Positions 1 to 64,000 of a DNA stretch of 64,000 nt are shown here, piece after piece. Origin of the DNA: Pseudanabaena frigida (GTDB lineage Bacteria > Cyanobacteriota > Cyanobacteriia > Pseudanabaenales > Pseudanabaenaceae); contig QBML01000016.1 in assembly GCA_003242085.1 (NCBI GenBank), positions 19,950 through 83,949 on the forward strand. Direction: 5' to 3'. The position numbers were made by a program, and so were the translations under genes. A model generated the notes under the pieces. It was given only the letters and a program-made list of their open reading frames with translations. It did no database searches and had not been told where the DNA came from. Within the stretch, counting starts at the first letter, position 1, and each line of letters starts with the position of its first letter.

Positions 1-1482
1 AGGTAAAGCAATGCGATCGACCTTGAGATTAATATTAAGAGGCAAAGCATCTAACTGCATGAACATATTAGGGATCATGTAGTCAGGCAATTTAGACATA
101 AGAAAGCGACGAATGTCGGGGATAGAAAATTCTCCTTGGTGTAAAACGACATAAGCAACAAGCCCCTTTTCCCCCGAATCAAGATCGCAAGAGCCTACTA
201 CGCCATCTTTAACACCAGGAGCGCGGCGCAAGAATGTTTCAATTTCATTCAACTCAATCCGAATTCCACGCAACTTAATTTGGAAATCAGAACGCCCTAA
301 AACTTCAAGATTGCCATCTGCATCAAAACGCCCTAAGTCACCTGTCCGATAAAAACGAACTCCATCAATCGTAATAAACTTGGTTTGAGTCAACTCATCA
401 CGATAGAGATACTCCTTGGCTATGCCAGCCCCACCAATGTAAATTTCACCAGTGCTTCCTATCGGCACTATACTTTGATCTTCGTCGTACAGTCTTATTG
501 ATACATTATTGAATGGTGTTCCAACCAAACTTTTAGCAATATCCGCTTGTCTGGGAACCGCATAAGTACAAGCCATACAACTGGATTCACTACAGCCATA
601 AATCACAAAGATTTCCGCATCTTGAAAAACTTTCTTCAATCTATCGAGAATATCCACAGGAACGAGATCGCCGCCCGTGGAGATGTGTCTAAGCTTTTGA
701 AATTGTTGCGGAGCTATTTGTTCTTGTTCGATATAAGACAATAAAGCCCTGAGCAAACTTGGTCCAGCATGAATTGCTGTGATCTGCTCCAAGACAAGAG
801 CCATTCGTTTAAAATCTAAAATCCGATCGCGTTCGAGAATAAGCAGAGTTCCACCCGCAACAAGTGGAGAGAGCAGCTCGAAGAATGAAATACTAAAAGT
901 AAAACGAGCGATCGCCGGCATCACATCCTGACTATGAAAGCCATATTTCTCACGAGCAACAAGGATGTAATGCAACAAATTACTATGACTAACCATCACC
1001 CCCTTCGGCTTTCCAGTGGTACCCGAAGTATAAATAATATAAGCCGTTTGCTGAGGGGAAATCTTACATTCGAGAGATTGAGAGGGCAGAGCATGAATTT
1101 TATGCCAATCCCGATCAATACAGAAAACATGTTCTGAAGAGACAGGCAGATTAGGCAAAAGGTGAGTCTGAGTAATCAAAACCGAAGGTTGAACCTCAGC
1201 CAAGATATCAGCCAGACGCTCCAATGGATAGCTAGGTTCAAGGGGGACATAAACACCACCGACTTTAAAAATTGCCAATAAACAAACAGCAACCTCAAGC
1301 GATGGGTCTAGACAGACAGCCACCCGATCATCGTTACTGACACCAAGACAGTTTAAGTAATAAGCGAGTTGATTAGTGTACTCGAGAAGTTGACCATAAG
1401 TAGACGAACTGTGTTTGAATCTCAGCGCGATCGCATCAGGATGGCTAATCGCATGTGCTTCTATATACTGATGGATCAACAT
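1..1482 (-). CDS. NRPS, N-terminal adenylation domain (second copy, runs off left edge)
   Basis: The first ~494 codons of a second nonribosomal peptide synthetase; the gene continues beyond base 1. On my reading it is base-for-base the same as the first adenylation domain of the NRPS at 2069-7918 (offset 6436). It therefore shares the A-domain P-loop near residue 152, the altered A4 motif (FSISFFE, Asp missing) near residue 196 and the unusual YGCSES motif near 296. The ATG at 1482 is chosen by analogy with 7918. What follows the A domain cannot be seen. It could be a full paralogue, a truncated copy or a different synthetase sharing a loading domain. Its upstream neighbour is a stump of the dioxygenase gene. 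Confidence 0.85.
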   Translation of the reverse strand, partial: MLIHQYIEAHAISHPDAIALRFKHSSSTYGQLLEYTNQLAYYLNCLGVSNDDRVAVCLDPSLEVAVCLLAIFKVGGVYVPLEPSYPLERLADILAEVQPSVLITQTHLLPNLPVSSEHVFCIDRDWHKIHALPSQSLECKISPQQTAYIIYTSGTTGKPKGVMVSHSNLLHYILVAREKYGFHSQDVMPAIARFTFSISFFELLSPLVAGGTLLILERDRILDFKRMALVLEQITAIHAGPSLLRALLSYIEQEQIAPQQFQKLRHISTGGDLVPVDILDRLKKVFQDAEIFVIYGCSESSCMACTYAVPRQADIAKSLVGTPFNNVSIRLYDEDQSIVPIGSTGEIYIGGAGIAKEYLYRDELTQTKFITIDGVRFYRTGDLGRFDADGNLEVLGRSDFQIKLRGIRIELNEIETFLRRAPGVKDGVVGSCDLDSGEKGLVAYVVLHQGEFSIPDIRRFLMSKLPDYMIPNMFMQLDALPLNINLKVDRIALP

Positions 1483-1607
1483 AAGCAATTGGGTGTAGTC
1501 ATTAAGCCGTCTATGCTTTACCTTACCTTAAAGTTTCATATATTACAAGAAACCTTTTGAAAGACTTGCAACACGAGCTTTTTAAAGAGGTTGTTGGCTT
1601 CTAAAAA
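1..1607. repeat. 1.6-kb direct repeat, left copy
   Basis: Matches 6437-8043 with no mismatch that I could find. It covers the first NRPS adenylation domain and about 125 bp upstream of its start codon. The left boundary is unknown because it reaches base 1. On the right, identity stops abruptly in a short A-run near 1607, and only patchy similarity continues to about 1660. Confidence 0.9.
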
Positions 1608-1665
1608 GTAGAAAAACACTGCGTATGTAGGGGGGCTAATTGTGCAAGTGAAGAAAGCTAAATGC

Positions 1666-1749
1666 TTAAAGTGAAATTGTAGTTTGCTTAGCATTTCCTA
1701 GATAGAATTCAAGACGATCGAACCGTTTGTTATTATAGGAATCATTCAT
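1666..1749 (-). pseudogene. 5' remnant of the HPPD-like dioxygenase gene
   Basis: About 25 codons that align with the start of the intact dioxygenase at 8280-9365 (both begin MNDSYNNKRFD and share LEFY.GN.KQ), after which the frame ends in a stop. The rest of the gene, including both metal-binding halves, is absent. The homology also runs upstream through the GAGG ribosome site and promoter region to about 1935, at roughly 80% identity. The stump sits directly in front of the partial NRPS at 1-1482, in the same order as the intact pair. It is too short to be functional. Confidence 0.8.
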
Positions 1750-1935
1750 GATGGAACCTCTTCTACACAAAAGAATATAAATTTTCTTTCTTTGGTGAGG
1801 TGCAAGATAGAGGCTTAAATTCTTTACAGCATTTACTTGTTTGTCCGATCGAACAAACAGCAACCATATAGAAAGTGAAAATCATTCTAGAAGGAAATAA
1901 ATAAACAGTAAGTTGCTTTCGATCGAGAAGTAACT
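1680..1935. repeat. diverged copy of the dioxygenase 5' region
   Basis: Similar to about 9300-9550: start of the dioxygenase gene plus its leader and promoter region. Many substitutions and small indels separate the two, in contrast to the mismatch-free 1.6-kb repeat only ~70 bp away. Confidence 0.75.
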
Positions 1936-1977
1936 TATAAATTGTCTTATCCTCAAGTCGATTTTATATTAGATGCG

Positions 1978-2027
1978 ACCATAGTCATAAAGAAGCCGCT
2001 AATTAGCGGCTTCTTTATGACTATGGT
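1978..2027. terminator. perfect 50-bp palindrome downstream of NRPS
   Basis: Two 25-nt arms with no unpaired loop bases, centred on AATT. It lies 41 bp past the NRPS stop and is placed to end the NRPS transcript and to shield the promoter region of the next unit on its left. Confidence 0.75.
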
Positions 2028-2068
2028 TGTAAATAAAAGACATTAGGCAATAATTTTTTAAGGTATTG

Positions 2069-5000
2069 TCAGGACAAAGTTTCAATTCGCTGAATAATTT
2101 CACCTACTTCCGCACAATAAGGGTCTTCCATCAAATCAAGATGATCGCACTTGATTTTGGAAACATGAACCTCCCCCTGAAGTAGTTTTCCCCAACCATT
2201 GAAAGGGAATATCCAAGACAGATCTAATTGTTTGAGATCTCTTCTTCCATGAACGATGGTTTCGTAGCCAATAATTAATAAGATCCGACCCTTATATTTG
2301 CTGGGATTATATTCAATAATGGGCTTCGTTAGTAAATCAACAGATTGAACGATCTCGGATTTGCTACCCTTCTCAATCTCATTTTTACTTATAAAGACTT
2401 TACGCTTAATAGTCCTTTGTTTAATATAGTGAAACTTGTCCTCAAAAGATAGTTTTGAGAGATTATACAAATGGAATCTGAGAGTCCCGATTTGAGAGTT
2501 TATATAATTAAACAAGTTATAAATTTTAGATTTCCCTGATACATCAATCAGAGTGAGTAGACTTACCTTTTTTCCTAACTTTTGGAGCTGCTGAACCATT
2601 TCCATCGCTACTAAACCATTATAACACCACCCTCCTAATGAATATGAACTAGAAGGTTGCACGGAAAGCAACTCGTCTACTAATAAAGATGCTATTACTG
2701 AAATATAGTCATGATGTGAATCCATGGATGGAGATAGACTGGCACCTGGCATCACATATAGAGGCTGCTTGAGTTTGAGCCTTTTACCAGTTTTAACTTC
2801 TCCTATCCATACAAAAGGTTGCGATGAAGCTTGAAATTCAGGCAAAATACTAATTATCAAACCACGTTTACCAATTCGTAAACCTTTCTTGCCAGCACTA
2901 TGAGCTAACAACGCTCGATAGTCATCCATACTAAGCCCTAGATTGGATTCATCGTCGTGGACTGTCTCTGTTGATTTTTCGCGAATCAATTGGGCAATTT
3001 GGGCAATAGTGCTAATTTGAAAGAAACCTCTTAAAGGAAGCTGATATTGGAAGATTTTCTCTATCTCAGATACTAAATGCACAGATAAAAGTGAATTTCC
3101 TCCTAAATCAAAAAAATTGTCATAAATCCCAATAGAATTATGAGCTAAGAGTTTTTTCCATATATCAACTAACTTAAGTTCTACTTCGTCTTGAGGTGAA
3201 ATAAATTCTTTGTTGAGTTGTTGTATTGATTTATCAGGGGTCGGCAAAGCCCTACGGTCAACTTTCCCATTAGGAGTAAGCGGGAGCGCGTCAAGGAAAA
3301 CAAAAGCCGAAGGAATCATAAATGAAGGCAAATCCTTAGACAGGAAATCACGTAGTTCTGCATGTGTAAGTATTTGCTCATTTTGAGGAATAATATAAGC
3401 AACTATGCGCCTATCATCTGGAATGTCTTCACGAACAATTACAGCAAGCTCGCGAATTTTTGGATGTTTTGCGAGTATGACTTCAATCTCGCCCAATTCA
3501 ATACGGAACCCACGAATTTTTACTTGATTGTCAATGCGGCTAATATACTCGATTTCTCCATTAGGTAGATGCTTAGCAATATCACCTGTTCTGTAAAGTC
3601 TAGAATTGGGATAATTGCTAAATGGATTAGCGATAAATTTCTCACTGTTTAAGTCTGGACGATTTAGATAGCCTCTAGCTAGGCATACTCCACCAATATA
3701 CAATTCACCTCTAACACCAATAGGCACTGGTTGGAGATATTGGTCAAGTATATAGGTTTGGGTATTATCAATGGGTTTTCCAATCAACATCATTGCTCTT
3801 TGTCTTTCGTCTAGAGAGTCACTGACAACCTCATAAGTCGTAGCCCATACAGTAGCTTCGGTAGGTCCATACATATTCCAGAGAGAAGAGACTCTATCTA
3901 AAAGCTGATTGGCTAGTCCTTGCGATAATGCTTCACCCCCACAAAGAACCTTGAGAGCAGAACGCCCATTCCATCCTGCGGCTAGAAGTAGTCGCCAAGT
4001 TGCTGGAGTAGCTTGCATGACGGTAGCACTAGAATTTTTAAGCAACGACAACAGGCTTATCCCATCAACTGCTACTTCCCGACTAACTAAGACGACTTTA
4101 GCTCCTACTATTAATGGAAGATAAAGCTCTAATACAGCAATATCAAAAGAAATAGTTGTAACTGCTAGGAGAGTATCTTTGTGGGTTAAACTAGGTGATC
4201 GTTTCATGGAGTTCAAAAAGTTGGTGACTGCACCATGAGGTATTTGTACTCCTTTAGGTTTTCCTGTAGATCCAGAAGTGTAAATGACGTATGCTAATTT
4301 TTCTAGTGTTATTTCAATGATTAGATTCTTATCTTCTTCTTGAATGATATCTTTCCAGTCAGCATCCAAACAAATTACTTTTGCTTGATGTTTGGGTAAC
4401 AGGGTTAGTAAGTTTTGCTGCGTCACAAGTACTGTCATTTGTGAATCTGACAACATGTAAGAAAGTCTTTCTGTTGGATAGGCTGGATCTAGAGGAACGT
4501 ATGCTCCTCCTGCTTTAAGAATGCCTAATAGCCCTATTACCATTTCCAACGAGCGTTCTATACAAATCCCAACTAGTACGTTTGGAGAAACTCCTAGATT
4601 TCTTAGATAATGTGCCAGTTTATTTGCTCGATGATTCAGCTCTTGATAAGTAATCTGCTCTTGTTTAAATACTACGGCAATTGCTTCTGGAGTCAATTTT
4701 GCCTGTTTTTCAAATAGCTGATGTATGCATTTGCGAGGATATTCTATCTCTGTGTTATTCCATTCTTTTAATAATTTTACCCTTTCTTTTGCTGTCAGCA
4801 GAGGTAGTTCAGAGATTGGCTGTTTTGGATTATCAATAATTCCTTCTACTAAGGTATGAAAATTTTCAATCATCTGCTTTACAGTTGATCGATTCAACAG
4901 GTCACGATTGTATTCAAAATACCCACGTAACCCTTCTTCTGTTTCTTCCATTACAAGAGTGAGGTCATACAGTGCTGTTCCTCTTTGTACATCCAGAGGC

Positions 5001-7918
5001 GTTATCTCTAAATCAGCTAAATCCGAAAGTTCTACAGGAGCATTCTGCAATACAAACATTATCTGAAAAATTGGCAAATAGCTGAGGCTACGATTGGGAC
5101 ATAGTTCTTCAACTAGCTTCTCAAATGGTAGATCCTGATGAGCGTAAGCACTCAAAGAAGTTTGTCGGACTTTCTGAATTAAATCTATAAAAGTTGGATT
5201 GCCTGCCAAATCAATCCGTAATGCTAGTAAATTAATAAAGCAGCCAATCAGAGATTCAAGTTCTTTTCGATTGCGGTTAGCAATGGGAGTTCCAATCACT
5301 AAATCTTGTTGCCTACTATAGCGTGATAGCAATATTGCAAAAGCTGTCACTAGAGACATAAACAGGGTTGACCCTGTGCGTTGGCTGACGATCTTGAGTT
5401 GACGGGTGAGTCCTGAATCGATCGTAAAGAACTCAGTTCCACCTCGATAAGTTTGAATTGCTGGACGAGGGCGATCTAGTGGTAACTCTAACAATGGTGG
5501 TGCATAGGCTAATTGCTGTCTCCAGTAAGCTAATTGCTGACTAAGAATTTCCTCAGTAAGCCACTGTTGGTGCCAATGTACGTAGTCAACATACCGAATA
5601 TGTGGCTTTTCTAGTGGAGGAGATACCCGATCCTGGCGAAAATCTGTATATATTATAGATAGTTCTTTCTGTAAAATTTTAAGCGACCAATCGTCGGCAA
5701 CAATGTGGTGCAAGGTTAACAGTAAAATGTTTGTGGTCTCGGACGATCGAATTAAGGTTGCGCGGATAGGTAAAAATTCTATAAGGTTGAATGGTTGATT
5801 TGCTTCTTTCCATGCTAATTCGTGAATTTCTGTCGTTTGTTTTTCCTCTGTTAGTGACTCTATATTTATAATCCGTAAAGGCAAAGGTTGCGGCGGTAGA
5901 ATTTGTTGAACCGGCATACCATCTACTATTGGAAAGATCGTCCGTAAGGATTCATGTCTATACAGAATTTCGGTCAAACTTTTCTCTAAGGTTGGAATGT
6001 GCAAAGCTCCCACAATTTTGAAAACGAGTGAAATGTTATAAGCAACACATTCTTCTTCCAATTGTGTCAGAAACCATAATTGTCTCTGGGATGACGAAAG
6101 TGGAAAGTATTGACAATTCTGTGCGATCAAATCTAGCCTCAAACGGGAATTAACCTTGTTTTGCTTTGAGGTTTTGAGATGATCCGCTAATGTAGCGACT
6201 GTCGGTTTTTCAAACAATTGGCTGATAGGAATCTCTAAGTCCAGAGCATCTTGTAATTGATAGATGACTTGAGCAGCCATCAGCGAATGCCCGCCTAGTT
6301 CAAAAAAATTGTCATAAACACTGATTTTTTCCAGCTTTAGAGTCTTTGCATAGATATCTGCAAGGATTTCTTCTATCTCATTTCTAGGTGGTACGTAGAC
6401 GGTATCGTGCAAAACAGCAGTAGCTAAAGTCGGTGCAGGTAAAGCAATGCGATCGACCTTGAGATTAATATTAAGAGGCAAAGCATCTAACTGCATGAAC
6501 ATATTAGGGATCATGTAGTCAGGCAATTTAGACATAAGAAAGCGACGAATGTCGGGGATAGAAAATTCTCCTTGGTGTAAAACGACATAAGCAACAAGCC
6601 CCTTTTCCCCCGAATCAAGATCGCAAGAGCCTACTACGCCATCTTTAACACCAGGAGCGCGGCGCAAGAATGTTTCAATTTCATTCAACTCAATCCGAAT
6701 TCCACGCAACTTAATTTGGAAATCAGAACGCCCTAAAACTTCAAGATTGCCATCTGCATCAAAACGCCCTAAGTCACCTGTCCGATAAAAACGAACTCCA
6801 TCAATCGTAATAAACTTGGTTTGAGTCAACTCATCACGATAGAGATACTCCTTGGCTATGCCAGCCCCACCAATGTAAATTTCACCAGTGCTTCCTATCG
6901 GCACTATACTTTGATCTTCGTCGTACAGTCTTATTGATACATTATTGAATGGTGTTCCAACCAAACTTTTAGCAATATCCGCTTGTCTGGGAACCGCATA
7001 AGTACAAGCCATACAACTGGATTCACTACAGCCATAAATCACAAAGATTTCCGCATCTTGAAAAACTTTCTTCAATCTATCGAGAATATCCACAGGAACG
7101 AGATCGCCGCCCGTGGAGATGTGTCTAAGCTTTTGAAATTGTTGCGGAGCTATTTGTTCTTGTTCGATATAAGACAATAAAGCCCTGAGCAAACTTGGTC
7201 CAGCATGAATTGCTGTGATCTGCTCCAAGACAAGAGCCATTCGTTTAAAATCTAAAATCCGATCGCGTTCGAGAATAAGCAGAGTTCCACCCGCAACAAG
7301 TGGAGAGAGCAGCTCGAAGAATGAAATACTAAAAGTAAAACGAGCGATCGCCGGCATCACATCCTGACTATGAAAGCCATATTTCTCACGAGCAACAAGG
7401 ATGTAATGCAACAAATTACTATGACTAACCATCACCCCCTTCGGCTTTCCAGTGGTACCCGAAGTATAAATAATATAAGCCGTTTGCTGAGGGGAAATCT
7501 TACATTCGAGAGATTGAGAGGGCAGAGCATGAATTTTATGCCAATCCCGATCAATACAGAAAACATGTTCTGAAGAGACAGGCAGATTAGGCAAAAGGTG
7601 AGTCTGAGTAATCAAAACCGAAGGTTGAACCTCAGCCAAGATATCAGCCAGACGCTCCAATGGATAGCTAGGTTCAAGGGGGACATAAACACCACCGACT
7701 TTAAAAATTGCCAATAAACAAACAGCAACCTCAAGCGATGGGTCTAGACAGACAGCCACCCGATCATCGTTACTGACACCAAGACAGTTTAAGTAATAAG
7801 CGAGTTGATTAGTGTACTCGAGAAGTTGACCATAAGTAGACGAACTGTGTTTGAATCTCAGCGCGATCGCATCAGGATGGCTAATCGCATGTGCTTCTAT
7901 ATACTGATGGATCAACAT
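2069..7918 (-). CDS. two-module nonribosomal peptide synthetase (A-PCP-C-A-PCP-TE)
   Basis: About 1949 aa from ATG 7918 (a TTG lies 6 bp upstream). Domain order: A1 (~1-500; P-loop TSGTTGKPKG near 152), PCP1 (LGGHSL near 543), C (~600-1040; HHIVADD near 738, with Asp replacing the usual Gly), A2 (~1060-1560), PCP2 (LGGNSL near 1607) and TE (~1690-1949). A1 has FSISFFE where amino-acid-activating domains have FDxS, so the Asp that binds the alpha-amino group is missing; it probably loads a non-amino acid (aryl, hydroxy or keto acid). Its pocket reads by eye S-I-F-H-I-T-I-C-M. A2 keeps the Asp, and its pocket D-I-L-Q-L-G-M-V-W resembles a glycine code. The TE elbow is GWCYNG, with Cys in place of Ser. 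The predicted product is a small acyl-dipeptide-like compound. The upstream dioxygenase may supply the starter acid; that is inference. Confidence 0.93.
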   Translation of the reverse strand: MLIHQYIEAHAISHPDAIALRFKHSSSTYGQLLEYTNQLAYYLNCLGVSNDDRVAVCLDPSLEVAVCLLAIFKVGGVYVPLEPSYPLERLADILAEVQPSVLITQTHLLPNLPVSSEHVFCIDRDWHKIHALPSQSLECKISPQQTAYIIYTSGTTGKPKGVMVSHSNLLHYILVAREKYGFHSQDVMPAIARFTFSISFFELLSPLVAGGTLLILERDRILDFKRMALVLEQITAIHAGPSLLRALLSYIEQEQIAPQQFQKLRHISTGGDLVPVDILDRLKKVFQDAEIFVIYGCSESSCMACTYAVPRQADIAKSLVGTPFNNVSIRLYDEDQSIVPIGSTGEIYIGGAGIAKEYLYRDELTQTKFITIDGVRFYRTGDLGRFDADGNLEVLGRSDFQIKLRGIRIELNEIETFLRRAPGVKDGVVGSCDLDSGEKGLVAYVVLHQGEFSIPDIRRFLMSKLPDYMIPNMFMQLDALPLNINLKVDRIALPAPTLATAVLHDTVYVPPRNEIEEILADIYAKTLKLEKISVYDNFFELGGHSLMAAQVIYQLQDALDLEIPISQLFEKPTVATLADHLKTSKQNKVNSRLRLDLIAQNCQYFPLSSSQRQLWFLTQLEEECVAYNISLVFKIVGALHIPTLEKSLTEILYRHESLRTIFPIVDGMPVQQILPPQPLPLRIINIESLTEEKQTTEIHELAWKEANQPFNLIEFLPIRATLIRSSETTNILLLTLHHIVADDWSLKILQKELSIIYTDFRQDRVSPPLEKPHIRYVDYVHWHQQWLTEEILSQQLAYWRQQLAYAPPLLELPLDRPRPAIQTYRGGTEFFTIDSGLTRQLKIVSQRTGSTLFMSLVTAFAILLSRYSRQQDLVIGTPIANRNRKELESLIGCFINLLALRIDLAGNPTFIDLIQKVRQTSLSAYAHQDLPFEKLVEELCPNRSLSYLPIFQIMFVLQNAPVELSDLADLEITPLDVQRGTALYDLTLVMEETEEGLRGYFEYNRDLLNRSTVKQMIENFHTLVEGIIDNPKQPISELPLLTAKERVKLLKEWNNTEIEYPRKCIHQLFEKQAKLTPEAIAVVFKQEQITYQELNHRANKLAHYLRNLGVSPNVLVGICIERSLEMVIGLLGILKAGGAYVPLDPAYPTERLSYMLSDSQMTVLVTQQNLLTLLPKHQAKVICLDADWKDIIQEEDKNLIIEITLEKLAYVIYTSGSTGKPKGVQIPHGAVTNFLNSMKRSPSLTHKDTLLAVTTISFDIAVLELYLPLIVGAKVVLVSREVAVDGISLLSLLKNSSATVMQATPATWRLLLAAGWNGRSALKVLCGGEALSQGLANQLLDRVSSLWNMYGPTEATVWATTYEVVSDSLDERQRAMMLIGKPIDNTQTYILDQYLQPVPIGVRGELYIGGVCLARGYLNRPDLNSEKFIANPFSNYPNSRLYRTGDIAKHLPNGEIEYISRIDNQVKIRGFRIELGEIEVILAKHPKIRELAVIVREDIPDDRRIVAYIIPQNEQILTHAELRDFLSKDLPSFMIPSAFVFLDALPLTPNGKVDRRALPTPDKSIQQLNKEFISPQDEVELKLVDIWKKLLAHNSIGIYDNFFDLGGNSLLSVHLVSEIEKIFQYQLPLRGFFQISTIAQIAQLIREKSTETVHDDESNLGLSMDDYRALLAHSAGKKGLRIGKRGLIISILPEFQASSQPFVWIGEVKTGKRLKLKQPLYVMPGASLSPSMDSHHDYISVIASLLVDELLSVQPSSSYSLGGWCYNGLVAMEMVQQLQKLGKKVSLLTLIDVSGKSKIYNLFNYINSQIGTLRFHLYNLSKLSFEDKFHYIKQRTIKRKVFISKNEIEKGSKSEIVQSVDLLTKPIIEYNPSKYKGRILLIIGYETIVHGRRDLKQLDLSWIFPFNGWGKLLQGEVHVSKIKCDHLDLMEDPYCAEVGEIIQRIETLS

Positions 7919-8043
7919 AAGCAATTGGGTGTAGTCATTAAGCCGTCTATGCTTTACCTTACCTTAAAGTTTCATATATTACAAGAAACCTTTTGAAAGA
8001 CTTGCAACACGAGCTTTTTAAAGAGGTTGTTGGCTTCTAAAAA
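6437..8043. repeat. 1.6-kb direct repeat, right copy
   Basis: Right-hand member of the repeat at 1-1607. It covers A1 of the complete NRPS and its immediate upstream sequence. Its inner end (6437) falls at the end of the A1 domain only because the window begins there, so the true repeat may be longer. Confidence 0.9.
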
Positions 8044-8214
8044 AGACCAAAGTACTATAGGCAATTTTAATTGTACAAGTGAAGAAAGCTAAATACCTAA
8101 GAAAAATGCAATAGAAAGTATTGTAAAAATACAATAGAAGGTCTTATCCAATAAAAGAATTAACAATTAACCAATAGCTTCTAAGTAGCTGAGCGCCATT
8201 AAATATAAAAAATA

Positions 8215-8253
8215 AAAGCCTATGGGACACTTGCAATGTGCCCCATAGGCTTT
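8215..8253 (-). terminator. terminator of the dioxygenase gene
   Basis: Hairpin with 12-bp outer arms (AAAGCCTATGGG and complement), a shorter inner stem and a T-run in the minus direction. It lies 27 bp beyond the dioxygenase stop, so the dioxygenase and the NRPS are probably separate transcripts. Confidence 0.7.
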
Positions 8254-8279
8254 GACTCTGATTTTTAATTATCCGCTAC

Positions 8280-9365
8280 TTATAAGTTTCCACGGCGCTC
8301 TTGTTCGTTTTCAAGGGCAACAAATAAAGACTTAAAGTTTCCTGCTCCAAATCCTTTTGAACCGTGTCGTTCAATAATCTCAAAAAATAAAGTAGGTCGA
8401 TCGCCAACGGGCTTAGTAAAAATCTGCAATAGGTAACCATCGCGATCGCGATCTACGAGAATTCCAAGCTCTGCGAGTTGTTCTACAGGAAGAGCTGTTT
8501 CTCTGACCCAATTTTCTAGATCCTCATAATAGGCTTTGGGAATGGGAAGAAACTCAACACCAGATTTTTTCAGATGGATAACTGTTTGAACAATATCATC
8601 AGTGCAGAGGCCAATATGCTGAATTCCAGGCCCGTAATGGAAATCTAGATATTCTTGAATCTGAGATTTGCGTTTGCCAGTTGCTGGTTCATTTATATTG
8701 AGGAAAGTTTGATCGTTACACCGTAATACCTTTGACATTAAAGCAGAATATTCTGTTGAAATAGCACGATCGTCGAAATGCATATGCATACCGAATCCAA
8801 GTGCTTCGACAAAGAAATCGCACCATCGATCCATTTCACCTAGTTCGACATTGCCGACTACATGATCGATATGCTTCAATCCGACTGCGTTAAATGCGTT
8901 TGTGGATCGAGCAACAAAACCTGGTGCGAAAACTCCAGAGTATTCGCTGCGATCTATGAATTTGATTAATACGTCACCATAGGCATGAACAGCTGCAAAC
9001 TTCAATACACCATATTCATCGTCTTGTTCAGTTGGTGGCATGTAGCTAATAGCACCACGTGAAACTGCTAGATTGTATGATTCAACAACATCAGGAACTT
9101 CAAGAGCAACGATCGCAACTGTATCTCCATGTCTCATGACGCTCTGAGATATAGAATGCTCGGGACTGAATGACGAACTCAAAACAAAACGGATATCTCC
9201 TTGTTCCATTAGATAAGAGCTTACCTTCCGTTCACCTGTCTCTAGTCCGCAATAGGCTGTATTTTTAAAGCCAAAACAACTAGCGTAGTAATGCGCTGCT
9301 TGTTTGGAATTTCCTACATAGAACTCGAGGTGATCGAACCGTTTGTTATTATAGGAATCATTCAT
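8280..9365 (-). CDS. 4-hydroxyphenylpyruvate dioxygenase family protein (HPPD or hydroxymandelate synthase)
   Basis: 361 aa from ATG 9365, which has GAGG 8 nt upstream; a TTG 21 bp further out is less likely. It is a two-fold VOC Fe(II) enzyme. Visible family blocks include EYSALMSKV, the NINEPA...KRKSQI.EYL stretch, GIQHIGL (second metal His), DRD.DGYLLQIFTKP, LFFEIIERHG (metal Glu) and the C-terminal GFGAGNFKSLF. HPPD makes homogentisate from 4-hydroxyphenylpyruvate; the sister enzyme HMS makes 4-hydroxymandelate from the same substrate. I cannot tell them apart by eye. It could serve tocopherol synthesis, but its position beside the NRPS and the stump beside the second NRPS suggest a dedicated role. 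It has its own terminator. Confidence 0.88.
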   Translation of the reverse strand: MNDSYNNKRFDHLEFYVGNSKQAAHYYASCFGFKNTAYCGLETGERKVSSYLMEQGDIRFVLSSSFSPEHSISQSVMRHGDTVAIVALEVPDVVESYNLAVSRGAISYMPPTEQDDEYGVLKFAAVHAYGDVLIKFIDRSEYSGVFAPGFVARSTNAFNAVGLKHIDHVVGNVELGEMDRWCDFFVEALGFGMHMHFDDRAISTEYSALMSKVLRCNDQTFLNINEPATGKRKSQIQEYLDFHYGPGIQHIGLCTDDIVQTVIHLKKSGVEFLPIPKAYYEDLENWVRETALPVEQLAELGILVDRDRDGYLLQIFTKPVGDRPTLFFEIIERHGSKGFGAGNFKSLFVALENEQERRGNL

Positions 9366-9539
9366 AATGGAACCTCTTCTACACAATAGAATATAGATTT
9401 TCTTTCTTTTGTGAGGTGCAAGCTATAGACTTAATCCCTTATACGGTATTATCCTTGTGTGCCTCATCAGACAAAGAACAACCATATAGGAAGCGACAAT
9501 CATTCGAGAAAGAAAAAACAAATAGTCAGTTGCTTTTGA

Positions 9540-9607
9540 GCAAGGTGTATACCTAATTTGCATAATTGATATTGATATCTACTATGCAAATTAGGTATAC
9601 ACCTTGC
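9540..9607. repeat. long perfect inverted repeat between glycan cluster and dioxygenase
   Basis: 24-nt arms (9540-9563 and 9584-9607) that pair perfectly around a 20-nt AT-rich loop holding a repeated ATTGATAT. It lies 175 bp upstream of the dioxygenase start and 290 bp past the end of the SMR gene. There is no clear T-run. It may end readthrough from the nine-gene cluster or be a regulatory site for the dioxygenase. The homology with the left stump region ends at about this point. Confidence 0.8.
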
Positions 9608-9677
9608 AACTGAATCTAAAATTTATTTTTCTTGTATTTATTATTAATAAAAAATTACTGTAAACACAATAATCATT

Positions 9678-9707
9678 AGTTATACATAAGTTATACATAA
9701 GTTATAC
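9678..9707. repeat. 11-bp tandem repeat tract (AGTTATACATA)
   Basis: Two full AGTTATACATA units and a partial third. The same tract occurs at 19844-19873. The two lie just outside the two ends of the amino-sugar gene block. Confidence 0.85.
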
Positions 9708-9901
9708 GCTATAGTTATATTTCCCTAAGGGAAATATCAAATTATGCAGAATTTACCTTGTTTTACTAAGCGCCAGAAACCCTAACACCCCTACCAAATA
9801 TACTTAATGGCTGATTTAACAGTGCTAAAAATAATCTTGAATCCTTACTGTTGTAAATAAATTTACTCACGAATTCAATATCGATGATTATGTAAAAATA
9901 G

Positions 9902-10246
9902 CTACAGTTCTAGAGATGTTAAGACTAAGCCAGAAAAAATTAGTCCCATACCTACGATGTACCAATTAGTAATGCGATCGCCTAGAAATAAAGCTGAAAA
10001 AAGCGTCACTAAAATATATGTTAAAAAAGTGAATGGATACGCTTTGGAAAGAGGAATAAACCGCAAAGCCAACACCCAAAGCAAAGTACCTATTCCATAA
10101 AGCAGTAATCCCATAATTAATGCAGGATTTATCCAAGTGAGAATATTTTCTCCATTGATTAAAACAGCACCTTTTTTGAATAGAATATGCCCCCCAGTCG
10201 TTACTAGAGATATTGCCAAGAGTAAAAGTAAATTTCTATCGAACAT
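9902..10246 (-). CDS. SMR/EamA-type small membrane protein, ArnE-like flippase candidate
   Basis: 114 aa with four hydrophobic segments (about 5-25, 38-60, 66-88 and 92-112), the layout of small multidrug resistance and ArnE/ArnF proteins. The ALRFIPLSKAYPF stretch is the region where this superfamily shows A..(I/L)PLS.AY. In the Arn pathway an ArnE/F pair moves undecaprenyl-phosphate aminoarabinose across the membrane. It is the last gene of a cluster with a membrane GT2, a NodB deacetylase and a GT-C transferase, so a lipid-linked-sugar flippase is more likely than a drug pump. Only one subunit is visible. Confidence 0.7.
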   Translation of the reverse strand: MFDRNLLLLLAISLVTTGGHILFKKGAVLINGENILTWINPALIMGLLLYGIGTLLWVLALRFIPLSKAYPFTFLTYILVTLFSALFLGDRITNWYIVGMGLIFSGLVLTSLEL

Positions 10247-10280
10247 ATTGATTTTATGAATTGACTAAAGATTCAAAGAT

Positions 10281-10315
10281 GATGATGAGTTTAAGCATTA
10301 CTTAAACTCATCATC
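10281..10315 (-). terminator. hairpin between methyltransferase and SMR gene
   Basis: 15-bp perfect arms around a 5-nt loop (CATTA), 9 bp past the methyltransferase stop and 35 bp before the SMR gene start. No strong T-run, so it may attenuate rather than stop transcription. Confidence 0.55.
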
Positions 10316-10323
10316 GTATGTAA

Positions 10324-11181
10324 TTAAACCAATTTTGACTTTTGGAATAAAATCCAAAATAGATCCTCAGCAGGATATGGAATGGCAAGATTGTCGGGAA
10401 TTATGCCTAGTATCTTATTTATGAGCCGACCAAAACGAGATTGCTCAAGTTTATATCGTAGAAGAGATTTAACATGGGCACCATTAATCCATTTTGCAGG
10501 TCTACCGCTAGCAACTTTATAAAATCCAAATTGAGCGGCTAATTGTTCTAAATCTTTAAGAGAAAACCAATGTAAAACACTAGGTGGACTGTATTCATGC
10601 CAATTTTGACCGCAAATTCTAGCAGTTAAGCTTTCTCGATTCCAGGTTTCTATTAGCCAATAACCATTAGGATTAGTCATCCTTGCTGCCGTTTCCAGAG
10701 CTTTGTGCAAATCGTAAAAGTGCGAAATGACTTGGATCATGGTAATCAAATCAAAGCGATCGCTACTATTAAAATTTTCTAAAGAACCAACTTCTACTGG
10801 TAAACCTAGTGATTGTTGGGCGTAGTTGACCATTTGGCTATTTGGTTCAATCCCTTTTCCCTGCCAGCCACCATCAGTAAGCCCTTGTAATATAAATCCT
10901 GCCGCTGCACCTACATCTAATAGAGTTCCAGTGTCAACATAGCGCTTGAGAAGGTTAGCGTACCTTTTCCCATGCTCTCTTAGTAGTTTTGCCTCACCTA
11001 TATAATTGGGATAGCCAGATCCACCGCTATTAAAGTAATGTTCACCATAAACTGTCTGCGTATGAGTTTCCGAAGGAACAATATTGGCGAATTGATGACC
11101 GCATTTTGAGCAGTAATGAATTGGGCAGTCATACTTTGAGAATAAATAAACGCTAGGACTATTGCAAATTGGACAATTCAT
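10324..11181 (-). CDS. class I SAM-dependent methyltransferase with N-terminal zinc ribbon
   Basis: 285 aa. An N-terminal CPIC...CSKCG pair (residues ~3-28) looks like a zinc ribbon, as in several sugar C-methyltransferases. The SAM-binding motif LLDVGAAAGFILQGL lies near residues 87-101, followed by the acidic IEP and the LITMIQVISHF segment. The substrate is unknown; its place among amino-sugar genes suggests a sugar or lipid-linked sugar. It lies 70 bp downstream of the deacetylase gene, same strand. Confidence 0.8.
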   Translation of the reverse strand: MNCPICNSPSVYLFSKYDCPIHYCSKCGHQFANIVPSETHTQTVYGEHYFNSGGSGYPNYIGEAKLLREHGKRYANLLKRYVDTGTLLDVGAAAGFILQGLTDGGWQGKGIEPNSQMVNYAQQSLGLPVEVGSLENFNSSDRFDLITMIQVISHFYDLHKALETAARMTNPNGYWLIETWNRESLTARICGQNWHEYSPPSVLHWFSLKDLEQLAAQFGFYKVASGRPAKWINGAHVKSLLRYKLEQSRFGRLINKILGIIPDNLAIPYPAEDLFWILFQKSKLV

Positions 11182-11251
11182 TTATTTTTCATTGCAGAAG
11201 TTTTACAAAATTGAAGGTTTTTAGATAAATCTTAGATAAATATATTTGCCC

Positions 11252-12253
11252 TTATTCTTCAACTGTAATAGCGCTATGGAAAAAGTGAGGTTGCACAGAA
11301 GAAAGTTTTGTTTGACGCTTTTTGATTGCTTCAGCATGTTGAGACATAGGTACGACTAAATAATGCTTCGAGAGGATTTGTAAAACTTTGCTAACCATAG
11401 CTAATTTTTTGTAGCTAGGTTGATTCATAGCTGGGAAAAAGGCTAATTCAGGTACATCCTCTCCACCCATAAAATCTAATGGATGCAGTAGAAGAGATGG
11501 TTGAACTCGCATGAGACGACACAGAGCGATCGCAAATCTAAAATAAAGCAAAGCTAAAGTTTGTGAGAAAACTCCAAGATATAGTAGATAACTAACGTGA
11601 ATCGGGATTTTAAAGATAGGCATGGTCGTTACAGGAATCTCGATTAAATCCCCCATCAATCTCCATTTGTAAGGCTTAAGTGGTCGAAATCCCTCTTGAA
11701 ATTTGCCAAATAATCCTTTGCGTTTTTCCATCTCTTCATCACTAAGCTTACTCGTCATGAAGTAATAGGCACGAGCTAAAGGCCCTAGGAATGTAGGGAA
11801 TGTCGATGCATCATACTCGTAGCCACGTCGAGCTAATACACGCAAAACTGTAGAAGATAGACTGAATCCGGGACCGCGAAATCCATTGGGACGACTACCA
11901 GTCGCTTTCTCTATGTGTTCTTCAGCGATCGCAAGCTCGCGATCTACATCATCTTCAGAATAGAGATGAAGCCAGGGCTCATGATTGAACGAATGGTTAC
12001 CGATCTCATGACCTGAATCAGTAATGGCTCTTAGAGCAGCATGGTTCTTTTCTAGTGCTGCATCTTGCCCAACAATGAAGAAAGTAATCTTTATATTTCT
12101 CTCTTCCAAAAACTTTAGTACGCGTGGAACCACAATATCTAGGTAAGAAGGAAACTCCTCCCAACCTTTATCTCCATGAGTTTTCATGTAAGACCATTGG
12201 TTGTCAAGGTCAAGAGAGACGCTAGCTATAAATTTAGATGTTGGACTCTTCAT
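11252..12253 (-). CDS. polysaccharide deacetylase (NodB family)
   Basis: 333 aa. The NodB motifs are visible: SLDLDNQW near the start supplies the catalytic/metal Asp, GHEIGNHSFNHEPW carries the HxxxH metal pair, and FRGPGFS matches the RxPxG motif. The catalytic set looks complete. These enzymes remove N- or O-acyl groups from sugars; ArnD, which deformylates undecaprenyl-phosphate aminoarabinose, is in the same fold family. With a membrane GT2 and an SMR protein nearby, trimming of a lipid-linked sugar is plausible. It also resembles deacetylases in generic exopolysaccharide loci. Confidence 0.85.
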   Translation of the reverse strand: MKSPTSKFIASVSLDLDNQWSYMKTHGDKGWEEFPSYLDIVVPRVLKFLEERNIKITFFIVGQDAALEKNHAALRAITDSGHEIGNHSFNHEPWLHLYSEDDVDRELAIAEEHIEKATGSRPNGFRGPGFSLSSTVLRVLARRGYEYDASTFPTFLGPLARAYYFMTSKLSDEEMEKRKGLFGKFQEGFRPLKPYKWRLMGDLIEIPVTTMPIFKIPIHVSYLLYLGVFSQTLALLYFRFAIALCRLMRVQPSLLLHPLDFMGGEDVPELAFFPAMNQPSYKKLAMVSKVLQILSKHYLVVPMSQHAEAIKKRQTKLSSVQPHFFHSAITVEE

Positions 12254-12321
12254 TTGACTATTAGATTATTAGATGGTTTATGAACTTGAATTATATATTT
12301 TAGGCTTCTTTAAGGATATAT

Positions 12322-13788
12322 CTAATCGGTCTGAGCACTAATTTTAGGTATCTTCATGAATACAATGCAGACTATCAGGATAACTATTGATATATTTGGC
12401 AAAAGGCCTATAGTTATTGACTGAATATAATTATTATTATAGCCAAATAAATAGCTAAATAAACCGTAAGAAATACTTGTGTGAACCATAATACAAAACA
12501 CGGAAAGATTCCAAAACAGTTTGTTGTCTAAATCCAGAATTTGCCAAGAATAAAATTTGTGTACTAGTAAAAATAATACTGAAAAAATCAATAATGAGTT
12601 ATTTGTATTTTGCGCATAATTGCATGAAAGAGTTAGAAGAGTTATAAGAGAAATGTCATGCAAAAAAAATATTTTTTTTGCATTTAGAAATTTGTTTGAA
12701 TTAGTCAAATCTGAATATTTGCCAGATAACACTATCTTCCAGAAAACGAGAATGATTAATGATATTTTGCAAGTGCTAGATATGATAGTTGCAATATTAG
12801 AAAATTGTCTTTCTTTGATCAGTCTAAATCCGAGTACGCCAATATCTATTCGAGAGGTTGATAAATATTCCGATCCATATAAGTTGTTGTCAATATTTGT
12901 ATTTATTGCATTTTGCCATGGCTGGATAAAATGAGAATATACATCTATTAGATTAAAAGGATTGATGCCAGCCATCGTTAATCCACAGGCTGATATTGCT
13001 GCTGCCATTCCTAATGAGATAAAAAATATCTTGAACTTTCTTTTTGCTAAAAGATATATGAAAAGAAAAATGCACAGGGTGGGTTTGATTGTGCTGAGGG
13101 CAAGAAATATAGAGGCAGTCAGTTGACGATTTTTCTTTAAAAAAACAACGAACCAAACTATAAATGTAATAGTAATTGTTGAAATGTTTCCTATAAAAAC
13201 ATCGAATGTCAATCCATATAAAGATAGGCAAATAATTATGACAACTTTTGTAATCACTCTATATTCTTTGATGAGGTAATATATTCCTAAACAATAGAAA
13301 AATATTGAAGCAATACTAACTAAGCAAAACAAAATAGATGCAGTATCAATATTCATCCATCCAAGGGGCATTAAAATTGGAAATATATTAGGTAAATAGG
13401 GAAAATTCAGAATAATGTTTGTATTAGTTGGATCGGGCATTCCTAAATAAGGATTAGACTGTTTGTAAATTGCTGCACCAACAGCGTAGAAGAACTTGAA
13501 ATCTTCATAACTTTTATTAATATGATCTTGGATGATATTGATAAAAATCATAAACAGAAAATAGCTTGTTGGCAATATAAGAATTGATTTAATTAATTGT
13601 TTATGTCTACTAAAAACTATATACAAACTTGATAAAGATGAAATTTTGAACATCTGTATCCCAAGGGGATCTTCAAATTCATTCAGTTCTTTTTGTGTTG
13701 AACTAGCTATTAAATCTAGTATGCAAGCTAAAGAAAGATAGTAGAATACAGAAATAAATAATATTTTTAAAGCTAGAATTAGTGTCAT
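12322..13788 (-). CDS. polytopic GT-C glycosyltransferase, GT87/DUF2029-like
   Basis: 488 aa with roughly ten hydrophobic segments. EDFKFFYAVGAAIYKQSNPY (near residues 95-115) has the form seen in GT87/DUF2029 proteins: acidic residues after the first helix followed by a loop ending in NPY. Such enzymes use polyprenyl-phosphate sugars outside the membrane. In this cluster it would fill the ArnT-like transfer step. The gene is markedly AT-rich and contains no GCGATCGC, unlike its neighbours, which hints at separate acquisition. A 104-codon open frame on the other strand (12620-12934) looks like a by-product of this base composition. Confidence 0.72.
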   Translation of the reverse strand: MTLILALKILFISVFYYLSLACILDLIASSTQKELNEFEDPLGIQMFKISSLSSLYIVFSRHKQLIKSILILPTSYFLFMIFINIIQDHINKSYEDFKFFYAVGAAIYKQSNPYLGMPDPTNTNIILNFPYLPNIFPILMPLGWMNIDTASILFCLVSIASIFFYCLGIYYLIKEYRVITKVVIIICLSLYGLTFDVFIGNISTITITFIVWFVVFLKKNRQLTASIFLALSTIKPTLCIFLFIYLLAKRKFKIFFISLGMAAAISACGLTMAGINPFNLIDVYSHFIQPWQNAINTNIDNNLYGSEYLSTSRIDIGVLGFRLIKERQFSNIATIISSTCKISLIILVFWKIVLSGKYSDLTNSNKFLNAKKIFFLHDISLITLLTLSCNYAQNTNNSLLIFSVLFLLVHKFYSWQILDLDNKLFWNLSVFCIMVHTSISYGLFSYLFGYNNNYIQSITIGLLPNISIVILIVCIVFMKIPKISAQTD

Positions 13789-13831
13789 ATTGCATTTTGA
13801 ATGTAAATTTGATAAAAATTAAATACTAAAA

Positions 13832-15154
13832 TTATAAAATCATTGAGGGTATAATATTTTCTGCAAGCTGAATTGTTTCATTTACATTTAGCGTTCCATT
13901 AAAGATATGGGCAGAATTAAGAATAAAAACGTTAGGAATTGACGTTTTGATGGCGGGTAATTTTTCTGAGTAGTTTAAAGTAGCGATCGCTAATACATGA
14001 CGTACTCTAGAGACCTGAAAGCATAAGACATCACTGCGTTCAAATCTCGGATACATATGCACGAGTGCGGTTATAAATTTTTCTTCGAGTTCGCGATCGC
14101 TTAATTCAAAAGCTGGATCGTTTGGAACGACATACTTGGGTAAATATACGAGAGTATGTCCTCGAAACTGAGCGCGATCTACCAAAGTCGTCATCTCAAT
14201 CACACCAGTAAATGGAACCCATGTGTCAGTTATATTGGTAACATAAAACTTGGAAAGTGGCTTCTTTAAGAGTACTGAAGCGCAAATAATCCCCTGATAT
14301 TCAATATCGTTGAGTCTTCTGATTTCATCTTCTGAAAGTCCCGAACATACTTTTGCGGCAACTGGTGCGGGTACAGTTAAGACAAGGCGATCGAATTCTT
14401 CATAAGAACCATTTTCGAGCTCGACATTCGTAACAGTTCCATTATTTGTCTCAAATGATTCGACATTAATGATTTTTTGGTTTAGTCTAATCGAAACATT
14501 CAATTCTAATAGTACTTCGGCAAAACGCTCAAAAATACGATTATATCCACCAGAAAGATAACCAAATAGTTCTTTCTTTAAACCAGTACGTCTTGCTGCA
14601 TATAATCTAGCGATAATTGCCCATATAAAAGAAGCTGATGCTTTTTTGTAGTTTTCACCTAGTTTGGATCTCAGTAAAGGCAACCAAATCTTTTCAAATG
14701 TATGCTTCCCAGACCAGCGAGTCAGCCATTCGCTAACAGATATTTTTTCTAGTTTTTTCCAATCTTTAATTTTAGAACCATAAATGATGGTGAAAGCAAA
14801 GCGTAGTTTGTCAATCAAGTTGAGGGGGAAGAATCGTAAAAATTCGATCGCATTAGAAATCGAATAGAGCTTACCATCATTATAAAAACCTGTTTTCGTC
14901 TCGACCCATTGCATATCATGTTCTAAACCGAGTTCCTTAAGGAGCGATCTTAGATGTGTATCTGAAAGTAACGTAACGTGATAATGGCGATCCCAAACGA
15001 TGTCGCCTAACTGCCACGCATCTGCTAAACCACCTAAGCGATCGGAACTCTCAAATAAAGTTACCTGCTTGCCCTTTTTGGCTAGACGAAGGGCGAGGGT
15101 CATTCCTAGAATGCCACCACCAACAATGCCCCAACGCTCGGATTTAGATGCCAT
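13832..15154 (-). CDS. FAD/NAD(P)-binding amine-oxidase-fold oxidoreductase
   Basis: 440 aa. It opens with a Rossmann dinucleotide motif (GIVGGGILGMTLALRLA, residues ~9-25) and an FESSDRLGGL segment, the ADP-binding entry of the amine oxidase / protoporphyrinogen oxidase / UDP-galactopyranose mutase superfamily. The C-terminal end (FILNSAHIFNGTLNVNETIQLA) is the usual FAD-closing region. Close relatives occur in polysaccharide and lipid-linked sugar loci, generally with no defined substrate. It is not a clear UDP-galactopyranose mutase. It lies 43 bp upstream of the GT-C gene. Confidence 0.75.
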   Translation of the reverse strand: MASKSERWGIVGGGILGMTLALRLAKKGKQVTLFESSDRLGGLADAWQLGDIVWDRHYHVTLLSDTHLRSLLKELGLEHDMQWVETKTGFYNDGKLYSISNAIEFLRFFPLNLIDKLRFAFTIIYGSKIKDWKKLEKISVSEWLTRWSGKHTFEKIWLPLLRSKLGENYKKASASFIWAIIARLYAARRTGLKKELFGYLSGGYNRIFERFAEVLLELNVSIRLNQKIINVESFETNNGTVTNVELENGSYEEFDRLVLTVPAPVAAKVCSGLSEDEIRRLNDIEYQGIICASVLLKKPLSKFYVTNITDTWVPFTGVIEMTTLVDRAQFRGHTLVYLPKYVVPNDPAFELSDRELEEKFITALVHMYPRFERSDVLCFQVSRVRHVLAIATLNYSEKLPAIKTSIPNVFILNSAHIFNGTLNVNETIQLAENIIPSMIL

Positions 15155-15273
15155 AGTTCTTCAACTAGATTTATATAGGTTTGTTTTCGATCGCTTTGCA
15201 AAATACTCAAAAACAAATCTTGGTTTAAGAATGAGCATACCGCTATATTTATTTCGTTAATCAAAAGTTTACC

Positions 15274-15900
15274 CTAGCTGGGTGGAGTTAGCTCAGTAAC
15301 TTCTTTGTTTGAGATCGCATATTTTAAACCGCAAGCAGAACATTCGATCTCTTGCTCATCAACAGTTGTATCGGGTGGAAACCTCAATAACAATTGACCA
15401 CAGCGGCAGACACAACCAACTGATTTAGCTGGATGCCCGATCGCCAAATGAAAGTTAGGAACAGATTTAGTTACGAGCGAACCCATCCCAACCATTGCAA
15501 AACGTCCAATTGTCAGATCATTCCCAATGGTACAGGCTGCACCAATAGTTGCACCAGCCTGAACGAGGGTTGGCAAGGTATGCTCATCGGGATCGGAAGG
15601 TCGAAGCTTCTTGAGATCGCTAGTGGTTGCTCTTGGAAAGCGATCGTTAGTAAAGATGGTGCCTGCGCTAATCATCACGCCATCTTCAATAGTGACGGCA
15701 TTACAGATATACACAAAAGCATTGATCTTGACGCGATCGCCGATCTTTACACCATAGGCAATATATGTCTTTTCGCCAACAATGCATTCTTCTCCGATTT
15801 GTGTCGAATGACGAATATGCACGTTATCCCAGATGGAACTGCCTTCGCCAATGTTAACGTTTTCTTCAATGATTGCTGAGGGATGGATGCGAACTGCCAT
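15274..15900 (-). CDS. hexapeptide-repeat acyltransferase, WbpD-like, with C-terminal Cys cluster
   Basis: 208 aa from ATG 15900, which has AGGA upstream; a start 21 bp further out is possible. The first ~170 residues are imperfect [LIV]G-x4 hexapeptide turns of a left-handed beta-helix (ENVNIGEGSSIWDNVHI, GATIGAACTIGNDLTIG). That is typical of WbpD, which N-acetylates the 3-amino group of UDP-sugar intermediates. The C-terminal ~40 residues hold CVCRCG...CSACG, probably a zinc site, as in a subset of the family. With the adjoining Gfo/Idh and DegT genes it forms the WbpB-WbpE-WbpD triad for 3-acylamino sugars. Confidence 0.85.
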   Translation of the reverse strand: MAVRIHPSAIIEENVNIGEGSSIWDNVHIRHSTQIGEECIVGEKTYIAYGVKIGDRVKINAFVYICNAVTIEDGVMISAGTIFTNDRFPRATTSDLKKLRPSDPDEHTLPTLVQAGATIGAACTIGNDLTIGRFAMVGMGSLVTKSVPNFHLAIGHPAKSVGCVCRCGQLLLRFPPDTTVDEQEIECSACGLKYAISNKEVTELTPPS

Positions 15901-15974
15901 AGGTTTATCCTGTCGAAGCATTCATTTTGATTTTCCCAAAATGAATGCTAAAGATCTTTATTTAGAATGAATTG

Positions 15975-17009
15975 TTACACAGATAAAGCAGCGGCTTCAC
16001 TCTTTGGTACATGGCTATTTTTATAGGCGATCGGAGTCCAACTAGTTTGTCTCATAGCGGCATAGGCAGATTCGATCGCTTCTACCGAAGCAAGTCCATC
16101 TTCGGCAGTGATGAGCAATGTTTCTTGACCACTAATTGCCTTAGCAAAGTTCTCAATCTGGCTGCGAAATGCTTGTACTTTGTTATAACCTTTACCGAAT
16201 ACTACCCAATCAGAGCTAGAAGCTTGGCGATATTTAGATTCTTTCCAGCCTACCGAGATTGTCCCTTGAGAGCCATAGATCCGAATGTAGCTATCTAACT
16301 CTTTGTTAATGCTCCAAGAGAGGTCAATGTTACCGCGTACACCGCTGGCGCTCTTTACGAAAATTTGTACCGTATCTTCTACTTCCAATCCTTGAATCCG
16401 TTTGCCTTCAACGACTTGGATTTCGGCTAGGGAGCCGAGGAAATATCGCATAATGTCAACAGAATGCGTGCCGTTGTCGATTAGAACTCCGCCACCGCTA
16501 ATTTGTGGCTGTGAGTTCCACCGCTTGCTCATATCAACACGACCCGTAAAAGCATTCTCAAATAGTACAATCTCACCGAGAATGCCTGATGAAACAATTT
16601 GCTTCGCATGGATTACGTCTTCCACGTAGCGGAATTTTGATGCCATTGTCAAGATTACTGATGACTGTTTTGCAGCTTCAATCATTAACTTGGCACTTGC
16701 CGAATTTACACTAAGGGGCTTTTCACATAGTACGTGAATTTTATGCTCTAACAGGTATCGACAAACTTCTAAGTGGGTAATTGGTGGGGTGCAAACGATC
16801 GCCGCATCAATCTCAACCCCATCGAGCATTTCCTCAGGTGAAGAGAAGCTTTGGCTGCCTACGCGATCGGATAAAGCTTTTGCTCTACCTAAATCAATGT
16901 CAGCAACGCCCACTAATTGAGCAATTTCAGTGCTTTCAAACGCTTGAATATAAGATTGAGCGATCGCCCCAGCCCCCACTAAACCAAATTTCAATTTTGT
17001 AGTTGACAT
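15975..17009 (-). CDS. Gfo/Idh/MocA family sugar dehydrogenase, WbpB-like
   Basis: 344 aa. An N-terminal NAD(P)-binding GLVGAGAIAQSYIQAF segment (residues ~9-24) is followed by the family Lys motif HVLCEKPLS (EKP, near residue 95) and the GGGVLIDNGTHSVDIMRYFLG block with the catalytic His. WbpB-type members oxidise the 3-OH of a nucleotide sugar so that a DegT enzyme can aminate it. The AAGAGG ribosome site supports ATG 17009. It lies between the aminotransferase and acyltransferase genes, same strand. Confidence 0.87.
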   Translation of the reverse strand: MSTTKLKFGLVGAGAIAQSYIQAFESTEIAQLVGVADIDLGRAKALSDRVGSQSFSSPEEMLDGVEIDAAIVCTPPITHLEVCRYLLEHKIHVLCEKPLSVNSASAKLMIEAAKQSSVILTMASKFRYVEDVIHAKQIVSSGILGEIVLFENAFTGRVDMSKRWNSQPQISGGGVLIDNGTHSVDIMRYFLGSLAEIQVVEGKRIQGLEVEDTVQIFVKSASGVRGNIDLSWSINKELDSYIRIYGSQGTISVGWKESKYRQASSSDWVVFGKGYNKVQAFRSQIENFAKAISGQETLLITAEDGLASVEAIESAYAAMRQTSWTPIAYKNSHVPKSEAAALSV

Positions 17010-17055
17010 GATTAATTCCTCTTAATCTTTTGATTAATTTAAAAAAATAAAAAAT

Positions 17056-17092
17056 AAGTTGAGGTGATGGGATTTATCCACCACCTCAACTT
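17056..17092 (-). terminator. hairpin after the aminotransferase gene
   Basis: 15-nt arms with one mismatch (17056-17070 and 17078-17092). It starts 5 bp past the aminotransferase stop and is followed by an A/T-rich run. It may limit readthrough into the Gfo/Idh gene. Confidence 0.6.
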
Positions 17093-17096
17093 GGAC

Positions 17097-18332
17097 TTAA
17101 TTAACTTTCAGTTGATCGACAGCTTCATGAATGGCGGCAGCGATGTAATCGATATGTTCATCGGTGTAACGCTCGTTCCAAGGCAATACTAGGACAGCTT
17201 CTAATCCAGCATAGGTATTAGGGAAGCGTGCTGCGTCATAATCTACAGCCTCAGGTCTGGCTAGAGTAAATGGAAATCGAGAATTACCAAACGTGCGTTG
17301 TTTTTGGAAGATTTCACACATGAATGCTGGTTTCTGAATGTAGCGTGGCGCAGAGAAGATTCCTTTTGCTTTCAAGTTCTTCGCTAAACCAACAGATCCG
17401 TCAACAATTTTTTGACTATCGACACTCAAGCAATACTTCCAATAAACATGGGTATTTCTAGGGTCGATCAGAGGAGTAGAAATACCATCTAAACCTTGCA
17501 ACTTCGCGGTCAATTTATCAGCAGCAACTTGACGACTCTTGACGATTTCTTCAAGTTTTCCGAGTTGAGCCACTGCTACTGCTCCTTGCAATTCGCACAT
17601 ACGACCATTGAGTGCCAAAAAATAATGATCGGGTTGGGGATCGCCATATCCCCATGCTTTATTGACAAATAAGAACATCCGACGAGCAAAGGCTTCGTCG
17701 TTAGTCGTGACAATTCCACCTTCGCCAGTGGTAATATGCTTACCCTGTTGCAAACTAAAGCATCCAATGGAACCGATCGCACCAACTCTGACTCCATTGT
17801 GTGAGGCAAGAAATGACTGAGCGCAATCTTCAATGATGGGAATACCTCGTGATGCAGCTAGCTCCACAATCTCAGTCATATTGCAAGGATTACCGAATAA
17901 ATGCGTGACGATAATTGCTTTAGTGCGATCGCTCAGACAAGCTTTAATCGATTCTGCAGTAACATTCCAAGTTTTAGGATCGACATCTGCGAATACGGGA
18001 ATTGCACCTTGATAAAGAATTGGCGTTAAAGCTCCCATGTCGGTAATGGAAGTCGTAATAATTTCATCACCTGGTTCGGGATCGATCGCCGCGATCGCAG
18101 TATGAATTGCTCCTGAGCCTGAAGAGCAGGCGTAAGCGTATTTAACGCCAATCATCTCGGCAAACTGATTTTCGAGAGCTTTAACAAAGCTACCTTTTGT
18201 ACTGGTCAAAGTACCACTGTGAATTGCTTCAGACAGTAGCTTGATCTCTTCTTCTCCAAGAGTGCGCCCTGAAGAGTCTTGATCTGATGGTAGTTGAATA
18301 GGCTTGACGATAGTTGTTGTAGATTGAGACAT
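17097..18332 (-). CDS. DegT/DnrJ/EryC1/StrS family PLP aminotransferase
   Basis: 411 aa. The PLP lysine sits in CFSLQQGKHITTGEGG (near residue 200), preceded by the IIEDCAQSF motif with its cofactor Asp. The family aminates keto-sugars on nucleotide carriers (WbpE, ArnB) or makes aminocyclitols and AHBA. The Q-x-GK-H form and ~410-aa length fit the sugar/cyclitol branch. AAGGAG lies 11 nt upstream of ATG 18332. The following Gfo/Idh and WbpD-like genes point to a 3-amino sugar. Confidence 0.88.
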   Translation of the reverse strand: MSQSTTTIVKPIQLPSDQDSSGRTLGEEEIKLLSEAIHSGTLTSTKGSFVKALENQFAEMIGVKYAYACSSGSGAIHTAIAAIDPEPGDEIITTSITDMGALTPILYQGAIPVFADVDPKTWNVTAESIKACLSDRTKAIIVTHLFGNPCNMTEIVELAASRGIPIIEDCAQSFLASHNGVRVGAIGSIGCFSLQQGKHITTGEGGIVTTNDEAFARRMFLFVNKAWGYGDPQPDHYFLALNGRMCELQGAVAVAQLGKLEEIVKSRQVAADKLTAKLQGLDGISTPLIDPRNTHVYWKYCLSVDSQKIVDGSVGLAKNLKAKGIFSAPRYIQKPAFMCEIFQKQRTFGNSRFPFTLARPEAVDYDAARFPNTYAGLEAVLVLPWNERYTDEHIDYIAAAIHEAVDQLKVN

Positions 18333-18475
18333 GATGGTTAATACTCCTTGGTGGAAAAGTTTTTTTAGGCTTGCTTTTTATACGCTTTTAAAAACTTATA
18401 AAATCAAATGGAAAAAGTATATAAACTCTTGAATATTGGATATTTAAAATCCAAATAAGTCTTAACAAGTTACTT

Positions 18476-19630
18476 CTAACACTCAGCATCTTTAGTATTT
18501 TGGGTATTATTGAGAATGCTTGTACCAAGATGAAAAATCTCTTCAAAGTAGTTTTTACTTTGCATCGACAAAACGCCCAAACTAAATAACTGAATAGATA
18601 AAATCAGTGTAATTCCACCAATAAAAAAGGTGTGTGGAGCTTGATTGTATGCCATGGCAATAGCATCAGTAAAATCTGGAAACTGGCTATTCTTCGCTAA
18701 TTCTTGAAAATTTGTCCAAGAACGAGCTATTGCATAAAAATCTGCATAAACTGAAAGTAAGAACAATATAAAGCTGGGAATCAAGAAAAATATTACAGGA
18801 CGAAACAAGAACCCAGATAGAAGAACAGCTAATATCTGGCGAGCTATCTTCATACTAGAAGCTCGCTTTACCTCTTTAGTTTTTTGGGGTAACCAACAAA
18901 GATGTGCTGGGATCTCTTCAACTCTAGCTCCAAGCAATCTTGCCTTGTGGATTATCTCTGGATTAATCTCCATTCCCCTTGAACGCAGATTAAGCTTTTT
19001 TAAAAACTTAGCATCGTAGACTCTAACCATGCCCGTCAAGGTTGCTAAGCTCCGCTTATCAGTAAAAGATAAAAATCGATTTGCCCAGATGCTTAGAGTC
19101 TTCCTTAGAAATGGAACATTGGAAATAGAGCCTCCGCGCATGTATGGCGAGGCAACAACAATTCTAGCCTTGGTCTTAACAATTCGATGTAGCAGTTCGC
19201 CTATGTGATCGACTGAGTAACTTAAGTCTAGATCGACAACAACTATATAGTCACCTTGACAATGATTGAATCCATATCTTAGAGCTTGTCCTAGACCAAA
19301 ATTGGTACGATGATGAAGTACTTTGACATTATCTCGTTCCTTAGCAAACGCTAAAGCCTGACTATAGGTGTTATCTCTACTCCCATCATTTACAATAACC
19401 ATCTCCCACTGGAATTTATCTTCTAGGGAGCGCATGTAGTTGCAGAGAATTTCCAGATTATTCTCGATAATAGCTGATTCGTTATAGGCTGGAACGACAA
19501 GTGAAACTAGATACTGACCATCAGGCTTTAGATCGCAAACCTTTTGAGTATCATCATTTGAAGCGTCTTTACTGACTTGTGAGTCCGAGGAGGAATTTGT
19601 ATTAAATTCTAGTGCCATAGATGAAACCAT
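18476..19630 (-). CDS. membrane-anchored GT2 glycosyltransferase (polyprenyl-phosphate type)
   Basis: 384 aa. A GT2 core occupies about residues 35-270: SLVVPAYNES at the start, a VNDGSRDNT metal motif, then VVDLDLSYS as the DxD-like site. Two hydrophobic segments follow (about 275-300 and 335-360). GT2 plus two C-terminal helices is the layout of ArnC, DPM1-like and GtrB enzymes, which load a sugar on undecaprenyl or dolichyl phosphate. It is the first gene of the nine-gene minus-strand block, with ~460 bp of upstream sequence that should hold the promoter. Confidence 0.85.
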   Translation of the reverse strand: MVSSMALEFNTNSSSDSQVSKDASNDDTQKVCDLKPDGQYLVSLVVPAYNESAIIENNLEILCNYMRSLEDKFQWEMVIVNDGSRDNTYSQALAFAKERDNVKVLHHRTNFGLGQALRYGFNHCQGDYIVVVDLDLSYSVDHIGELLHRIVKTKARIVVASPYMRGGSISNVPFLRKTLSIWANRFLSFTDKRSLATLTGMVRVYDAKFLKKLNLRSRGMEINPEIIHKARLLGARVEEIPAHLCWLPQKTKEVKRASSMKIARQILAVLLSGFLFRPVIFFLIPSFILFLLSVYADFYAIARSWTNFQELAKNSQFPDFTDAIAMAYNQAPHTFFIGGITLILSIQLFSLGVLSMQSKNYFEEIFHLGTSILNNTQNTKDAEC

Positions 19631-20088
19631 GCTTTTGTATCCAGATAATCTAGGTTTTGAAAAAGCTTTTGCCTTTGTTGGGGAATGAGTTCTTAATTTA
19701 AATCGGAAGATTCCATTCAGTCCAGAAACTCATTAATTCACTAGCATAAAATTCTGTATTTCTATTTTGATTTTAGGTAAATCATATAAATTAACCTTGC
19801 AATAATATGTTTGCTGAGAAATAACAAAAAATCAATAGATTAAAGTTATACATAAGTTATACATAAGTTATACGTCTAACACTATATATACGTAGAAGCT
19901 TAAGTAGTTAAATGTGTTTAATTCGCGAACGAAATTTTGTGATTTTGATCGCTGATACTAGTGACAACGATCGCTTATTTAGTGAGATAAAGATCGCTTG
20001 TTTTATACATGTCATATCACTAGATGTGTGAGTAAATAGCAGCATAATATATGCACAATTTATAAGTCTGCTGAAAGGGGGAGAGATT
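19631..20088. promoter_or_regulatory. upstream region of the amino-sugar gene block
   Basis: About 460 bp of AT-rich DNA. It should contain the minus-strand promoter of the nine-gene block and the plus-strand promoter of the small gene at 20089. It holds the second AGTTATACATA tract. No clear operator was recognised. Confidence 0.4.
19844..19873. repeat. 11-bp tandem repeat tract (AGTTATACATA), second copy
   Basis: Same 30-nt structure as 9678-9707: two full units and a partial third, in the same orientation. It lies ~215 bp upstream of the first gene of the amino-sugar block. Confidence 0.85.
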
Positions 20089-20307
20089 ATGACTCCTGTG
20101 CAATTTGAGAGGATTCAAAACATTTTAAATTCCGAACAATTTTGTCTTTTTATTCGACTCAGTAAAATTCGTGATTGGCTTGGTGAATTGTATCTAGAAC
20201 TTGTTTTGTCTCAAGAGGAAATCGAATATATTTACAGTTCAGAAACAGATATTTGCTATGACAAGAGTAAGGATTTAACTAAGCGATCGCGTTATTTTAT
20301 GCGCTAA
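20089..20307 (+). CDS. small hypothetical protein
   Basis: 72 aa, not recognised. A purine-rich GGGGGAGAG stretch precedes ATG 20089, a credible ribosome site. The protein has alternating hydrophobic and acidic residues, no membrane segment and no cysteine motif. It stands alone on the plus strand between two minus-strand units. It may be a real small gene or a chance frame. Confidence 0.45.
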   Translation: MTPVQFERIQNILNSEQFCLFIRLSKIRDWLGELYLELVLSQEEIEYIYSSETDICYDKSKDLTKRSRYFMR

Positions 20308-20359
20308 TGTTTTAGGCAAAATGCATACTCTTGTTTGTAAATATTTGTGTCAAAAGTAT

Positions 20360-22024
20360 TTACTTGAGATTGCGAATAAATTGAATTGCGGATTGACTAA
20401 TACTTAGCTTTTCATCTTCAGGTTTCTTGTCATACGCACTAACCATCAATGAAACTCTTCCACTGTCTATAAAACTTTTTCGATGCTCATTTACGAAATT
20501 CCAATATAGATAGTTAAACGGGCAAGCAGCTTCGCCTGTTTTTTGAGTCACGTCATATTTGCACTGAGAGCAGCAATCACTCATCTTATTGATATAGTTG
20601 CCACCTGCAACATAGGGCTTAGAGGCAAGGATACCGCCATCGGCAAAAGTGGACATTCCTAAAACATTGGGAAGTTCGACCCATTCATAGGCATCGACAT
20701 AGGCAAGCCAAAACCAATGATTTAACTGAATTGGGTTGGTATTAGTAAGATTACTAAAATTGCTCAAGACCATCAAACGCTGGATATGATGAGAGTAGCC
20801 ATAATTAATGACGTTTGTTATGGCATCTTTGAGACATAGTAAATCTGTTTGGGCATCCCAATAAAGTTGTGGCAAATCATTAGTAAATTCAAAGTAATTG
20901 CTATTACGAGCTTCTGGCATTTTTGCTTCATAATAGATACGAACATATTCTCTCCATCCTAGAATTTGGCGTATAAAACCTTCAACAGAATTGAGTGGGG
21001 CTAAGTTTTTTTCGTAGGCAGCGATCGCCATTTCGCATAGTTCTTGCGGCAGGAGTAATCCATTATTGAGATATATAGATAACACTGAGTGAAATAGAAA
21101 TGGTTCGCCTAACTTAATTGTATCTTCGTAAGCTCCGAAACTGGATAAGCGTGTTTCGATAAATAATTGGGCTAGCTCTAGGGCACGATCGCGGGTTACA
21201 GCATAAATAAATTTATCTAACTTCCCAAATGTATTGGGTAGATATTTTTGGACTAATCCAATTACTTCTTGAGTAATGGGATCGGGTTTAGTTTCCGGAA
21301 TTTCTGGAATTACTATCCGTTTAGGTAATGCTTTGCGGTTCTCTTTGTCATAGTTCCAATTACCGCCTATGGGCTTACCATCTTGCATCAGGTAGCTAGT
21401 CTGTTTTCTTAGTTCCCGATAAAAAGTTTCTAGACGATAACCTTTTTTGATTTTAGGCTTAAATTTCTCAGCATCGGCAATGAAAAATTGATTAGGTAAA
21501 GCCTTAATACGATTACCAAATATATTCGCTAAAGTTGACATCTGCGATCGCGTATCCCACTCAGACGGCAGCATATAGATTAATTCTATATTTGCGTAAC
21601 ATGCTAAAAACTCTGCTAAAGCATCCGCATAAAAGCTTTCGGTGAATAGATTAAAAACGAGAAATCCCTTCTGATAACAGTTAATTGCAAAGTGTCGTTG
21701 AGCGCTCAACATATAAACTAGTTTCTGTTTGTGGTGTGGGATGGCGGTCGCGTAGGCTAGAGATTCGACAAAGATTAAAAGTGGTTTACTATCGAGTAAC
21801 TCTTTAGGGAAGGCATCAAGATTCAGTTGGTCATGGAGAATAAATAAAGCGCGATCGCTATTTGCTATCTGTTTCTCTAGTCTTGATGAGATTGGGTAAT
21901 TATTAATCTGTGAAAGAAACTCGCGAGCATTCTCGATCATACTAATTTTAATTTGTATATTATTTAAAAAATTAAAACTCATGAGCTGATAGATACTAAA
22001 GCTAATAAATATCCAGAGTTTCAT
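20360..22024 (-). CDS. cryptochrome/photolyase family protein, FeS-type (DPRP)
   Basis: 554 aa from ATG 22024. Starts at 21982 and 21940 are possible and would remove a hydrophobic N-terminus; none has a strong ribosome site. The DPRP-type N-terminal region holds the FILHDQLNLDAFP block near residues 60-72, and the C-terminal helical region binds FAD. Four Cys in YINKMSDCCSQC...EAACPFNYLYW (near residues 480-510) match the iron-sulfur ligands of FeS bacterial cryptochromes and (6-4) photolyases. Likely role: light-driven repair of (6-4) photoproducts or blue-light sensing. It stands alone, with no regulator beside it. Confidence 0.87.
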   Translation of the reverse strand: MKLWIFISFSIYQLMSFNFLNNIQIKISMIENAREFLSQINNYPISSRLEKQIANSDRALFILHDQLNLDAFPKELLDSKPLLIFVESLAYATAIPHHKQKLVYMLSAQRHFAINCYQKGFLVFNLFTESFYADALAEFLACYANIELIYMLPSEWDTRSQMSTLANIFGNRIKALPNQFFIADAEKFKPKIKKGYRLETFYRELRKQTSYLMQDGKPIGGNWNYDKENRKALPKRIVIPEIPETKPDPITQEVIGLVQKYLPNTFGKLDKFIYAVTRDRALELAQLFIETRLSSFGAYEDTIKLGEPFLFHSVLSIYLNNGLLLPQELCEMAIAAYEKNLAPLNSVEGFIRQILGWREYVRIYYEAKMPEARNSNYFEFTNDLPQLYWDAQTDLLCLKDAITNVINYGYSHHIQRLMVLSNFSNLTNTNPIQLNHWFWLAYVDAYEWVELPNVLGMSTFADGGILASKPYVAGGNYINKMSDCCSQCKYDVTQKTGEAACPFNYLYWNFVNEHRKSFIDSGRVSLMVSAYDKKPEDEKLSISQSAIQFIRNLK

Positions 22025-22569
22025 TCAGCTTCCCACTTAAAATTACTACAGCCTGAGCTGTTACTTCTTGGAAACCGCCAAAATCACTAATTTGCTATTT
22101 TTCAACCGTTTTTCTAGATTATTATGTAGTTCCATAACGATCGATTCGTTCTAAAAATTTAACATCTATTTCAACCATACGAATTTTAATTACTTAATTT
22201 AAAGTAAAACATTATCTCCTTTGAACTTTCTGAATACTTCAATTTCTTTACAGAGTTGGTGTAAATTATATCTAAATTCTCAAAGTTTTATCAATTGTCA
22301 AACTAAAATACTGATTTTACGTGGAAGGAATTTCTGCAATAGCAAAAGTCTAGGGCTGGCACGGGGGCGCAGCCCCTACAGAATCTAAATTGTTGGGGTA
22401 GGGGCAATCCCCCCGTGCCAGCTCTGTCACGCTAGCTGCAAGAGATTCATGATCTGAGTTCCACGGAACATCAGTTAATAAAGTAAAACATGGCACTTCA
22501 AAGATCTAACGAAATATAAAGGTAATTCATGAATTGTCTCTACCGATCCAAAACAAACCTTTCAAGTAG
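22025..22569. other. intergenic region with a repeat element
   Basis: About 545 bp between the photolyase start and the DUF486 gene stop. Apart from the 68-bp inverted repeat at 22355-22422, I see only AT-rich sequence with no convincing gene or RNA. Confidence 0.5.
22355..22422. repeat. 68-bp imperfect inverted repeat (GGCACGGGGG type)
   Basis: 25-nt arms beginning GCTGGCACGGGGG and ending GCCCCTAC, separated by an 18-nt AT-rich centre. Only a few inner bases mismatch. It is far more GC-rich than its surroundings. Elements of this sort recur in cyanobacterial intergenic DNA and look like non-autonomous mobile repeats; it encodes nothing. Confidence 0.75.
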
Positions 22570-22902
22570 CTATTTGATGGCGATCGCAAACCACACCGCT
22601 ACCATCATTAATGCAAAGGCAACTACATAATTCCACTTCAAGCTTTCACCTAAAACGATTACCGCAAAAGCAATGAAGGTCAAAATCGAGATTGCTTCTT
22701 GGATTAGTTTTAACTGTGTGGCGGTAAATTCCCCATAACCCCAACGATTTGCAGGTACTTGAAAACAATATTCAAAAAATGCAATTCCCCAACTTGCCAA
22801 AATCACGAATAACAAAGATTGATTTTGAAAAAACTTGACATGCCCATACCATGCAACGGTCATGAATATATTTGAGCAAATTAATAAGATAACTGTGAGC
22901 AT
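22570..22902 (-). CDS. DUF486 / DMT-like small membrane protein
   Basis: 110 aa with four hydrophobic segments. The stretch FEYCFQVPANRWGYGEFTA is typical of the DUF486 family of small drug/metabolite-transporter-like proteins. Function unknown. It follows the M3 peptidase gene on the same strand, but a strong hairpin lies between them. Confidence 0.85.
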   Translation of the reverse strand: MLTVILLICSNIFMTVAWYGHVKFFQNQSLLFVILASWGIAFFEYCFQVPANRWGYGEFTATQLKLIQEAISILTFIAFAVIVLGESLKWNYVVAFALMMVAVWFAIAIK

Positions 22903-22911
22903 AGTATCGGT

Positions 22912-22950
22912 TTAGAATAAAGGCGTTGCTATGCAACGCCTTTATTCTAA
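22912..22950 (-). terminator. terminator of the M3 peptidase gene
   Basis: 18-bp perfect arms around a 3-nt loop, ending next to the M3 stop codon (22952) and 10 bp before the DUF486 start. A- and T-rich outer stem, usable in both directions. Confidence 0.8.
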
Positions 22951-22951
22951 A

Positions 22952-25036
22952 TTAGACTTTAGCTAAACCACTATGACGCAGTAAAGGTGTAGTGCTAGGC
23001 TCGCGTCCTCGGAAGGTTTTGAAGACTTCCATAGGATGCTTGCTACCACCAAGCGCCAAAACTGTATCGCGATAGAGTCTGCCTGTTGAGGCGATCGCCT
23101 TTTCATCTTCGAGTCCAGCTTCTTCAAAGGCAGCAAAAGCATCAGCGCTGAGTACTTCCGCCCACTTGTAGCTGTAGTAACCTGCGGCATAGCCTCCAGC
23201 GAAGATATGACCGAAAGAACAAAGGAAATTATCTTCTGGCAAAGGTGGAATTACCATTGTTTTTTCAGCAAGGCGCGATCGCAGTTGTAAGGTCGTTTCT
23301 GCGCCACCGACTTCATAGCGATGGTGTAACTCGATATCGACGAGGCTGAAATGTAACTGACGCAACATTCCTGAACCACTCATGTAGTTTTTGGAATCAA
23401 TGAGCTTTTGGAAATAGGATTCAGGTAGAGTTTCGCCTGTTTCATAATGTTTTGCCATACCGAACAAGGTAGCGCGATCGTAGCACCAGTTTTCCATGAA
23501 CTGACTGGGAAGTTCCACTGCGTCCCATTCGACATTGTTAATGCCTGAAGCGCCTGAATAATCAACCTTGGTTAACATATGCTGCAATCCATGTCCGAAT
23601 TCATGGAAGAGAGTTTCTACTTCGCCAAAGGTCATCAAACTAGGCTTACCATCGACGGGGGGCGATTGATTGCAAATTAGATAGGCTACAGGTAAACGGG
23701 TAATGGGCTTACCATCTTCGATTACTTTGGCTCGTCCAATGCAGTCATTCATCCATGCACCGCCACGTTTTTCCGCAGGACGACTATAGGGATCGAGATA
23801 AAAATAGGCGATCGCTTCACTACTTTCATCCTGAATCTCAAAGAAGCGAACACTCTCATGCCAGATTGGAGCCTTACCATCCGCAGGCACGACAGTGACT
23901 CCAAATAAGCGCTTCACTAGGGCAAATAAACCTTCAAGAACTTGTGGTAATGGGAAGTAAGGACGTAGCTCTTCAACAGTAAAGTTAAACTTGGTTTCGC
24001 GCTGGCGTTCTGCCCAGTAAGCATTGTCCCAGTGCTTCAGTTCGATAGTTTCACCTTGCGACTTCGCAAATTCCTTTAATTCCGCAAATTCCTCAACCGC
24101 AGCAGTGTAACTTGACTGGCGCAATTCTTCGAGTAACTTCTCAACTGCTTCAACGTTAGGAGCCATCTTACGAGCGAGGCTCAATTCTGCATAGGTAGAG
24201 TAGCCGAGCAAATTGGCTTTTTGTTGTCGCAATTCGAGAATGCGATCGATCAATGGTGAATTATCAAACTCACCACTGGCGGCACGACTAACGAAAGCTC
24301 GATATAGCTTTTCACGCAAATCGCGGCGACGGCTATGCTGCATAAAGGGAACATAGCTGGGATAGTCGAGGGTAATGCACCAAGATCCATTTTCAGGTGT
24401 GGCTTTGTCATCACCATCTAAACGAGCAGCTTGTGCGGCTTGGGCAAGGAGACTAGGAGGCAACCCTTCGATTTCTTCGGGTAAAGTCAAAGTCATGCTA
24501 AAAGCCTTAGTAGCATCTAGAACATGATTGGAAAAATTAGTGGAGAGTTCGGCGAGTTCCATTTGGATTTTATTGAACTTCTCTTTCTCTGCACCTTCTA
24601 AACCAACGCCCGATAGCTCAGCATCACGGATCGCGGCTTCAACAATACGTTTTTGGGCAGGTTCGAGGCTATCCCAACCTGAAGATCCATAAATTGCTTT
24701 ATAAGCCTTATAAACTGGTTGGCTTTGGCTAAAGCGGTTAAAAAACTCAATAACTTTGGGTTGCACAACTTTATGGGCTTCGCGCAATTCAGCACTATTT
24801 TTAACGCTCAGTAGATGCTCGATCGCACCCCAGCCCCAGCCAATGCGTTCAGTCAGACGCTCTAGCGGCTCGACTAATCCAGCCCATGTAGGCTGGATGT
24901 TGGCTTCAAGTTCAGTCAATCCAGCGCTCGTTTCTTCAAGCAGTTGTGTAATTGCTGGAATGACATGCTCTGGTTTAATCTCTGGAAATGGTGGTAAACC
25001 TTTGCCAATTAAGAGAGGATTAGAAACTTCGCTCAT
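22952..25036 (-). CDS. prlC: M3 family oligopeptidase A
   Basis: 694 aa, the usual size for oligopeptidase A. The zinc site is TLFHEFGHGLQH (HExxH near residue 480), with a downstream Glu expected in the NVEWDAVELPSQ segment. The C-terminal half aligns with the thimet-oligopeptidase fold (MSGSGMLRQLHF, GYAAGYYSYKWAEVLSAD). It is cytosolic and degrades short peptides, including cleaved signal peptides. Single-gene unit with its own terminator. Confidence 0.93.
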   Translation of the reverse strand: MSEVSNPLLIGKGLPPFPEIKPEHVIPAITQLLEETSAGLTELEANIQPTWAGLVEPLERLTERIGWGWGAIEHLLSVKNSAELREAHKVVQPKVIEFFNRFSQSQPVYKAYKAIYGSSGWDSLEPAQKRIVEAAIRDAELSGVGLEGAEKEKFNKIQMELAELSTNFSNHVLDATKAFSMTLTLPEEIEGLPPSLLAQAAQAARLDGDDKATPENGSWCITLDYPSYVPFMQHSRRRDLREKLYRAFVSRAASGEFDNSPLIDRILELRQQKANLLGYSTYAELSLARKMAPNVEAVEKLLEELRQSSYTAAVEEFAELKEFAKSQGETIELKHWDNAYWAERQRETKFNFTVEELRPYFPLPQVLEGLFALVKRLFGVTVVPADGKAPIWHESVRFFEIQDESSEAIAYFYLDPYSRPAEKRGGAWMNDCIGRAKVIEDGKPITRLPVAYLICNQSPPVDGKPSLMTFGEVETLFHEFGHGLQHMLTKVDYSGASGINNVEWDAVELPSQFMENWCYDRATLFGMAKHYETGETLPESYFQKLIDSKNYMSGSGMLRQLHFSLVDIELHHRYEVGGAETTLQLRSRLAEKTMVIPPLPEDNFLCSFGHIFAGGYAAGYYSYKWAEVLSADAFAAFEEAGLEDEKAIASTGRLYRDTVLALGGSKHPMEVFKTFRGREPSTTPLLRHSGLAKV

Positions 25037-25201
25037 AAATAATCTTTAAGATTTGTAAATATCTAGTTTGATTATATATCAACCTAGGTGTGGCTATAGC
25101 AATCCTGATTTTCAGACCATTTTGCTTTCGTTTGGTCGATATTGTTTTAGGTAAATCAGAACTAGTAAATTTATGGAACATTAACATTTCTGCGTTTATT
25201 C

Positions 25202-26593
25202 CTAAGAAGCGACATACTCAAGAGCCAGCCTAAAAGCTTGAATTTCTTTTTCTGAATTTGGAAACCAAAAATCTCCATCTCCTGTGTCTTCTGGCTCATA
25301 TAGAAGAATGGGCTTTTCAAGTATAACGGGATTGCTTATTTCAATACACCAAGCATCACATTCTGAAAAACCACATTGCCGTCTGTATGCATCTAGGTCA
25401 TCTCCCCAGCCATGAGCTTCCTTATCAGCAGCAAAGCTATCTTGATCGTACTTATAAATATTATCGACATTAACCCATCCTTGAAGCGCATGAGCAGGAA
25501 AATTTTCTTCGTCAAGACCAATTTGTCCTAGAAGTTCTAAGCTTCCCTGTTTCAATTTAGTGGTGAATTCTGGTGATACATCTTCGTAAAAGCTAAGAGT
25601 ATGAATCAAGAGCCTATCTCTATACTTAACTCCAAATTCAGTCATACCAAAAGTTACGAATTTAGTGTGTTCACCAGTTAAGAGGAAAATAGAATCATCT
25701 GGATAAAGAGACAGGGCTAAATGTCTGGCAACTCCTCTCTTATCACGAACTGATAATTCTTTTGGATTAGTTGCTAGTACATTGGTATAGAACTGTTCTA
25801 TATACTCAGAAAATTTAACAGTTTGTGTTCTATATTTTTCTGACAATCTGACTAAAGTTTTTAAATAGTCAGACTTGGACGCGGACATAAAACCAAATCC
25901 AAAATTACCACAGTATTTTTTGAATACATTGAAATCTTCTGAATTTAATAACTGAGGAGGATTAACTACCCAACCATTACCAAATGCACTGTAAATCATC
26001 TCTCCTTGCAGATTGGTTTCTGACTCTTCAGATATAGTTTCCACTTCTTCAATAATAAACCTATACATGAGATAGTATTGTTTAGGATTTTTTCCAATAC
26101 CAGCTATTAAAAATACTGTGTCTCCTTTTGCACTGAGAATAGCCCTCTTATCTGTAGATATACTTGAAAAAGCATCATCAATGTCTACATCTAAATTGTT
26201 AGAATCATCGAATATACTTTCAGCAGGTATATATCCCAATTTGTCACAGTTATGATACTGTATCCAAAATTTCGGTTCTATTTTGTCAACTGATTTTTTC
26301 TTTCTTGCTGGAGTCCAGATATTACAGTTATATTCTGGATTAATTTTATCAATCCAATACTGCTCCCTAATCAATAAGTCATTTTCAGAACATTCTTCAA
26401 TAATCTCAAATTTGAACTTGATTAATCCGTACTTCAAGAAAGCCGATCTAAGAGGATAACTACCTTGCTGAAGTGCAGTTTCTCTATTTAATCCAGATTT
26501 ATGTTTTCTCCATCTTTTCTCGATATTGCGAGACTGCCCTATGTAAGATTTGCCATTTACTTGATTGACTATTTGATAAATACCGCAAGTCAT
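25202..26593 (-). CDS. GIY-YIG nuclease fused to probable PUA-like (EVE/ASCH) domains
   Basis: 463 aa. Residues 1-95 are a complete GIY-YIG domain: GIY at 4, YIG at 17, Arg in RNIEKRW and the metal Glu in LLIREQYWID. The remaining ~360 residues are unfamiliar. Residues ~110-240 (starting WIQYHNCDKLGYIP, with a KGDTVFLIAGIGK strand) have a beta-rich look reminiscent of EVE/PUA domains. Residues ~345-460 (ALQGWVNVDNIYKYD, HGWGDDLDAYR, WCIEISNPVIL) recall an ASCH fold. These assignments are pattern-based and tentative. Such folds can read modified bases, so a modification-dependent nuclease or an RNA-processing enzyme are both possible. No methyltransferase is adjacent. Confidence 0.7.
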   Translation of the reverse strand: MTCGIYQIVNQVNGKSYIGQSRNIEKRWRKHKSGLNRETALQQGSYPLRSAFLKYGLIKFKFEIIEECSENDLLIREQYWIDKINPEYNCNIWTPARKKKSVDKIEPKFWIQYHNCDKLGYIPAESIFDDSNNLDVDIDDAFSSISTDKRAILSAKGDTVFLIAGIGKNPKQYYLMYRFIIEEVETISEESETNLQGEMIYSAFGNGWVVNPPQLLNSEDFNVFKKYCGNFGFGFMSASKSDYLKTLVRLSEKYRTQTVKFSEYIEQFYTNVLATNPKELSVRDKRGVARHLALSLYPDDSIFLLTGEHTKFVTFGMTEFGVKYRDRLLIHTLSFYEDVSPEFTTKLKQGSLELLGQIGLDEENFPAHALQGWVNVDNIYKYDQDSFAADKEAHGWGDDLDAYRRQCGFSECDAWCIEISNPVILEKPILLYEPEDTGDGDFWFPNSEKEIQAFRLALEYVAS

Positions 26594-26685
26594 TTGAATC
26601 TCTAAAGTTAAAAATATATGATTTTAAAATAATCTTAATCTAAAAATCTATTTAACGCCAGTTCGGTATAATGTTTTGTTCTAAA

Positions 26686-26731
26686 AGTGCGGGATAAGCC
26701 AAGAACTTGAGTTCTTGGCTTATCCCGCACT
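26686..26731 (-). terminator. terminator of the peptidase M28 gene
   Basis: 22-bp perfect arms around a 2-nt loop, 5 bp past the M28 stop. It ends the mnmE-uma2-recQ-M28 run and separates it from the GIY-YIG gene. Confidence 0.8.
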
Positions 26732-26735
26732 GACG

Positions 26736-27578
26736 TTATTTAAGAGATGTAATTCCTGTGATTAAGCCTTGGCAGACATTAGTGAGAAATTCTAAATCGA
26801 GAGTCTCTAGGCGATCGCTACTTTTGTGATAGTGAGGATTTCGCATATTCGCGGTATCGGTAATCATCAAAGCTTTGTAGCCAGTATCCCAAAAAGGAGC
26901 GTGATCGCTACGTCGAGTGTCGGGGATTGCTAAGCCTCGCCAACCTGCGGGAAGCCATTCACAAGGAACCATAGATTTCATGTGACGTTGTAAATGAATC
27001 AGTTCGGGAATCGTGGGAATGCTGCCAATCAAGCCAATAAAGTCGCCTGTATTGGGATATAACTTGTCTAATCCTGAGGGATAGTGTTGTGAATTGGGGG
27101 TGCGATCGCAATAGCCCAACATCTCTAAGGAAATCATTAGACGTATTTTTTGTTTTTCCTGTTTAAGCTTCTGAGCATAAGCGGCACTTCCCAATAAGCC
27201 ATATTCTTCCATATCAAAAGCTATTAATTGAATAGGATATTTAGTAGGATGTGTAGATAGATATTCAGCCAATTCTAGAAGTACCGCAACTCCTGAACCA
27301 TTATCATCTGCACCCACACAACCAGGAACAGTGTCGTAATGTGCGCCAATAATCAGAGGCGATCGCTGTTTACTATCTTTAGCCGCAATTTGTAGAATTA
27401 AGCTTTGATGCTTATTGCCATTGACTTCAAACTCATGGGTGGTAACTTCTCCGAATTTGGCAAAATGCGATCGGATATATTCACGCGCAAATAAATGTCC
27501 AGCCGAGGCATAGTAAGGATTGCGCTCTATGACGATTTTTTCGAGATGGTTGAGTAAGCGCTCTTGAAGTTTTCCCAT
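26736..27578 (-). CDS. M28 family metallopeptidase (aminopeptidase)
   Basis: 280 aa. M28 zinc ligands are visible: GAHYDTVPG (His, Asp), GADDNGSGVAVLLELA (bridging Asp), AFDMEEYGLLGS (Glu pair) and a C-terminal His in NPHYHKSSD. No signal peptide is evident, so a cytosolic role is likely. The start lies 15 bp after the recQ stop, suggesting co-transcription with recQ. Confidence 0.88.
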   Translation of the reverse strand: MGKLQERLLNHLEKIVIERNPYYASAGHLFAREYIRSHFAKFGEVTTHEFEVNGNKHQSLILQIAAKDSKQRSPLIIGAHYDTVPGCVGADDNGSGVAVLLELAEYLSTHPTKYPIQLIAFDMEEYGLLGSAAYAQKLKQEKQKIRLMISLEMLGYCDRTPNSQHYPSGLDKLYPNTGDFIGLIGSIPTIPELIHLQRHMKSMVPCEWLPAGWRGLAIPDTRRSDHAPFWDTGYKALMITDTANMRNPHYHKSSDRLETLDLEFLTNVCQGLITGITSLK

Positions 27579-27592
27579 TGCCTTTTTGAAAA

Positions 27593-29818
27593 TTATAGAG
27601 GTTCTTTTTCGTTTTGCCAGATGGCGCGGATGATCTTAATTTCATCGTAGGTATATTCTTCGCGCAGGTGATCGAAAAGATTTCGGAGGGAATCACCACC
27701 GATCGCATCTAGCGCTTCATAAATTACAGTTTGACGCTCTGGAGCTACAAGACGATCGCAATTAATCGCATAGCCAGACTCCACTAATTGCACGAGATGT
27801 GTCCAGACAGTCGCAGGTTTGAGTCCGCGATCGCGAGCAATTTCATCGATATCTAAGCCGTTCTCATACATCGCCAAAGTTTCACGCTGTGTACTTGCTT
27901 TTGATAGTTTTGATTTTGGTGTGGATTCCTGTTTAACTCTAGAGGGACTTGCTTCAGTAGGTTCTGCAGGAGGATATTTGAGATGGTGTTCGAGAATAAT
28001 TGCAATAAAATCATCAGCATATTGTTCTAATTTCTTCGCCCCAACTCCTGATAGTTTGGCAAAATCCTTGCGACTTGTCGGTTGCTGCTCTGCCATTTGA
28101 TTGAGCGTCGCATTGCTAAAAATGACATAGGGAGGAACTTCCTGCTCATCAGCAAGGTTTTTGCGAAGTAGTCGCAATCTTTCAAAGAGAATGTCCACAT
28201 CAACAGATCTTTCTTTTGCATCTTCGCGATCTGCAACGCTTGCAGGTTCAACATCACGTTCGATCGGTAATAGCACATTGCGCTGATTTCGCATGACTTC
28301 CCAACTGCGATCGTTGAGTTTGAGAATGCCGTAGCCATCCGTTGTCTGGGTTAGAAAACCTTGATGAATTAGCGATCGCGAAAGTTGCCGCCATTCATCG
28401 AGACTACGATCTTTGCCAATGCCATAGGTAGTGAGTTGATCGTGATGGTGTTGCAATACTTTCTCTTTGCGGGAACCTCTCAAAACGTCGATGATATGCC
28501 CTGCTCCAAATCTTTCTTTGGTTCTTGCTACACATGATAAGAATTTTTGTGATTCCACCGTCCAATCTTCCATTGGCTTAGGTGTAAGGCAGTTATCACA
28601 ATTAGCGCAATCACCATGAAAATTCTCACCAAAATAACGTAAGAGAATCGTGCGGCGACAGGCTATACCTTCGGCATAGTCTACTACTTGGCGCAATTGC
28701 TGTTGAGCAATTCTTTGTTCTGCTTCTAATGGTTCATTGGTATGCGGATCTACTTTCTGGGCAATGAGATACTTGATCGTCTCTAAATCTCCATAGCCTA
28801 AAAATAAAGTACAGTGAGATTCTTCTCCATCGCGACCTGCTCGACCTGACTCTTGATAATAGCCCTCAATATTTCGCGGTAAATCATAATGGATTACGAA
28901 TCGCACATCGGGTTTATTGATCCCCATCCCGAAGGCAACAGTGGCAACCATTACCTGCACATCGTCCCTAATCCACCGAGTTTGATTTTCTTCCCGTTCC
29001 TTATTGCCTAATCCTGCATGATAGGGAATTGCTTCGATGCCATCTTCGCGGAGGCGACTGGCTATCTCATCTACCCGTTTGCGACTGAGACAATAGACAA
29101 TTCCTGAGCCTTGTAGTCGCTTAATTTGATGTAAAAGATTAATATAGGATTGTTCATTACCTTGCTTAGGAATAACTTCGTAATAGAGATTAGAACGATT
29201 GAAACTTGCGACATGGATATAGGGCTGCTTTAGTTCTAATTGTTGGCTAATATCTTCACGTACTCGCTCAGTTGCTGTGGCAGTTAAGCCAACCATCGGT
29301 ACATCAGGATAAATTTGCCGAATCCGACTCAGTTGGCGATATTCGGGGCGAAAATCATGCCCCCATTCCGAAACGCAGTGAGCCTCATCGATCGCAAATC
29401 CCGCAATGCCAATCTTATTCTTAACAATATTCAGAAATTCGAGAAACTGCTCGGCAAATAGACGTTCGGGCGCAATATAGATTAACTTAATTGCGCCATT
29501 GAGAATTGCTTGCGATCGCTGATTGCTTTCTCTTGCTGATAGTGTGCTATTGAGAAATGTTGCCCCAATTCCATTCTCTTTAAGTGCTGTAACTTGATCT
29601 TGCATTAAAGCAATTAACGGCGAAACGACAATCGTTACACCCGTTTTTAGTAATGCAGGTAATTGAAAACAAATCGATTTACCGCCACCCGTAGGCATAA
29701 TCGCCAGAGTATCGCGTCCTGCCAGACTCGCCTCAATAATCTCGCGCTGACCTGCCCGAAAAGATTCATACCCAAAATATTGTTTCAGCGCTTGCTGTAG
29801 AGGATCGCTATTTGTCAT
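27593..29818 (-). CDS. recQ: ATP-dependent DNA helicase RecQ
   Basis: 741 aa. Helicase motif I is MPTGGGKSICFQLPA (near residue 40) and motif II is IDEAHCVSEWGHDFRPEY. Motif VI lies in YYQESGRAGRDG. The zinc-binding region has CRRTILLRYFG followed by CANCDNC. An HRDC domain is present near residues 525-605 (AKLSGVGAKKLEQYADDF), then a winged-helix-like tail (TLAMYENGLDIDEIARDRG). This is the full RecQ layout; the protein unwinds recombination and fork structures. It is 3 bp downstream of the Uma2 gene. Confidence 0.95.
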   Translation of the reverse strand: MTNSDPLQQALKQYFGYESFRAGQREIIEASLAGRDTLAIMPTGGGKSICFQLPALLKTGVTIVVSPLIALMQDQVTALKENGIGATFLNSTLSARESNQRSQAILNGAIKLIYIAPERLFAEQFLEFLNIVKNKIGIAGFAIDEAHCVSEWGHDFRPEYRQLSRIRQIYPDVPMVGLTATATERVREDISQQLELKQPYIHVASFNRSNLYYEVIPKQGNEQSYINLLHQIKRLQGSGIVYCLSRKRVDEIASRLREDGIEAIPYHAGLGNKEREENQTRWIRDDVQVMVATVAFGMGINKPDVRFVIHYDLPRNIEGYYQESGRAGRDGEESHCTLFLGYGDLETIKYLIAQKVDPHTNEPLEAEQRIAQQQLRQVVDYAEGIACRRTILLRYFGENFHGDCANCDNCLTPKPMEDWTVESQKFLSCVARTKERFGAGHIIDVLRGSRKEKVLQHHHDQLTTYGIGKDRSLDEWRQLSRSLIHQGFLTQTTDGYGILKLNDRSWEVMRNQRNVLLPIERDVEPASVADREDAKERSVDVDILFERLRLLRKNLADEQEVPPYVIFSNATLNQMAEQQPTSRKDFAKLSGVGAKKLEQYADDFIAIILEHHLKYPPAEPTEASPSRVKQESTPKSKLSKASTQRETLAMYENGLDIDEIARDRGLKPATVWTHLVQLVESGYAINCDRLVAPERQTVIYEALDAIGGDSLRNLFDHLREEYTYDEIKIIRAIWQNEKEPL

Positions 29819-29821
29819 AAA

Positions 29822-30511
29822 TTAGGATTTTGCAAAAGTCTGTAATAACCATCGGGCGATCGCACCATCATCTTCATCTTCTTGACTACGCTTTAATGCT
29901 GCTTCAACTATGCTAATTTCCAGTCCTTCGAGAACTTGTGATTGTGTAATTCTACCACTGCGACCATCGGCGATCGCAAAAGCAAATACTTCTGATGTAT
30001 TGGCATTAACAGCCCAATATTCCCGAACTTCTAAACGTTCATAGAGCAGTCTTTTATAACTCAAATCATCTTGAATAGTGGTTGCAGAAATTTCTACAAC
30101 GAGGGTTGGCAAATCAAACTCATTTAGATCAACTGGATAATTGTTCCTAGGCGGAATTTTTAATCCATTACCTAGGTAAAAAACTATATCTGGCTGAAAT
30201 TCAGCGCTATTCTTTTTTCGAAAACTACAGTTGGTATACTCATAGATAGTGATGTTGGCAAGAGTAGCAAATAGTCGAATTACGTTAGAAACAATTGAGT
30301 TCTCATGGGCATGAATTGGTCCAACGGGTGACATTTCAATCCTCATTAAATTCTGGTCATAATAAAATCTAGCCTTATCTAAGTTTGGCTCTTCAGAAAG
30401 AGCTAGAAATTCATCCCAAGAGGCTTTTACCCAAAGATCGGAAACAATTTCTGGTTTGACTTCTACGTTATCTTCTGTATCGTTTACCTTTGTGCTAACC
30501 GTAATAGTCAT
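29822..30511 (-). CDS. Uma2 family (DUF820) putative restriction-like nuclease
   Basis: 229 aa. The PD-(D/E)xK-type core of the family is visible: FQPDIVFYLG (Asp) and PTLVVEISATTIQDDLSYKR (Glu plus downstream Lys), followed by the VREYWAVN block. Uma2 proteins are numerous in cyanobacteria and their roles are mostly unknown. The stop is almost against the recQ start, so it may simply share a transcript. Confidence 0.88.
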   Translation of the reverse strand: MTITVSTKVNDTEDNVEVKPEIVSDLWVKASWDEFLALSEEPNLDKARFYYDQNLMRIEMSPVGPIHAHENSIVSNVIRLFATLANITIYEYTNCSFRKKNSAEFQPDIVFYLGNGLKIPPRNNYPVDLNEFDLPTLVVEISATTIQDDLSYKRLLYERLEVREYWAVNANTSEVFAFAIADGRSGRITQSQVLEGLEISIVEAALKRSQEDEDDGAIARWLLQTFAKS

Positions 30512-30583
30512 AATTAGTCCAGTTAGTTTTTATGCTTGATGATTCTACTATATCAAACGTCAGGAAGCATAATTGATGCAGTA

Positions 30584-31963
30584 TTACTTGCCAATACAAA
30601 ATCGACTAAAGATTTGATCGAGAACAGATTCAGTCACTTCTTCGCCTGTAATCTCACCGATCGCACTAATGGCAGCTCGCAAATCAATTGTCCAGAAATC
30701 AAGAGGTAATCGATCGGCGATCGCAATTTGAACATTAGCCAAAGATTGCACAACCCTCATCAAACAGGCTTTTTGGCGCTGATTGATTGCTACATCAAGA
30801 TTTGCGGCGGCGATCGCATCTTGCTGAATACATTGCAAAATTGCTGTTTCTAAATCATCAATTCCCTGTTGTTGAGAAGCCGCAGTTTTGACAATGGGAA
30901 GATTTTCTTTCCCTTGCAGAAGATTTGGATTCGAGGATTTGTCAATTAAATCGATCTTATTTATCACTAAAATCACAGGGCGATCGCTTACACTTTCATA
31001 GATCTCTGTATCTTGCTCAATCCAACCAACACTCGCATCGATTACCATCAAGACTAAATCGGCTGACTTGGCAGCTTGACGCGATCGCTCCACACCAATT
31101 TTTTCTACAACATCTTCAGTTTCCCTAATACCCGCTGTATCGAGAACTTGAATGGGAATACCACCCACTACTAACTGCGAATCTACGACATCGCGAGTTG
31201 TTCCAGGTAAATCTGTTACGATCGCCCGATCGCTACGACTCCAAGCATTCAGTAGACTCGACTTGCCAACATTGGGACGACCCATGATCGCCACTTTTAG
31301 ACCTGTACGTAACAATTCGCCGCGATCGGCTGTCGCTAAAATCTGTTGCGATTCTTTCGATACTATGTCAATTTCGGTTTTTACCCATTCCACATCAAGG
31401 GGTGGCAAATCATCTTCAAAATCGATCCGTGCCTCTATTTCAGTTAAAAGATTAAGACATTTACCCCTTAAATACTTGAGAGATTGGGCTAGCTTACCCC
31501 GTAACGAAGCGATCGCCGCCTGCGCCGCTTGAGCGGATTTCGCGCCGACTAGATCGTTAATACTTTCTGCCTGCGTGAGATCGATTCTGCCATTGAGAAA
31601 TGCCCTGAGGCTAAATTCTCCTGCCTCCGCCAGTCTAGCGCCATGCTCTAAACATAGATTTAACACCTGTTGCACTGCCATGATTCCACCATGACAGTGA
31701 AATTCCACCACATCTTCACGGGTAAAAGAACGAGGAGCTTTCATCAATAGCAATAGGCTTTCATCTACTATTTCCCCAGTTGAGGGATTTCTCACATAAC
31801 CATAAAGAATGCGATGACTTTCCCAAACCTGCTTACCCCCTGCATTAAAGATTTGCTGAGCGATCGCCACGGCGCGATCGCCTGATAGTCTGACAATACC
31901 TACACTTCCCTGCTGCGGAGAGATAGCTGTGGCGATAGCGGCGATCGTATCAGATAGACTCAT
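30584..31963 (-). CDS. mnmE: tRNA uridine-5-carboxymethylaminomethyl modification GTPase
   Basis: 459 aa. An N-terminal folate-binding-type domain ([24 protein letters not shown]) is followed by a helical region with an inserted G domain: [17 protein letters not shown] and NKID. The C-terminus is the family CIGK, whose Cys is required for activity. With MnmG it modifies the wobble uridine of certain tRNAs. It is the first gene of the minus-strand run mnmE-uma2-recQ-M28. Confidence 0.96.
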
Positions 31964-32456
31964 TCGTAATTTTTCTGGAATTAAACATACATAGAAACAA
32001 CATTACAGTAATTCCCATCACGTATGGCTTATGCATGATGACAATCCTAAATGAGTACAGAGCATTTTGACTGCACTCAGCTAGTGCGATCCCCTAGCTG
32101 AGCGTAGTTAACGCCCAATCCAAATATACTGATTATTTCAGATCGCTCTATAGCAATTCAAACCTCAAATAAATAAAGGCGGCACTTTGCGCCGCCTTTA
32201 TTTATTTGCTTAGATGATTACTGATTTGGCGCTTGACATAGAGCAAAACAAACTTTCATTAATTTTTTTGCCAAGCTTTGCTTCTTAAGACTTAAAATTG
32301 AATTAAGATATACTTAATTGCTGGATTAAAAATTAAATCTCAACTAGATTAGAGTAAAGAATCATTTCTACGAAGTTAGGGGGATGAGCAGAGGTTCCAA
32401 ATTTATACGTTTATTGTCGGTCTTAAGATCGATTTTGCATCTGGGATTTTTAAACT
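31964..32456. other. divergent intergenic region with hairpins
   Basis: About 490 bp between mnmE (minus) and the hybrid kinase (plus), so it must hold both promoters. It contains a decayed CTCAGCTAG...CTAGCTGAGCGTAG palindrome near 32076-32108 and a strong hairpin at 32166-32208. I see no gene. Confidence 0.5.
32166..32208. repeat. terminator-like hairpin in a divergent promoter region
   Basis: 18-bp arms (CAAATAAATAAAGGCGGC and complement) around a 7-nt loop. It resembles the bidirectional terminators elsewhere in the window but has no gene end beside it; both flanking genes point away. Confidence 0.65.
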
Positions 32457-35400
32457 ATGTCTACTCTTGTTAATGGTGATACACCAATCTACCCAGAAGA
32501 TCGGGAAAATATTACTAAAAGCAGTTTTTCTACAAGCAAATTGACTGTAAAAAATTCGTCTAATCGGACTAAAGAATCTTTAAAACTACACCAAGCAATC
32601 TTGGACAGTGCTAATTACTTAATCATCGCGACAAGAGTTGATGGGATAATTTCTGCCTTTAATGCGGCGGCTGAACAATCGCTTGGGTATAAATCATCGG
32701 AATTAATTGGTAAGTATACTCCTGAATGTTTTCACGATCTTTTAGAGATTCAACAACGAGCGATCGCATTAACAGAGGAATTAGGAATTCCAATTTCTGC
32801 AGGATTTGAAGTGTTTGTCGCTAAAGCGCGTTTAGGACAAATAGAAGAGTGTGAATGGACGTATATTCGCAAAGATGGCTCGCGATTTCCTGTAATGCTT
32901 TCTATCTCTACATTACGCGACGAGAATAATGAAATTTCTGGTTTCTTAGGTATTGCTAATGACATTACCAAACGGCGACAGAGCGAAGAAAATTTAAAGA
33001 AAACATTAATGGAGTTAGAGTTTCAGAAGTTTGCTCTAGACCAAGCTGCGATTGTTGCTGTTACAGATTTACAGGGGAATATTACTTACGTAAATAGTAA
33101 ATTCTGTGAAGTCTCTGGGTATAGCCAAGCAGAGCTAGCGGGAAAGAACCATCGATTGCTCAATTCGGGCTATCATCCTCCTGAGTTTTTTGCTAACCTT
33201 TGGCAAACCATTGCTAGTGGGAAGGTCTGGCGCGGTGAAATCCGTAATCAATCTAAAGATGGAACATATAACTGGTCTGACTGTACGATTGTTCCATTGT
33301 TAGACGATCTCGGATCGCCAATGCAATACCTAGCAATTCGTTTTGATATAAGCGACCGTAAAAAGCTTGAAGAAACTTTGCGATTGCAGGAACGGGCGAT
33401 CGCAGCTAGTCACAATGGGATTGTTATCACTGATCGGCGCATCCCAAGCAATCCAATTGTCTATGTAAATTCAGCATTTGAAAAAATTTCTGGCTATAAA
33501 GCTAGTGAAGTTATTGGCAAGAACTGTCGTTTTTTACAAGCAAATGACTTACATCAGCCAGAGAATAATGTACTACGTTCGGCAATTGCTTCAGGAAGTT
33601 CTTGTACAGTTGTTATTAGGAACTATCGCAAAGATGGCTCACTATTCTGGAATGAATTACATATATCTCCTATATTGGATGAAAATGGCAATGTAACGCA
33701 CTTCATCGGTATCCAAACTGATATAACTAAGCGAAAAGAAGCCGAGAAAGATTTGAAGAGGCAAATGCGCCTTACGGTTTTACTCAATCGAATTACTGAT
33801 GAGATTCGGCAGAGTCTTGATATCGATAGTATTTTTCAAACTGCTGCCCATCAGATTCAAATAGCTTTTCATGCTAGTCGTTGTTTGATTTACAAACTGG
33901 AATATAACCATCATGAATCTCTAGGGCGACCTCAAATTTCTCTAATGTCAGAGCAGTTGGCTGACAAAATTTTTTCTGTCAAAGATATTGAATTGCCTTT
34001 GCTAAACAGTACGTTTGGGCAAAATATTTCTAGCCAAGATCGCGCGATCGCCGTTACAAATGTCTATACCGATCCTAATTTAGACGAGTTTGGTGAATTA
34101 TTCTATCGGATGCAATTGCGATCGCTATTGGCGATTCGGACTTCATCGCATGGCGTCACAAATGGAATTATCTTGTTACACCATTGCAATAGTTTTCATG
34201 AATGGACAATTGAGGAAAGAGAATTACTTGAATCCGTTGCTAATCAAGTAAGTATTGCCCTATCGCAAGCAAATTTATTAATTAAAGAAACTCAACAACG
34301 GGAGTTGCTGATCAAGAAAAATGCGGAATTAGAAGAGGCTAAAAGTATTGCTGAAGCTGCAAACCGTTCTAAGAGTGACTTTTTAGCCACGATGAGCCAT
34401 GAGATCCGTACTCCGATGAATGCAGTGATCGGGATGACGGGAGTTTTACTAGATACTAATTTAACGAAGGAGCAACGTGAGTTTGTCGAAATCGCTCGAA
34501 ATGCAGGTGATACCCTATTAACGATTATCAACGACATTTTAGATTTCTCTAAGATTGAATCGGGGCATCTGGAATTAGAAGAGCAAACTTTCGATTTGCG
34601 AACTTGTTTAGAAGATACGATCGAGTTGCTATCAGCTAAAGCAATTGAGAAAGAAATCGAACTGGGATACTTGATTCATCCAGATGTTGACTTGATCGTG
34701 ATTGGTGATATGACGCGCCTGCGCCAAGTGTTAGCCAATTTGATAGGCAATGCCATTAAATTTACTAGCCGTGGTTTTGTGAATATTTCGGTCACCCAAT
34801 TACCAGTTTCACATTTTGTGCGCTGCAATTTACACGATCGCCATGAAGAAGAAGATTTACTGCGAACATTGAAGTTTGCGGTTAAAGATACTGGTATTGG
34901 TATTCCTAGCGATCGCCTACATCGATTGTTTCAACCGTTTAGCCAAGTAGATGCCTCAACAACTAGGCAATATGGTGGGACTGGTTTGGGATTGGCGATT
35001 AGTAAGCGGCTATGCGAACTCATGGGCGGCACAATGTGGGTTGAGAGTGATATTAATCAAGGCTCTACTTTTTACTTCACAATTACCGCCCCTGCTAATA
35101 CTCTGGAGCAATTATCTACAGCTAATATTGCAGATTTACAATCAATCTCACAATTAACAGCTCAAAACTTTTCTAATAAATATGCACAAGGGTTAGATCG
35201 ATTTATTGTTGAAGGTTTAGAATCCCTTTCAAGTGCTGATCGAATTTCTATAGATCGGTTTCAAAAACGCCAAAATTATATATTTGACCCGCTCATGGCA
35301 AAAAATCATCCTCTGCGAATTTTGTTAGCAGAAGATAATGTTGTGAATCAAAAAGTTGCCATTCATATTTTGCAAAGGATGGGCTACAGAGCTGATGTGG

Positions 35401-36053
35401 CAGCGAATGGGTTAGAAGTTTTAGCGGCGCTATCGCAGCAAACCTACGACCTAGTTTTTATGGATATGCAAATGCCTGAAATGGATGGTCTCGAAGCAAC
35501 AAAGCAAATTGATATCCATTGGAAAGAAGGTAAGTTTACTCATAAACCGTGGATCGTAGCAATGACCGCTAATGCAATGCAAGGAGATCGCGAAATTTGT
35601 CTGGCTGCGGGTATGAACGATTATCTTAGTAAGCCGATTCGCAATTCTGAGCTTGTGCGGGTATTATCTGAATGCCAACCTCTTACGCCAAACATTTCTG
35701 CAATGTTATCAGTAAATATTGGCACTCTGCATGAAGTCGCTAGCGATATAGGCGGTGACGATCCAGCGTTTTTAATTGAGTTGATCGATAGTTATCTAGA
35801 CAATACGCGATCGCTGATTCAAGAGCTATATACTAGCTTTGCACAGCAGGATTTAGACGCATTACTGCGTACAGTTCACACTTTGAAATCTAGTAGTGGA
35901 GTAATCGGTGCAGAGGATCTGTCAAACCTTTGTCGTGAGTTAGAAACAAAACTACGCAATAAAAACTATGAGGATTTAGATATCAAAATCAATAAAATTG
36001 CTGATGAATACGCTTGTGTTAAATCTGAGTTAGAGCGGGAAAGATATATTTAG
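32457..36053 (+). CDS. hybrid sensor histidine kinase (PAS x3, GAF, HisKA, HATPase, REC, Hpt)
   Basis: 1198 aa with no membrane segment. Three PAS repeats (~40-170, 185-300 and 310-425) each end in a PAC-like (F/I)DI(T/S)(K/D)R tail. The second and third have the [12 protein letters not shown] / [15 protein letters not shown] form; the third (GKNCRFLQ) matches the flavin-binding LOV motif. A GAF domain follows (~440-605). The kinase core has [14 protein letters not shown] (His near 648) and ATPase boxes DTGIGIP and [12 protein letters not shown] receiver has its phospho-Asp in [11 protein letters not shown] (near 1002), and an Hpt domain has VHTLKSSSG (His near 1140). It is a self-contained phosphorelay, probably responding to blue light or redox. 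The REC-GGDEF gene 200 bp downstream is a candidate output. Confidence 0.93.
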
Positions 36054-36259
36054 AAAAATTATTATGGGCAAAAGGGTAAATTAAAAACTAAAGATCGGAT
36101 TTAGTAGACCGGATTTTATTTAATCTCTGCTTTTTATTGCTTTTTATATTTTAACTGTCTTAGCAGTTACTATAAAATCTTAAAATGAATTAAGTACTGC
36201 TAAAGCCAATTTCAATGTCCAACTATGACTAGTTATTCCCAATACTGTCCAATTATGTA

Positions 36260-37288
36260 ATGACAATCGACGATATTAGCGATCGCCACAAGCATCCGAA
36301 CCCAGAAGTCAATATTCTCGAGACAACAGCATCCAAACCAGCGCTGATTCTAATTGTGGATGATGATTTGTTTATGCGAAAAATTTTGGTACGTTATTTA
36401 GAGCGTGAAAATTATCGTGTGGTTGAAGCGGCTGATGGCATGGAGGCGTTAAAACTGTATCAAGAACGTCAACCAGATATGATTTTGCTCGACGCAATGA
36501 TGCCTGTTTTGGATGGATTTGAATGTTGCTCTCGATTACAACAACTTCCCAACGGCGATCACACTCCAGTTTTAATTATCACCGCGCTCGAAGATCGTGA
36601 ATCTGTGGATCGCGCATATGAGGTTGGTGCATCGGACTATGTGACTAAGCCAATTCATTGGGCGGTTTTGCGACAACGGGTGCGCCGCTTGTTAGAACAG
36701 GCTAATTTACGCGAACAGCTTGAAGCTGCTAATCAAAGACTGGCAGTTGTCGTTAAAGAATTACAGCGTCTAGTCGCAATTGATGGCTTAACCCAAGTAG
36801 CTAACCGTCGTCACTTAGATGCATATCTAGAACAAGAATGTAGTCGCGCAAACAGAGAGCAGATTCCAATTTCATTGGTTTTATGCGATATTGATTTCTT
36901 TAAAAACTATAACGATAATTACGGACATCAAGAAGGAGATCTCTGCTTGCAGCAAGTTGCTCAAGCGATCGGTAAAGCCACAAATCGACCTGCGGATTTA
37001 GTTGCTCGCTACGGTGGTGAAGAATTTGCGATCGTCTTACCTAATACCGACATTGAAGGGGGGATGAATGTAGCAATTAGAGCCAATGAAATCATCCGAT
37101 CGCTCAAATTACCTCATAATCACTCTAAAGTAGCCAACCACGTAACGATTAGCTGTGGTGTCGCGACTCTTTTACCATCTCAAAATTTTCAAGCGATAAA
37201 TTTGCTAAAAGCCGCAGATCGGGCTTTATATGTTGCTAAGGCTGATGGACGAAATTGTGTAAGACAAAGTGATTTAGTTGAAGATTAA
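36260..37288 (+). CDS. response-regulator diguanylate cyclase (REC-GGDEF)
   Basis: 342 aa. The REC domain (~28-145) has LIVDDD and the phospho-Asp in MILLDAMMP (near 77). A short helical linker precedes a GGDEF domain with active site YGGEEF near residue 253. RPAD lies five residues upstream of GGEEF, the RxxD inhibitory site, so product feedback is expected. It makes cyclic di-GMP when phosphorylated. Placed just after the hybrid kinase on the same strand; a terminator follows. Confidence 0.93.
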
Positions 37289-37295
37289 TATAAAT

Positions 37296-37338
37296 CCAAA
37301 AAGGAGATGCGGCGCGAAGCGCCGCATCTCCTTTTTGG
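37296..37338 (+). terminator. terminator of the REC-GGDEF gene
   Basis: 20-bp perfect arms around a GAA loop, starting 7 bp past the stop codon and ending in a T-run. An open frame through it extends the next gene upstream only artificially. Confidence 0.85.
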
Positions 37339-37430
37339 TCTTTGTGTATATAAGTATGCTGACCATAGCTATAATCACAATTGCAGAAACTAAATATTCA
37401 AATCAAATCAAACATCGATCGCAAAATCCT

Positions 37431-38045
37431 ATGGAATGGCATATTACGGACGCACAAAGCTTAGCAATCATCGATCAAGAAATTGGTGAGCATTCACTCT
37501 CCCCAGCCGAATACGAAATTGTGCGCCAAGTAATTTATGCAACCGCAGATTTTGAATATAAAAATCTTGTCAGGTTTTCAGATCAGGCTTTGCAGGCAGG
37601 AGCGGCTGCTCTAGCAACGCGAGCGACAATTGTTGTGGATGTGCCAACTGTGCAAGCTGCCATCTTCCCCAAGATTTGTGATACTTTTGCGAATCCAATC
37701 TATTGTGGGGTTGAGGCAATAACTCGTCCCCAAAAGGGTAAAACTCAGGCTGCTTGGGGTATTGACACCTTGGCAAGGCGCTATCCTGAAGCAATATTTG
37801 TGATTGGCGAATCCCAGACAGCTCTAGCGACTTTGGTAGATTTGATTGAGTTAGAAGATGCTAAGCCTGCGTTGGTAATTGGCACTCCTGCTGGTTTTAT
37901 CGATACTGATGTAATTAAGTCTCGGTTAAATGATTCGCGAATTCCCCATATTCGGGTTGACGGACGTAAAGGTAATGCGATCGCGGCTGCGGCGATCTTT
38001 AATTCATTAGTCAGCTTGGCATGGCAGGCATACGGCAATAAATAA
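37431..38045 (+). CDS. cobH: precorrin-8X methylmutase
   Basis: 204 aa from ATG 37431, the usual family length (~205-215). The frame is open back to 37278, but that extension would cross a terminator and has no family similarity. Family blocks: HITDAQSLAIIDQEIG at the start, RQVIYATADFEY with its ring-contacting His replaced (TADFEY), GTPAGFIDTD and a C-terminal GRKGNAIAAAAI. It rearranges precorrin-8X/cobalt-precorrin-8 to (hydrogeno)cobyrinate in cobalamin synthesis. No other cobalamin gene lies nearby. Confidence 0.9.
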   Translation: MEWHITDAQSLAIIDQEIGEHSLSPAEYEIVRQVIYATADFEYKNLVRFSDQALQAGAAALATRATIVVDVPTVQAAIFPKICDTFANPIYCGVEAITRPQKGKTQAAWGIDTLARRYPEAIFVIGESQTALATLVDLIELEDAKPALVIGTPAGFIDTDVIKSRLNDSRIPHIRVDGRKGNAIAAAAIFNSLVSLAWQAYGNK

Positions 38046-38056
38046 GGCTTCGGATA

Positions 38057-38101
38057 GCTTCGACTACGCTCAGCCACCGGATAGCTGAGCGTAGTCGAAG
38101 C
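38057..38101. repeat. palindromic repeat, GCTTCGACTACGCTCAGC family
   Basis: 18-bp perfect arms around a 9-nt loop, between the convergent ends of cobH and the pentapeptide-repeat gene. The same arm sequence occurs at 42024-42078, and a relic occurs near 32076-32108. It can serve as a terminator for either gene. Confidence 0.8.
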
Positions 38102-38111
38102 CATTGAGCGA

Positions 38112-38843
38112 TTAAGACCAAATAATCCCTGTTAAATTTGCCTCTTGAGTGATCATTCCTTCAATGACAGCATCTGCAAGTTTAGACTTGCTTAAGTTTG
38201 CCTTATAGAAATTTACGCGAGTGAGATCGGAACCTTGAAGATTGGCACTGGTAAGATCGGATTCACTCAGATCGGCATCACAGAGACTAGCGCCATACAA
38301 GCTGGCAAAAGTTAGATCGACCTCAGATAGCATGGCTTTATTCAGATTTGCGCCATTTAAGCTGGCACGGCTAAGGTCAGCGCGTTGCAAAATTCCTTCA
38401 TTTAGATTTGCCCCAAACAATCTTGCATCTCTAAGAATTGCTTCACTGAGATCGGCACGATTGAGATTGGTTTTCCCCATATTTGCACCTGTTAGTTTGG
38501 CGCGAGGTAGTTTAGCTTTGCTCAAAATTGCTTTATACAAATTCACCCCATAAAGCTTGGCATCACTAAGATTTGCTTCGCTGAGATCCGCTTCTCCCAA
38601 ATCTGCGCCACTGAAGTTTGCGCCGACGAGAGTAGCGCGATAGAGTTTGGTGCCATTAAGATCTGCACCGTTTAATTTGGCATTACTTAAGTTTGCGCCA
38701 TAGAGACTAGCTTCACTGAGATTTGCTCCACTGAGAATGGCATTACTCAAGTCAATTCCATTCATATCAGTTCTGCTGAGATTGACTCCCGAAAAGTTGC
38801 GGCGACCTGCATAGTAGGTATCGATCAGTTCACTGACTTCCAT
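38112..38843 (-). CDS. pentapeptide-repeat protein
   Basis: 243 aa, almost all A(D/N)LXX pentapeptides from residue ~18 to ~238 (LSGANLSEASLYGANLSNA and so on). It would form a right-handed quadrilateral beta-helix of roughly eleven coils. No membrane segment or second domain. Such proteins are abundant in cyanobacteria; some bind DNA gyrase, but most have no known role. Its internal repetition explains the open frame on the opposite strand. Confidence 0.9.
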   Translation of the reverse strand: MEVSELIDTYYAGRRNFSGVNLSRTDMNGIDLSNAILSGANLSEASLYGANLSNAKLNGADLNGTKLYRATLVGANFSGADLGEADLSEANLSDAKLYGVNLYKAILSKAKLPRAKLTGANMGKTNLNRADLSEAILRDARLFGANLNEGILQRADLSRASLNGANLNKAMLSEVDLTFASLYGASLCDADLSESDLTSANLQGSDLTRVNFYKANLSKSKLADAVIEGMITQEANLTGIIWS

Positions 38844-38921
38844 TAGTTTTTCAGTAGGTTTGTTTTCAGTATAAAACTAATAGAGAGGAGGATATATTCA
38901 AAGATTACTTCCACATCTTTA

Positions 38922-39146
38922 CTATGCTTGTTCGTTTATTTCAGCTTCCATTGCCTCTAAAATTTCTTGTTCTTGAACTACAAAATCTTCTTCACTAATA
39001 TCACCTAGATCGAATCTGAGCTGTAAAGTGGTGAGGCGTTTTTGCAGATTTTCCTGCTGTTCTAATTCTTCGGTTGCTCGTTCTTCGATTTGTTCTGCAA
39101 TCCAAACCAGTCCATCAAGGGGTGCTGTCAGTAGTTGCCATATCAT
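38922..39146 (-). CDS. gvpG: gas vesicle protein GvpG
   Basis: 74 aa from ATG 39146, chosen because AAGGAG lies upstream and because the family starts with a short hydrophobic segment here (MIWQLLTAPLDGLVWIAEQI). The rest is the coiled-coil-like GvpG body: LQKRLTTLQLRFDLGDISEEDF followed by E-rich helices. GvpG is an accessory/assembly protein of gas vesicles. No other gvp gene lies in the window, so it is either an orphan or split from the main gvp locus. It diverges from pyrD. Confidence 0.8.
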   Translation of the reverse strand: MIWQLLTAPLDGLVWIAEQIEERATEELEQQENLQKRLTTLQLRFDLGDISEEDFVVQEQEILEAMEAEINEQA

Positions 39147-39219
39147 TGAAAATATACTCCTTATAAAACTTGTAAATATTGTGTGACGGACTTTGTCTAC
39201 CACACTCATCATAAAACCT

Positions 39220-40332
39220 ATGCTAGATGTTGCTTATCGATATGGGGTGCGTCCCCTGTTATTTTCACTCGATCCTGAAGCGGCGCATCATCTGGCGATC
39301 GCGACATGTCATCGAATTAGTGAGTCATCCACACTCCAATCAATTGCTAAGTCTACCTTTTACTATAGCGATTCGCGGCTATCACAAACCCTATGGAATC
39401 TAAAGTTTGAGAATCCTGTGGGCTTAGCAGCAGGTTTTGATAAAAATGCGGAAGCGATCGGGGCATGGGAACATCTAGGTTTTGGCTTTGCTGAAGTAGG
39501 GACAATTACTTCAAAAGCTCAATCTGGAAATCCCCAACCACGATTGTTTCGTCTACCGAGCGATCGCGCAGTTCTTAATCGCATGGGTTTTAATAATCGG
39601 GGTGCAGCCGCTACAGCTATCGATCTCCAAAACTATTTATCAAATCACAAACTTAATATTCCTCTCGGTATTAATCTCGGTAAATCAAAAGTTACAGAAA
39701 TCTCAGATGCAAAATTTGACTACGCCGAGAGTTTGCGATCGCTCTACGATTTTGGCGATTATTTTGTCGTGAATGTTAGTTCCCCAAATACACCTAACTT
39801 GAGAGATTTACAAGCAACTGCTCAGTTAGGAGCTATTCTGGCGGAGCTAAACCCGATTAATACGGCCAATAAGCCAATTTTAGTAAAAATTGCCCCTGAC
39901 TTAAACGATGCCGACATTATCGAAATTGTTAAAACTAGCCAAGCTTTCGGTGTGGCAGGAATTATTGCCACGAATACAACAATTTCTCGCCAAAATTTAA
40001 CAACTTCGTATCTATCAATCACAGGTAAATCCGTAACTGAAGAAGCGGGCGGGATCAGCGGTCAGCCTGTGCGCGATCGCTCTTTGCAAGTAATTAGTCT
40101 CATCTGGCAAACAACTCAGGGGAGTTTACCAATTATTGGTGTGGGCGGTATTTTCACGGCGGAAGATGCATGGCAAAAGATTACGGCTGGTGCAGCGATC
40201 GTCCAAGTTTACACAGGACTTATTTATGAAGGACCAATGATTGTTAAACAAATTTTGAAAGGTTTAATAACCAAGTTAGAAACTCATGGCTTAGATAATA
40301 TTCAGCAAGCGATCGGGCTAGCTCACCGCTAA
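39220..40332 (+). CDS. pyrD: dihydroorotate dehydrogenase (quinone), class 2
   Basis: 370 aa from ATG 39220; a TTG at 39193 is in frame but overlaps the gvpG promoter. Class 2 features: an N-terminal amphipathic segment (YGVRPLLFSLDPEAAHHL), the NPVGLAAGFDKNAEAIG FMN block, and NVSSPNTPNLRDLQ with the catalytic Ser. The C-terminal region has a GGI...DAWQKITAGAAIVQVYTGLIYEGP phosphate-binding region. It oxidises dihydroorotate in pyrimidine synthesis, passing electrons to quinone. Its stop codon lies inside a bidirectional terminator. Confidence 0.95.
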   Translation: MLDVAYRYGVRPLLFSLDPEAAHHLAIATCHRISESSTLQSIAKSTFYYSDSRLSQTLWNLKFENPVGLAAGFDKNAEAIGAWEHLGFGFAEVGTITSKAQSGNPQPRLFRLPSDRAVLNRMGFNNRGAAATAIDLQNYLSNHKLNIPLGINLGKSKVTEISDAKFDYAESLRSLYDFGDYFVVNVSSPNTPNLRDLQATAQLGAILAELNPINTANKPILVKIAPDLNDADIIEIVKTSQAFGVAGIIATNTTISRQNLTTSYLSITGKSVTEEAGGISGQPVRDRSLQVISLIWQTTQGSLPIIGVGGIFTAEDAWQKITAGAAIVQVYTGLIYEGPMIVKQILKGLITKLETHGLDNIQQAIGLAHR

Positions 40333-40369
40333 AAGAGAAAGAGACGCTTTGCGTCTCTTTCTCTTTTAG
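40329..40369. terminator. bidirectional terminator between convergent genes
   Basis: 19-bp perfect arms (CTAAAAGAGAAAGAGACGC and complement) around a TTT loop. The arms include the stop codons of pyrD (plus) and of the gene at 40366-40791 (minus). Confidence 0.85.
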
Positions 40370-40791
40370 TCTTGGCGTAATTGTTCTAATTCGGAACGCA
40401 AACTTGCTAGTTGTTGAGTGAGTTCTTTAATCTCATCGCGCATACTGGCTTTAACTGCGTTATCAGACGGATCGGATGAAGTGTCAGGAGCACTGTCATC
40501 GACTGTACTGGCAGTAGTAGTTACGGTGGTTAAACCTGTTGATTCGGTATTAGTAGTAGTGCCACTTACCTGTTGCGCGATAAAACTATCTACATAACTA
40601 CGGGCTTCTGCCTCAGTAGTTACGCCCTTTTCCGCAAGATCTTGAGCAACTTCATCAAAACTGCGACCCAACATTTTGAGATTTTCTTCGCGCTTAATGG
40701 GGTCTTGGAGTACCTCAATTAATGATGATGTTGCCCCCAGTGTGACGTAATAGCCTTTTTGGAGCAGCTTTCCTAAGTCGATGGTATCCAT
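40366..40791 (-). CDS. conserved cyanobacterial hypothetical protein, phasin-like
   Basis: 141 aa from ATG 40791, which has GGAG upstream; the longer frame to 40896 lacks support. Residues 1-75 are helical (DLGKLLQKGYYVTLGATSSLIEVLQ, then EVAQDLAEKGVTTEAEARSYVDSFI). Next comes a Ser/Thr/Asp-rich linker and a C-terminal coiled coil (DEIKELTQQLASLRSELEQL). The shape resembles short phasin-family or granule-associated proteins. I do not recognise a specific function. Confidence 0.7.
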   Translation of the reverse strand: MDTIDLGKLLQKGYYVTLGATSSLIEVLQDPIKREENLKMLGRSFDEVAQDLAEKGVTTEAEARSYVDSFIAQQVSGTTTNTESTGLTTVTTTASTVDDSAPDTSSDPSDNAVKASMRDEIKELTQQLASLRSELEQLRQD

Positions 40792-40947
40792 AAAACTCCT
40801 GCAAATGTGTAGTTTTGTAATATATTCTAACCGATCTGCTTTTGACAAAATTTTTGCGTGAGAATTTGTAGCGATCGCACTTTGCGCTCTCATCAATAAG
40901 GATGGGTTGCGCTTCGCGCTACAAATCCTGACGAAAGATCAAAGATC

Positions 40948-41490
40948 ATGAATGCAACTGCTCAGTTAGTAAACCAATTAGAAGAAAAAGTTATTTTAGT
41001 AGATGAAAGCGATCGCCAAGTTGGGGTTGCAGAGAAGCTACAAGCACATCGGGATGGCTTACTACATCGTGCCTTTTCGATTTTTGTGCTGAACTCACAG
41101 GGACAACTTTTGCTGCAAAAACGCGCAAATCATAAATATCATTCAGGGGGACTCTGGACAAATACTTGTTGCAGTCATCCTCGCCATGAGGAGACAACTT
41201 TGCTTGCTGCCCATCGCCGCTTGCAAGAAGAAATGGGCTTTGATTGTGAATTGCAAGAGTTATTTAGTTTTGTCTATCGTGCCGAGTTAGATAATGAATT
41301 GACTGAATACGAATTCGATCATGTATTTGTGGGATATAGCGATCGCGAACCAATTCTCAATCCTGAAGAAGCAGAGGATTGGAAATGGATAGATTTAAAG
41401 ATTTTGCAAGCTGATATTAGGCAAAATCCCGCATCTTACACCTATTGGCTACGCGATTGCTGCGATCGCTTCATTGCTGCACTAGTATAA
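40948..41490 (+). CDS. idi: isopentenyl-diphosphate delta-isomerase, type I
   Basis: 180 aa, typical for type I. The Nudix-type core has the catalytic Cys in WTNTCCSHPR and the catalytic Glu in LTEYEFDHV; metal-ligand His residues lie in HRAFSIFV and HKYHSGG. It interconverts IPP and DMAPP for carotenoids and the phytyl chain. Many cyanobacteria rely on the unrelated flavin-dependent type II enzyme (Fni), so a type I copy is noteworthy. A hairpin follows directly. Confidence 0.93.
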   Translation: MNATAQLVNQLEEKVILVDESDRQVGVAEKLQAHRDGLLHRAFSIFVLNSQGQLLLQKRANHKYHSGGLWTNTCCSHPRHEETTLLAAHRRLQEEMGFDCELQELFSFVYRAELDNELTEYEFDHVFVGYSDREPILNPEEAEDWKWIDLKILQADIRQNPASYTYWLRDCCDRFIAALV

Positions 41491-41521
41491 ATATAAACAA
41501 CCTGAAGGGTTGTTTATATTT
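41489..41521 (+). terminator. terminator of idi
   Basis: 14-bp arms (AAATATAAACAACC and complement) around a 5-nt loop, starting at the idi stop. It ends just before the GGAGG ribosome site of the next gene, so it may also affect that gene's translation. Confidence 0.65.
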
Positions 41522-41533
41522 ATGGAGGAAAAT

Positions 41534-42016
41534 ATGGATACTTATTCAGAAGAACAAGTCGATCAAATTCTCCGTTATGCACTTGCAAAGAGAACAAATG
41601 GTCAAAATTTAACTAAACAACAGGTTTACGAAATTGCTTCAGATATGGGTGTTAGTGAAGCTGATTTCTTAACGGCAGTACAGGAATGGCAATCTACACA
41701 AGCCGTGCGGAAAGAGCAAGTAGAGTTTGATAGATATAAAAAAAAGTCATTTAAGTCTAACTTATTAAAATTTGCGATCGTTAATTCTTTTTTAGTTGCG
41801 CTTAACCTTCTTACTTCTGGAAGGATTGGTTGGGCAATCTATCCTCTGCTATTTTGGGGCTTGGCTGTAGCTCTGGATGCATGGGTTACATATCAATCAG
41901 AAAGCGAAGAATATGAAAAACAATTTCAAAAATGGCTTCGCAAACAAAAACGCGATCAACTGACTGCACAAATTACAGGCAAACTAACCACTAGTCTCGA
42001 AGAATGGTTGAAATAA
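41534..42016 (+). CDS. 2TM-domain protein
   Basis: 160 aa from ATG 41534, chosen because GGAGG lies ~6 nt upstream; upstream ATGs at 41510 and 41522 lack this. Residues ~1-60 form a SHOCT-like helical region (SEEQVDQILRYALAKR...LTKQQVYEIASDMGVSEADFL). Two closely spaced hydrophobic segments (~76-95 and ~100-117) follow, then a charged tail. This matches the 2TM domain family. Function unknown. Confidence 0.8.
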   Translation: MDTYSEEQVDQILRYALAKRTNGQNLTKQQVYEIASDMGVSEADFLTAVQEWQSTQAVRKEQVEFDRYKKKSFKSNLLKFAIVNSFLVALNLLTSGRIGWAIYPLLFWGLAVALDAWVTYQSESEEYEKQFQKWLRKQKRDQLTAQITGKLTTSLEEWLK

Positions 42017-42023
42017 TTGCAAA

Positions 42024-42078
42024 GGGCTTCGACTACGCTCAGCCACCAGTCTTTGGTGGCTGAGCGTAGTCGAAGCCC
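42024..42078. repeat. palindromic repeat, GCTTCGACTACGCTCAGC family, second copy
   Basis: 25-bp perfect arms around a 5-nt loop, 8 bp past the 2TM gene stop. It shares the GGCTTCGACTACGCTCAGCC arm with 38057-38101. Positioned as a terminator. Confidence 0.85.
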
Positions 42079-42248
42079 TCTCTACATACCAAAGCACAAA
42101 ATGGCGTAGCTATTTTATGCTTTTAAAACCCTTACTGGATTTGGCTATCAATTTACAAAAGTGTGACAACACTTTTGTAAATTGATATTAAACATCAATA
42201 ATTGTAAGTAGCTCAGCATAAATAAACTTACAGCGCGTAGTACTCAAA

Positions 42249-42293
42249 CCCAAAGTGTGTGTTTCTCGCGTAGCGGGAAACACACACTTTGGG
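42249..42293 (-). terminator. terminator of the molybdopterin oxidoreductase gene
   Basis: 17-bp arms (CCCAAAGTGTGTGTTTC and complement) with a small inner TCGC/GCGG stem, 8 bp beyond the stop at 42301. Confidence 0.75.
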
Positions 42294-42300
42294 GCTTTAA

Positions 42301-44595
42301 TTAAGCCGATCTACTTACATGGCTGTAAACGACAATGGGAACGCGCTTAAAAGCAGGTGTACCACAACGTTCATCGATCGGAGCGCTAAAAATAGCGTTA
42401 ACTTCGGGATAAAACATTAGGGCTGAGCCTTCACGAATCTGTCCATAGATGATTTCCACATTTTCCATTTTGCCTGCATTTCCCCGTACCGTGACGCGTT
42501 GATGTTCTTGAAAACCCGCCCGATTGCCATCGCTCTTATTCATTAAAATGCAGTTGCGATGAGGCATCCCGCGATAATAGTCGCCATCCTTATAAACTAC
42601 GGTGTTATGTTGGGAGTAGCTGCGACCAGTGCTGAGAACAAGCACGATCGCCCCATTATGTTCGGGCAACCCAAAACTGGAGATTGTTGGTAATTCTAGC
42701 TTTGGTAATGGGGTGACAAACATTTGTGCTTTGCCAGACTGCGTCGGAAATTGTGGCGTATGGAAAATCCGATTAGCGATCGTGAATTCTTGCTTTGTAT
42801 CGTCAATTTCGCCGATTTTCTCATAATCAGGAATAGTTTTAGCAATTAGTTGGCGTATATATTTTGTATCTTGCAGCGATCGCCAGTCGATCGCATCATT
42901 ACCATGCAAGCGATCGGCAAGTTCTGAAAGAAACTCAATTTCTGAAACTAAATTTGTACCTTCTCTTTGATGAAGATGCGATGTACCTTCGTCATTGAGA
43001 CGCACAAAATTATTGCCAGACTCAGTGGTAGTTTTGTGAGGATTTTCAAAACGAGTAAAGACGGGAATAATTAAAGTGTTCTGTTTGGCTAGTCCGTGAA
43101 AATGTCCGAGGTTGGGTTTTGTGGACATGTAAATAATCGTTTCGATATTGCCAAGGGCTTGTTTGGCTTGGGTGAGATCGGGATTTGCGGCGTAGATATT
43201 GCCACCGAGACAAAGCAAGGTATCAATCTGATGGCGATCGCTTGCTTCGATTAAAGCTCGCGTATCAAAACCTGTCACTCGGCTAAGCGATCGCTGTAAT
43301 AGTTTCTCTAAGGTTTGGAGAATCTCTTCTGTTAAACGAATTGTCACGCCCATTGAGCCAAAACCTTGGACATTAGAATGTCCGCGAATCGGCATCGTTC
43401 CTGCACCTTCCTTGCCAGCATTGCCAGTCAACAGAGCCGTATTTGCAATACTAAATACATTGTCAACGGCATTGGAATGCTGCGTGATTCCCATCGCCCA
43501 ACCAAATACTACTCGCTGCGAAGTTCCAATCATCTGCGCCGCAATTTCGATCTCCTCACGGGTCACTCCACAAGTAGTTAGAATATCAGCCCAATCAAGC
43601 GATCGCACTTGGTCGATGACTGTTTCCCAATTCTCTGTATATTGACGTAGAAAATCATAATTGATGCGATCGTTCTCAATTAATGCTTTTTGGATTCCTA
43701 GAAAAACGGCTGTGTCACTACCTGAAATAGGCTGAATATAATGTGAAGCAATTTCAGAACCTTTTAATAAAGACTTGATTGGATAGGCCGGAGATGCAAA
43801 TTTGACTAACCCAACTTCAATCAGAGGATTAATGATAATTACTTTGCCACCGCGATCGCGCAATTTTATCAGCTCATTCATCAACCGTGGATGATTAGCA
43901 GGAGCGTTTGAGCCAACTAAAACTAGGCAATCGCTCTTTTTTAGATCGGCAAGGCTAACCATTGATGTCCCAGATCCAAACATCTGCTTTAGTCCAACTG
44001 TCGAAGGCGCGTGGCAAAGATCGGAACAGTCAGCAAGGTTATTGGAACCAAGCGATCGCATTAACAATTGCAAAAGATACGCTGCTTCATTAGATGACCG
44101 TCCTGAGCTATAGGAAGCAAGACGTTCTGGCGGTTTTTGAAACGCTTTAACTGCGATTTCATAGACTTCCTGCCATTCGATGCGTTCGTAGCGATCGCTA
44201 TGGGCACGTCTAATTACAGGGAAGCTGAATCTTCCTAACCGATCGGCTTCCATCGAGCTCAATTTTTGTAACTCATAAACTGAATAGCGCTGAAAAAAAT
44301 GATTGGGAATTGGCTCCATTAATTCTGAGGCGATCGCTTCAACGCTCTTTGCACAGCGCTGTAAGTTTTCTTCATCCTCATTCTGAAACCCACCTTTTTG
44401 TCCGCCCGTTCCCCACGCACAAGATAGACAAGCACTCTTATGTAGCAAAGTTTTCCAGAGTAACCCACCTTTAAGATCGAGTGTCTTTTCCGCCCAATAA
44501 TTAATAACGGGTAAACCACCTCCCATTTCGGGTTTACTGTGCGAGATTTTCTCTTGTGTCGAGATCGCTGTTTCTGGAGGAGTTATTTCAGTCAT
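42301..44595 (-). CDS. FdhF/YdeP family molybdopterin oxidoreductase
   Basis: 764 aa. It shows the YdeP subgroup pattern: an N-terminal CLSCAWGTGG cysteine pair in place of a full iron-sulfur motif, YSSGRSSNEAAYLLQLLMR, then CSDLCHAPSTVGL near residue 185. The bis-MGD binding regions VLVGSNAPANHPRLMNEL and GNAGKEGAGTMPIRGHSNVQG follow, and the C-terminus carries a molydopterin-dinucleotide-binding domain. The reaction is not established for the family; formate dehydrogenase activity should not be assumed. It has no subunit or chaperone gene beside it. Confidence 0.88.
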   Translation of the reverse strand: MTEITPPETAISTQEKISHSKPEMGGGLPVINYWAEKTLDLKGGLLWKTLLHKSACLSCAWGTGGQKGGFQNEDEENLQRCAKSVEAIASELMEPIPNHFFQRYSVYELQKLSSMEADRLGRFSFPVIRRAHSDRYERIEWQEVYEIAVKAFQKPPERLASYSSGRSSNEAAYLLQLLMRSLGSNNLADCSDLCHAPSTVGLKQMFGSGTSMVSLADLKKSDCLVLVGSNAPANHPRLMNELIKLRDRGGKVIIINPLIEVGLVKFASPAYPIKSLLKGSEIASHYIQPISGSDTAVFLGIQKALIENDRINYDFLRQYTENWETVIDQVRSLDWADILTTCGVTREEIEIAAQMIGTSQRVVFGWAMGITQHSNAVDNVFSIANTALLTGNAGKEGAGTMPIRGHSNVQGFGSMGVTIRLTEEILQTLEKLLQRSLSRVTGFDTRALIEASDRHQIDTLLCLGGNIYAANPDLTQAKQALGNIETIIYMSTKPNLGHFHGLAKQNTLIIPVFTRFENPHKTTTESGNNFVRLNDEGTSHLHQREGTNLVSEIEFLSELADRLHGNDAIDWRSLQDTKYIRQLIAKTIPDYEKIGEIDDTKQEFTIANRIFHTPQFPTQSGKAQMFVTPLPKLELPTISSFGLPEHNGAIVLVLSTGRSYSQHNTVVYKDGDYYRGMPHRNCILMNKSDGNRAGFQEHQRVTVRGNAGKMENVEIIYGQIREGSALMFYPEVNAIFSAPIDERCGTPAFKRVPIVVYSHVSRSA

Positions 44596-44832
44596 TGTTG
44601 TGTGGGAGTTCGACTACAAAAACTATATAGCAATCTCAAATTATTTAATCTCACAACCGTATGCTTTGATTTTGTTTGCAACAAATTTAGGAACAAAAAA
44701 AATGCCTGTTGGTCTATGTTGATTGAGCAAAACAAAAGTGAATATATTGATTTCCGCATCCTCCAAGTAGTTGTTTTTGGATGCTTTGTAAATTGCTTAC
44801 TATTGCAAACTTGAAATTATACTAAAATTTGT

Positions 44833-45549
44833 ATGTCATTCTTCTCAGTTCTCATTGCATTACTTAGTGATCGCGATCGATTTATTCAAGAAATCTATGA
44901 TGGTATTAAAATCAATACAAAAATAGTCGGTCTATTGGTATGTAGTTCGCTATTTTTAGCGATTTATGGTGGATTAATTGGTGCTGTTAGTTCTTGGATG
45001 CAGGTTTTATCTTCGGCTGCAAAATTGCCATTTTTATTCCTTATCACTTTAGCGATCTGCTTACCCGCACTTTATTTCTTTAATGTTTACTTTGGAGCGA
45101 AAACTCGTTTAGATCAATATGCTGCAATCTTGCTCTGTGCCGTAACAATTACCAGTACATTGCTGTTTGGCTTTTCTCCAGTTACATTGTTTTTCTTGAT
45201 TACGACAGATAATTATTCATTTTTTCTATTATTAAATGTTGCCATATTTACATTGACAGGACTTATTGGAGTTTACTTTCTCTATCAAGTTCTACTGCCA
45301 AAAGTTGAACTTCTTCCTCTAGCTGATGCTTTGACGAGAGCAGAGACTTCAATTGATAAAAATCGTAAAGTCCGCGTATCTATTTTAAAGTTTTGGCTTG
45401 GACTTTATGCTTTTGTTGGCAGTCAGATGGCTTGGACACTCAGACCGTTTTTTGGTTCCTTTGGCTCTAAATTTGACCTTTTCCGTCCTCGTGAGGGGAA
45501 TTTCTATCTAGCAGTCTGGAATTCTATTAAGCACTTATTCTTCTCATAA
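44833..45549 (+). CDS. conserved multi-pass membrane protein, Yip1-like
   Basis: 238 aa with about five hydrophobic segments in residues 30-200. A conserved-looking tail follows: GSQMAWTLRPFFGSFG...LFRPREGNFYLAV. Proteins with this tail recur in cyanobacteria without a known role. The next gene starts 24 bp downstream on the same strand and is also membrane-bound, so the two probably form an operon. Confidence 0.75.
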   Translation: MSFFSVLIALLSDRDRFIQEIYDGIKINTKIVGLLVCSSLFLAIYGGLIGAVSSWMQVLSSAAKLPFLFLITLAICLPALYFFNVYFGAKTRLDQYAAILLCAVTITSTLLFGFSPVTLFFLITTDNYSFFLLLNVAIFTLTGLIGVYFLYQVLLPKVELLPLADALTRAETSIDKNRKVRVSILKFWLGLYAFVGSQMAWTLRPFFGSFGSKFDLFRPREGNFYLAVWNSIKHLFFS

Positions 45550-45573
45550 ATTCAGAGCTTATATGTAACAACT

Positions 45574-46293
45574 ATGCAAACTGACATTAAGAATTTGCAA
45601 ATTACCGAACAGGATCTGGAAAGATTAACGGGAAAAGAAATTAGTCACTTATTTATAGGAAGTACGTATAGAATTTCAATATTTAAAAATCCTAAATTAT
45701 TTGCTCCATTTCTGGTTAGTGAAGCTATCACTTTGTTCTTAATTTCAATTTTTAGCTTGCCAGTTAGCATTTTACTCTTTCAGTCATTTGGCAAGCCTAT
45801 AGAGTATCGTCAAGCCAAAATTGAATTTGCTTTTTTTGTTATCTTACTTGTATTAGTCCTATTTGTCGGTTGGAATTTTTTTGCTTGGATTAGAGCTAAG
45901 AAAATGGCTTGTTTATCTAGACTGCTCGATGAAGTCGATAAATTTAATCAGATAATTGTGGCTTTAAATATTAGCGATCGCCTAAAGTCTGTTGGTAATC
46001 AATCCGTAAATTTCAATCATCGCGAGGAGATACTACAAGCACTTGAGCTAACTAGAGATAGCCTAATTTGCGGCTTAACTACTGAAAGGATCCTGCGGGA
46101 ACATCGTCATTTTTTAAGCGATCGACGTACTCTTTTTACCAATATTGAGCAAAATTTGATCGCTTTGGAATCTTTAGATGTTCAAGATCAAGCCAATCGT
46201 TATAGTTCACTGCTTAGTGATGCTTTAGTGATTGGGATGAATGTTCAGAGTGAAATGCTCAAGTTACAAACATCCGAATTGGGCACGACATAG
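45574..46293 (+). CDS. hypothetical two-helix membrane protein
   Basis: 239 aa, not recognised. Two hydrophobic segments (~46-70 and ~84-108) are followed by a ~130-residue helical, probably cytoplasmic, domain rich in Leu, Arg and Asp (SRLLDEVDKFNQIIVAL, LTTERILREHRHFLSDR). The 24-bp gap from the preceding membrane-protein gene suggests joint expression. Confidence 0.7.
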   Translation: MQTDIKNLQITEQDLERLTGKEISHLFIGSTYRISIFKNPKLFAPFLVSEAITLFLISIFSLPVSILLFQSFGKPIEYRQAKIEFAFFVILLVLVLFVGWNFFAWIRAKKMACLSRLLDEVDKFNQIIVALNISDRLKSVGNQSVNFNHREEILQALELTRDSLICGLTTERILREHRHFLSDRRTLFTNIEQNLIALESLDVQDQANRYSSLLSDALVIGMNVQSEMLKLQTSELGTT

Positions 46294-46359
46294 GCGATCG
46301 CAATTTCTCGAAAAAAGCGATCGCCTAAATATCTTTACTGGATTGAGAGAATAGATTCT

Positions 46360-46737
46360 CTAGTCGCTCTCTTCTTCTACCTCAGATTGCATTACCGCTA
46401 AATATGCATCCAGCTCTTCAGCGTTCGCAAATACTTCAGAAATCGGAACAGCTTTTACAATATCGAACACCTTTTTCACCTGCGGAGTCAGGTTTGTAAA
46501 AAATACCTTGCCATCTCTCAATTTTAGAGTCTTTCGTGCTTTAGCAAATATTCGTAATCCCGCACTAGAGACAAAACTTAAGTTCTGAAGATTGAAAATT
46601 AGAGTCAGGGTGTCTTGTGTCAGACCAGTTAGCAGATATTTCTCCAAATCATTAGCGGTCAAAGAATCAAGCTGTCCATCGAGAGCTAAAGACAATGTAC
46701 TGGGGTTAATGTTTTCAACAAGGATTTGTAATGCCAT
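46360..46737 (-). CDS. STAS-domain anti-sigma factor antagonist
   Basis: 125 aa, a single STAS domain. The phosphorylatable Ser lies in NLSFVSSAGLRIF (near residue 57). An acidic tail follows. In partner-switch systems the unphosphorylated form binds the RsbW-type kinase. It lies 94 bp downstream of a phosphatase that itself carries an RsbW-like ATPase domain, so the two probably act on each other. Confidence 0.9.
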   Translation of the reverse strand: MALQILVENINPSTLSLALDGQLDSLTANDLEKYLLTGLTQDTLTLIFNLQNLSFVSSAGLRIFAKARKTLKLRDGKVFFTNLTPQVKKVFDIVKAVPISEVFANAEELDAYLAVMQSEVEEESD

Positions 46738-46831
46738 AGATTTACGTTGTTTATATTGCGATTAAAAATATTTTTAGTTTAACGTGAGAAAGTCTTTTTG
46801 AGTTTTTCTGTTGCTAAGTAATACAAAAAAT

Positions 46832-49225
46832 TCAACTAAAAATTGTTTGACTAACTGTCAAAATGTTCTTCCCATTAAGATAAATGTAGTCTACGCGATC
46901 TGCTAGTTCTTGAACTAAGAAAAAACCAAATCCTCCATGCGATCGATCTTCATCATCCTTACTAAGTTCTGGTATTGTAACCTCAGTTAGCGGATTAAAA
47001 GGTTTACCACTATCTTCAAAGGTCATTGTTAGCTTCGTCTCATTTATTTCGAGTTTCAAATCAATATGACCATCCTTATGATTTTCATATCCGTACTGAA
47101 TAATGTTTACCAAGATTTCTTCGGCAATTAACTGGGCATTTTCAACTAACTCTACAGTCAGATCGGCTTCATGAAGAATCTTTCCTAAGTTTTGCCTTAC
47201 TTCTTCCAATTCAGTTAATTCACTATTCAGAGTTAGGTTCCATTCCATAATATTTGCTACTTGGAAAAAAGGATTTGAAGGCAGATATTGCATTGCTAAC
47301 AGGGTGATATCGTCTGATTGTGGAGCATCGCCAACAAACTGCTGACAAAAATGCTGAATCGTGCGAACCGCTCGCGTTGGACTAGTTGGTGGATACGAGG
47401 TAATCAATTCAATTAGCCGAGCGTCTGAAAAAAATTCCCCATCTAAGTTCATCGCCTCAGTAATTCCATCAGTATAAAATACAATCAAATCATTGGGAAC
47501 AAGCGTACATTCATGCTGTTCAAACACTGAATCTTCATATAGTCCTAACGGTGGCATAGTTTCCAGATCTAGATATTGAACTTGGCGATCGCGTACTAAA
47601 ATAGGCGCATCATGACCGCCACTAGCATAGGTAAATTTGCCACTATTCAGTTCAAGTACACCACAAAAAACGGTTACAAATAGGCAGTCCTCATTTTCTA
47701 TACATAACTCATGATTAACGATACTGAGAATTTCGCTAGGGGTGCTACAAGCCCTAGTTAGTGTCCGAATCAAAGTAATTGTGCGAGCCATTTGTAAAGC
47801 TGATGGAAATCCTTTATCAGCGACATCCCCAATAATTAGACATAGGCGATCGCTTCCTAGTAAAAAGAAGTCATAGAGATCGCCTCCCACGATCCTTGCA
47901 GGCTTTAGCACAGCAGAGATGTCATAGGGTGAATTAACGTCTAAGCTGATACGAGGTAGCATAGTGCGCTGTATTTGAGCGGCGATCGAAAGTTCGCTCT
48001 CCAATTTCTGTTTGGCGGCACTAGTCTCTTGCAAATCTTGAATATAGATCAGCAGTGAATCTCGCATTAGTCGGAAAGATTTGGTCAATCTTCCTACTTC
48101 GTCATTAGAAGTGACTGGCGGTAAAACTGTATCGAGATTCCCTTTCGCCATCTCTTCTGTACTAGCATTCAGGGCGCGTAAGGGGCGAGTTGTGAGTTGT
48201 GAAATGAAAGCAATCACCACACACATCAACACCATATCTTTTGTCATCGATAGGATCACGAGCCAGACATATTGTTGCTGGAACTGTTCTAGCTTGGTGG
48301 CTGGAAATACAATGCCGATAATCCAACCTGTAGGAGCTACTGTTTTGGTGATTAGAGCACCTTGAGAAGTGACTTTGGTGTTAATTAGTTCTCGACTTGC
48401 TGAGATGTCATTCAAATTATTGTTCTGAGATAGCCAAGTCTGAACTTGTTGGGGATTGATTGGTTTAACTAACCATTGTTGGGTTGACGGGATCGTCATG
48501 AAGCGATCGCCCAGTTCGAGAAAATGTATTGCATCTGCATCGGTTAACTTCTCATTTATGAAAGAAGTTAACCAATCCAAATCCACTTCAACAGCCAGAT
48601 AGCCCTTGGTAATGTTACTAGCGGAAATATTAGAATTTGCGGATAGCGGAACGCAATAAGTGATGCCATATTTAACTGACTCATCGCTTAAAGAATAGGA
48701 TTGCGACCAAAATGGCTGATTAGAGGAAGATTGATTAGATTGATTGGAGTCAAAAATCCGATCGCTTTGACATCGAGTTAATAAAATCGTGGCTTCATTG
48801 CCATTCAGATTACGATATTTACCTTGCCGATCGTATTGCCAACTCATGTTTGAGATTTCAGATTGGCTAGTAGGGATATTGATTAGGGCGATCGCCTGTA
48901 CTTGTGGTTGCCGATCTAACAAAAACTTGAGTTGACTGACAAGTTCATTTTGAGCAACATTATTAAAATTCTGCTCCGATCGCTGCATAGATTGAACTAA
49001 TAGCAACACATCTCTTTCGAGCAATAGTAATTTCCCTTCCAGCGCATGGGCTGAATTGTCGATCCTTGACTTGGCAAGATCGATCATCCAAGTGCCAACG
49101 TTTTTCTGTGTTAGTTGACGGGCGTGCCAATAAGAAACTCCATAAATAGCGATCGCAGCTACAATGCAACCAAAAATCAAGCGATGAGTAATGCTTTTAA
49201 ATTGGAACCTAAAGAGCTTGTTCAT
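46832..49225 (-). CDS. sensor PP2C phosphatase (SpoIIE) fused to RsbW-like ATPase
   Basis: About 797 aa from ATG 49225; an earlier in-frame start at 49279 lies near the ndhD terminator side and is less likely. An N-terminal membrane helix, a ~280-residue extracytoplasmic Cache-like sensor and a second helix (~320-345) lead into HAMP. A PP2C/SpoIIE domain follows (ARIVGGDLYDFFLL, IIGDVADKGFPSA, DDITLLAMQ). The C-terminal ~130 residues are an anti-sigma-type ATPase (AEEILVNIIQYGY N-box, DSGKPFNP, GGFGFFLVQ). Phosphatase and kinase activities for the STAS partner thus sit in one protein. Confidence 0.9.
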   Translation of the reverse strand: MNKLFRFQFKSITHRLIFGCIVAAIAIYGVSYWHARQLTQKNVGTWMIDLAKSRIDNSAHALEGKLLLLERDVLLLVQSMQRSEQNFNNVAQNELVSQLKFLLDRQPQVQAIALINIPTSQSEISNMSWQYDRQGKYRNLNGNEATILLTRCQSDRIFDSNQSNQSSSNQPFWSQSYSLSDESVKYGITYCVPLSANSNISASNITKGYLAVEVDLDWLTSFINEKLTDADAIHFLELGDRFMTIPSTQQWLVKPINPQQVQTWLSQNNNLNDISASRELINTKVTSQGALITKTVAPTGWIIGIVFPATKLEQFQQQYVWLVILSMTKDMVLMCVVIAFISQLTTRPLRALNASTEEMAKGNLDTVLPPVTSNDEVGRLTKSFRLMRDSLLIYIQDLQETSAAKQKLESELSIAAQIQRTMLPRISLDVNSPYDISAVLKPARIVGGDLYDFFLLGSDRLCLIIGDVADKGFPSALQMARTITLIRTLTRACSTPSEILSIVNHELCIENEDCLFVTVFCGVLELNSGKFTYASGGHDAPILVRDRQVQYLDLETMPPLGLYEDSVFEQHECTLVPNDLIVFYTDGITEAMNLDGEFFSDARLIELITSYPPTSPTRAVRTIQHFCQQFVGDAPQSDDITLLAMQYLPSNPFFQVANIMEWNLTLNSELTELEEVRQNLGKILHEADLTVELVENAQLIAEEILVNIIQYGYENHKDGHIDLKLEINETKLTMTFEDSGKPFNPLTEVTIPELSKDDEDRSHGGFGFFLVQELADRVDYIYLNGKNILTVSQTIFS

Positions 49226-49263
49226 AGCCAAATTATGGTGGCGAAATAAATTTCTATTTAAGC

Positions 49264-49298
49264 AAAAAAGAAGGTTCACTTAGCGAACCTTCTTTTTT
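49264..49298 (-). terminator. terminator of ndhD
   Basis: 14-bp arms (AAAAAAGAAGGTTC and complement) with a T-run in the minus direction, 8 bp past the ndhD stop and just before the phosphatase gene. Confidence 0.8.
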
Positions 49299-49306
49299 AT
49301 TTGTTT

Positions 49307-50899
49307 TTATTTGGTCAGACTCGGTGCAGGTTGAGCTTGTAACGATGCTAAGCGTTTGTTATCTCGCTTCTCAGCTAATACTGGCACCGCATCTCGCAGT
49401 ACACCAGCAAGTTGGGTTGTAGTCGAATCGTAGATTTGTGTAACGATTTTAGGATAGAAACCAATTCCGATAATTGGAATCAACAAACAAGCAATGATAA
49501 ACACTTCGCGTGGTTCAGCGTCAACTAGCTCTTGATGAGAGGTGAGTTCTGTATTTTCTTTGCCGTAGAAAATCTCACGCAACATCGATAGCAAATAGAC
49601 AGGCGTTAAGATCACACCAACTGCCATCAGTAATATAGCAATGACTTTAAATGTGCCGCTATAGGCGTCGCTAGTGGCAAAGCCGACAAAAATCATCACT
49701 TCAGCTACAAATCCACTCATCCCAGGGAGAGCAAGGGATGCGAGCGAGCAAGTCGTAAACATCGCAAAGATTTTTGGCATCTGCTGACCAACTCCACCCA
49801 TCTCATCTAGGATCAGTGTATGGGTGCGATCGTACGTTGCGCCCACAAGGAAGAATAGGCTTGCACCAATTAGTCCGTGAGAGATCATTTGCAACATTGC
49901 ACCGCTTGTACCGAGATCGGTAAATGAAGCTAAACCAATCAGCACAAAGCCCATATGTGAAATTGATGAATAGGCAATTTTACGTTTGAGGCTGCGCTGA
50001 GCAAAGGACGTAAGCGCAGCATAAATAATATTTACGATCCCCAAAATCACTAGAATTGGGGCAAAGTAAGCATGGGCTTCAGGCAACATGCCTGCGTTCA
50101 TCCGCATTAGGGCATATCCACCCATTTTAAGCAGGATACCAGCTAGCAACATGTGGACAGGAGCTGTCGCTTCGCCATGCGCGTCGGGTAGCCACGTATG
50201 TAGGGGAAATATTGGTAGCTTGACTCCGTAGGAAATCAAGAATGCGCCGTAAGCTAACAACTGGAAGGTGAGGGGGTAGTCTTTGTTCGCGAGGGTCTGC
50301 ATATCAAAGGAGACAGTATCGCCATAGAATGCCATTGCTAACCCTGCAACGAGAATAAACAGAGAACCGATCGCTGTATAGAGAATAAACTTGGTGGCGG
50401 CGTAAAGTCGCTTGTAGCCCCCCCAAATCGATAGCAATAGGTATACAGGAATTAGCTCTAATTCCCATGTTAGGAAAAACAACAGCATATCCTGTACAGC
50501 GAATACAGCGATTTGTGCGCCGTACATCGACAGCAATAAAAAGAAAAACAAACGAGGCTTAAGGGTGACGGGCCAGGATGCCAAGATTGCTAATGTGGTG
50601 ATAAATCCAGTCAGCAAGACCAAGGGCATCGAGAGTCCATCAACGCCTACTGACCAATTCAGTCCCAACTGTGGAACCCACTCATATCTCTCAACGAGTT
50701 GGAGCCCGGGGTTGCTGTAGTCATACTTCGTGCAAAAAGCATAGGCGATCGCGGCGAAGTCAATTAGTCCCACTACAAGTGCAAACCAGCGAATGGTTTT
50801 GCCATCACCTTTGTCTGGTACAAAGGCGACCACTAAAGACATAAGTATGGGAAAGGCGATGATAAACGTGAGCCAAGGGAAGTTTTCGAGACTTAACAT
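49307..50899 (-). CDS. ndhD: NAD(P)H-quinone oxidoreductase subunit 4 (NDH-1)
   Basis: 530 aa from ATG 50899; a TTG six bases upstream is less likely. About fourteen hydrophobic helices. Complex I antiporter signatures include the Glu in [18 protein letters not shown] and the Lys in [21 protein letters not shown]. Length and sequence fit the NdhD1/D2 respiratory and cyclic-flow type rather than the CO2-uptake NdhD3/D4 paralogues; that subtype call is by eye. It acts in the thylakoid membrane. No ndhF lies beside it. Confidence 0.93.
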
Positions 50900-51224
50900 A
50901 TGCAAAAGTAACCGTTGTAATTACCCACCCATTTCTAGACAGTCATTGTACCTAGGCTCTATTGCAGACCTCCAAGTTGTTTATAGTTACTTAAACCCAA
51001 GCGATCGCCCTAAATTTAAAAATCACGACTGGGATCGCTACAGCATAAGGTTTTAGTTAAATCTCTCTGACCCCGATACCCATTGAAAATTTGTTAAGAA
51101 AAGTTAACAAATGGAAACAATAGTATACATATACCTGATTTGCCTAACGTGAGGCTTGGGGTTTCCACTTTTCTGCTAATCTCGAAAGTGAATAAATTAT
51201 TTTTTTAATAGAGAGATTTTAGGC
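50900..51224. promoter_or_regulatory. divergent ndhD-psbU promoter region
   Basis: 325 bp that must hold both promoters. It contains a dyad ATTTGTTAA-GAAAAG-TTAACAAAT at 51089-51112, 9-bp perfect arms around 6 bp, which could be an operator. TAGTATACATATA further right (51121-51133) is a possible psbU promoter element. Confidence 0.45.
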
Positions 51225-51608
51225 ATGAAAGCACTGATACGCTTTTCTGTTTTATTGGTGGCGATCGCGTCAATTTGGACAACTGGCTTTTTAGGTTCTT
51301 TTGGCAATAACGCTGCACTTGCCAACGAATTACCGCCAACTAATTTTTATACACAAGATCTTAGCAAGATTGATTTAAATAACGCTAATATCAACGCTTT
51401 TCGACAAGTACGTGGTGCTTACCCTACATTAGGTCGCATTATTATCGAAAATGCCCCCTACCAATCCTTTGATGATGTTTTAAACATTGCGGGATTGAGT
51501 GAAGCGCAAAAAGAATTGCTCAAGGAGAATGCTGACAAGTTTTCCCTCAAAAAACCTGATGAGTCATTGGGGCGTGAGCGGATTAATAACGCTAACTACA
51601 GGCTATAA
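51225..51608 (+). CDS. psbU: photosystem II 12 kDa extrinsic protein
   Basis: 127 aa. A signal peptide covers residues ~1-35 (Arg/Lys start, hydrophobic core, likely cleavage near ALA-NE). The mature part has the helix-hairpin-helix core of PsbU: KIDLNNANINAFRQVRGAYPTLGR, YQSFDDVLNIAGLSE and a C-terminal INNANYRL. It caps the oxygen-evolving complex on the lumen side and stabilises it. Single gene divergent from ndhD. Confidence 0.95.
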   Translation: MKALIRFSVLLVAIASIWTTGFLGSFGNNAALANELPPTNFYTQDLSKIDLNNANINAFRQVRGAYPTLGRIIIENAPYQSFDDVLNIAGLSEAQKELLKENADKFSLKKPDESLGRERINNANYRL

Positions 51609-51672
51609 ATACATTGTGAGGGCAAATTATAAATTGTCCTTGCTCTGCATTTGTTAAGAAAGGCGATTAAGC

Positions 51673-53325
51673 GTGGATTTGCAAAAATTTGATGCAATTG
51701 TAATTGGAGGAGGAGCCGCAGGTTTATACACGGCTCTTTCTTTGTCTGATAATTTATCGGAACAATGGTCTAATACAGGAAATCAACAACAACGCGAATG
51801 GAAAATTGCCCTGATTACCAAGGATAATTTGACCATTTCCGCGAGTGATTGGGCGCAGGGTGGGATCGCGGCTGTGATCGATCGCAATGACTCGATCGGC
51901 TTACATATTGACGATACTTTAAAAGCAGGGGCAGGGCTTTGTGAGCTAGAAGCAGTAGAAGTGTTAGTTAGCAAAGCTAAGCCACAGATCCATAAGCTTT
52001 TGGAATTTGGTGTGGATTTCGATCGCCTAGAAGACAAATCTCTCGCGCTCACCCTAGAAGCAGCCCATTCTCGGCGGCGGGTTCTCCATGCTGCTGATGC
52101 CACGGGCAGAGAACTAGTTAGCACCTTAGCGAGAAGAGTTGTCGATCGCCCAAATATTCAGGTTTTAGAAGGGGTTTTAGTTCTAGATTTGTTGTTAGAG
52201 TCAGATGCAGATGGCGATCGCTGTGTCGGTGTATCTTGTATTGAATTCAATCAAGATCCTAATCGAGTTGTAGGATTACTAGCACCCATAATTGTTCTTG
52301 CTACAGGTGGCGGCGCACAGGTTTTTTCCCAAAATACAAATCCACCTGCGAGTACAGGGGATGGTGTAGCGATCGCATGGCGAGCAGGTGCAAAGGTTCG
52401 CGATCTCGAATTTGTTCAGTTTCATCCAACTGCTTTAGCGATTAAAGGCGCACCCAGATTTTTAATTAGCGAAGCAGTTCGTGGCGAAGGTGCACACTTA
52501 ATCGATCGCAATGGCGATCGCTTTGCCTTTGAATATCATCCAGAAGGTGAATTAGCTCCGCGAGATGTGGTTAGCCGCGCAATTTTCCAGCATTTACAAA
52601 AAACTGGCGAACCGACAGTATTTTTGGATTTATCACCAATTGAACGCGATCGCATTGCCTATAGATTTCCCAATATTATAAAAATTTGTCAAAAATGGCA
52701 GATCGACCTATTCTCGCAGCCGATACCTGTCACTCCTGCGGCTCATTACTGTATGGGCGGGATCATTACGGATACATGGGGTGCTAGCTCCATTGCAGGT
52801 CTATATGCGGTTGGCGAAAGCTCTAGCACGGGTGTACATGGAGCTAATCGCTTGGCTAGCAATTCGCTTTTAGAATGTTTTGTGTTTGGGGTGCGCCTAG
52901 CTGAACGAGTTTCACAAGAGTTAGTTCAGCAAGATAGCGATCGCAATTCCGCCCCAAAATTTGGTTACTTAGATTTTGAAGATGCAAATACAGACGAAGA
53001 ATCCCAAGCCCAAATCGCAGCAATTCGTCAAGAATTGCGAGAGCTTACATGGAGATGTGCGGGAATTTGTCGTGATGCAAAAGCTTTACAGGAGGCAATC
53101 ACTAAAATCCAAGATTTTCAGCAAGAAATTATTACCCTACGCAGCAAAACTCGTTTATGGGTAGAGACTCGCAATCTCATTGATTTTGCTTATTTATTGG
53201 TTAAATCGGCTTTATTCCGTACTGAAAGTCGAGGAGCGCATTTCCGCGTAGACTACCCGAATACTGAGGTTGACTGGCTAGTTCACACGGTTATACAGGG
53301 GCAACAAATATCCACTAAATCATAA
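51673..53325 (+). CDS. nadB: L-aspartate oxidase
   Basis: 550 aa starting at GTG 51673, supported by AAGAAAGG just upstream. FAD-binding GGGAAGLYTALSL is at residues ~12-24. WAQGGIAAV, the HSRRRVLHAADATGRE block and GEGAHLIDRNG follow the succinate dehydrogenase/NadB flavoprotein family. ASTGVHGANRLASNSLLE closes the FAD domain. It makes iminoaspartate for NAD synthesis. It lies 64 bp after psbU. Confidence 0.94.
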   Translation: MDLQKFDAIVIGGGAAGLYTALSLSDNLSEQWSNTGNQQQREWKIALITKDNLTISASDWAQGGIAAVIDRNDSIGLHIDDTLKAGAGLCELEAVEVLVSKAKPQIHKLLEFGVDFDRLEDKSLALTLEAAHSRRRVLHAADATGRELVSTLARRVVDRPNIQVLEGVLVLDLLLESDADGDRCVGVSCIEFNQDPNRVVGLLAPIIVLATGGGAQVFSQNTNPPASTGDGVAIAWRAGAKVRDLEFVQFHPTALAIKGAPRFLISEAVRGEGAHLIDRNGDRFAFEYHPEGELAPRDVVSRAIFQHLQKTGEPTVFLDLSPIERDRIAYRFPNIIKICQKWQIDLFSQPIPVTPAAHYCMGGIITDTWGASSIAGLYAVGESSSTGVHGANRLASNSLLECFVFGVRLAERVSQELVQQDSDRNSAPKFGYLDFEDANTDEESQAQIAAIRQELRELTWRCAGICRDAKALQEAITKIQDFQQEIITLRSKTRLWVETRNLIDFAYLLVKSALFRTESRGAHFRVDYPNTEVDWLVHTVIQGQQISTKS

Positions 53326-53372
53326 TCGAGTGCTGTTATTTACTGTCGTGATTAGCTGGTTATAATTAAACC

Positions 53373-53417
53373 CCAAAAACCTGTAGCGCACGCGCAGTGT
53401 GCACCGCAGGTTTTTGG
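53373..53417 (+). terminator. terminator of nadB
   Basis: Imperfect hairpin with 11-bp outer arms (CCAAAAACCTG side) and an inner GCGCAC/GTGC stem, 47 bp past the nadB stop. Confidence 0.65.
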
Positions 53418-53580
53418 AATTTATATTTAATTGCGTTCAGCTACTTAATTGTACTGACAACTATCTGAAGTTATATTTTTAGTTGATTTATTTATATTTA
53501 TAGATTTATATTGCTAAAATGTTACACATCGCAATATAAAAACAATCTCTATCCAACTTTAGAAAAATTGGTATAAACCT

Positions 53581-53934
53581 ATGGCACTTTTCGGTTTATT
53601 TGGTAAAAAAGATAAGAAAGATGAATCTGAGAATAAGGGATCTGCTTATTTCCTTGATGAAGATTCTGCCAAAACCTTTGGCAATATTGACTACATGCGT
53701 ACACCCAAGGCTGTCAAAAAGACATTCCCAACTGTTAACGGAGTTAAGGGTGCTGAAATTACAGAAATCGTATCAGCAACTGAGAAAATCGAAGGTTCAG
53801 AAACTAACATTACTAGCAACAAGCCTACTGAATCAACTTCTCAATCCACTTTTGAGCCTAAGAAACTCAATACTCGCGTAGATTCGAGCATGGATATATT
53901 CCTCAATATGGCAAAAGATATCAAAAAGAAATAA
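53581..53934 (+). CDS. small conserved cyanobacterial protein of unknown function
   Basis: 117 aa. It starts with a short hydrophobic then Lys-rich stretch (MALFGLFGKKDKKDE) and continues with FLDEDSAKTFGNIDYMRTPKAVKKTFP. The middle is disordered and Ser/Thr-rich, and the C-terminal stretch is amphipathic (SSMDIFLNMAKDIKKK). The start resembles membrane-associated cyanobacterial proteins, but I cannot name a family. A perfect terminator follows immediately, so it is a single-gene unit. Confidence 0.75.
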   Translation: MALFGLFGKKDKKDESENKGSAYFLDEDSAKTFGNIDYMRTPKAVKKTFPTVNGVKGAEITEIVSATEKIEGSETNITSNKPTESTSQSTFEPKKLNTRVDSSMDIFLNMAKDIKKK

Positions 53935-53981
53935 ATGCATAAAAAAGAAGCGTCGCTTAGCGACGCTTCTTTTTTATGCAT
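53935..53981 (+). terminator. perfect terminator after the 117-aa gene
   Basis: 22-bp perfect arms (ATGCATAAAAAAGAAGCGTCGC and complement, shown here as positions 53935-53956 and 53960-53981) around a TTA loop, with an A-run left and a T-run right. Confidence 0.85.
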
Positions 53982-54053
53982 TTCGGAAAACCGTCAAGAT
54001 TTGATTTAGTGCTAATAACCCATACACCGTAAACTATCCTAGTAACCTGAAAT

Positions 54054-54110
54054 AAATTCAATGGTAGTTTTAGAAAGCACTTTTCGCTTTCTAAAACTAC
54101 CATTGAATTT
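54054..54110 (+). promoter_or_regulatory. long perfect hairpin in the ftsY leader
   Basis: 25-bp perfect arms (54054-54078 and 54086-54110) around a 7-nt loop, ending 34 bp before the ftsY ATG. The preceding gene already has its own terminator 70 bp upstream, so this hairpin probably belongs to the ftsY leader or is a second, spare terminator. There is no long T-run. Confidence 0.6.
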
Positions 54111-54144
54111 GTTGTAGATTGAGGCATTGAGCGAGGGTATTAGT

Positions 54145-55818
54145 ATGGTGTTTAACTGGTTTCGGCGAAAGTTTGATGACGATCAAGATCCTAATAATCA
54201 ACCTATAGAGTCACCTCAAACTGAAGAAACAACGCCTGAATCTGAACCTGTTAGCGAATCTAGCCCGATCTCTTCACCTGCGTCTCAAGATTTACTAAAT
54301 TGGGCTAAGGCTGCCTATGCTAATGTCCAGCAACAAGCCGAAGTAGCTGAGAATAAGGCTGATTCAGCAATTATAGATTCAGAAACAACTGAGCCAGAGA
54401 CGACAGAATCAGGGGCACAAGTTTCCGAACCTGAAATTATTGAAGCTGCAATAGAAGTCTCAGAAATAATTGAGCCAGAAGCACGGGTTGCCGAACCTGA
54501 AACTGATGCAACCCCAATAGAAATTATTGAAGAAATTACTGAATCAGCTGACCCAATCAAAGTTGAGTCAACTTTAGAAGAAATATCGCCAAAATCTACA
54601 ACTGATTCTCCTAGCCTAGTTACGCCAGAGATATCCGAAACAATTGCCTCAGCAGAAATTACACCAGAACCTGAAGCTGTGCCTTTTTGGATGCAGTCAG
54701 AAAGCGATCGCCTAGCTCGGATTGCTGCTCTTGAGGCAACTGCGATCGTCGAGCCAGAACCAGAAGTTAAACCTGAAGTTACATCGAGACGCAAAGCCAC
54801 CATCAAGTTTGATGATGATTTCATCTGGTCGGCCGAAGTTCTTGCCTCTCAAGGTCGCCGCCCTGAAGAAATCTCCGTTGAAGAAATTACATGGCTAAAT
54901 CGATTACGCCAAGGCTTAGACAAAACTCGGTTGTCACTGGTCAATCAACTTAAGGCGATCGTTGGGCAAGGGCCTCTTAGTGCTGATTCCGTCGATGATA
55001 TTGAAGCCTTGCTCTTGCAAGCAGATGTAGGCGTGAAAGCAACCGATCGGATTATTTCTAAGCTACAAGACAAACTCCGTAAAGAAGTTTTGCCACCTGA
55101 AGAGGCGATCGCCTATCTCAAACAAATTTTGTGCGAGATGCTTGATGTTTCTGCTCAGAAAGGAGGAGAACCGATACCGATGCTGATCCCCGAAAAGAAT
55201 CAACTGAATATTTGGTTGATCACTGGTGTAAATGGCGCAGGCAAAACTACCACGATTGGCAAACTCTCGCATCTCAGCGTTAAATCTGGTTACAAAACTC
55301 TAATCGCTGCTGCCGATACTTTCCGTGCCGCGGCGGTTGAACAAGTCAAGAGTTGGGGACAAAGATCGAATGTTGATGTGATCTCTAATCCCGCGCAAAA
55401 TGCCGATCCCGCTGCAGTTGTGTTTGATGCTATCTCTGCTGCTCAAGCCAGAGGTACGGAACTTTTGTTGGTAGATACCGCAGGGCGATTGCAAAATAAG
55501 AAAAATCTGATGGAAGAACTTAGCAAAATTCGCCGTATTGTCGATAAAAAATCCGCTGATGCCAAGATCGAATCTTTACTGGTACTAGATTCTACCCTCG
55601 GACAAAATGGACTCAAACAAGCCGAAGTCTTTGCCCAATCTGCGGGAATTACTGGTGTAATCCTCACTAAGCTCGATGGCACAGCGAAGGGTGGCGTAGC
55701 GATCGCTGTAGTGCAACAGCTTGGGTTACCGATCCGCTTTATTGGTGCAGGTGAAGGAATTGAAGACTTGCGCCCATTCTCCAGTTACGAATTTGTTGAA
55801 GCTTTACTAAGCAATTAA
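54145..55818 (+). CDS. ftsY: signal recognition particle receptor
   Basis: 557 aa from ATG 54145, which has GAGG ~9 nt upstream; a TTG at 54127 is in frame. Residues ~1-215 are an acidic, Glu/Pro/Thr-rich A domain with degenerate repeats. The NG GTPase domain follows: GVNGAGKTTTIGKLS (G1), DTFRAAAVEQV (G2/insertion box), LLVDTAGR (G3), LTKLDGTAKGG (G4) and GAGEGIEDLRPF (G5). It docks SRP-ribosome complexes at the membrane. The repeat-rich A domain creates a long open frame on the other strand. Confidence 0.95.
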   Translation: MVFNWFRRKFDDDQDPNNQPIESPQTEETTPESEPVSESSPISSPASQDLLNWAKAAYANVQQQAEVAENKADSAIIDSETTEPETTESGAQVSEPEIIEAAIEVSEIIEPEARVAEPETDATPIEIIEEITESADPIKVESTLEEISPKSTTDSPSLVTPEISETIASAEITPEPEAVPFWMQSESDRLARIAALEATAIVEPEPEVKPEVTSRRKATIKFDDDFIWSAEVLASQGRRPEEISVEEITWLNRLRQGLDKTRLSLVNQLKAIVGQGPLSADSVDDIEALLLQADVGVKATDRIISKLQDKLRKEVLPPEEAIAYLKQILCEMLDVSAQKGGEPIPMLIPEKNQLNIWLITGVNGAGKTTTIGKLSHLSVKSGYKTLIAAADTFRAAAVEQVKSWGQRSNVDVISNPAQNADPAAVVFDAISAAQARGTELLLVDTAGRLQNKKNLMEELSKIRRIVDKKSADAKIESLLVLDSTLGQNGLKQAEVFAQSAGITGVILTKLDGTAKGGVAIAVVQQLGLPIRFIGAGEGIEDLRPFSSYEFVEALLSN

Positions 55819-55987
55819 CTGAGCAATTATTAAGCAATTAATTTTAGAGATGCTTTGCCTCTTTAAAATTAATTACGGATATCTTTAAGAAAATTGCTGA
55901 AATCGGTTGTTAATTTTTGTCCAACTAAGGATACACTATTGGACTAAATTAGCTTTCATACAAACCACCTAGCGTTGCAGCATTGGT

Positions 55988-57400
55988 ATGTCCCTATCAT
56001 TGCCACCTAGAAAAAGATCGATCGCACCACAGCCAGACCCAGACAATGCCTCTGTAATGGTGATGAAAGATCTCAAAGACCTGCTCAGACGGATGAGTCA
56101 GGATCAAAATAAGATCCATGAGCTGCTTAGCTTCTTGGGTTACGCTCTCCGCAGCTTTAGCAATCTCAATCAATTTCTAGAGTTAATTCCTCTAATAGCC
56201 AGTCGTGTTACTGACTCAGATGGTGGCGCGTTAATTTTGTTTAAAGCTAGCGGACAAATTCGCCTAGAGTCGCTGCATTGTCCTGAACGCAATCAAGGCG
56301 GCATGAAAGCGCATCAAGTAAGAACGGCGATCGAGCGAGCGATTCAACAGGTTTTAACTGGTAGTCCGACTGCACTTGATGAGATGGTCAGTCGTTATTT
56401 GGGGGCAGATGTACATTTATTTGGTACATCAGTTTTAGTTAAAAACTCAGTACGCGGTCGTCTATATATTTTTAGTCGTAAACCCGACTATATCTGGACA
56501 GACAACAAGCGCACTTTGATGCGATTGGTCGCCGATCAAACTTCGGTGGGTCTAGAAAATCATGAATTAACAACTGAATTAATCAAAAAAGAGCGCCAAG
56601 ATCGTGAAATGGAGATCGGCGCAGAAATCCAACGCCAACTCTTACCGCGTAACTGTCCCAAAATTCAAGGCATTGAGATCTCGGCACGTTGCTCCACTGC
56701 TAGCCGTGTGGGAGGCGACTACTACGACTTTATCCCGATGCAAAAAGGCGATCGCTGGAGTTTTGTGGTAGGCGATGTTATGGGTAAAGGTGTCCCCGCA
56801 GGTTTGATTATGACGATGACTAGGGGAATGCTACGCGCAGAAGTGTTAAACAATCATTCACCCAGCAAAATTTTAGAACATCTCAATGAAGTGATGTATG
56901 AAGATCTTGAGAAATCTCATCGCTTCGTGACTATGTTTTATTCAGAATACGATCCCGAAACTCAGATTCTCTCCTTCAGTAATGCTGCTCATACACCCGC
57001 ACTGCATTGGCGAGCCAAAACACGTACTGTTCATGCTCTTGATACCCTTGGCGCCTTAATTGGTCTAGAGGCTGGCTCTAAGTATGAAGAGCGGAGTACT
57101 CACCTATCTGTGGGTGATGTAGTTATTTATTACACAGATGGATTTACTGAAGCCGCAAGTCCAGAAGGCGATCGCTTTGATGAAGAGAATCTTCGTAAGG
57201 CGTTAGACTGGGCTTGTCAGAATTGTTTTCCTCTTTCTGATGATGTGACACGCCCACAGATGATTCTTGACTACATCTTCCAAGAAGTGCAAAATTTTAT
57301 TGGAGAAGGGCATACTCATACCGATGATATGACTTTAGTGGTTCTGTACATAAATGATAAATCTCTGGAACATAGCTCCAGTAAAATAACTCAAACCTAA
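55988..57400 (+). CDS. GAF-PP2C (SpoIIE/RsbU-type) phosphatase
   Basis: 470 aa. A GAF-like domain occupies ~45-190, followed by a short coiled coil and a SpoIIE-type PP2C domain from ~210: EIQRQLLPRN, RVGGDYYDFIP, VVGDVMGKGVPAGL, IYYTDGFTEA and TDDMTLVVL. The metal-binding Asp residues are present. RsbU-type enzymes dephosphorylate STAS antagonists. It lacks an ATPase domain, unlike the phosphatase at 46832. The 88-aa membrane gene starts 18 bp downstream. Confidence 0.9.
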   Translation: MSLSLPPRKRSIAPQPDPDNASVMVMKDLKDLLRRMSQDQNKIHELLSFLGYALRSFSNLNQFLELIPLIASRVTDSDGGALILFKASGQIRLESLHCPERNQGGMKAHQVRTAIERAIQQVLTGSPTALDEMVSRYLGADVHLFGTSVLVKNSVRGRLYIFSRKPDYIWTDNKRTLMRLVADQTSVGLENHELTTELIKKERQDREMEIGAEIQRQLLPRNCPKIQGIEISARCSTASRVGGDYYDFIPMQKGDRWSFVVGDVMGKGVPAGLIMTMTRGMLRAEVLNNHSPSKILEHLNEVMYEDLEKSHRFVTMFYSEYDPETQILSFSNAAHTPALHWRAKTRTVHALDTLGALIGLEAGSKYEERSTHLSVGDVVIYYTDGFTEAASPEGDRFDEENLRKALDWACQNCFPLSDDVTRPQMILDYIFQEVQNFIGEGHTHTDDMTLVVLYINDKSLEHSSSKITQT

Positions 57401-57418
57401 AACTCAATCAAAAAATAT

Positions 57419-57685
57419 ATGCTTGACTTTGCTCAACATCTCTTGGTTAGCGCTGACTTGTCGGCGATTAATATTTCTACAATCGATCTTGCTAGAAATT
57501 TTCACCTCAATTTAACCGATCTCCATTCGCACATAAATATGGATTTACTAGCCCAACAATTTAAACAGGATGTAATGGGAGATATAGGTAAAGGCTGGGA
57601 AAATTTTGTGAAATCTGGTCAGATTTGGGCACTCATAATTGGTGCAGTGGTTGGATATCTATTTAGAAGTATTACAAACTCATAA
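57419..57685 (+). CDS. small membrane protein downstream of PP2C regulator
   Basis: 88 aa, not recognised. One C-terminal hydrophobic segment (IWALIIGAVVGYLFRS, ~68-84) with a glycine-rich face follows a helical region. Its position 18 bp after the phosphatase stop suggests co-transcription. A terminator follows at once. Confidence 0.65.
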   Translation: MLDFAQHLLVSADLSAINISTIDLARNFHLNLTDLHSHINMDLLAQQFKQDVMGDIGKGWENFVKSGQIWALIIGAVVGYLFRSITNS

Positions 57686-57688
57686 AAA

Positions 57689-57719
57689 ACAAAAAGCTGC
57701 ATTAGATGCAGCTTTTTGT
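57689..57719. terminator. bidirectional terminator
   Basis: 14-bp perfect arms (ACAAAAAGCTGCAT and complement) around a 3-nt loop. It ends the PP2C/88-aa transcript on the plus strand and lies 9 bp beyond the tRNA on the minus strand. Confidence 0.8.
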
Positions 57720-57728
57720 TTAAGTGAA

Positions 57729-57802
<74 letters not shown>

Positions 57803-57867
57803 TTGTTTCGCTTAGCTAATATAACACGATTTTATTTAATTGCAAGCTTTTTTTGAAAACATTTGTG

Positions 57868-58060
57868 TTTCACCCCTCCGCAACGCCGTCTTACCTCAGT
57901 TGTTTGACCCGGTAAAACCAGGTGGAGCCAAAGCGCTGCGCCTAACTTAAAGTTCCCAGATGCATGTCTGGTATACTGCGGCGAAGACTACGAAGACTCC
58001 TTGAAAACAATTATCGATCAAGACACATTATCGGTAGTCACGCACGCCACAGAGGAGCTT
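57868..58060 (-). ncRNA. ssrS: probable 6S RNA
   Basis: About 190 nt with no open frame. On the minus strand a perfect TATAAT (58072-58067) lies 6 nt before the start AAGCTCCTCTGTGG. The 5' end (CTCCTCTGTGGCGT) can pair with the 3' end (GCGTTGCGGAGGGG) over 14 consecutive positions, allowing G-U. That closing stem, the length and a less paired middle fit the 6S fold, which mimics an open promoter and sequesters RNA polymerase. Exact ends are estimates. SRP RNA, tmRNA and RNase P RNA hallmarks are absent. Confidence 0.6.
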
Positions 58061-58084
58061 GTAACAATTATAGCTCAATCAAAA

Positions 58085-58109
58085 CCCAAAAATGAGAGAG
58101 CTTGTCTTC
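58085..58109 (-). terminator. hairpin after the DUF554 gene
   Basis: Short inverted repeat AATGAGA...TCTCATT around a ~10-nt loop immediately after the DUF554 stop. It lies where the -35 region of the RNA gene would be. Confidence 0.45.
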
Positions 58110-58850
58110 TCATTTGAAGCTACTAGCTAGCCAGTACACTAGGGGCGCGATCGCAAGAGCAGGCAGAAATGAAGCAACTCTGACTTTGGCTAGCTCTAGC
58201 AAATTTAAGCCCAGTCCTAATAACATCAAGCCACCAACACCTGTAACGATCAGTACTGGTTGAGAATTTGCGGGATCAGGTAAACTTTGTGCTAAGTTTC
58301 CTGCAAGGACAGACATCACGCCTTGATATAGTCCAACGGGCAAAGCCGAAAAACCTACGCCAATTCCGTAGGTACTAGCAAAAACAATAGAAATAAAGCC
58401 ATCGAGAGCCGATTTAAGTGCAAGCAGATTGTTATCGCCTGTCAGTCCATTATTGAGGCTACCAATAATTGCCATTGGTCCGATGCAAAACAATAAACTA
58501 GCGGCAACAAACCCTTCGGTAAATTTACCTTTGCCTCTAAATTTTGCTTTTAGCCAATCGCCAACCAACTCTAATCGTTTTTCGATCTGTCCTAATTCAC
58601 CAATTATGCCGCCGATAATTAACGAAACTAGTGACAGAATCGTGCCATCAAGAACACCTACCTTAACTTTGAGCAAACTGTTTGCCATATTGAGGCTAAC
58701 AAACATCGTTATTAGTCCAATTGCCTGTTTGAGAATTGGCAGAACTTGAGCAAGAAAACGACCGCGCAGGATTAACCCTAAAAATGTGCCACAAGCGATC
58801 GCCAAAATATTAATCCAAGTTCCACTGGTTTTTGTCCAAAAATCTAGCAT
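58110..58850 (-). CDS. DUF554 family membrane protein
   Basis: 246 aa with about seven hydrophobic segments. Typical DUF554/YdfK features: GTWINILAIACGTFLGLILRG at the start, GGIIGELGQIEKRLE in the first loop, GFVAASLLFCIGPMAIIGSL and a C-terminal GLMLLGLGLNLL. Function unknown, possibly transport. It has HIP1 sites and ordinary base composition, and points away from the chlN operon. Confidence 0.9.
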   Translation of the reverse strand: MLDFWTKTSGTWINILAIACGTFLGLILRGRFLAQVLPILKQAIGLITMFVSLNMANSLLKVKVGVLDGTILSLVSLIIGGIIGELGQIEKRLELVGDWLKAKFRGKGKFTEGFVAASLLFCIGPMAIIGSLNNGLTGDNNLLALKSALDGFISIVFASTYGIGVGFSALPVGLYQGVMSVLAGNLAQSLPDPANSQPVLIVTGVGGLMLLGLGLNLLELAKVRVASFLPALAIAPLVYWLASSFK

Positions 58851-60499
<1,649 letters not shown>

Positions 60500-60551
60500 G
60501 AGCAATTGCGCTATTAGCTTTTTGATTACCAATTACTAAATTAACCACCCT

Positions 60552-62234
60552 ATGGAATTAACCCTCTGGACTTACGAAGGCCCTCCCCATGTAGGTGCAA
60601 TGCGAATTGCTACTGCCATGGAAGGAGTACATTATGTGCTTCATGCACCTCAGGGTGATACATACGCCGATCTATTGTTCACGATGATCGAGCGTCGAGA
60701 TCGCCGTCCGCCTGTAACTTACACCACCTTTCAAGCTCGCGATCTTGGCGGTGATACTGCTGAGATGGTGAAAACTTCAGTGCGCGAAGCCTATGAACGC
60801 TTTAAGCCTCAAGTCATGCTAGTTGGTGAAAGTTGCACTGCTGAGCTAATCCAAGATCAACCAGGTTCATTGGCAAAGGGGATGAATTTGCCAATCCCGA
60901 TTGTGAGTTTAGAATTGCCTGCCTATTCTAAAAAAGAAAATTGGGGTGCGAGCGAAACTTTATATCATTTAGTCCGTACTCTGCTGCTGCCCATTGTCCC
61001 CGCACCAAATACTAAGCGTCCCCAGCGGGAATCACATATTCGTCCTAAAGCTAATATAATTGGTCCAACAGCTTTAGGATTCCGATGTCGTGATGATATT
61101 CGCGAAGTGATTAAGTTACTTGCGGAAATCGGTGTAGATGTTAACGTTGTTGCTCCAATGGGAGCGACCCCCGATGACTTGATGCGGATTCCTGACGCGG
61201 ATTTTAATATTTGCCTATATCCTGAAATTGCACTTACTACTTGCACTTGGCTCAGCCGTAGTTTCGGACAGCCAACTGTGAAGACTGTGCCAATTGGTGT
61301 TGGCGCAACTCGTGATTTTATTGCCGAAATTGGCAAAGTTGCGGACATTGATGTTAGTCAAGCTCTAGCGCGATCGCAAGCCGATACTCTTGGTAACTGG
61401 GATGCAGCTCGCGTATCATCGGCTGCCGAAGTTAGTGCTTCGCGATTGCCTTGGTATTCGCGATCGGTTGACTCCACTTATCTAACTGGTAAGCGTGTGT
61501 TCATCTTTGGTGATGCTAGCCATGCACTAGCCGCTGCCAGAATTGCTACGGAAGAACTAGGTTTTACCCTTGTGGGTATTGGTACTTATAGCCGTGAATT
61601 TGCGCGGGAAGTGCGGGAAGTGGCGAAGAAGCATGGACTCGAAGCCGTGATTAGTGATGACTATCTTGCCGTGGAAGCTAAAGTTGCCGAAGCCGCTCCA
61701 GAACTAGTGCTTGGCACTCAGATGGAACGACATATTGCCAAACGCTTGGGTATCCCTTGCGCGGTAATTTCTGCACCAATCCACGTTCAAGATGTACCTG
61801 CCCGTTACTCACCCCAAATGGGTTGGGAAGGTGCGAATGTGATTTTTGATAGTTGGGTGCATCCTTTGATGATGGGGCTTGAGGAGCATTTGATTGGTAT
61901 GTTCCGCGAAGACTTTGAGTTTGCTGAAGGACATATGAGCCACTTGCACACTGCACCAGCTCAAGAAAATCGCCACGAGTTACCTCGCGAAACGGGAATT
62001 AGCGAACAGGCGATCGCCTCAACAGGTGGATCTAATCAAGCTGTTCTTATACCTGTTGCTCAAGCAGTTGAAGGTGTAACTTGGAGCGCGGATGGAGAAG
62101 CCGAGTTGAAGAAAATTCCTTTCTTTGTTCGCGGCAAGATCAAACGCAATACCGAAAAATATGCCAGCGATCGCGGCATTACTTCGATCACCGTAGAAAC
62201 CCTCTACGACGCAAAAGCAGCGATCGGCAAGTAA
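60552..62234 (+). CDS. chlB: light-independent protochlorophyllide reductase subunit B, BchB-type
   Basis: 560 aa, about 50 longer than typical cyanobacterial ChlB. The start ([39 protein letters not shown]) is of the BchB kind, unlike the common ChlB start ([20 protein letters not shown]). Later blocks include [13 protein letters not shown] and the [20 protein letters not shown] stretch; the C-terminal small domain ([22 protein letters not shown]) closes it. Extra residues lie around 270-300 ([16 protein letters not shown]...) and in a linker at ~480-510 before the C-terminal domain. It carries the substrate site together with ChlN. It lies 52 bp after chlN. Confidence 0.95.
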
Positions 62235-62289
62235 TCGATCTGGGGGTCTCTGCGCGCCATAAAAGTTTATTAATACAGTTATTTTATAG

Positions 62290-63201
<912 letters not shown>

Positions 63202-63205
63202 TCAT

Positions 63206-63238
63206 CAAAAAAGCCCTCGCTAAGCGGGGGCTTTTTTG
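63206..63238 (+). terminator. terminator of the chlNBL operon
   Basis: Near-perfect 15-nt arms (one G-T pair) around a TAA loop, with a T-run, 5 bp after the chlL stop. Confidence 0.85.
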
Positions 63239-63244
63239 TCAGCT

Positions 63245-63287
63245 CTAAAAATGAAAGTCGGCGCTTTGCGCCGACTTTCATTTTTAG
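63245..63287 (-). terminator. terminator of the radical SAM gene
   Basis: 20-bp perfect arms around a TTT loop with GCGC at the top, 7 bp past the stop at 63294. Together with the preceding hairpin it separates two convergent units. Confidence 0.85.
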
Positions 63288-63293
63288 ATAATT

Positions 63294-64000
63294 TTATGCA
63301 TTAACCAATTCTTTCATTGGTGCGGCTAATGCTTCTTCTAATGGTGCTCGTCCTAAGCGCTCCTCTAGAATATTCATCACGGTACGTCCAAAGTCGTCAT
63401 CATCACGTTTCCATGCTTCTAAACAGACTTCGCCAAAAAAGGAGCCTAACGGTTCAGGATTCCAAAGTAGTTTTTTAGCAGTCCAAGGCATCATGCTCAT
63501 CGGGTTATAGCCTTCTTTAAGAATGTTGTTTTTGAAAGCATAATCTTCCAAATGGGTATGCGGTTGTAAGCCGATGAAAAAGATCGCAGGTTCTACTTTG
63601 TCTGCACCAAAAATAGCTTCTAGTTCGCGGTGATAGGCAATCGTTTGGCGGACAGTTTCTAAGGTTTCATCGATAACATTGAATGAATAGTTAACTGACA
63701 CCAATTCGTTGAATCCTGCGGCTTTAAGATCGCGACAGTTCTGGAGGACTGACTTAAGGTTATAGCCCATTCGCATCTTGCGGACTAATTCTTGAGAGCC
63801 GCTAGTAATGCCGATCTCAAAATAGCTCATCCCCGTCTCCACCATCAGTTGACAGAGATAAGGTGTGAGGTTGTCAGCACGAATATAAGCTGCCCAGTGA
63901 ATATCGGTCATACCCGAAGCTTTGACTTTTTCTAGCAATTCAACGGCATCATCAATAAACTTTTTGGCAGGAATGAATTGAGCATCAGTAAACCAGAAAT
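63294..64000 (-). CDS. B12-binding/radical SAM protein, BchE-like, C-terminal part
   Basis: About 235 codons visible. The frame is open to the right window edge (reading FWFTDAQFIPAKKFIDDAVE upstream of the internal TTG at 63938), so the gene is cut by the window. The visible part is the C-terminal half of a radical SAM TIM barrel (HWAAYIRADNLTPYLCQLM, YFEIGITSGSQELVRKMRMG) and a tail. The Cx3Cx2C motif and B12 domain should lie beyond base 64000. The family includes BchE (oxygen-independent ring E cyclase) and several cyanobacterial proteins linked to photosystem acclimation. It is convergent with chlL. Confidence 0.8.
   Translation of the reverse strand, partial: FWFTDAQFIPAKKFIDDAVELLEKVKASGMTDIHWAAYIRADNLTPYLCQLMVETGMSYFEIGITSGSQELVRKMRMGYNLKSVLQNCRDLKAAGFNELVSVNYSFNVIDETLETVRQTIAYHRELEAIFGADKVEPAIFFIGLQPHTHLEDYAFKNNILKEGYNPMSMMPWTAKKLLWNPEPLGSFFGEVCLEAWKRDDDDFGRTVMNILEERLGRAPLEEALAAPMKELVNA

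Follow-up and report, generated by a model that had tools for sequence, protein, structure and literature searches.

Synthetases with the layout A-PCP-TE are represented by RalA/EchA, the fungal atromentin/polyporic acid synthetases and the shinorine NRPS-like enzyme. Among dioxygenases, changes at the positions of Pro280 and Phe424 have reportedly been used to turn HPPD into mandelate synthase. In AtHPPD, the Pro280 position lies in an inhibitor-contacting pocket (PMC6750108), and the A-domain code for Hpg (4-hydroxyphenylglycine) is DIYHLGLLCK (PMC9113097). In the scytonemin cluster, a prephenate dehydrogenase has been proposed as the supplier of 4-hydroxyphenylpyruvate (PMC3252866). Here we describe a locus of Pseudanabaena frigida, contained in a window of 64,000 nucleotides (the whole stretch of DNA analyzed) and its left flank, in which an HPPD-family dioxygenase with an altered active site, hereafter the variant HPPD, lies upstream of two tandem synthetases. 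Our search of the openly accessible literature returned no description of this layout, and a pathway built in this way from 4-hydroxyphenylpyruvate is apparently undescribed.

All genes of the locus lie on the minus strand. The longer synthetase, NRPS-A (2069–7924; 1951 codons from a TTG at 7924, with the likely start an ATG at 7918), has the order A1-PCP-C-A2-PCP-TE, and its Pfam matches comprise two AMP-binding, two PP-binding, one Condensation and one Thioesterase domain. The variant HPPD gene lies upstream (8280–9365) and its product scores 409 bits against TIGR01263 (cut-off 277), so that both the synthetase and its HPPD-family neighbor stand as the preliminary description had them, as does the lack of a ketoreductase domain in NRPS-A by the Pfam scan. 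The span of 1482–9365 given there holds both genes, but position 1482 is the start codon of the second synthetase, NRPS-B, and falls outside NRPS-A. Directly after the dioxygenase gene, a terminator-like hairpin with a T run (8215–8253, minus strand), with a hairpin at this place in G412 and G409 too, makes the variant HPPD and NRPS-A look like separate transcription units at this locus.

A1 of NRPS-A occupies 6410–7912. Its pocket code, read by anchored spacing, is SIFHSGICMK, and the motif FSISFFE, confirmed at 7313–7333, places a Ser where the amino-binding Asp235 would be expected, as befits an A domain for something other than an amino acid. A second hallmark of such domains is the Cys that replaces the usual Pro of the A5 motif (YGCSE, 7022–7039); of the two traits of alpha-keto acid A domains, A1 thus has the loss of the A5 Pro and lacks the hydrophobic residue at 235. 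The code is nearly invariant in relatives of 58–86% identity and, read by hand, the same in a relative of 43% identity (G464); by alignment, H278 is present in A1 of G129 and G426. G289 has a changed code, SIFHFGLSLK. Because relatives of 43–86% identity repeat the code and likewise have Cys or Ser in the A5 motif, we judge from these alignments that they are not the product of chance. The pocket as predicted argues against an ordinary amino acid substrate, and Ser235 together with the A5 Cys supports the non-amino-acid starter proposed earlier.

Downstream of A1, NRPS-A continues with PCP1 (6176–6364), a condensation domain (4769–6106, with the motif HHIVADDW at 5687–5710), A2 (3227–4729), PCP2 (approximately 2960–3157) and a thioesterase (2072–2857), in which a Cys replaces the usual Ser nucleophile (GGWCYNG, 2615–2635). 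We considered this Cys as a special feature and discarded it, as it is common to ordinary NRPSs of the genus. The A2 code, DILQLGMVWK by anchors, resembles the reference code for glycine. The glycine-type second module previously proposed is therefore supported for NRPS-A, but NRPS-B shares A1 and does not elongate, and the second amino acid by code differs in some relatives.

NRPS-B is an A1-PCP-TE enzyme of about 899 codons, whose A1 occupies 1–1488 and whose PCP-TE portion lies to the left of the window (G000:C7:18586-19839 = L003:18586-19839). Its A1 is DNA-identical to that of NRPS-A within a repeat of 1607 nt at 100% identity (1–1607 and 6437–8043) that covers A1 and 119 nt upstream, although repeat resolution may have inflated the exactness of this identity. 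A 100-N scaffold gap crosses NRPS-B; its flanks overlap by exactly 55 nt, and the gap is a false one. Mis-assembly as a source of the tandem was rejected, since swapped repeat joins would excise a circle, and the linear order stands. Before NRPS-B lies a dioxygenase stub of 27 codons (1666–1749, minus strand) from a second HPPD gene, and between this stub and NRPS-A an inverted repeat with 34-nt arms (1969–2036) forms a possible terminator. NRPS-B, the stub and the A5-motif Cys of A1 had all been missed before. The tandem A1 copies point to a recent module duplication, by which one starter would serve a long and a short synthetase.

The variant HPPD has S. avermitilis HPPD (1t47) as its best PDB match and keeps Glu394 and the equivalents of Ser267, Asn282, Gln293, Gln307, Gln379, Asn423 and Phe424 (the last in the codon from 8336). 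Two positions are altered: Asn replaces the Pro280 of AtHPPD (8697–8699), and Gly replaces the conserved Ala after QHI (8610–8612). Both changes occur in 14 of 14 members of a monophyletic clade (support 100/100; 13 of the 14 are A1-adjacent) and in none of 29 other HPPDs. This clade is separate from the tocopherol-type cyanobacterial HPPDs, which are 34–37% identical; its sister group consists of HPPDs, some of them adjoining homogentisate dioxygenase-like and fumarylacetoacetase genes. The tree and active-site comparison of HPPD with hydroxymandelate synthase that had been suggested thus yields a clade of its own with HPPD-type residues. Indeed, all 14 members retain Phe424 and Asn282, whereas hydroxymandelate synthases inferred by context (three Streptomyces loci, with L247 left out for its wrong frame) have Ile at 424, Val or Ile at 282 and Thr at 280. 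This weakens 4-hydroxymandelate, one of the starters named in the preliminary description. In the P. frigida genome we found no other HPPD and no homogentisate dioxygenase (the query, taken from L056 and hmgA-like though weak in its own hmgA score, was run at E 1e-5), so the product of the variant HPPD is not obviously catabolized.

The pairing of the two genes is conserved in the genus and in a second cyanobacterial family, f15. The refuting case named in the preliminary description, a tocopherol-type dioxygenase with no synteny to the NRPS in relatives, therefore does not apply. The variant HPPD adjoins an A1 gene in P. frigida, in G412, in G409, where the contig end cuts off an A1-type start (ATGTTGATCCA) after 11 nt, and at 10 of the 11 testable f15 loci. 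At those ten, the genes stand head to head, each in its own clade (A-domain tree built without L230 and mis-framed rows). Across 26 genomes of the genus, A1 was found in three of the four with the variant HPPD versus none of the 22 without it, counts uncorrected for kinship. G464 is an independent A1-dioxygenase pairing: its synthetase is followed after 78 nt, on the same strand, by a different HPPD, one of Pseudomonas type. The association has its exceptions. The same A1 stands without an adjacent dioxygenase in G129 and G426, only a short VOC protein lies beside the A1 with the changed code in G289, and in G396 A1 and the variant HPPD are about 0.7 Mb apart; G129 and G289 have ordinary HPPDs elsewhere in their genomes. 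Some f15 loci have prephenate dehydrogenase and DAHP synthase. At L219, the neighbors of the variant HPPD are a DAHP synthase and a chorismate mutase/prephenate dehydrogenase that scores 283 bits against PRK11199; the P. frigida locus has no prephenate dehydrogenase. The f15 gene content points to 4-hydroxyphenylpyruvate as the likely source compound.

From the domains, pocket code, linkage and altered dioxygenase clade seen in the sequence, we infer a reaction, a substrate and products. In f15, the DAHP synthase and the chorismate mutase/prephenate dehydrogenase encoded in the cluster would probably provide 4-hydroxyphenylpyruvate. The variant HPPD would convert this compound with O2 to a C6-C2 aryl acid, which A1 would adenylate, without need of an amino group, and load onto the PCP. 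NRPS-A would then condense the aryl acid with glycine and release the conjugate by its Cys-type thioesterase. Since NRPS-B has no C domain, its thioesterase may release the acid unelongated; it may also transfer it to an acceptor or join two copies. We give about even chances to this reading of the locus as the starter-unit cassette of a conserved cyanobacterial pathway, in which the variant HPPD makes the acid that A1 loads. The A1 genes without an adjacent dioxygenase, the apparently separate transcription units and the lack of a prephenate dehydrogenase at the P. frigida locus count against it. Homogentisate is a tentative candidate for this acid, with the balance still running against it, and is somewhat favored over 4-hydroxymandelate or its glyoxylate, which we consider unlikely. 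The earlier proposal that the dioxygenase supplies the starter or draws on the same 4-hydroxyphenylpyruvate pool thus gains from the f15 gene content and loses on the side of 4-hydroxymandelate. A bolder version is rather doubtful. In it, the variant HPPD, with an outcome unlike that of ordinary HPPD, would have arisen from a catabolic HPPD on a line of its own, apart from the hydroxymandelate synthases of actinobacteria, and would feed a dedicated A domain with a fixed aryl-acid pocket. The two would found a new class of aryl-acid conjugates in cyanobacteria, and the tandem pair of P. frigida would turn one starter into two products, only one of them elongated. The conserved gene pair is testable: the dioxygenase clade shares two fixed substitutions in its active site, and the A domain has a pocket that hardly varies and makes no contact to an amino group. 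The pair bears on product choice in the HPPD family and could give a name to an orphan family of cyanobacterial metabolites.

A subcase of the starter-unit reading makes the variant HPPD a convergent hydroxymandelate synthase, with A1 loading 4-hydroxymandelate into a pocket that resembles those of 4-hydroxyphenylglycine A domains but lacks the amino-binding Asp. We equate the pocket His of Tcp9 A1 with position 278. In Tcp9, this residue forms a hydrogen bond to the 4-OH of Hpg (PMC11253843), and SIFHSGICMK shares I236, H278, G301 and an aromatic residue at 239 with the Hpg code (PMC9113097). The His pattern of A1 is accordingly a poor fit to homogentisate, which has no 4-OH. Pro280 is lost as in the context-inferred synthases, and a prephenate dehydrogenase also adjoins an Hpg-type operon. 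By contrast, the variant HPPD keeps Ser267 besides the Asn282 and Phe424 that the three readable synthases replace, neither a hydroxymandelate oxidase nor an Hpg aminotransferase was noticed at the loci read, and the HPPD beside the same-code A1 of G464 keeps its Pro. On these grounds we place little confidence in it. Another reading, in our estimate no more probable, follows RalA/EchA and the fungal quinone synthetases: the acid loaded by A1 would be an alpha-keto acid, either 4-hydroxyphenylpyruvate or phenylpyruvate, NRPS-B would dimerize it, and the variant HPPD would draw on the same pool or modify the product. The layout of NRPS-B is that of those enzymes, and A1, like the keto-acid domain StsA, has neither Asp235 nor the Pro of A5; but known keto-acid domains are hydrophobic at 235 (Val in fungi, Ile in StsA), the thioesterase type is common to ordinary peptide synthetases of the genus, and a dioxygenase consuming the starter would oppose its loading.

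Two further explanations leave the dioxygenase outside the biosynthesis. As a self-resistance copy, it would owe to Asn280 its insensitivity to an NRPS product that inhibits HPPD, in line with the place of position 280 in the inhibitor-contacting pocket (PMC6750108) and with the clade-wide change there. Yet the P. frigida genome offers no other HPPD to protect, and the presence of prephenate dehydrogenase and DAHP synthase fits a role in supply better than one in resistance, which makes this very unlikely. Least probable of all, and highly unlikely by our estimate, is a coincidental neighborhood at an NRPS hotspot: the sppA-like locus holds different NRPSs in other members of the genus, and the variant HPPD of G396 lies beside another NRPS operon, but the ten head-to-head f15 loci, with both partners in clades of their own, speak for a lasting association.

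Set against the described systems, the variant HPPD is like HPPD (TIGR01263, 1t47) in family score and retained residues and differs by Asn280, the Gly after QHI, its NRPS link and a genome in which our search found no homogentisate dioxygenase. With the hydroxymandelate synthase/Hpg operon of actinomycetes (L244, by context), it shares the superfamily, some NRPS context, a nearby prephenate dehydrogenase and the loss of Pro280; unlike that operon, it retains Asn282 and Phe424, and no alpha-hydroxy acid oxidase or aminotransferase was noticed with it. The scytonemin cluster, as described, also carries a prephenate dehydrogenase in cyanobacteria and relies on a ThDP enzyme rather than on an NRPS and HPPD. 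Aeruginosin AerA (A-KR-PCP) resembles NRPS-A in bringing a non-amino-acid starter of arylpyruvate origin into a cyanobacterial NRPS, whereas NRPS-A is without a KR and has a dioxygenase beside its gene. NRPS-B is alike in domain order to RalA/EchA, the atromentin/polyporic acid synthetases and the cyanobacterial shinorine enzyme, the first two groups also having a non-amino-acid A domain; it is set apart from all of these by Ser235 and a distinct code in A1, the Cys thioesterase, the linked dioxygenase and the occurrence of A1 in a two-module form as well.

On the minus strand, the HPPD-family dioxygenase gene (8280-9365) stands first in order, ahead of the synthetase gene NRPS-A (2069-7924, minus strand; A1-PCP-C-A2-PCP-TE), and a second synthetase gene, NRPS-B (A1-PCP-TE, also minus strand), starts at 1482 and runs out of the window. 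The starter domains A1 of NRPS-B and NRPS-A are identical in DNA across a repeat of 1607 nt, 119 of them upstream. The PCP-TE part of NRPS-B lies left of the window on the host contig (G000:C7:18586-19839), beyond 100 N; the sequences on either side of this gap share an overlap of exactly 55 nt, which makes it an artefact of assembly. A 27-codon stub between the two synthetase genes matches the dioxygenase start. On the simplest history, the unit of dioxygenase and synthetase would have been duplicated in tandem, after which one dioxygenase was lost. Nearby, an sppA-like gene (G000:C7:17755-18555, locus L003; also L061, L063, L064, L066 and L082) borders differing NRPS genes in several genus members, marking an NRPS hotspot.

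The dioxygenase is an HPPD by family score, with Streptomyces avermitilis HPPD nearest in the PDB. Together with 13 others it forms a clade of 14 (support 100/100), here HPPD*, of which 13 adjoin an A1 gene: 10 in a second cyanobacterial family (f15) plus G000, G412 and G409, the G409 adjacency being deduced from where its contig stops. The remaining member, found in G396, sits beside another NRPS operon, with the A1 gene of that genome ~0.7 Mb away. Across 26 genomes of the genus, HPPD* occurs in four and A1 in three, all among those four (Fisher 0.0015, uncorrected for kinship). In G409, the fourth, the contig stops ~345 nt past HPPD*, with only 11 nt of an A1-type start codon region included. 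Two more contigs of this genome begin within C domains that share 66% identity with the NRPS-A one, a pattern consistent with a collapsed repeat. In f15, A1 is present in 13 of 42 genomes; HPPD* lies head to head with it, 0.65-1.03 kb away, at 10 of these loci, two break off at contig ends, and in G289 the place of HPPD* is taken by a short VOC protein together with a prephenate dehydrogenase and an O-methyltransferase (O-methyltransferase and VOC at L120:12323-14012). G129 and G426 have A1-PCP-TE and no adjoining dioxygenase, and in G464 a Pseudomonas-type HPPD follows the synthetase by 78 nt on the same strand.

A TATATGAAACTTTAAGGTAA element is conserved ahead of A1 start codons (window 7940-7985 and relatives), including in G396, where no HPPD* adjoins. 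Upstream of the dioxygenase gene lies a near-perfect, MITE-like palindrome with 33-nt arms (9540-9607), and a 35-nt near-identical repeat recurs 10 kb apart (9678-9711 and 19844-19878). To the right of the cassette, 9902-17009 holds polysaccharide-type genes (transporter, methyltransferase, deacetylase, GT87, FAD oxidase, hexapeptide and GFO/IDH). At most f15 loci (L218, L221, L222, L224-L227), the gene after the synthetase resembles a GT2 glycosyltransferase.

A1 has Ser in place of Asp235, the amino-group-binding residue of amino-acid A domains, and Cys in place of their A5-motif Pro. The loci analysed yielded 208 A-type domains, some of them partial, redundant or non-NRPS, and in this set the Ser/Cys pair is limited to the A1 family, a single clade (100/100 in a tree built without L230 and mis-framed rows). 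Its ten-residue code, SIFHSGICMK by anchored spacing, was found by script to be identical in 16 domains (both of our own, G412, G396 and 12 of the 13 f15 loci, G289 alone differing). The same code is present in G129 and G426 once one misread position is corrected, and, by hand reading of the protein, in the G464 relative (43% identity; A5 YGSSE). The nearest published code known to us is that for 4-hydroxyphenylglycine, DIYHLGLLCK (PMC9113097), in whose A domain a pocket His binds the 4-hydroxyl (PMC11253843). We infer that A1 accepts a hydroxylated aryl acid that lacks an amino group. A different A domain family without Asp235 occurs in L063:10032-15233, L098 and L115; its code starts SSRD, and its A5 in L063 is YGQTE. 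The second A domain, A2, is glycine-like in NRPS-A and most two-module f15 members, with differing codes in G396, G409 and L228. The NRPS-A TE carries Cys in the motif GGWCYNG; since other NRPSs of the genus share this type, the Cys alone is no argument for dimerisation. The f15 TEs that were read also have Cys, those of G129 and G464 Ser.

Read from these sequences, the best account is that HPPD* would supply the acid that A1 loads. All 14 HPPD* have Asn for Pro280 (AtHPPD numbering), and in all of them Gly replaces the Ala that follows QHI; both Pro and Ala are kept in all 29 other HPPDs from a phylum-wide search. An altered product is possible. One candidate is 4-hydroxymandelate, which the A1 pocket would suit better than homogentisate. 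Our hydroxymandelate synthase references, three HPPD-family proteins from Streptomyces plasmids assigned by context (one shares its operon with genes for an alpha-hydroxy acid oxidase and an aminotransferase, a prephenate dehydrogenase nearby), have Thr at 280, Val/Ile at 282 and Ile at 424. HPPD* shares with them only the loss of Pro and is therefore not classed as a hydroxymandelate synthase. Homogentisate appears to have the edge, because HPPD* keeps canonical residues and because, in G464, the partner of a synthetase with this A1 code is a canonical HPPD. At the source loci of the HPPD* relatives nearest outside the clade (L007-L009), homogentisate dioxygenase-like genes with weak hmgA scores adjoin in L056 and L057, as does a fumarylacetoacetase gene in L057; a search with the L056 enzyme found no match in our genome.

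In several f15 loci a prephenate dehydrogenase and a DAHP synthase follow HPPD*, which points to a dedicated 4-hydroxyphenylpyruvate line. The dehydrogenase of L219 scores above the cut-off as a bifunctional chorismate mutase/prephenate dehydrogenase, and those of L218 and L225 were called as prephenate dehydrogenase; those of L221 and L224, and every DAHP synthase but that of L219, were matched by eye only. A supply line of this kind has been proposed for scytonemin (PMC3252866). The alpha-keto-acid domain StsA likewise has both the Asp235 and A5 Pro positions replaced (PMC11253843), by Ile and Met where A1 has Ser and Cys.

Follow-up and report, generated by a model that had tools for sequence, protein, structure and literature searches.

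A GIY-YIG nuclease joined to an unnamed domain and an ASCH-like domain in Pseudanabaena frigida, a candidate single-gene restriction-like defence enzyme

The locus considered here raises the question of what purpose a GIY-YIG nuclease serves when the rest of the protein, residues 100-463, matches no family in Pfam, NCBIfam, PADLOC or PHROGs. It was analysed in a 64,000-nucleotide stretch of Pseudanabaena frigida DNA, hereafter the window, where the gene forms an open reading frame with an ATG start, 463 codons and no internal stop. Its closest full-length relative is a protein of Anabaena subtropica FACHB-260 (L001), with 48% identity over residues 1-459, and three modules can be delimited along the protein, namely D1, D2 and D3 (Table 1). 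On the strength of sequence comparison, we consider it best explained, with a probability of about 0.55, as a single-gene restriction-like defence nuclease in which D2 and D3 would choose the target. AlphaFold models computed with L001, either for the whole protein (mean pLDDT 38.3) or for D3 (43.5), are too poor for a reading of the fold.

Table 1. Location of the gene, its modules and the surrounding insertion in the window
Feature	Residues	Window positions	Strand	Basis
Whole gene, GIY-YIG - D2 - D3 (ASCH-like), 463 aa	1-463	25202-26593	minus	ORF and full-length relative L001
D1, GIY-YIG nuclease domain	1-98	26300-26593	minus	PF01541, TIGR01453, I-TevI chains, alignment
D2, unnamed domain	~106-262	25808-26278	minus	stand-alone and fused homologues
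D3, divergent ASCH-like (PUA superfamily) domain	~288-459	25217-25732	minus	stand-alone copies and hhalign to ASCH
Islet, inserted segment of ~1.65 kb without counterpart in relatives		25083-26733	none	flank spacing in congeners, GC
Perfect 22-nt inverted repeat, right islet edge		26686-26731	none	genus-wide dispersed short repeat

The earlier note had read the N-terminal part as a GIY-YIG nuclease with the expected catalytic residues, and this was borne out. D1 is matched by Pfam PF01541 over residues 3-89 (E = 5e-14, over the family cut-off), by NCBIfam TIGR01453 over residues 4-96 (80.4 bits vs. a cut-off of 56.05) and by the I-TevI domain structures (chains 1mk0 and 1ln0, about 1e-8). The motif residues, read directly from the protein, are G4-I5-Y6, Y17-I18-G19, R27, H31, E77 and N89, whose catalytic role we take to be the one they have in I-TevI. 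In an alignment of eight proteins, including that of the window, GIY, YIG (YVG in two of them) and R27 are present in all eight, and E77 and H31 in seven each, with Q in L003 and D in L128, respectively. D1 belongs to the GIY-YIG superfamily, and more precisely to the I-TevI/intron-endonuclease kind, with the predicted catalytic Y, R, E and N present. Its nearest kin are the group I intron and homing endonucleases (TIGR01453, phrog_314 and the I-TevI chains), so that the earlier statement that the remainder of the protein is unlike a homing endonuclease stands for residues 100-463, where no family matches, and cannot be extended to D1. In phage records and viral contigs, the part in common with the window protein is the GIY-YIG domain only.

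The kinship of D1 is also the first argument for a freestanding homing endonuclease, an explanation according to which the GIY-YIG domain would cut the empty allele, D2 and D3 would be new sequence-specific DNA-binding domains and repair would copy the gene in. The insertion itself points the same way. The islet has a GC content of 0.343, vs. 0.463 and 0.421 for the flanking genes, and its intergenic site is empty in six of the 23 other genomes of the genus (G009, G021, G002, G020, G023 and G010), where the flanks lie 29-84 bp apart, as expected of a clean insertion. As for the other genomes, the gap between the flanks holds a 361-aa membrane-type ORF in G022 and G012 and an unrelated 211-aa ORF in G014, and in the remaining 14 the flanks lie apart or one of them is absent. 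D2 was found in none of the 25 other genomes of the genus (D3 only, or GIY-YIG alone in two). The window gene travels as a lone insert and is sporadically distributed. Two of its relatives moreover look as they would in a homing cycle, L127 being interrupted by a stop and L003 lacking E77. Against homing, neither an intron nor any other catalytic RNA was found by Rfam in positions 20000-32000 of the window, no NUMOD or HTH match was obtained with Pfam in the protein, and the relatives occupy many different neighbourhoods. Homing also leaves unexplained the copies of D2 that have no GIY-YIG domain, whether in a helicase/methyltransferase operon or fused to NOV_C. We regard it as the main rival of the defence explanation, though a rather unlikely one.

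Between 20 and 32 kb of the window, the gene is surrounded by those for an M3-type peptidase, for an M28-type peptidase, for RecQ, for a Uma2-type protein, for MnmE and for a photolyase-like protein (names given by eye). No cognate methyltransferase was found among them, so that the locus would suit a type IV (modification-dependent) enzyme more than a type II pair of the classical sort.

The earlier note had also perceived two PUA-like stretches in the C-terminal part, an idea that finds support for D3, which aligns with ASCH, and none for D2, which resembles neither EVE nor ASCH. When D3 was compared by hhalign with seven cyanobacterial ASCH proteins, a score of 32.5 was obtained (P = 1.7e-4, probability 49%), and none of 100 column shuffles reached it (maximum 22.1). 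This set, in which L070 and L071 are identical or nearly so, was preferred after the values of the other sets were known, an earlier three-sequence set having come from a faulty motif filter. The other values were P = 0.0032 with three close sequences, 0.012 with ten mixed ones, 0.77 and 0.35 with a second ASCH group (ASCHB), and 0.093 with three sequences chosen by the wrong motif filter. Since the accepted ASCH and EVE groups themselves give, with the same method, P values from 1e-4 to 0.74 depending on the set, the D3-ASCH value is among the better ones. The low-stringency alignment runs end to end and is colinear from ALSL/ALSI via the YR..LLIH block onwards; D3 is thus alike to ASCH in profile and in the order of conserved blocks, but does not retain the GxKxxExR-like block seen in the ASCH relatives. 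No direct Pfam match of D3 to ASCH (PF04266) was obtained, and its best PDB match (E = 0.18) is at the level of chance. As a whole, this moderate score makes D3 a putative divergent ASCH domain of the PUA superfamily.

D3 also exists as a stand-alone protein of ~190-220 aa. In a survey of 58 genomes, source genome included, it was found in the latter, in 24 of the 25 other genomes of the genus, in six of nine other genomes of the family and in none of 23 outside the family; in a wider sample, the D3 profile matched one of 146 genomes, i.e. the source genome only. As stand-alone D3 is near-universal in this bacterial family, defence is not necessarily the role of the domain by itself. One stand-alone copy (L023:5845-6474, on G000:C33) lies beside a creatininase-type gene.

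ASCH and PUA domains often bind RNA, and D3 could accordingly belong to an RNA- or tRNA-directed nuclease, acting as a toxin-like effector or in abortive infection. In keeping with this, small genes resembling HigB or antitoxins were recognised by eye near some relatives. However, GIY-YIG domains of the I-TevI-like kind act on DNA, no antitoxin-like partner of at least 80 aa adjoins the window gene, and stand-alone D2 accompanies DNA-type systems. An RNA target is, in our view, improbable.

D2 is marked by the stretches FWIQYHN...LGY, GDTVFLIAGIG-KNPKQYYL and GNFGFGF. Its homologues are either stand-alone, as in G036 (L009) and on the Polaromonas plasmid pA29BJ2 (L098:11971-12405), or fused (L001, L003, L126-L131 and L139). 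Given that a 142-aa stand-alone gene of G036 matches residues 108-260, and that G041 has a GIY-YIG-D2-TPR architecture, D2 is separable from both ends of the protein. Up to E = 10, Pfam gave no EVE match (PF01878) in the window protein. By hhalign, D2 obtained P = 0.46 against 24 EVE sequences and P = 0.59 and 0.37 against two ASCH sets, vs. P = 1e-4 for EVE against ASCH with the same method; the deep alignments comprised 26 non-redundant sequences for D2 and 18 for D3. An identity of D2 with EVE was rejected on this profile comparison, with the reservation that the EVE set is mostly of one conserved kind. No known PDB fold was found for D2 either, the best matches being to terminal transferase at chance level (E 0.2-0.35). 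Likewise, no winged helix match was found in the window protein, and no description of D2 was found in searches of open-licence PMC papers on GIY-YIG fusions and modification-dependent restriction.

The spread of D2 was followed with several profiles. The first one, built from four sequences, matched one of 386 phylum genomes and two of 144 relatives of G036. A tblastn search with the 142-aa gene of G036 retrieved the Polaromonas plasmid (32% over 89% of the query, E = 9e-3), whose 144-aa protein aligns with D2 along its length. With five sequences, weak matches appeared in genomes of family f28, which we infer to be Nostocaceae-type, and led to proteins of ~280 aa that are GIY-YIG-like and D2-like. 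Seven of the nine foreign matches were read (L104 and L106 were left out), four belonging to this second GIY-YIG family and three being seemingly unrelated. The comparison of D2 with the D2-like part of the second family gave P = 6.7e-7 in hhalign, with none of 100 column shuffles as high; this homology is partly circular, since the proteins were collected with the D2 profile, and the independent part of the link is the GIY-YIG-like domains found on them.

An eight-row profile gave 29 places in 25 of 217 genomes of family f28, among which the profile rows L001, L103, L105 and L107 were re-found by construction. Four of these places are GIY-D2-D3 (including the broken L127), three GIY-D2, one D2 without nuclease and one D2-NOV_C, while the second GIY family with D2 accounts for 13, plus two fragments, and a third GIY family with D2 for four; L153 was left out of the reading. 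Applied to the phylum sample, this profile had matches in nine of 358 genomes, of which one was as weak as 8.6e-4. In the second and third families, the GIY-YIG parts are under Pfam's cut-off, though the motif is visible. As for the NOV_C (DUF3883) domain fused to D2, it is matched by PF13020 at E = 1.6e-15, and the NOV_C stretch of this protein (in G599) is similar to the C-terminal ends of TmtA, HmaA and PD-T4-1. Judged from the sequences, D2 is therefore a module with changing nuclease partners, i.e. three GIY-YIG-like kinds and NOV_C, and is also found alone. Among plasmids, neither D2, nor D3, nor the second family retrieved anything beyond the query's own plasmid; there was also no match in phages with the Polaromonas D2 protein, nor in viral contigs with D2 or D3.

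Fourteen neighbourhoods of D2 relatives were examined (L001, L022, L024, L098 and L154-L163). Defence-type neighbours were found in four of them (L022, L154 and L155 by PADLOC, L156 by its likeness to L155), restriction-type genes in L098 and L162, and, by eye, housekeeping surroundings in the other eight, a tally that is no enrichment test because only some neighbours were scanned. As to whether homologues sit in defence islands, D2 relatives lie in or beside defence-type genes in some genomes, but most look like lone inserts amid housekeeping genes.

One of these loci is that of G036, where the stand-alone D2 gene (L022:10067-10495) starts 7 bp after a gene for a DrmD-like SNF2 helicase (2e-199), and a gene for a DrmMI/IIG-like methyltransferase begins 33 bp beyond its end. 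Genes further downstream code for a Uma2-type protein (by eye), a DruE-like protein of 1914 aa and a helicase resembling UvrD/GajB. The core genes of DISARM are drmA, drmB and drmC; on the G036 contig, the DrmD-like and DrmMI/IIG-like genes are present (PADLOC on six proteins, the rest by eye), and a match to DrmD or DruE in PADLOC points to the family of a helicase without proving that a system is there. In G605, a GIY-D2-D3 gene stands beside a PDC-S02 (YhcG) gene (PADLOC), and likewise in G600 beside a gene of the PDC-S02 (YhcG) type, with integrase and partition genes nearby (by eye). The D2-NOV_C gene of G599 (L154:8746-9585) comes directly after a nifD-like gene and near a PDC-S37/Hhe gene; by eye, it sits in an apparent insertion, possibly a nifD excision element carrying a PDC-S37/Hhe-type helicase. 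The D2 gene of the Polaromonas plasmid has RES, DUF4145 and type I restriction genes in its vicinity.

Two relatives were seen, by eye, directly downstream of uvrA: a GIY-D2 gene (L158:8557-9429) and a D2 remnant (L160:7622-8119), which has a GQGG-repeat stretch in place of the nuclease part. They would suit a DNA-repair nuclease for damaged DNA, of UvrC/Cho-like type, but one of the two is devoid of its nuclease part. Moreover, the UvrC match of the window protein amounts to just 11.1 bits, and a sporadic spread (9/358 genomes of the phylum sample) is unlike that of a repair gene. A repair function appears very improbable, and both the repair and the RNA-directed explanations are weaker than homing.

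Three genes are near pheS or a cluster that follows it: GIY-D2(-D3) genes lie beside pheS in G619 and G605 (L157:2351-3748 and L172:217-1053), and a second-family gene (L161:8318-9133) is found near the surE-ribF cluster, which follows pheS in G619. The pheS area in G619 and G605 is possibly a recurrent insertion area.

Taken with the sporadic spread, the exchange of partners and the position between helicase and methyltransferase suggest that D2 is a specificity module of restriction-like defence. The low GC content of the islet and the empty sites of congeners are also in keeping with the defence explanation. In the restriction-like defence nuclease that we favour, the N-terminal GIY-YIG domain, given its family and intact residues, would cut DNA, and D2 and the ASCH-like D3 would bind DNA and license cutting only where they encounter a given feature, most probably a base that is modified in invading DNA, or another DNA state. 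More tentatively, D2 may be a reader common to unrelated defence enzymes, i.e. at least three GIY-YIG kinds, a NOV_C (DUF3883) nuclease and a SNF2-helicase/methyltransferase system. The DNA modification or state that it reads would then be one for which no reader is known so far, and D3 would act as the second reader of the longest form. Several points count against a defence role: D1 is nearest to homing endonucleases, the window copy and most relatives have housekeeping neighbours, D2 is tied to no known reader fold, and the D3-ASCH score is moderate (49%).

The working mode would be like that of CMoRE, EVE-GIY-YIG or wH-GIY-YIG enzymes. In PMC12923530, CMoRE (PD-T4-3) is described as a type IV single protein with an N-terminal GIY-YIG domain and a C-terminal modification sensor, the sensing part being without known homologues. 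The window protein has the same plan, a single chain with an N-terminal GIY-YIG domain and then a putative sensing part without known homologues, but differs in size and putative sensing domains, and its GIYQI lacks the third tyrosine of the CMoRE motif GIYxY-YIG given in that source. The PADLOC scan of the window protein gave no match to the PD-T4-3 family, which is possibly absent from the library. EVE-GIY-YIG fusions, as well as a stand-alone EVE gene with a SNF2 helicase-nuclease and a methyltransferase, are reported in PMC7641849; the former recall the window protein in joining GIY-YIG to a domain of PUA-superfamily type (here D3), and the latter recalls the D2 gene of G036, although the window protein has no EVE match in Pfam or profile comparison. 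PMC11037411 presents wH-GIY-YIG enzymes as 6mA-dependent, with the same reader on PD-(D/E)XK, HNH, PLD and GIY-YIG nucleases, which parallels a putative reader domain joined to GIY-YIG and common to several nucleases; their reader, the winged helix, is however another domain than those of the window protein. I-TevI-type homing endonucleases (TIGR01453) have a similar nuclease domain, but the window protein has D2 and D3 in place of an intron or NUMODs. The general plan, GIY-YIG plus sensor, is thus already in print, and D2 would be the new recognition part. Single-gene anti-phage enzymes that join a GIY-YIG nuclease to a sensor form a class that is still emerging, and a new sensor module recurring on different nucleases would help in finding further members and might provide a reader of modified bases that is itself new.

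Two repeats were observed around the gene. Many genomes of the genus contain the core of the 22-nt inverted repeat found at the right islet edge, a REP/MITE-like dispersed element. Further away, at window positions 22352-22425, an intergenic 28-nt inverted repeat, 82% complementary and with a loop of 18 nt, coincides with Rfam matches at 22349-22427 that are far under the gathering score (a plant miRNA model, weak, on both strands), and is probably a hairpin repeat.
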